From a virus, in the IMG/VR virus record IMGVR_UViG_3300046011_003736, positions 1 through 20,076 of that record: a stretch of DNA of 20,076 bases. The stretch is one strand, 5' to 3'. The position numbers and the translations under genes are program-made. Below the pieces are notes generated by a model. It had not been told where the DNA came from. It searched no databases and saw nothing but the letters and a program-made list of their open reading frames with translations. Below are positions 1 to 20,076 of the stretch, one piece after another. The first letter of the stretch is position 1, and each line of letters opens with the position of its first letter.

Positions 1-132
1 ATTCCTATTCCAATAGCTGATTTCATATTTCTTCAATTTCTTCGCTGCACGATATATTTCCCCGGCTTGGCTTCTGCTCATCTGGTACACCCCGGTACCA
101 TCGTTGATCATTCGTTTGGCCTGCTGGCTCAT
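1..132 (-). CDS. Small basic phage protein, partial (runs off left edge)
   Basis: Forty-four codons are visible from an ATG at 130-132 and the frame is still open at the edge of the window, so the C-terminus is missing. The start overlaps the stop of the RuvC-like gene in an ATGA arrangement, which supports the start choice and suggests translational coupling. The visible part begins MSQQAKRMINDGTG and contains a Lys/Arg-rich stretch (RAAKKLKKY) around residues 32-40. I do not recognise the family. The position at the end of a recombination operon and the positive charge would fit a small nucleic-acid-binding or regulatory protein, but that is inference only. Confidence 0.6.
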   Translation of the reverse strand, partial: MSQQAKRMINDGTGVYQMSRSQAGEIYRAAKKLKKYEISYWNRN

Positions 133-587
133 CGACCGCCTCCGGTTGCGTAGTGGAGAATCAATAAGGCATCGCAGTTCTTCAACGTCACATCGAGGTG
201 CGGGTACAGTTCCTGGGCTTTGGCCTTCAACTTGCGCTTCCATTCGGGTCCGGTGGCGCAGGAGCGTTTGCCACCGAGTCCAAGCGGATCCTGCCAGATT
301 TTGGGTTCCACGCGGTGGAGAGCGTAGCCAAGAGAGTAGGCCAGTCCTTGGATGATGCCGTAGTTCTCATGCAGGGTGGCGACACTGGATGATGGGGTCA
401 GCTTGCTCACGAACTTGGGAACCTTCTCGATCCAGAGGTGGGAGTTTGCTACCTTAAACCCGGAGAGGAGATAGTGCATGTCGGGTAACGACTCCGGCAT
501 TGGAAACAGGAGGATTCCATCTGGAGTTTTGATTGCGAACCCGCCGTTCACGCCTGGGTCACAGGCTACGATCGTTTTGTTTGTCAT
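129..587 (-). CDS. RuvC-like Holliday junction resolvase
   Basis: The 152-aa protein has the hallmarks of the RNase H-fold resolvases: an N-terminal beta-strand ending in the catalytic Asp (ACDPGVNGG, D10), a second acidic residue at the end of a hydrophobic strand (LWIEKVP, E54), and a C-terminal acidic motif in a helix (KNCDALLILHYA, D139). Length is close to the 150-190 aa usual for RuvC and phage resolvases. Its likely role is to nick four-way or branched junctions made during phage recombination and replication, before packaging. It is the sixth of the visible recombination genes; its start lies inside the upstream 44-aa membrane-protein gene (29-base overlap, different frame) and its TGA overlaps the next ATG. 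The leader is A/C-rich (CACAACAAACCA) with no Shine-Dalgarno sequence. A more general RNase H-like endonuclease is the main alternative. Confidence 0.82.
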   Translation of the reverse strand: MTNKTIVACDPGVNGGFAIKTPDGILLFPMPESLPDMHYLLSGFKVANSHLWIEKVPKFVSKLTPSSSVATLHENYGIIQGLAYSLGYALHRVEPKIWQDPLGLGGKRSCATGPEWKRKLKAKAQELYPHLDVTLKNCDALLILHYATGGGR

Positions 588-693
588 TGGTTTGTTGTGA
601 TTTGATGGTGAGAGAGTGGCCTACATAGATCCCGGCGATCACGCAGAGGGGCAGGAGGATGGCCATGGAAATGATTGTAAGAGCGGTGCTCAT
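559..693 (-). CDS. 44-aa single-span membrane protein
   Basis: A 44-aa reading frame starts at the ATG at 691-693, which overlaps the helicase stop as ATGA, and ends in a TGA at 559-561. Residues about 4-25 (ALTIISMAILLPLCVIAGIY) form one strongly hydrophobic segment, followed by a short polar tail rich in Gln, Asn, Lys and Asp. It therefore looks like a small inner-membrane protein with a single helix. It fills what would otherwise be a gap between helicase and resolvase, and its last 29 bases overlap the resolvase start in another frame. I do not recognise a family; a function in membrane attachment of replication, superinfection exclusion or lysis timing cannot be separated from sequence alone. 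The start overlap and the hydrophobic pattern are the evidence that it is real. Confidence 0.55.
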   Translation of the reverse strand: MSTALTIISMAILLPLCVIAGIYVGHSLTIKSQQTNDKQNDRSL

Positions 694-1802
694 AAGATGT
701 GGCACCCGAGTTCCTTGTAGCACTTGATACGCTTCTTCGAGTGCGCGATCGCCATGGGATGGAAGTTGTCCATGAAGTCGTAGATCATGGCGTGATACTT
801 TCCCGGAGCGATACGCAGCGCACGGCTGGCCCGCTGGATGGTCTTCTGGGCGCTCCGACCTCCTGACACCATGATCAGGTTCTCGACGTTCGGCAGATCC
901 AGCCCCTCGTCGGCCAGAGAGGTGGCGATCATCTTCGTGATTCTTCCAGCCCGAAAGTCATCCATGGCCTGCTTACGAAGCGACTTCTTCATCTTGGAAT
1001 GGACGAGCACGGACCCCTCTATCATGCGGGCGTACTCCTCGCCGAGCGTCACTCTGGGAACGAGCACCAGCGTAGGACCGTGTGAGCAGTTGGCGAACAT
1101 GATCGCCGAAGCGTTCCGAGCCATGTTCTCGCAGATGCCGATCTCGGTGATAGCTTCCCAAGCGCACATCGCACGGAGTTCCTCGTGGCGGATCCGCATG
1201 TACCGCTTGCGCTCGTTGAACAGCTTCTCGATGCGATCATTGATCCGATCCTCCAAGAATCGGTCAGAGGCACTGGACAGATGAACGGTCGCGTGGGCCA
1301 GAACTCCTTGGAGTTCCTCGCGCCTGATCTCGAACTGGGTGTCTCGGAACAGCTTTCGGAGTTCTTCGTTTCGCTCGCTGTCATCGGACCAAGGGGTTGC
1401 GTCGAATCCATATCGCAGTCCACGTGTAGATTCGATGATGCGCTTCCATGTGGTCGCAGGGGCGTGTTTGGCTTCATCAATGATGACCAAATGCTTTCCG
1501 CTAAAATCCACTGACTCGTGTGGGCATCTCACATCGACTCTGGAGTAATCGGCACCAACTGCCTTAAGAGAATCGATCGCTTGCTGACAGGTCTCGCGGG
1601 TCGGAGCGAGCCATCCGAAAGTCCACTCTGGTACTTGAGCAAAGTGCTTGATGATGGATGAGGCGATGACTGTCTTGCCGCATCCAGCAGGGGCGATGAT
1701 GAGTCCATCGCTACTCTTGGCCCACTCGACTGCTCGTTGTTGATAGGGACGAAGCAGAAACGCTTGCGTCGGAACGATTTCGGGATGATTCTTGGTCTGC
1801 AT
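690..1802 (-). CDS. SF2 DEAD/DEAH-type helicase
   Basis: This 370-aa protein contains the superfamily 2 helicase motifs in order: Q-motif-like region LRPYQQRAVEWA (17-28), Walker A APAGCGKT (37-44), motif Ia LAPTRE (65-70), Walker B DEAKH (109-113), motif III-like FDATP (133-137), motif V IATSLADEGLDLP (292-304) and motif VI QRASRALR (323-330) with the arginine finger. It should couple ATP hydrolysis to DNA (or branched DNA) remodelling, and phage proteins of this compact UvsW/RecG-like type often sit with RecT and resolvases. It is shorter than host RecG/RecQ and has no accessory domain. It starts 88 bases after the DUF669-like gene with a strong hairpin in between, and its TGA overlaps the start of the 44-aa membrane protein. 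The leader has AACAAAC but no Shine-Dalgarno sequence. Helicase identity is sure; exact substrate is not. Confidence 0.9.
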   Translation of the reverse strand: MQTKNHPEIVPTQAFLLRPYQQRAVEWAKSSDGLIIAPAGCGKTVIASSIIKHFAQVPEWTFGWLAPTRETCQQAIDSLKAVGADYSRVDVRCPHESVDFSGKHLVIIDEAKHAPATTWKRIIESTRGLRYGFDATPWSDDSERNEELRKLFRDTQFEIRREELQGVLAHATVHLSSASDRFLEDRINDRIEKLFNERKRYMRIRHEELRAMCAWEAITEIGICENMARNASAIMFANCSHGPTLVLVPRVTLGEEYARMIEGSVLVHSKMKKSLRKQAMDDFRAGRITKMIATSLADEGLDLPNVENLIMVSGGRSAQKTIQRASRALRIAPGKYHAMIYDFMDNFHPMAIAHSKKRIKCYKELGCHIL

Positions 1803-1847
1803 AGCGTGTCGTTGCGCTCTGTATTGTTTGTTACGGACTCGTTGTCA

Positions 1848-1875
1848 CCCCCCGGAGCTTGCACTCTCCGGGGGG
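1848..1875 (-). terminator. Strong GC hairpin, possible terminator or attenuator
   Basis: CCCCCCGGAG at 1848-1857 pairs perfectly with CTCCGGGGGG at 1866-1875 around an 8-base loop, giving a 10-bp GC-rich stem. It begins 15 bases past the stop of the DUF669-like gene and lies before the helicase gene, within an 88-base gap. On the minus strand no T-run follows the stem (TGACAACG follows), so a standard intrinsic terminator is not obvious; on the plus strand the stem is followed by CTTTCGTTTC, a weak T-rich tail. It could partly end transcription, protect the 3' end of the upstream message, or lower helicase expression. Confidence 0.45.
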
Positions 1876-1890
1876 CTTTCGTTTCAGGGT

Positions 1891-2310
1891 TTAGATGTCA
1901 TCGACATCCACCGGAACCTTCTTCATTCGTTTCACGCGGAGTGTAACCTGTTCGGCTCCGTTCTTGTCAGTGTACTTCTCCTCTTCGATGACGGCCACCA
2001 ACTGGAGTCCAACGAACCCCTGAAGGAATCGCAGGAACGCGCCACCGATGGAGAAGTCGTACTGGTCACCGTCATTGATGCTGGCCTCGGTGGCAGCGAT
2101 CAGGGCCTGAAGCCGCCACATCATGGTCTCCTTGAGAACGAAGCGGTCGCTGATGACCTCTCCGTTGCCGCCCTTGTAGCGCAGGGTGCAGACGGGGTTC
2201 CCGTTCTTGTCGAGGCCGTCATCCTTGCAGGAGTTGACGGTGACGATGTATTCGCCGGGGCTGGCGAACGGCTTAACTTCGGCTTGTGAACGATCGACTG
2301 TGAATTTCAT
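1891..2310 (-). CDS. DUF669-like phage recombination-associated protein
   Basis: A 139-aa protein, beginning MKFTVDRSQAEVKPFASPGE, with predicted beta-rich sequence and the pattern FASPGEYIVTVNSCKD near residues 15-30, followed by strands such as VCTLRYKGG, ISDRFVL and LQLVAVIEEEKY. This layout resembles the DUF669 family of phage proteins (about 140-190 aa) that are found beside RecT-like annealing proteins and exonucleases and are thought to bind or help load on single-stranded DNA. The neighbours here are exactly that set. It starts 18 bases after the exonuclease stop; the leader is A/C-rich (AACAAACAACACACAACACC) without a Shine-Dalgarno sequence. Family assignment rests on pattern memory and context, so a divergent single-strand-binding protein is a fair alternative. 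A strong hairpin follows the stop. Confidence 0.6.
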   Translation of the reverse strand: MKFTVDRSQAEVKPFASPGEYIVTVNSCKDDGLDKNGNPVCTLRYKGGNGEVISDRFVLKETMMWRLQALIAATEASINDGDQYDFSIGGAFLRFLQGFVGLQLVAVIEEEKYTDKNGAEQVTLRVKRMKKVPVDVDDI

Positions 2311-2328
2311 GGTGTTGTGTGTTGTTTG

Positions 2329-3105
2329 TTATTCGGACTGACGAGCCGCCCACGCGGGCAGCGAGAGTGTTTGAGTGGTTGAGGAGTAACAAGGCCAAGA
2401 GTTGAGTTCCTGGCATTCGATGAAGGTCTTGAGTTGTTCATCGATGATGGAGTTTCCAAGATCGATGGCCTGCTGATCAAGCTCGTAGCAAGCGACACCG
2501 AACGGTGCCTCCTTCTCGACGGCGATGAAGATGAAGCGGTTGATGCCGGTGATGCGTTGGTACCAAGCGGCTTGGACGTGGTAGCGGAACTGAGCGCAGG
2601 ACTTGGCGAACGCGCTTGGCGACGCATCCTGAGTGGTCTTGAGGTCGATGATGTAGTCCTTGCCGATGCCATCGATGCGGGCTTTGACCTCGATGCCGGA
2701 CCAATCGGTGAAGTAGGAGACCTCGGTCTTGATTCCATCCAGTAGGCCAGAAGCAGCAGGATGGGCATGAACCGCGGCGGCGACACCGGTGATGCTGTCC
2801 CACTGCTCTTGGGTGAGCGGGGTGAATCCGTTGTCGATGACGAGTTGGTAGTCCTCCTTACCCTGCTTGGTACGGCGATCGCCGGTGAACTGCTTGTAGG
2901 TGATGACGAACCGCTCCGGTTCCAGGACAGCGCAGTGAGCGGCGGAACCGAACTCCAACGCGGGGCTGGTTTCGTTCTTGGTCCTGCCATCCTGCCAAGC
3001 GCGGAAGTGAGCGGGGGACTTGCGGAACTGATCGAGGCCGGACTTGGAGAGAGCCTTTGCAGCGTGGTAATCCGCGGCGGGCATGTCGTGCATGATATCA
3101 ACCAT
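2329..3105 (-). CDS. PD-(D/E)XK exonuclease, RecE C-terminal/DUF3799-like
   Basis: The 258-aa protein carries the motifs of the RecE/YqaJ/PDDEXK_12 exonucleases: an N-terminal segment ending in FGSAAHCAVLEPE (52-64; H57), an acidic residue at E128, D145 in a strand (VKARIDGIG), the core D-x-K motif IIDLKTT (152-158; D154, K156) and the late helix YHVQAAWYQ (175-183). These enzymes digest one strand of double-stranded DNA ends and hand the remaining strand to a RecT partner, which is the immediately upstream gene. The ATG at 3103-3105 overlaps the RecT stop by 8 bases and is preceded by a perfect GGAGG with a 6-base spacer, so the start is well supported and coupled. A second long frame on the same strand (about 2307-3101) is Ser/Pro-rich low-complexity sequence and is not coding. 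Confidence 0.88.
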   Translation of the reverse strand: MVDIMHDMPAADYHAAKALSKSGLDQFRKSPAHFRAWQDGRTKNETSPALEFGSAAHCAVLEPERFVITYKQFTGDRRTKQGKEDYQLVIDNGFTPLTQEQWDSITGVAAAVHAHPAASGLLDGIKTEVSYFTDWSGIEVKARIDGIGKDYIIDLKTTQDASPSAFAKSCAQFRYHVQAAWYQRITGINRFIFIAVEKEAPFGVACYELDQQAIDLGNSIIDEQLKTFIECQELNSWPCYSSTTQTLSLPAWAARQSE

Positions 3106-3880
3106 TGGAAACCTCCGTCTCGATGACCTCGGGGCTGACGATGACCGGCAGCTTGGAGAGGATCAGGTCGGGCTTGGCGATGTACTTGGAAGCGTAAGCA
3201 TCGGAGAGATCGCGGAAGGTCTCACCATCCTGAATACGACCGACCTTGATGAGGAGGGCGTTGACATCTTCCTCGCGGGACTCGAACAGGGCTTCGAGCT
3301 TAGCGGTGATGTCGAAGCTCTTGGTGGGAGCGGCAGCAACCTCGGTGATAGCAGGCTGGAAGTCCTCGGTCTCCTCCGGGGTGTAGATGCCGGCCACAAC
3401 CTCAGGAGCGAGCATGCGAACCGCTTTGGATATGCACCGAGCGCGGAGCATGGCGGAAGGATCCTTGGCCCACCCGGAGCCCGCCTTGGCGGGGAGCAGG
3501 CCAGCGAGCTTGGCGTCCTCGGTGGTGAAGCTGATCTCGCAGGAGTTGCCGTCGTAGGTGAAGAGCGCGGTGGCGGCGCGGCTGTCAAACTGCTTCCAGA
3601 GAACCTTGCCACCACGGGCGCGGTATCCGGCGAGCATGGCATCGGAGCGCATGGAGAGAGAACCATTGATGATGTGGTACTCGCGCTTGAAGTCGAACGG
3701 TGTCTTCTTCTCGGCGGCGCACTGCCACGCGATGAGTTTACCCTGTTCGACCTTGGTGCATCCCAGCATTCCGCTGGCTGCGATCCACTCGCCCATCTTC
3801 TCGATGGCGGTGATGGGGTCCGAGATCTTATCGTACATCTCGGATGATGGCTGTTGCGTTGTCGTTGCGATTGCGTTCAT
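3098..3880 (-). CDS. recT: RecT-family single-strand annealing protein
   Basis: The 260-aa protein matches RecT in length and in the characteristic block WAKDPSAMLRARCISKAVR (137-155) followed by MLAPEVVAGIYTPEE (156-170), the conserved region in which Arg-rich helix and YTPEE/YtaEE appear in RecT homologues. An upstream segment (LSMRSDAMLAGYRARGG, 75-91) also fits. RecT proteins coat single strands and pair them with a complementary strand, giving RecA-independent recombination. It lies between a small helix-turn-helix gene (ATGA overlap at its start) and its exonuclease partner (8-base overlap at its stop), the standard RecE/RecT arrangement. The C-terminal third (FDITAKLEALFESREEDV) is acidic and probably a regulatory or partner-binding tail. 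The leader GGCAACAAAATCC has no Shine-Dalgarno sequence, so translation probably depends on coupling to the upstream frame. Confidence 0.88.
   Translation of the reverse strand: MNAIATTTQQPSSEMYDKISDPITAIEKMGEWIAASGMLGCTKVEQGKLIAWQCAAEKKTPFDFKREYHIINGSLSMRSDAMLAGYRARGGKVLWKQFDSRAATALFTYDGNSCEISFTTEDAKLAGLLPAKAGSGWAKDPSAMLRARCISKAVRMLAPEVVAGIYTPEETEDFQPAITEVAAAPTKSFDITAKLEALFESREEDVNALLIKVGRIQDGETFRDLSDAYASKYIAKPDLILSKLPVIVSPEVIETEVSNG
3112..3116 (-). promoter_or_regulatory. Shine-Dalgarno GGAGG for the exonuclease
   Basis: GGAGG with a 6-base spacer to the ATG at 3103-3105. It lies inside the last codons of recT and fixes the exonuclease start. It is one of few textbook ribosome-binding sites in the window, in contrast to the A/C-rich leaders of neighbouring genes. 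Confidence 0.75.
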
Positions 3881-4050
3881 GGATTTTGTTGCCGTAGCAT
3901 TTCTTCGATTACGTCGGAGCGGACACGGATCGTGCGCTTGGTGGCCTTCATGGCCGGTAGCTTACCTCCCCGGATCCAGCGACGAACGGTCTCGGGATGA
4001 GTCCCGAGAGCCGTTGCGATCTCTTTGATTGTCAGGAGTTTCACGCTCAC
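3877..4050 (-). CDS. Small helix-turn-helix protein (excisionase/MerR-like, HTH_17 type)
   Basis: A 57-aa frame opens at a GTG at 4048-4050 (or a second GTG at 4042-4044, giving 55 aa) and ends in a TGA overlapping the recT ATG as ATGA. The sequence LLTIKEIATALGTHPETVRRW (residues 5-25) is a classical helix-turn-helix, and the following IRGGKLPAMKATKRTIRV gives the wing of the excisionase/MerR-like HTH_17 family; the tail SDVIEEMLRQQ is also typical. It should bind DNA as a small regulator or directionality factor. As the first gene after the virion block and head of the recombination operon it may control that operon. A perfect 15-base palindrome lies immediately upstream, a likely target. 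Which GTG is used cannot be decided; no Shine-Dalgarno sequence is evident. Confidence 0.78.
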   Translation of the reverse strand: MSVKLLTIKEIATALGTHPETVRRWIRGGKLPAMKATKRTIRVRSDVIEEMLRQQNP

Positions 4051-4051
4051 G

Positions 4052-4066
4052 AGACGACTGTCGTCT
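4052..4066. promoter_or_regulatory. Palindromic candidate operator
   Basis: AGACGAC-T-GTCGTCT is a perfect 7+1+7 inverted repeat that ends 1 base before the GTG start of the helix-turn-helix gene. A further GTCGT half-site-like copy lies at 4070-4074. The position between virion and recombination modules, directly beside a gene for a DNA-binding protein, makes autoregulation plausible. No convincing -35/-10 pair is clear; TTGCAC at 4080-4085 (minus strand) is only a weak -35 candidate. Confidence 0.45.
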
Positions 4067-4088
4067 AAAGTCGTAAAACGTGCAAGAG

Positions 4089-4104
4089 AATTCTTGAAAG
4101 AATT
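4089..4104. repeat. AT-rich palindrome at the end of the giant virion gene
   Basis: AATTCTT-GA-AAGAATT is a perfect 7+2+7 inverted repeat. It overlaps the TAA stop of the 1712-aa gene (4103-4105) and lies in the 52-base spacer before the recombination module. It could be a second operator or, as RNA, a weak hairpin; the stem is too AT-rich and the loop too short to be a convincing terminator. Confidence 0.4.
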
Positions 4105-7100
4105 ATTCGGACGGCTGCTGGAAGCCCCGGCGAGCGGCGAGCGGAGTGAGTGTTTGGCCCGACTGGATCAGCTCCCGAACAAACTGCTTCTTGGCGATGA
4201 GTAGGCCATCGTCATAGGCGCGTTGGAGGAGCTTGAGCTTTCGCTCGTCACCGCCCTGCTGGAAACGGGGTTTCATAAACTCCTGTTCCGCCCGTAATCT
4301 GCGGTAATTTCCCACGAGTTGGGTGTATCGATCGTACTGCTCAGGCGACATCCGATCGTAGGTCTTCTGCTTCCAAGTCAGACTGGGGCTTGGTACCGAT
4401 GGGATCGCGCTGTTGTCAGCGGTCCTGCGCCAGATCGTGTAGATCGAGGTGTTGAGCGGATCGGCATCGATGTCACGCGCTTTCCAAGCGTTGAAGAACT
4501 GGTACACCCACGGATTGCTTCCCTTCGGGGTCTGTTCCACGGCTTCACCCCAGAGGTCACGGCGCACCGGCATGGCATTGGGATCCTTCGCACCAGGGAT
4601 GGCCAACCCAAGGGCGGCGTATCGCTGATTGAGTTCATCGACCGTATCCTTGATGAAGCTCTGGCCACCGATTGCAGGGAGCTTGTCTCGTTCAGCGCGG
4701 CGCACGGCACCGAGGATGGCTGGAGCCACAGGAGACGCCGCAGTGACCGCCATACTCTTGAGCCAGCGATCCATCGAGTTGGTGGATTCCTGCGACAGGA
4801 GCTTGATGAAATCGCTGGTTCCCTTGAGGAACTGCTGCTCCATCACGAAGTTAAGGCCAGAGGTTGGTACTGCCTTAAACAGCGAGGTTGCGATCTCTTC
4901 GTTGCTGCGGCCCCGCTCCAATTGGCGCAGAGAAGTGCCGGCCATGATCCCCAATGCGCCGGCAGTGCCGAGGGATGAGAGATCGACCACGGTATCTCCC
5001 CCTTGGAATTTCGGATCCTTGCCGTTTACCAGTCGAGTTAGAGCCGAAAGATTGATCGTACCCGGAGGCATGACACCACCAGCCTTGGCCAACTCACGAG
5101 CCTTGTTGGTCTCGCCAGCGGTATCAAGGTTTGGGGTGATGATTCCCTTGCTGTAGAGATAACCGAACGCCGTAGTGACCATCGCTCCTACCGCAATTCG
5201 AGAAGCAGCTATGTTGCGTTCACGAGCGGTCATCTTTCCCCAATCGTTTATCAGCGCACCAGCAGGCGTGAACTGAAGAGCTTCTGCGGCTACGTTGATC
5301 GGGGTTTTCTGGAACAGCGAGATCAGTCGGTACGGGACGTAAAAGGTAGACCCAAGTTCATTCTTTATGAACCGATTGATTCCGGCCACAGCCTTGGTGG
5401 CTTTGTTATCCTGCTGGAAGATGGCCTTCAGAGACTCGGTCTCGATCGTCGCAAGATCATCTTCGGTGAATCCGCGGCGACCACGTTGAGCCTCTGCATC
5501 GGTTACGAACGCGAGCTTGGGATCGCGCACGGCGATCTGAATCTGACCTTCTGAGAGTCCCTTCGCTCGACCGATTTCACTGATGATGCGAGCGCGTTCA
5601 GCCTGCCGGAATGGAATATCAGTGGCCTGAGTTAGGCGCAGCATGATGTCGGGCAGGATGCCTATGGTCGCCTCAGTTAGGTTCCGGGGAGACAACGCGG
5701 ATCCGATTCTACCAGCAGCCATGTCTTCGGCGATCCGCCGCCATGCTCGCTGAAAGTTGAGCGGATTACCGATGTCGGTTCCAGGTTCATACGGCATCGC
5801 ATTGGAACCCTTGAGGACAGTTTTCATCGCAACTGGCAGCGACTTGTAGATCGCATTGATCCGATCAATGGTTCGAGCGCGGATGTTGAACGAGTTGTTC
5901 TTGTCCTTTGAGAACGTCGCGTCGATGGCTGCGGCACCAACATCACCAAGTTCGCGCAGTGGGTAGTTAATCGCATTACCCACCACGTTGCGAATGATTG
6001 AGATCGGACCCATCACCGATCCTTGAACCATCGAGATAAACAGATCCGCGGCGTCGGCTGGATTGATCTTCGCAAGCTGCTCGTTGAGGATGGCATCGAC
6101 CTCGGATCGTTTTGCGTCGGCCAAGTCCAACTGCTTCAGGCTCTTGTTGATCGTATTGAGATCGTTGGAAGCGAACGCATCACGAGCAACACGACCTGCG
6201 GCGATGACTTCATCGTTGGCAAGTTTGAGCTTGCTGCCGGCGTCCAGAAGGATCTGGGACTGCTCGGCTGTCATCGGCTTACGTTTTCTGTTGGCCAACG
6301 AATTCTGAACCAGCAGGACCAATCCCTCCGGGGTAGAGGAGTTGAGGAGCTTGAACTGGTTGATGAGCTGACCCCAACTGGTTCCGCTTTTCGCAAGTGC
6401 CAGTGCGGTGCTGCTTGCGCCAGCCACATCTCCAGAACGGATCTGGCGTCCAAAGATCTCCATGCCAGAAACAACCCTGGTGTTGGATGAGGTATCAGCC
6501 AGATCAGCATTGAGCTGAGAGAGCGACATGGACGATGCGCGATCAACCACCTCGCCCATATTCTGCTGAGCGTACTGAGCTTCAGGAGACTGGCCTACCG
6601 TCTCGCGGACCTCGGTGGGAAGCTGTTCAGCGGCAGCAACGCGACCTGCAAAAGCTCGGGTCTTCTGTTCTTCAGGACGTTGGAAGCGGAAACTGGTTGG
6701 ATCTCCTGTTTGTGCGTTTTTGACGAAAACTGTATTTCCAATTTGAACAGCTTCATCACCCCCTACAACAGGAGTCACTCCATCGGCTCGATCATAAAAA
6801 TAAGAGTGCCTGTCAGGATTAAACCCAACTTGAGTCCAAGTGTTTATGTCGCTTGGAATTGTTTGCGATTCGTGCTTTGTCCCCTTTGCGACAATGGTCG
6901 GTGTCTTTGCGGCACCAGCTCCTATCTTAAGTGACTGAGTTTCCATTCCTTTTGTGGGAACCATTTTGATGTTCCTAACACGAATGAACGGCTCGTATGT
7001 GGTTTTGTCTCCGCTGGTTCCAGTTACAACACCAACACCAAAATCAGTCATAGCAGGAACGTCCTGCCTGAGTGTCATCTCAGATCCAGCGGGTATTTCA

Positions 7101-9241
7101 CTCAGCTTTCCAACATTAGCTTTCTTCCTTGGATCACTGAGCGAGTCTCGAATTGTCTGTAAGTTTGGAAGTGCTTGCGATGAAAACTCGGGAACTTCCC
7201 TGACCGGGATATCGCGGTTGATTGCAGCCTGCAACGCTTCCCTGTCGAGTGTTCCACCAGCTTGAAGAGCTTCAAGTTGCGCCCTGACATCTGGAGAAAA
7301 GATTCGCCCACTCTCCATCATCTCCGCCTGAGACCCTGGGACTGACTCCTTGAACCTTTCAAATGCAGCAGCTCTACGCTCTGAAATGGTTTGAGGTTCC
7401 TCACCCCTCTGTGTCCTCTGCTCCGTCGCCTTCGGTGCAGTCACTCCCTTCCAAGGAACAGACTCGGTGGTCGCGTAGTGCATCCACGCGATGGCATCCT
7501 CGGGCGACACTTTCCCAGTGAGCAACTGCTTGGTAGAAGCCTTGAAGGCGTAGAACCAAGACCGGATATCGCTGCGCTTGATGTTCGGAATCTGCTCGCC
7601 AAACGCCTGAATGAGACCTTCTTCGAGAGCAATCTCTTGGGCCTGCTTTGGGGTCAGTTTTCCTTGCTCAACCTCTGGAGCGCGGGCCAACAGCTCGCTC
7701 TTGTAAGCGGGGGTATCTTGAGCGGATTCTAACAGAGACTTCCGCATCGACGGGTTGGTCACACCGCGGAACACATCGTGACCGATTTCATGGATAGCCG
7801 TGTCCGCTGTAGCCATGAGCGGGTTGACGCGGACGATACGGTTGCCGGTCTTTGGATCGGGAATGTAAATCCCTCGAATCTCAGTAGATCCAGCAAACGG
7901 ACGATCCAGTTCGATGGTCAGACCTCGACGAGCAGCAATCTTTGCGGCTGCATCTACGTCGGCTTGGGTAATTTTTGCCGCTTCGCCTTGGCGTTGGAGA
8001 CGACTGTAGAGATTATCGTAGATTTCTTGGGCCGTTTTTACAGCGGATTTTTCAGTTCTAAACTGACTCTCAGTAATAGTTTGGACCTGTTTTTCTTGTG
8101 CTTTTCGTGACCGCTCTTCGGACATGATTGCGCGTTTAGCAGCTTGCTGCTGCTGAACTACTTGTTCGTATGAATCCTCAAGTCCTTCTTGATACTGCCT
8201 TGAGATAAACTCAGGAAGTGTGGTTGGGTCTTTGATGACGCGAACAACATCGGGATCGTTGGCCAACTGCTGTATCCGCTCCTTCGGAATACGAACCTTG
8301 ACGCTATTTGCAGCTTCCTTGATGAGCGTTTCAGTCGGCTCAGTCTGAGACTTCCACCAGTTCTCGTACTGCTTGGCAATTTTATCTGCGTTGATCGGAC
8401 GATTTTCTTCGACTACTCGTTCTGGAGCTGGAGGTTGCTCACTAAGAGCGCGAAACCTTTCAGCCTCGACATCCATCTCGGCGACAGTCTTTTCAACTTC
8501 AGCTTTTTCTCGTTCAGCGCGGACTCTAGCCTCTTCAAAATCCAGCTTTTGAACCGGACCTTCTTGCGGCCCCTCGGCCATACCGAGCTTACGTCCCAAT
8601 CGAGTGGGGCGATTGAAAAGCGTACCGAGCGCGATGTCTGCTGCGAGTTGGCCACCAGAGAACTCTCCGCCCTGCGTAACCTCAGCGATCTGCTGACCGG
8701 TGGATTGAGCGACGTTCGCCGCCACATTCATGGCAGGATCAATGAATGCAGGCTTGGTGATCGCTTCGCGGAGCGTGGTCTGCCGAACAAGTGGCCTACC
8801 AAGCTCGCTGAGGCCCTTGAGAGAAGGGCGAGCGGTCAGAGCGGTCGGAGCAAAGCCACCAATATACGAAGCGACAGGCTGCTCTTCCTGAGCCTGAGAC
8901 AGCTTCTGGAGCGTCTCAGGCGAGTATTTCTCAAGCAGTGCTTCCTGACCTTTGCTGGCAGCGTAAGCAGCCGCAGCACCGGCAGTTAACGCGCCTAGTC
9001 CACCACCTACAAGCATTCCAATAGGACCAAACGGTGCGCCAAGTAATGCTCCACCCTCGCTGCCAGCCATCGCGGCAGGTATTGCAGCCAGAGAGGGAAC
9101 TGCGCTGGCCGCGGCTGAGCGCAAACCAGCTTCAGTCTTACCCATAATTGGGTTCTCAAAGACATTCCCTTCCGCATCTACGTCATAGACCTCCGGATCG
9201 AGTTTGTTTTCGATCAACCAATCACGCTGGGTCTTTGTCAT
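4103..9241 (-). CDS. Giant ejection-type internal virion protein with HEIGH metallopeptidase motif (T7 gp16 position)
   Basis: The 1712-aa product is the largest in the window. A Gly/Ala-rich hydrophobic stretch covers about residues 42-97 (GGALLGAPFGPIGMLVGGG within it), followed by a charged helical region at about 233-280 (EEARVRAEREKAEVEK). IHEIGHDVF places a zinc-peptidase HExxH motif at 484-488, with candidate third ligand E540/E541 in IALEEGLIQAFGE. Around 710-850 lies a beta-rich segment with GFNPDRHSYFYDR, of a kind I have seen in phage large polyvalent proteins. The C-terminal 600 residues contain several hydrophobic stretches (for example ISMVQGSVMGPISIIRNVVG, about 1070-1090; AVGAMVTTAFGYLYSKG) and a helical tail. 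Length, hydrophobic segments and position after the gp15-like gene match T7 gp16, which forms the channel for DNA ejection; the lytic transglycosylase of gp16 is not seen. It is therefore probably packaged and ejected. Start ATG follows the upstream stop by 11 bases. Confidence 0.72.
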   Translation of the reverse strand: MTKTQRDWLIENKLDPEVYDVDAEGNVFENPIMGKTEAGLRSAAASAVPSLAAIPAAMAGSEGGALLGAPFGPIGMLVGGGLGALTAGAAAAYAASKGQEALLEKYSPETLQKLSQAQEEQPVASYIGGFAPTALTARPSLKGLSELGRPLVRQTTLREAITKPAFIDPAMNVAANVAQSTGQQIAEVTQGGEFSGGQLAADIALGTLFNRPTRLGRKLGMAEGPQEGPVQKLDFEEARVRAEREKAEVEKTVAEMDVEAERFRALSEQPPAPERVVEENRPINADKIAKQYENWWKSQTEPTETLIKEAANSVKVRIPKERIQQLANDPDVVRVIKDPTTLPEFISRQYQEGLEDSYEQVVQQQQAAKRAIMSEERSRKAQEKQVQTITESQFRTEKSAVKTAQEIYDNLYSRLQRQGEAAKITQADVDAAAKIAARRGLTIELDRPFAGSTEIRGIYIPDPKTGNRIVRVNPLMATADTAIHEIGHDVFRGVTNPSMRKSLLESAQDTPAYKSELLARAPEVEQGKLTPKQAQEIALEEGLIQAFGEQIPNIKRSDIRSWFYAFKASTKQLLTGKVSPEDAIAWMHYATTESVPWKGVTAPKATEQRTQRGEEPQTISERRAAAFERFKESVPGSQAEMMESGRIFSPDVRAQLEALQAGGTLDREALQAAINRDIPVREVPEFSSQALPNLQTIRDSLSDPRKKANVGKLSEIPAGSEMTLRQDVPAMTDFGVGVVTGTSGDKTTYEPFIRVRNIKMVPTKGMETQSLKIGAGAAKTPTIVAKGTKHESQTIPSDINTWTQVGFNPDRHSYFYDRADGVTPVVGGDEAVQIGNTVFVKNAQTGDPTSFRFQRPEEQKTRAFAGRVAAAEQLPTEVRETVGQSPEAQYAQQNMGEVVDRASSMSLSQLNADLADTSSNTRVVSGMEIFGRQIRSGDVAGASSTALALAKSGTSWGQLINQFKLLNSSTPEGLVLLVQNSLANRKRKPMTAEQSQILLDAGSKLKLANDEVIAAGRVARDAFASNDLNTINKSLKQLDLADAKRSEVDAILNEQLAKINPADAADLFISMVQGSVMGPISIIRNVVGNAINYPLRELGDVGAAAIDATFSKDKNNSFNIRARTIDRINAIYKSLPVAMKTVLKGSNAMPYEPGTDIGNPLNFQRAWRRIAEDMAAGRIGSALSPRNLTEATIGILPDIMLRLTQATDIPFRQAERARIISEIGRAKGLSEGQIQIAVRDPKLAFVTDAEAQRGRRGFTEDDLATIETESLKAIFQQDNKATKAVAGINRFIKNELGSTFYVPYRLISLFQKTPINVAAEALQFTPAGALINDWGKMTARERNIAASRIAVGAMVTTAFGYLYSKGIITPNLDTAGETNKARELAKAGGVMPPGTINLSALTRLVNGKDPKFQGGDTVVDLSSLGTAGALGIMAGTSLRQLERGRSNEEIATSLFKAVPTSGLNFVMEQQFLKGTSDFIKLLSQESTNSMDRWLKSMAVTAASPVAPAILGAVRRAERDKLPAIGGQSFIKDTVDELNQRYAALGLAIPGAKDPNAMPVRRDLWGEAVEQTPKGSNPWVYQFFNAWKARDIDADPLNTSIYTIWRRTADNSAIPSVPSPSLTWKQKTYDRMSPEQYDRYTQLVGNYRRLRAEQEFMKPRFQQGGDERKLKLLQRAYDDGLLIAKKQFVRELIQSGQTLTPLAARRGFQQPSE

Positions 9242-9252
9242 AGCCTTATAAG

Positions 9253-10647
9253 TTAATCTCTTTGATAAGATATATCAGAAAACGGCGATCTATTGTAACC
9301 TCTACTGGTTTGAGGTTTTGCCATTTCAGCGGCTGATTTATTTAACGCTTCAATATATATTCGATTCTTAACCTCTTGAGGAAGACTATTCCATTGTTCA
9401 GTTGGGAACTCGTTAGCAATAACAGATTTGGCACCTTTAACTAAAACGCTTTCTTGGCCGATACGTTGAGGCTTGGTTCCAAGTTCAGAAGCGACAGATT
9501 CATAAAATGGATCTGTTAGAGTTTGCGAGGCCCCATATGTATATGCTCCTCCTCGTCCCTCAAGGGCTTTTAATTGTCTTCCTGTTTTAGTAAATTGTTC
9601 GCTTGGGCTGAGTGGTCCGTACATATTGGCGACAGGAGTAGCGGCCATTTCAGATACAACAGCATCAGCGGCAGATCTTGGTTTTCCATCGCTCCTTCCA
9701 ACCATCGGTTCACCTTCTCCTCTTGGAGGTGCTTTCGGAAACGCTTTAGTACCTTCGCCACCAGCTCCGCTTAGGTCGTCTTTCAAAGAAGCCCCATACG
9801 CTTTCTTCATGTCTTCAAGTTGAGGAGCGATGGCTTTTATTTCGTCTGCTGTCATCTCACCAAAATCAACATTGAATGACCTTTGATCTTCGGTCTCTCG
9901 CATCGATACCTTGTATGGCGAATCCTTTTTCTTCTTAAAGAAGTCAGGGTTTAGAGACTGAAACTTTTGAACAAGATCAGAAGGCCCCTGAACACTGACA
10001 TCACCGGCAGCGTTTCGGCTGACGAACACCTTGCCTTCATCCAACTTGGCTCGACGAGCTTCTTCTTGCTTGCGAAGAGAAACATCTGAAACACCAGCCA
10101 TTCGACGAAGAGTGTTGATATCCAACTGCGAATAATCAGGCATTATTCCGGATTCAATTGCAGCCTTTTCAGTAGCTCCCATTTCTGCGCTAAGTCGGCC
10201 AACAAGCCCTGCTTTTTCAGCCGCTTCCTTTTCACCTGTTGAAAGGCGTTGAAGACGGGCAAGCTCTCGACCAAGTTGCTGCGCTGGCTCAATTGGTCCA
10301 ACAAACTCCTTGTCTTGACCACTGAGAACCTCGGCACCTCCCCTAGCTTCAAGAAGTCTTCTGCGCTGTTCTGCTTCAGTTCGTTGAGTCTCAAGCTCAA
10401 GCTGCCTTTTGAGCATCTCATCTTGCTGCGCCTTAAGCCGAGCCATCAACCGCTCCTCCTGCAACGCTGAAAGGTTTTCCTCCATCAACGCCCGCTTGGC
10501 CTGACGCTGCTGCCGGATCTGCTCATTGGTTCCGGTGAACTCGCCAGCGATTCCGCCGGTAAGCATGGACAATCCCTTGAGCAGCGGGTTGACACGTTGG
10601 CCAGCCTGCTTCTTGAGTTCTTCTCTAATTTCGTCTGGAGTAGCCAT
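9253..10647 (-). CDS. Coiled-coil internal virion protein (T7 gp15 position)
   Basis: The 464-aa product starts with a short helix and a Gly-rich hydrophobic patch (LLKGLSMLTGGIAGEFTG, about 22-39), then a long Gln/Arg/Glu-rich coiled coil from about residue 42 to 100 (EERLMARLKAQQDEMLKRQL). The rest is mixed and mostly helical with a low-complexity linker (GEGTKAFPKAPPRGEGEP) near the middle. I do not recognise a family by sequence. Position between the gp14-like block and the giant gp16-like gene suggests an internal core or ejection protein that oligomerises through the coiled coil. The last ~170 bases are far more AT-rich (32-35% GC at 9241-9360) than the 5' end (63% at 10501-10560), suggesting a different origin of the C-terminus. 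The gene is 3 bases from the upstream stop and 11 from the next start. Confidence 0.6.
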   Translation of the reverse strand: MATPDEIREELKKQAGQRVNPLLKGLSMLTGGIAGEFTGTNEQIRQQRQAKRALMEENLSALQEERLMARLKAQQDEMLKRQLELETQRTEAEQRRRLLEARGGAEVLSGQDKEFVGPIEPAQQLGRELARLQRLSTGEKEAAEKAGLVGRLSAEMGATEKAAIESGIMPDYSQLDINTLRRMAGVSDVSLRKQEEARRAKLDEGKVFVSRNAAGDVSVQGPSDLVQKFQSLNPDFFKKKKDSPYKVSMRETEDQRSFNVDFGEMTADEIKAIAPQLEDMKKAYGASLKDDLSGAGGEGTKAFPKAPPRGEGEPMVGRSDGKPRSAADAVVSEMAATPVANMYGPLSPSEQFTKTGRQLKALEGRGGAYTYGASQTLTDPFYESVASELGTKPQRIGQESVLVKGAKSVIANEFPTEQWNSLPQEVKNRIYIEALNKSAAEMAKPQTSRGYNRSPFSDISYQRD

Positions 10648-10650
10648 AAA

Positions 10651-11703
10651 TTATCGCATTTCGCTGAGGATTGACCGACGAGCCTGTCTTCCACCCATGC
10701 TCCGCATAGCCGCGGCGAGGATCTCCTCGGGGTCGTAGTTGATGTCCTTGAAGTAGCCGGGGGATATAGCCTCAATCATCCTGCGGGTCGCAACCGGAAT
10801 CGTGGTTGGTTCGATCAGAGGATTGGTAACCGGCTTCCCTTGGTAAGGTATAGCTTGAACTCTTGTAGGAGCAGTTTGAGTTACAGGAGTTGTTACAATC
10901 GGAAACGTGATCTGAGGCTTATCAAGCGGAACCAGACCCGGAGTGATGGGCTTATCCTCTATAGCAGGACCGGGTACACCAGTATCCTCTATGTAGTAGG
11001 GCTTCTCGTCTCCTTTGATAGGGGTCGTAACAACACCGCTAAAAATGTTGGTATCAACATCTTCGACCTTTGGGATGGAGGTTTCAGGGAGAGGGTTTAC
11101 AACAGTCGATACCGGAGGCTGTTGAAGGTCCATCGTGCCTTCCCTGATGTACCGATCCCTGTTCTCGGGACTAATCAGGCTGATTCCGGAGTCCTCCCCT
11201 TCGCTACTGTAGGTGGCTTCTTGGGGAGCAGGAGTAGGAGTCGGGGTTGGCTGAGGGGCAGGCGTTGAAACCGGAGTGGGAGCCGGCGTGAACGTCTGGA
11301 TGTTGCTCAGGTCTACAGGAGGACGATAAACCTCGGTCCATCGAGTTGGCCCACCAGTGTACGGGGTCGGTTCAGGGGTCGGCTCTGGCGTCGAGTAGTA
11401 GCTCAGCGGATCGACAGGAGGCTGAGCGTATCCGGATGCGGTTACTGGACCGAACTTGGGGGCTGGAGGTGTTGAGAGATCGACTGCTGGCCTATTGTAT
11501 TCCCAGTCATCGATCTGCCAGTCCCAGCGATTCCCAGCGTCATCGACATATTCATCTCCAACTCGGAGTCCGCCAGTGCCAGGAATGATTGCTCCCCACG
11601 GAAGATATTGGTCGCCGGCAAGATATAGCCTCTCAGACGCCTGATTCGGACTTGATGAATCCGTTCCAGACCCTGACGTATCTGTGCTGGTATCTTTTGC
11701 CAT
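10651..11703 (-). CDS. Pro/Thr-rich virion accessory protein
   Basis: The 350-aa product has an N-terminal Ser/Thr/Asp-rich leader, an aromatic segment (YLPWGAII, NRWDWQIDDWEYNRP, about 33-72), then a Pro/Thr-rich low-complexity linker from about 104 to 160 with repeated PTPEPTP and PTPTPTPAP units, and a C-terminal helical basic region (AAAMRSMGGRQARRSILSEM). This looks like an extended, disordered connector with small folded ends. I recognise no family. It lies in the internal virion protein block (3 bases from each neighbour), between the gp14-like and gp15-like genes, where T7 has no gene. A structural or decoration role is inferred from location only. The start is the ATG 3 bases past the upstream TGA; no strong Shine-Dalgarno sequence. 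Confidence 0.55.
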   Translation of the reverse strand: MAKDTSTDTSGSGTDSSSPNQASERLYLAGDQYLPWGAIIPGTGGLRVGDEYVDDAGNRWDWQIDDWEYNRPAVDLSTPPAPKFGPVTASGYAQPPVDPLSYYSTPEPTPEPTPYTGGPTRWTEVYRPPVDLSNIQTFTPAPTPVSTPAPQPTPTPTPAPQEATYSSEGEDSGISLISPENRDRYIREGTMDLQQPPVSTVVNPLPETSIPKVEDVDTNIFSGVVTTPIKGDEKPYYIEDTGVPGPAIEDKPITPGLVPLDKPQITFPIVTTPVTQTAPTRVQAIPYQGKPVTNPLIEPTTIPVATRRMIEAISPGYFKDINYDPEEILAAAMRSMGGRQARRSILSEMR

Positions 11704-11706
11704 AGA

Positions 11707-12885
11707 TCAAGGTCCAACAAAACCGCGGAATCCAGTTCCAAGCTGACCGATTCCACCGGCAAGACCACCGATGCCTTGCATGATGGCCAGCGGAGAACCG
11801 GCCTGCGAGGCTTGGAAAGCGTTCTGGGCGTTGGTGAGAGCGAAATTGCTGCCAGTCTGCATGAGCTGACTCGGACTGGCCTGCTGCATTCCTTGGAACA
11901 ACTGAGGAGTGGCGAACGGCGAAGCACCCTGCTGGAGACCGCCAAGCTGAGCGGCCTGTGAGACGATAGGCTGGAGACCCAGAGCGGACTGGATGTTCGC
12001 AATGTTCTGCTGCTGACCACTCTGACGCTGTTGCTGCGAAGCCATCTGGCCTGCGAAGCTCTGCTGCATCGCGGTGTTCCGCTGACCGGTGGCTGCGAGG
12101 ATGTTCTGGAAGGCTTCCTGCGCCTGTCGATTGGCGACATCGCTGGTGGTCTGACCGCTCTGGAGTAGGCCAAGAGCCTGCTGACGGCGTTGGACATCGG
12201 CGTTTCCGATCGCTTCGCTGACAGCGCGGGCTTCGCGGAATGCGGAGAGATTACCGAGGACGTTACCGGAAGCGGTACCGCGGGCGCGAACAGCTTGCTC
12301 AGCGGCCCGAATCAAACTGGGATCGAGCGTACCGGCCTGAGCGAGGCCGGCACCGATCTGGCGTTCGAGATCGCTCCGGATCCTCGCGGCCTCACCGGTA
12401 TCCTGGGGGCCAGTAGGCATACCCACACGCTCGTAGGAAGGCGCGGCGATGGTTTCCTCAGCGATGGGGCGACTGCCGATGTCCTTGAGGAACTGGGCGT
12501 AGAGGCCGGGTTCTCCAGGTTTTCCATCAACACTAGGAGTACCGTAACGCTCAGGATCGAGGGCTTGAAGCTCGGCTCGACGCTGCTCAGCGAACTTGGT
12601 GCCGTAAAGTTTTTGCGCCTCAAGCTGTTGTCTGGCCTGCTCAGGGGCCAACGCGGCAAGAGCCTTTCCAATGGCTTCTGTCTGAGCGATGTCGGATACA
12701 GGTCCAAAATCAACCTCTCTAAACTGACCGGTCTCCTTGCCGTCTTTGTAGATAGGAACCCGAACCTTGGCACCTATACGCGATGCCGCCTCGATCTCAC
12801 GCTGGAGCGGGAAAGTCTCGATGGAGGCCATGACGGCCTCGCGGTTCGCCGCCGCTATATCTGGTGCTTTATAGGTGCCGCCCAT
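11707..12885 (-). CDS. Gln/Ala-rich internal virion protein (T7 gp14 position)
   Basis: The 392-aa product is helical and rich in Ala, Gln and Gly. Residues about 225-330 are especially Gln-rich (MASQQQRQSGQQQNIANIQS), and the C-terminus is a Gly-rich hydrophobic segment (LAIMQGIGGLAGGIGQLGTG). A Gln-rich helical body with a hydrophobic end is what T7 gp14 and similar core proteins look like, though it is about twice the length of gp14 (196 aa). In T7, gp14 forms an outer-membrane pore at ejection. Order also fits, as the gene follows the small gp13-like protein, with which it overlaps by 17 bases. Start ATG at 12883-12885 has AAGGA at 12892-12896 with a 6-base spacer. Assignment is by composition and order, not by residues. 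Confidence 0.6.
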   Translation of the reverse strand: MGGTYKAPDIAAANREAVMASIETFPLQREIEAASRIGAKVRVPIYKDGKETGQFREVDFGPVSDIAQTEAIGKALAALAPEQARQQLEAQKLYGTKFAEQRRAELQALDPERYGTPSVDGKPGEPGLYAQFLKDIGSRPIAEETIAAPSYERVGMPTGPQDTGEAARIRSDLERQIGAGLAQAGTLDPSLIRAAEQAVRARGTASGNVLGNLSAFREARAVSEAIGNADVQRRQQALGLLQSGQTTSDVANRQAQEAFQNILAATGQRNTAMQQSFAGQMASQQQRQSGQQQNIANIQSALGLQPIVSQAAQLGGLQQGASPFATPQLFQGMQQASPSQLMQTGSNFALTNAQNAFQASQAGSPLAIMQGIGGLAGGIGQLGTGFRGFVGP

Positions 12886-13297
12886 AGGAAATCCTTCGGT
12901 TCATCAGTAGTTTGGAGTACCTGTCAAAATCGTACAAACGGGAAATGCCTTTGCGGAACCCACCCAGCTTGGTGACGTTCTTAGAGCATAGCCCCATCAT
13001 GGCCACCCAGAGTGTCTGAACCGCATGAGGCTCAGTACCAATCGCTATCTCGATCCAAGCGATGTGACCATCTGGGAAGTTGTTGTTCAGATCCTCGGAT
13101 TCCTCGATCGAGTTGAGGAATCGCACAGCCCCTACACCAACACACTTCCCCTCATCGTTCTTCACAATCCCGATCAGCTTCTTGGCATTGAAGATTCCGA
13201 TCCAGTTGAGGAGCTGATCATTGTTCCATGTGGAACAAGTAGGCCAATGCTGTCGCAGCAGTTGGGCCGCTTCGATGATGGTGGGATGTGCGGTCAT
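12869..13297 (-). CDS. GNAT-fold-like small virion protein (T7 gp13/DUF2833 position)
   Basis: The 142-aa product begins MTAHPTIIEAAQLLRQHWPT, then shows an alternating strand/helix pattern: LIGIVKNDEGKCVGVGAVRF (about 41-60) as paired strands, HIAWIEIAIGTE as a central strand, VQTLWVAMMGLCSKN as the following helix and FRKGISRLYDFDRYSKLLM near the end. This resembles N-acetyltransferase folds, but the acetyl-CoA loop (Q/RxxGxG/A) after the central strand is not evident, so catalysis is doubtful. T7 gp13 is 138 aa and, as I recall, its family is grouped with acetyltransferase-like folds; here too the gene directly follows the gp12-like gene. The ATG overlaps the upstream stop as ATGA, so I reject a longer frame reaching 13837, whose N-terminal part is Arg/His-rich shadow sequence. 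Confidence 0.6.
   Translation of the reverse strand: MTAHPTIIEAAQLLRQHWPTCSTWNNDQLLNWIGIFNAKKLIGIVKNDEGKCVGVGAVRFLNSIEESEDLNNNFPDGHIAWIEIAIGTEPHAVQTLWVAMMGLCSKNVTKLGGFRKGISRLYDFDRYSKLLMNRRISYGRHL
12892..12896 (-). promoter_or_regulatory. Shine-Dalgarno AAGGA for the gp14-like gene
   Basis: AAGGA with a 6-base spacer to the ATG at 12883-12885, inside the 3' end of the GNAT-like gene. It decides the start of the Gln-rich internal protein. Confidence 0.6.
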
Positions 13298-15261
13298 TGC
13301 TGAGGACGCACAGAATCGACAAAGCCAGAGAGGATAGTGGATTGAAGCGACAAGCGACCGCCCGAGTTGGGATTGGTCTGAACCCTGAACTGGATCGTGT
13401 TCCAGCGTCCCTTGCTGATGAGGTTGTACGCTTTGAGGAACTTCTGCGAGTTGGTGATCGTCAGGCTCGAATCGAGGTCCGTGAACGTCCCCGACATGTC
13501 GGTCGCGTAAGCGATCGCCGCGTCCGTATTGGAAGTGGTGTACGGGTTGTCGAACGCGAACTGAATGCTGTACCCGATCTTGTCGGGGATGGGCTCGTTC
13601 AGATTGTACGCCTTCGTGATCACCGTAGACTGATAACGAGATCCACCGTCCAGGTACGCGGAGCTTGAGACCGGTGCGAGACGGGTGTTCGGGAGGAAGT
13701 CGTTGAACGACCAGACTTGGCCTGCTCCCTCTGAGATCGAGGTCATGTCGCCCGCGAACATCAGTACGGGTCCGAACGTGGAGAACGAGGTGGCGAAGAA
13801 GTCGCTCACTTGCCAATTGTCCCAGTACCCGAGCCAAGAGCGGGCCAGTGAGTGATAGACGATGACCGCGTTGTTCCGGGGGAAAGCGGCTTCGAGTTCG
13901 AGCAAAGAACCGGATTCGAGGAGAACACCGAACTCGCTCTCCAGTCCAAGTCCGTTTGATTCATCGAGAACGAACGGAACAGCGAGGAGATAGCGGTTGT
14001 TCCAGAACACACCGTCGCAGAGGTCGAGCTTGGTCTTGTCGATCTTGCTGATCAGGTCATTGATCGGGCTGGAGAGCGCGAGGCCGACGCTGGTTTGGGT
14101 ACCGGCTTGGATTTGCGCCATCGACCGGATGCCGTCGCGGGAGAGGAAGAATACGTCAGCACCAACCGCAGCGATGGATCGGTGCGAGGAGCAGCCGATA
14201 TTGCCGCTGATGAGTGATATGGTCCAATCAGCAGGATCCTGCGTAGGATCGGCATCTACGGCCCAAATTGAGCGTTCCTTGAAGACGAGCAGTTTGTATC
14301 CGAACCACGAGTAGAGACCCTTGATGGGATCGCCGTCGCCGCCGACTCGGATGGAGCCGAGTGGATCCCAAGATTCGCCATCGAGGATATCCGAGAAGTA
14401 GAGGGTATCGGGCTGGATGGTGGTATCACCGGAGACGGCCCATAGCCGGTTGGTATGGGTGGTGAGGTAGAGCGGCTTGTTGGGCGGTGAGAGGGATACG
14501 AAAGCGACCGCGTGAGACTGGTTGGCCGGCGAGATGGAAACGGTGGGAGCGGTGACGTATCCGCTGCCGGGGTTTGTGATTATGATGGAAAGAATCGCTC
14601 CATCGCCACCAATTCTTGCTTCCGCGGTTGCGGTCACACCACTCGGAGGAGCGGCGATGGTGATTGTCGGGATCGAACTATGGCCACTTCCCTGATTGAT
14701 GACATCGATGCGGCTGATCTTGCCGGCGGCGATCGAGCTATTGAGATTCGCGCTGGAGACGTACTTCAGAGTTCCGTAGCCATCGGAATAGAACAGCTTG
14801 TCATTGAGCTGAGCGAAGTAAACGAAGGTGGCCGAGGCATTGAGTGTCGCGCCGCTGATCGCGTTGTAGGAAACGCCGGGGGAACCAAAGTAGAGGTTCT
14901 TGGTGTTGGCGTTACGATCGCTGACCGCGATGACCAGCCGCTCGGATGCTGCGGTATCGAAGAAAAATCCGGAATAGACCTCCGCATTTGTAGGAAGGTT
15001 ACTGCCGTAGTTGGAGGTGGTTAAGTTCCAAGCGGTGAGGATTTCCTCCCAGTTTCTGGATTCGCTGTTACCGGCGAGTGAAACCGATCCGAGACGAGTG
15101 ACTAGGTTGCCAAAGTCATCGTAGTCCATGTTGATGGCCGACTCCATGCTCGTAGCAGGGATGGCATCGGGACGAGTAGCAGAGACGACACCGGTACTGA
15201 AGCCGGTGCTTCCATCCAACAGCATCTGATCATCAAGAGCATCTGAGGATTGGAATGGCAT
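13294..15261 (-). CDS. Tail nozzle/stabilisation-type protein (T7 gp12-like)
   Basis: The 655-aa product is almost all beta, with recurring strands such as LYFSDILDGESWDPLG, LLVFKERSIWAVD (about 330-342) and VFFLSRDGIRSM (about 375-386), typical of beta-propeller tail proteins: T7 gp12 and the phage stabilisation proteins with a LLVFKE-SIW signature. It would form the distal nozzle of a short tail. Residues about 185-244 hold two copies of a small beta motif (INQGSGHSSIPTITI and ITNPGSGYVTAPTVSI) followed by GDGAI or AN, an apparent inserted decorative domain. It directly follows the gp11-like adaptor (6-base gap) and its TGA overlaps the GNAT-like start. The start ATG has no Shine-Dalgarno sequence. 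Tail role is confident; precise equivalence to gp12 is moderate. Confidence 0.75.
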   Translation of the reverse strand: MPFQSSDALDDQMLLDGSTGFSTGVVSATRPDAIPATSMESAINMDYDDFGNLVTRLGSVSLAGNSESRNWEEILTAWNLTTSNYGSNLPTNAEVYSGFFFDTAASERLVIAVSDRNANTKNLYFGSPGVSYNAISGATLNASATFVYFAQLNDKLFYSDGYGTLKYVSSANLNSSIAAGKISRIDVINQGSGHSSIPTITIAAPPSGVTATAEARIGGDGAILSIIITNPGSGYVTAPTVSISPANQSHAVAFVSLSPPNKPLYLTTHTNRLWAVSGDTTIQPDTLYFSDILDGESWDPLGSIRVGGDGDPIKGLYSWFGYKLLVFKERSIWAVDADPTQDPADWTISLISGNIGCSSHRSIAAVGADVFFLSRDGIRSMAQIQAGTQTSVGLALSSPINDLISKIDKTKLDLCDGVFWNNRYLLAVPFVLDESNGLGLESEFGVLLESGSLLELEAAFPRNNAVIVYHSLARSWLGYWDNWQVSDFFATSFSTFGPVLMFAGDMTSISEGAGQVWSFNDFLPNTRLAPVSSSAYLDGGSRYQSTVITKAYNLNEPIPDKIGYSIQFAFDNPYTTSNTDAAIAYATDMSGTFTDLDSSLTITNSQKFLKAYNLISKGRWNTIQFRVQTNPNSGGRLSLQSTILSGFVDSVRPQQ

Positions 15262-15267
15262 GGCGGA

Positions 15268-16029
15268 TTACAGGATGTCTTGGAACGTATAATCGTACAA
15301 GCTATCTGGAATGATGCGGCTGATCTGCTGCTGCTGACCGCGTTCCATGTCCTTCATAATGGAGACTTGAGCGGCCCCTTCTTGGAACTTGGCTTGGGCT
15401 TTCCCGTACTGCCGGGAGTATTCGAGGAGATCGCCTTCGGTGTAGGCCATCAGAGCGTTCTCGACACCGCGCAGCTCGAAGTTGCTGTCATTGATGATCG
15501 CTTGGTTCTCGCCGAACTGCCGCATCTGGGACTGCTTCTTCCCGAGGATGAAGAGGTTGCCATCGGTGTTGGGCGTGGGAACGAGCTTGATGCGCGGGAC
15601 GCCGGCTTCTCCGTAGGAGACTCCGATGACTCGGGTCCAGTTGACGAAGTTGCCGGGGGTGGACTTGCGGCTATCGACGTTGTTCCAGGTGTTGGGATCG
15701 AGCTGGAAGAACGAGACCCATTCCGCGGCGGGGACTTCAATGCCATCGGTCTCGCCGTCGATCGTGAATCGGATGGCGACCGGGAAGTCGAGGAACATGT
15801 TGTAGCCGGTACCTGAGGCGTAGGTAGCGGTTACGGTTTGGTCGAGGGTGACCAGTTCGTTGCCTTGGCTGACTGAGCGGGAGATGACGCCGAGGGTATC
15901 GTTCCAGAGGCACGAATCCCAGATCATGGAGTAGCGGCGGATGCAGAACTTCTTGGCCAACGTGAGGGTGGCCGAGTCCGTGAACGAGAGCTTGTCGCAG
16001 GCCGCTTGGGCTACTTCGGAGGGTTTCAT
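15268..16029 (-). CDS. Tail adaptor / tail tubular protein A-like (T7 gp11-like)
   Basis: The 253-aa product has helical ends and a beta-rich middle. It opens with MKPSEVAQAACDKLSFTDS and a helix (ATLTLAKKFCIRRYSMIWDS, 20-39), includes strands such as GVPRIKLVPTPNTDGNLFIL, and ends in long helices (ALMAYTEGDLLEYSRQYGKA). This resembles the adaptor proteins that form the ring between portal and nozzle in short-tailed phages (T7 gp11, 196 aa); the Trp-rich early segment and a late helix next to a Tyr/Gln-rich region fit. It is immediately upstream of the gp12-like gene, the usual adaptor-nozzle pair. The ATG overlaps the fibre gene stop as ATGA, with no clear Shine-Dalgarno sequence, suggesting coupled translation from the fibre message. 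Confidence 0.72.
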   Translation of the reverse strand: MKPSEVAQAACDKLSFTDSATLTLAKKFCIRRYSMIWDSCLWNDTLGVISRSVSQGNELVTLDQTVTATYASGTGYNMFLDFPVAIRFTIDGETDGIEVPAAEWVSFFQLDPNTWNNVDSRKSTPGNFVNWTRVIGVSYGEAGVPRIKLVPTPNTDGNLFILGKKQSQMRQFGENQAIINDSNFELRGVENALMAYTEGDLLEYSRQYGKAQAKFQEGAAQVSIMKDMERGQQQQISRIIPDSLYDYTFQDIL

Positions 16030-17384
16030 GCGAAGTATTCTTGGAGCGTCATCGAGGAGCTGACGCGGGCATCACTTGCCGAGTTTGTGTTATTGATTAC
16101 ATCTTGATTGGTTCTATTAAGCCACATGCTTGGAACACCTCCTCCAAAAGTTGTTGAATAAAGATGTAATTTGTATGTTACAGCAGATGTGGTTGATGGT
16201 GAATCAAGAATCTGAATGAACTGACTATTGAAGAAATTTGAGCTATATGGAGAAAGCCCAGTGAATGGCGCAATTCCATACAGGCTTGAACCTATGTTAT
16301 TTGATCCAATTTCAACTCCATTACGAGTAATACGCAAAGCTCCCTTCTCTATGTTTGTCCCAGCGTAATTAACTGCTATAGAAACAAGCACTTTTGAAGA
16401 AGATGACCGAGGAGTGATGGTTGTATTGAGAACAGTGATCTCAACCCCTGATCCAGTGTTTGTCCCTACAAATGCAGTCCCTTGAGGCGTTACATCCCTA
16501 TACAGCGTTTGAACACATTGCGGAGCATTGGAAGCTGTGATTCCCAACTGATTGGCTGGAACCACCTTCACCTTGCTCGAATCGCTCGCATCGGTGATCA
16601 GCACCTTGTCGTTGGCCAGATCAACCGTTTCGGAAGTGACGTTGGGAAGCGTGACGACATTGGCGTTAATCGTCAGGAGATCGGTTCCGGCATTTCCGAT
16701 CGTGGTGTTGCCGTTCGCTACAAGATTTCCGGCAACGGTCAGCCCGCCAAGGGTTGTCGCTCCAGTGACATCAAGTGTTCCACCGACAGTTGAGTCACCA
16801 AGGTTATCGAGTTCAGCAACCGTGGTAAGCCCGCTGACATTGAGCGTTGAGATGTTTGCGGTGGTTGCCCCGACGGTTCCCAGCGTAGTCGCTCCCGTGA
16901 CGCCTAGGGTCGTTCCAACCGTCGCCGCGCCGGTAACACCCAAGCTGGCCAACGTAGAGAGTCCCGTGACATTGAGAGTGGTCCCGACGACAGCCGCTCC
17001 GCTGGTGGATACACTTGAGAGCGAGGTAGCTCCGGTTACACCGAGGGTGCTGACGACGCTTGTGGCACCGGTCAGCGTGGAGGTACCGGTCACCGAGAGG
17101 TTGCCGGGGATCGCCAGATTGCCGCTTAGGCTTGTTGCGCCGGTTACGGTGAGGGTACCACCGACGACCGTGTTACCGCTTGCCGCGGCCACCGTGAGCT
17201 TGTTGGACCCGACGCTGAAGTCACCGGTGGTATTGACCGCGGTGGTCGATAACTGGAGCGCGGAATCGATGCCGCTGCCATCTCCAACGGCTTTGAGGAC
17301 GGAGGTCAGCGCGGAGTTGTCGGAGCTTTTTAGTAGGCCAGTGTATGTCGATGCGACGCTACTGCCTGTGAGTGGAGTTCCCAT
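16026..17384 (-). CDS. Repeat-shafted tail fibre with distinct head domain
   Basis: The 452-aa product has three parts. Residues 1-60 (MGTPLTGSSVASTYTGLL...) form the N-terminal attachment region. About 75-245 is a shaft of at least eight VTGATTL-type repeats (TLTVTGATSL, TLGVTGATSL, TLDVTGATTL and others), compatible with a trimeric beta-helix. About 277-452 is a Ser/Asn-rich beta domain (ITPRSSSSKVLVSIAVNYAG; SMWLNRTNQDVIN) that is probably the receptor-binding head. The head is far AT-richer (64 of 180 G+C at 16081-16260) than the shaft (39 and 41 of 60 at 16921-16980 and 17041-17100), so it looks acquired separately. Its TGA overlaps the adaptor start as ATGA. No peptidase or chaperone domain is visible at the C-terminus. 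Its role in host binding is inferred from layout. Confidence 0.75.
   Translation of the reverse strand: MGTPLTGSSVASTYTGLLKSSDNSALTSVLKAVGDGSGIDSALQLSTTAVNTTGDFSVGSNKLTVAAASGNTVVGGTLTVTGATSLSGNLAIPGNLSVTGTSTLTGATSVVSTLGVTGATSLSSVSTSGAAVVGTTLNVTGLSTLASLGVTGAATVGTTLGVTGATTLGTVGATTANISTLNVSGLTTVAELDNLGDSTVGGTLDVTGATTLGGLTVAGNLVANGNTTIGNAGTDLLTINANVVTLPNVTSETVDLANDKVLITDASDSSKVKVVPANQLGITASNAPQCVQTLYRDVTPQGTAFVGTNTGSGVEITVLNTTITPRSSSSKVLVSIAVNYAGTNIEKGALRITRNGVEIGSNNIGSSLYGIAPFTGLSPYSSNFFNSQFIQILDSPSTTSAVTYKLHLYSTTFGGGVPSMWLNRTNQDVINNTNSASDARVSSSMTLQEYFA
16660..17170 (-). repeat. Degenerate VTGATTL-coding repeats in the fibre shaft
   Basis: At least eight variants of a 10-residue theme (T-L-x-V-T/S-G-x-T-x-L/V) are spaced irregularly, joined by short variable segments. 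At DNA level copies share GTGACxGGxGCxAC-like stretches, so unequal recombination could change the shaft length. The repeats are GC-rich, and the plus strand of the region forms a long but meaningless frame of Val/Pro-rich peptide. Confidence 0.7.
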
Positions 17385-17385
17385 A

Positions 17386-17607
17386 TCAGTTCTTCGGTAG
17401 TGCGTACCAACCTGCTGGCAGGACCACGGTCGATGGTCCCACCAGCTTCTTGTTTGAATCGAATCCGTACACGCTGGCCTTGGTAGGCTTCGCGAGCATC
17501 ACGGGATCACCGGAAGGGACCAGGACCACCTTGGTCATCTGGCAACCGAGGCAGTCCAGCAATGCGATCAGCCAGATCGTTCTTGAGAGCCTCGGGTGCT
17601 TTTCCAT
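17386..17607 (-). CDS. Small lipoprotein-like protein, candidate outer spanin
   Basis: The 73-aa product has a basic N-terminus (MEKHPRLSR), a hydrophobic segment about residues 11-20 (IWLIALLDCL) and Cys at 19 and 22, with LGC making a lipobox-like site, then VVLVPSGDPVMLAKP and a C-terminal PAGWYALPK. I recall small phage proteins with a signal sequence, VPSG/DGTPV and a final GWYALP, often next to lysis genes, so a lipoprotein such as an outer-membrane spanin is plausible, but it is very short and the lipobox is imperfect. The start lies inside the 57-aa gene in another frame (101-base overlap), like nested Rz/Rz1 pairs. Its TGA is 1 base before the fibre ATG. Function is uncertain. Confidence 0.55.
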   Translation of the reverse strand: MEKHPRLSRTIWLIALLDCLGCQMTKVVLVPSGDPVMLAKPTKASVYGFDSNKKLVGPSTVVLPAGWYALPKN

Positions 17608-17680
17608 GTTGGATATCGGTGGGTGGTGTCTCGCGAAACCAATCGAGCAGGGCCTTCAGGATCTGGTAGATCCAGTTCAC
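17507..17680 (-). CDS. 57-aa amphipathic small protein in lysis cluster
   Basis: The frame starts with a GTG at 17678-17680 that overlaps the TGA of the second holin-like gene (GTGA), giving 57 aa; a longer version from an ATG at 17728 would run inside that upstream gene and is less likely. The N-terminus NWIYQILKALLDWF is hydrophobic/amphipathic and could be a membrane anchor, followed by a polar, partly charged tail (PTDIQHGKAPEALKNDLADR) and a Gly/Pro end. I recall similar short proteins just before lipoprotein genes in phage lysis regions, so an inner-membrane partner (inner spanin-like) of the 73-aa protein is a possibility; a real spanin is usually much longer. Weakly supported. Confidence 0.55.
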   Translation of the reverse strand: MNWIYQILKALLDWFRETPPTDIQHGKAPEALKNDLADRIAGLPRLPDDQGGPGPFR

Positions 17681-17862
17681 TGCTTCGGAGTTTCGGCAGG
17701 CTTCTTCAGGTTGCTCTTGATGGACCAACCAACGCTAGCCAGCGACAGCAGAGCCCCGACCAGCTCGGTGATCTGCTCGGTGGAGGCAACGCCACGAGCG
17801 ATGAGGAAACCGCCGGCGGCGGTCAGGCCGTGGCGGATGAGGGAGGCGATGTTGGGATTCAT
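17677..17862 (-). CDS. Holin-like small membrane protein (61 aa)
   Basis: The ATG at 17860-17862 overlaps the upstream stop as ATGA, giving a 61-aa protein; upstream extension to 17937 would cover the previous gene and is rejected. Residues 4-26 (NIASLIRHGLTAAGGFLIARG) and 32-48 (TELVGALLSLASVGWSI) form two membrane-spanning segments with a short loop, and the tail KSNLKKPAETPKQ is basic. The pattern of HGLTAAGG, LVGALL and GWSIKS resembles the small phage holins of the Pam3 gp28-like family. It would form pores or control lysis timing in the inner membrane. Its neighbour upstream is another two-span protein, perhaps an antiholin or second holin. Confidence 0.7.
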   Translation of the reverse strand: MNPNIASLIRHGLTAAGGFLIARGVASTEQITELVGALLSLASVGWSIKSNLKKPAETPKQ

Positions 17863-18029
17863 TTTCCGAAAAACAGTTTGTAGGTGCCGTAGGCCATGCA
17901 TAGGAACCCCAGCACGGCGGTTCCTAGCTGGACCCACTGGGTAAGGATAGGAGCCAACGATGCAGCGGTCAGGCCAGCGGCTGCGCTGATGGCTACAGTG
18001 ACGGCGTTGGTCGATGAATCGTTGGTCAT
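17859..18029 (-). CDS. Second small holin-like membrane protein (56 aa)
   Basis: A 56-aa frame runs from the ATG at 18027-18029 to a TGA at 17859-17861, overlapping the next start as ATGA. After a polar N-terminus (MTNDSSTN) residues 9-30 (AVTVAISAAAGLTAASLAPIL within) and 36-54 (GTAVLGFLCMAYGTYKLFF) form two hydrophobic spans. Such short two-span proteins beside another holin-like gene suggest a holin/antiholin pair. I do not recognise a specific family. The start has AGGA only 2 bases from the ATG. Position between the 51-aa gene (3-base gap) and the 61-aa holin-like gene supports it as real. Confidence 0.6.
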   Translation of the reverse strand: MTNDSSTNAVTVAISAAAGLTAASLAPILTQWVQLGTAVLGFLCMAYGTYKLFFGK

Positions 18030-18032
18030 TTC

Positions 18033-18188
18033 CTACTCAGGCTTGTGTTGAGCGGCTGCTGCGGTTTCGAGGAGTTCCACCAGAGGAAGGCCGACCTTCA
18101 TGTTGGTCACGTTGCCGGCCTTCATTCCAATGACGAGCAGCTCATAAAGTTGGTTGAACTGCTGGGGAGTGAGTTCGATCTTGATCAT
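18033..18188 (-). CDS. 51-aa conserved-looking small phage protein
   Basis: A 51-aa frame begins at the ATG at 18186-18188, which overlaps the stop of the upstream gene as ATGA, and ends at a TAG at 18033-18035. The sequence (ELTPQQFNQLYELLVIGMKA, residues 5-24, then VGLPLVELLETAAAA) is helical and amphipathic with no membrane-spanning segment. Short phage proteins of the same kind (a leading ELTxxQ and a later LPL-LL) occur next to tail or lysis genes, but I know no function. Reading-frame overlap with both neighbours and codon use like the surrounding genes support it. Confidence 0.6.
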   Translation of the reverse strand: MIKIELTPQQFNQLYELLVIGMKAGNVTNMKVGLPLVELLETAAAAQHKPE

Positions 18189-18559
18189 ACGGCAGGAGCT
18201 TCGACAACGGGAGCTTCAGGCGCAACAACAACCGGCGGCGGAACCGGCACCCACGGCAGCGGCGGAGCGATGACCGGCGGGTTGATCTGGTCGTTGATCT
18301 GAAGCGTCACGTTCGCTTCGATGGCGGTCTTGTCCACGCCATTGCTAAAGCACCAGCCAAGCACCTGATCCTGCGTGAGGTCAGGATACGGCGTGAATCC
18401 CTCCGTAGGAGGCGCGAACGACGCGCTGCCGTAGCAGGTGCCGTTGTAGGTTCCATCGGTGCCGTTGCAACGCCAGTCGGCGGTGATGACGACATCGGTG
18501 AGAGTGCCTTCGGTCGGTTTAACGAGAAGGCGTTCGATGATCCAAGAGAGGGTAATCAT
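18185..18559 (-). CDS. Conserved phage protein with Pro-rich tail (DUF7936-like)
   Basis: The 124-aa product begins MITLSWIIERLLVKPTEG, followed by TDVVITADWRCNGTDGTYN (about 21-39) and DLTQDQVLGWCFSNGVDKTA (about 60-79), a layout I recognise from small proteins of cyanophages and other tailed phages, in which a short beta region (VITADWRVNGTDGTY) is followed by a helical region (DLTQAQVLGWVW). I think the family is DUF7936, but this is from memory. The C-terminus is a Pro/Val-rich tail (PPLPWVPVPPPVVV) that is probably disordered. Its function is unknown; position between the fibre and small lysis-like genes suggests a virion accessory role. The ATG is 3 bases after the fibre stop. Confidence 0.6.
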   Translation of the reverse strand: MITLSWIIERLLVKPTEGTLTDVVITADWRCNGTDGTYNGTCYGSASFAPPTEGFTPYPDLTQDQVLGWCFSNGVDKTAIEANVTLQINDQINPPVIAPPLPWVPVPPPVVVAPEAPVVEAPAV

Positions 18560-18562
18560 GGC

Positions 18563-20068
18563 TTACTTAGCTTCGAGAGTTTGAACACGGGCGGTGAGTT
18601 CCTGAATGGCTTTCACCAGCACAGGAATGAGGTCTTGGCGAACGGACTTGTAGGGAGCTTCACCTTCGGGAGCAGGATCAGCCCACTCGTCTACAAGCTG
18701 CGGAAACACCTGCTCAAACTCCTGAGCGATGAAACCTCTGTCGCCTTTGATGTCCTTACCCTTACCAGCCTTCCAGTCAAACTTTCGCGGCTTCAGCGCA
18801 AGAATCGCTCCGAGTCCAACGTCAATGTCCTGAACGTTTTCTTTTAGGCGAGCATCGGAGATGGCGGCAATAGTAGTGTTAACTGCATTGATCGTTCCAG
18901 CCCAAGTAACATAAAATCTGCTGCTTGATGTGCCGGTGGAGTACATCTGCCAAGCTGTTCCACCGGAAGTATCAGATCCGACAAGAACAGCATTAGGGGA
19001 GGCAGTGCTGGGACGAATTGAAACACCGTTTCCTCCGTTCGTAGTCGTCCCCACCAACAGATTCCCACTCGCGTCGAGCGTCATCGCTTGGGTGAAGGTG
19101 ATGGCGTCGTTAGCGGTGCCGCTGGGGGCGTTGTGCCATTGATGCGCTCCAGCAAACTGCCTGTAGTGCGTGGCAGCAGCAGTTGTCTTGTAGATCCAAG
19201 AAAATGCTGAATCAATGTATGCGTTGCAAGTCAACTCCATTGACGCTGCGTCAGTCTGGCCAGACAATGAAACGCCACGCGAAAACTCCAAAACTTTGTA
19301 AATTGTCGACTGCCACGCACTCGGCGTAACCCCCACGCCGACGTTGCCGCCAAGATCCTGCAACACCAAGTCACGCGCACCATTTCCAGAACCGTTGTCG
19401 AACGAAGTGATTGCGGCGTAACGATTTGCTCCGGTGGCATCCGTCTTGAGTCGGAAGTAAATACCGAAGTCATCCGCATCGGTCGTTGTGATTCCTGCAA
19501 CGGTAGCAAGAGAAGCGGTCGTCGCTTTAGTTCCCGACGATGCTTGGAAACGATACGAAGGAGTACGCCCCACGCCCAGCCCCGTGGAGTTCAAAGTCAT
19601 TCGAGTGCCGCCTGCGCCGTCGTACCAAGAGAACACGCCAAGCGGGGCAATGCGGTGCTGCGCTAAACCATTTGCAAAAAACTCTACATAGCCATTGGTC
19701 CGGTTGTTGAACGTAATGTTGGCTCCATCGTGAATAACGTAACCAGTATCAGCACCGTTGATCGAAAGATTGAGAATAGCACTGCTAGTTCCACCAATCG
19801 TCAAATTACCACGATTTGCGGCGGCATTTTGAGTCGAGCCAGTTCCAATTATGCTATTAGTTCCAGCCGTCAGAACGCCGGTGATGGTGGCGGAGGCGAG
19901 GGTGGCGGTGCCGCCGGCTCCCAGGATCTGGTTCACGGTCACCTTTTTGGTGGTGCCGCTCGCCGCCATCGATGTGTCGGTAAGATCGACCATCGGGATG
20001 GGGAAGGTTGATGGGATGATCGGATTGGCTCCGATCGCCGTTAAGGCTGTGATTTTCGTATCTGGCAT
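18563..20068 (-). CDS. Tail fibre/spike with C-terminal S74 intramolecular chaperone
   Basis: The 501-aa product begins MPDTKITALTAIGANPIIPS, a common N-terminus of phage fibre proteins, followed by repetitive beta sequence (LTIGGTSSAILNL; GNVGVGVTPSAW; GAHQWHNAPSGTANDAITFT; AMTLDASGNLLVGTTT). The final 98 residues start at SDARLKENV (S404) and contain KPRKFDWK, GFIAQEFEQVFPQLV and a coiled end (IQELTARVQTLEAK), the peptidase S74 chaperone that helps trimer assembly and then cleaves itself off just before the Ser of SDARLKEN. The mature fibre would therefore end near residue 403. It likely binds host receptors. The stop of an upstream gene is suggested by TGA at 20070-20072, 1 base from the ATG, the same spacing as at the other fibre gene. 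Confidence 0.85.
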   Translation of the reverse strand: MPDTKITALTAIGANPIIPSTFPIPMVDLTDTSMAASGTTKKVTVNQILGAGGTATLASATITGVLTAGTNSIIGTGSTQNAAANRGNLTIGGTSSAILNLSINGADTGYVIHDGANITFNNRTNGYVEFFANGLAQHRIAPLGVFSWYDGAGGTRMTLNSTGLGVGRTPSYRFQASSGTKATTASLATVAGITTTDADDFGIYFRLKTDATGANRYAAITSFDNGSGNGARDLVLQDLGGNVGVGVTPSAWQSTIYKVLEFSRGVSLSGQTDAASMELTCNAYIDSAFSWIYKTTAAATHYRQFAGAHQWHNAPSGTANDAITFTQAMTLDASGNLLVGTTTNGGNGVSIRPSTASPNAVLVGSDTSGGTAWQMYSTGTSSSRFYVTWAGTINAVNTTIAAISDARLKENVQDIDVGLGAILALKPRKFDWKAGKGKDIKGDRGFIAQEFEQVFPQLVDEWADPAPEGEAPYKSVRQDLIPVLVKAIQELTARVQTLEAK

Positions 20069-20076
20069 ATCAGTAG

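Follow-up and report, generated by a model that had tools for sequence, protein, structure and literature searches.

A predicted zincin-like peptidase, RxQR boundary motifs and an exchangeable cassette slot in a giant, probably ejected phage protein

Giant phage proteins with zincin-like domains

The polyvalent proteins that Iyer et al. described (2017; PMC5512222), among them P1 DdrB and the virion RNA polymerase (vRNAP) of phage N4, are giant proteins in which a zincin-like metallopeptidase (MPTase) is combined with exchangeable effectors such as ART-PolyVal. In the parts of that paper available to us, the core of these peptidases runs in the order helix, three strands, HExxH helix and a helix bearing a glutamate. 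Self-processing of polyvalent proteins by the MPTase has been proposed since that work, and in the same parts the proposal names no cleavage site and has few examples behind it; the N4 vRNAP, although it has an HExxH domain, is cited there as being packaged without processing, which counts against self-cutting. Zincin-bearing polyvalent proteins are already a known kind, and the peptidase motif of the giant protein analysed here, P0001, belongs there.

The reading that suits P0001 best is a polyvalent protein of this kind, in a position like that of an ejection protein. Its family combines unrelated domains, a zincin with exchangeable cargo and, in relatives, ART-PolyVal, and such a combination is what marks a polyvalent protein. 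Unlike the proteins of Iyer et al., P0001 has no match of any confidence to the Pfam and PHROG models tested and no polymerase, and ParB-like cargo occurs in zincin-less relatives only. The RxQR boundary motif and the cassette slot of the P0001 family are not reported in the available parts of PMC5512222, and a literature search for DIRYQR-type boundary motifs found nothing relevant; the motif-bounded cassette architecture appears to be undescribed in the sources searched.

Other giant or zincin-bearing proteins share part of this picture. The gp74 of Tenacibaculum phage Gundel_1 (2482 aa, annotated as a structural protein) resembles P0001 in carrying HExGH and EE..Q.IGE within a giant protein, but it has no RxQR motif and its remainder was not detected as related to P0001. 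The crAss-like “RNAP associated protein fused to zincin protease” is also giant, possesses zincin and ADP-ribosyltransferase domains and gives a fold match to P0001, whereas its architecture is RNAP-associated and no RxQR is present in ctcc615 or cr85_1. The microtubule-associated zinc carboxypeptidase MATCAP (7z5g, 7z6s) provides the top PDB fold matches to the P0001 zincin, but it is a eukaryotic enzyme, the TM-scores are low, and no direct sequence relation to P0001 was found. With T7 gp16 and P22 gp16, P0001 shares its large size, its hydrophobic stretches and a place that closes the virion block, behind what are in its case three putative ejection proteins; unlike T7 gp16, P0001 has no transglycosylase and no sequence match to it.

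The phage and its ejection block

The window is the whole 20,076-nucleotide stretch that was analysed (IMG/VR record IMGVR_UViG_3300046011_003736), and its features are collected in Table 1. A sequence-only reading had proposed a 1712-aa open reading frame at 4103-9241, which is real and starts from an ATG; its strand, unstated in that reading, is the minus strand. The minus-strand order is tail-fibre proteins, stabilisation protein, the 392-, 350- and 464-aa proteins, the giant protein and a recombination block, the last of these (window 129-3880) encoding a RecT-like annealing protein, exonuclease VIII, a helicase and a Holliday-junction resolvase. The giant gene stands at the end of the virion block, a position that fits an ejection protein, after three mid-sized proteins that gave no match when compared with PHROG and Pfam.

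Table 1. Features of the window (residue numbers refer to P0001 unless otherwise indicated)
Feature	Window position	Strand	Basis
Giant multidomain protein P0001, 1712 aa	4103..9241	-	ORF from ATG; related proteins in IMG/VR contigs
C-terminal region, residues 856-1712	4106..6676	-	Common to zincin-less relatives; unrelated in more distant clade; breakpoints
Boundary motif 3, RFQR, residues 852-855, after cargo	6677..6688	-	From codons 853-857 the DNA is again similar to cargo-less alleles
Cargo slot, residues 613-851, module GFNPDRHSYFYDR...GNTVFVKN	6689..7405	-	Module also in other phage proteins; replaced or absent in relatives
Boundary motif 2, RTQR, residues 609-612, after peptidase	7406..7417	-	Same place in 55/55 relatives
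Zincin-like metallopeptidase domain (predicted), residues 418-600	7442..7990	-	Alignments, models, fold searches, profile comparison
E540/E541, candidate third zinc ligand, downstream helix	7619..7624	-	Both invariant; aligned with LEEALAQAIGE of Gundel_1 structural protein
HEIGH, residues 484-488, two predicted zinc ligands and general base	7778..7792	-	Alignment, composition
Boundary motif 1, RLQR, residues 414-417, before peptidase	7991..8002	-	Same place in 50/55 relatives
N-terminal region, residues 1-230, conserved; Gly/Ala-rich hydrophobic stretch 74-92	8552..9241	-	Conservation, hydropathy
464-aa protein, putative ejection protein; one RLQR at its residues 131-134	9253..10647	-	Position only
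350-aa protein, putative ejection protein	10651..11703	-	Position only
392-aa protein, putative ejection protein	11707..12885	-	Position only
P22-type stabilisation/head-closure-like protein, 655 aa	13294..15261	-	tblastn to “phage stabilization protein”; PHROG head closure Hc2 1.2e-10

We place the phage among P22-like podoviruses because the protein at 13294-15261 is a P22-type stabilisation/head-closure-like protein. A related contig encodes a major head protein and an SU10-type portal, and a terminase is found in several contigs; these sequence comparisons liken the phage to P22/SU10-type podoviruses, not to T7. The likeness to T7 gp16 suggested by the sequence-only reading fits the position of the gene but does not hold as homology, which we rejected: there was no sequence or profile match to any PDB protein, T7 gp16 included, and the portal is of the SU10 type and the head-closure protein of the P22 type. 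The hydrophobic stretches to which that reading pointed are present but modest, with only residues 74-92 and 1065-1083 reaching a Kyte-Doolittle value of 1.4 (window of 19 residues). Its failure to see a transglycosylase was borne out, as no Pfam SLT match exceeded the cut-off in 12 related contigs and one match fell below the threshold. The idea that a peptidase stands there instead of a transglycosylase falls away, however, since P22-type gp16 is without a transglycosylase anyway (PMC8954989); because the phage is P22/SU10-like, the missing domain is expected and calls for no replacement.

In MW202722, a separately sequenced podovirus, a giant protein with HExxH and an ADP-ribosyltransferase signature occupies an analogous place, directly following a 730-aa “lysozyme” protein. 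PHROG weakly matches the part of a distant relative (L101) that corresponds to residues 1-230 of P0001 with an internal virion protein and with a tail-associated lysin. Judged from gene position only, the giant protein is probably a virion component that leaves the particle together with the DNA.

One contig of the family, IMGVR_UViG_3300046007_005839 (L116-L118; 58,610 bases), holds two copies of the ejection block with the giant gene, at 1-9317 and at about 49,280-58,600, whose DNA is 81% identical over 9.4 kb. In this double block the assembly has probably put together two strains of related phages; the alternative is a true duplication.

In scans of IMG/VR, relatives of the whole protein were encoded by 49 contigs and relatives of the peptidase domain by 64, the two sets overlapping largely. 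Further viral scans returned essentially the same contigs again, and the family therefore seems exhausted for these search patterns. A scan of genome contigs for the zincin gave 31 pattern matches with no relatives among them, and a search of INPHARED with most of the C-terminal region of the giant protein gave no match. The distant clade shares only residues 1-615 with P0001, while zincin-less relatives share it only from about residue 854 onward. Among the latter, L034-L046 have the same C-terminal region and, where complete, a different N-terminal half that starts MPIY[EK]VTQ, and they contain neither HExxH nor a boundary motif; L046 carries a ParB-like domain.

The zincin-like peptidase domain

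From sequence comparison and structural models, residues 418-600 very probably adopt a zincin-like fold. The giant protein has only 5 histidines, 2 of them in HEIGH, and because of this just 0.001 HExxH motifs are expected from its composition. Among relatives that have this N-terminal region, all with sufficient coverage carry HEIGH, and H484, E485, G487, H488, D489, E540, E541, Q545 and E549 are invariant in 40/40 sampled domains, at identities down to 49%. The HEIGH at residues 484-488 and the possible third ligand at E540/E541 that the sequence-only reading had picked out are both present, although residue 484 lies 28% along the protein and not, as stated there, in its middle. Either E540 or E541 is the candidate third zinc ligand.

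Structure prediction of this region, which had been proposed as a check for a metallopeptidase fold, returned the zincin order, with a mean pLDDT of 58.8 and 70.4 only for the two AlphaFold models and low global TM-scores. Both models contain a helix, three strands, the HEIGH helix and a later helix with two glutamates (EE), an order that is the same as the core order of polyvalent-protein peptidases given in the available parts of Iyer et al. The glutamates E540/E541 are found on helix 117-136 of the second model, which is of middling quality (mean pLDDT 70.4).

In a first Foldseek run against the PDB, the five best matches were all to the MATCAP metallopeptidase (7z5g, 7z6s), with a best E of 5e-4; with the second model MATCAP again filled the top five places, not significantly, and no PDB match lay below E 0.03. 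Against the viral models of BFVD, matches were to polyvalent proteins, lethal factor, several IrrE proteins, the Gundel_1 structural protein and the crAss zincin fusion. In a profile comparison by hhalign, the domain aligned at 93.7% probability and E 1.9e-7 with the zincin of the Gundel_1 structural protein family, in a register that sets HEIGH on HEFGH and ALEEGLIQAFGE on LEEALAQAIGE, while the HExxH domain of the N4 virion RNA polymerase reached a probability of only 5%, with the motif nonetheless aligned. No Pfam peptidase family scored above its cut-off in the giant protein or its relatives (best Reprolysin_3, 19.6 bits against 22.4, in relative L080), and a PDB profile search with the zincin alignment gave chance matches only (a mariner transposase and a designed protein). 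Pfam matches of the giant protein to 14-3-3 (0.016) and Inhibitor_I9 (0.36) were rejected as being at chance level. The zinc-peptidase domain of the sequence-only reading is thus upheld by sequence, profile and fold evidence, namely the invariance of HEIGH and EE, the E value of 1.9e-7 and the matches to MATCAP, IrrE and lethal factor; from sequences and models, we infer that the domain would bind zinc and act catalytically.

Boundary motifs and the cassette slot

The boundary motif, defined by the pattern R-[F/Y/T/M/L/I/V/H]-[Q/S]-R, also stands behind each cargo in the relatives. Zincin proteins contain 2.85 copies each compared to 0.30 in shuffled sequences. Across 28 dereplicated proteins the mean is 3.04, compared to 0.21 for the reversed pattern and 0.30 in zincin-less relatives, which may all stem from one N-terminal replacement, so that the link between zincin and motif should not be read as many independent events. 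Within these 28 proteins, 83/85 copies are located at peptidase or cargo boundaries and none in the last 793 or so residues, while zincin-less relatives have 0 motifs at boundaries.

At the three positions the motif is encoded by 19, 26 and 20 distinct 12-base words, and the copies flanking the cargo of P0001 use differing codons (AGGACACAGAGG versus CGCTTCCAACGT). Because dozens of words and differing codons encode the same residues, the constraint on the motif acts at the protein level; a simple DNA repeat was rejected, as the codons differ. ADP-ribosyltransferase domains outside the giant-protein family are also followed by DIR[FY]S-type tails, in one case in an HExxH-less protein of a Dolichospermum phage, and for this reason the cargo or general polyvalent linkers may account for part of the motif signal.

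Computation shows that the stretch between the second and third RxQR motifs is a cassette slot, the occupant of which is exchanged between near-identical phages. Protein similarity to relatives stops at residue 615 and restarts at about 850, and DNA similarity to the cargo-less alleles L019/L020 stops at codon 609 and restarts at codons 853-857. These breaks in homology coincide with boundary motifs, of which cargo-less alleles have one between the peptidase and the C-terminal region and cargo-bearing alleles two. Relatives with closely similar flanks carry differing content after the peptidase: the slot contains an ADP-ribosyltransferase in L025, L030 and L033, a module without assigned family in L032, and no cargo in L019-L024, L026-L028 and L067. 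In L080 and L101 of the distant clade, the peptidase is followed by a second HELGH zincin and an ADP-ribosyltransferase. ART-PolyVal occurs in 9/22 relatives of the giant protein, and the cargo module of P0001 itself is also found inside proteins of MW202701 and Roseobacter phage CRP-9.

A 1875-aa relative (L100:2842-8466) has extra boundary motifs after its ADP-ribosyltransferase, including RGEEDATRKFAERVIAPKAREERMQRGE, which resembles the linkers of the other clade. By its sequence, this protein is a mosaic formed at linkers.

Self-processing and its alternatives

To the reading in which P0001 is a polyvalent virion protein with an exchangeable cassette slot, and its zincin-like peptidase cuts its own chain at the RxQR motifs, we give slightly better than an even chance. 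H484 and H488 would hold zinc together with E540 or E541, and E485 would serve as the general base. The sites at which the peptidase would cleave the chain that contains it are the R-[L/F/M/T/Y]-[Q/S]-R motifs on either side of it and behind the cargo, which in P0001 are R414-R417, R609-R612 and R852-R855. The expected products would be an N-terminal membrane-active piece of ~417 aa, the peptidase of ~195 aa, a free cargo of ~243 aa and a C-terminal piece of ~857 aa, so that cutting would free the cargo and perhaps the zincin too. That the RxQR motifs are the processing sites of the zincin is something we infer. Of the peptidase roles proposed in the sequence-only reading, processing of phage proteins fits best, specifically of the protein's own chain, while peptidoglycan finds no support as a substrate.

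A broader formulation is held more tentatively, at somewhat less than an even chance: P0001 may be a polyprotein with its own processing code, R-x-Q-R, which the embedded zincin reads so that plugged-in payloads are released automatically. New payloads gained by recombination would then be freed without further change because every payload is bounded by the code. If this is true, the R-x-Q-R motif would predict domain boundaries and cleavage in other polyvalent proteins. The family offers candidate cleavage sites, zincin-plus and zincin-minus relatives and cargo-plus and cargo-minus alleles, which make the self-processing idea directly testable; that idea, if right, would explain how phages can exchange injected effectors so freely.

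An alternative that we think unlikely, though it carries real weight, accepts the zincin and has it act on host proteins after ejection as a payload enzyme, with RxQR marking the flexible inter-domain linkers of polyvalent proteins. An effector role is allowed by Iyer et al. (PMC5512222), who in the available parts cite N4 vRNAP as uncut, and the second HELGH zincin in the slot region of some relatives indicates that zincins can serve as cargo; moreover, polyvalent proteins outside the giant-protein family have DIR[FY]S tails, once without HExxH. Against this, no member of the clade of P0001 has lost the first zincin along with the motifs that flank it, while the cargo swaps or goes, linkers need not keep an arginine at both ends under synonymous drift, and the boundaries of zincin-less relatives lack the motif. 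The one DIRFSR-bearing protein without HExxH is also a point in favour of cutting at RxQR by another protease, from the phage prohead or the host, with a separate or non-catalytic role for the zincin. Many proteases would be suited by such dibasic-like motifs, and the 464-aa upstream protein contains an RLQR site. We nevertheless consider this quite improbable, as the motif tracks the presence of the zincin within the giant-protein family and directly adjoins it on both sides, and as the window proteins scanned, several of them without family assignment, yielded no other peptidase.

That homology breaks exactly at RxQR motifs, that the L100 mosaic contains linker pieces of the other clade and that near-identical phages differ in cargo only would all suit motifs that are recombination seams for cassette exchange and have no proteolytic meaning. 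We regard such seams as very improbable: copies in one gene have the same protein sequence and different DNA, the dozens of 12-base words imply poor homology at the DNA level, and seams would require no RxQR before the peptidase. Slighter still is the likelihood that HEIGH arose by chance or has degenerated and that the protein is a helical ejection protein with no zinc site. Models of middling confidence, low TM-scores and the lack of a Pfam peptidase match would agree with a degenerate motif, but these are set against an expectation of 0.001 motifs, the full conservation of HEIGH and the downstream EE, the strand-strand-strand-helix order, the profile match at E 1.9e-7 and fold matches that are mostly to zincins and polyvalent proteins.

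Similar proteins in other phages

Pseudomonas phages F116 and USP_18 (L254:4441-9390 and L255:1-9537) each encode a giant protein in which an ADP-ribosyltransferase signature comes after two HExxH sites. In USP_18 the ADP-ribosyltransferase is followed by DIRFSR, which may be the boundary motif occurring more widely. Dolichospermum phage Dfl-JY45 (L257:6918-14081) encodes a 2388-aa protein that is without HExxH and has four WF..S.VV......VVYHGT ADP-ribosyltransferase-like signatures and a DIRFSR tail.
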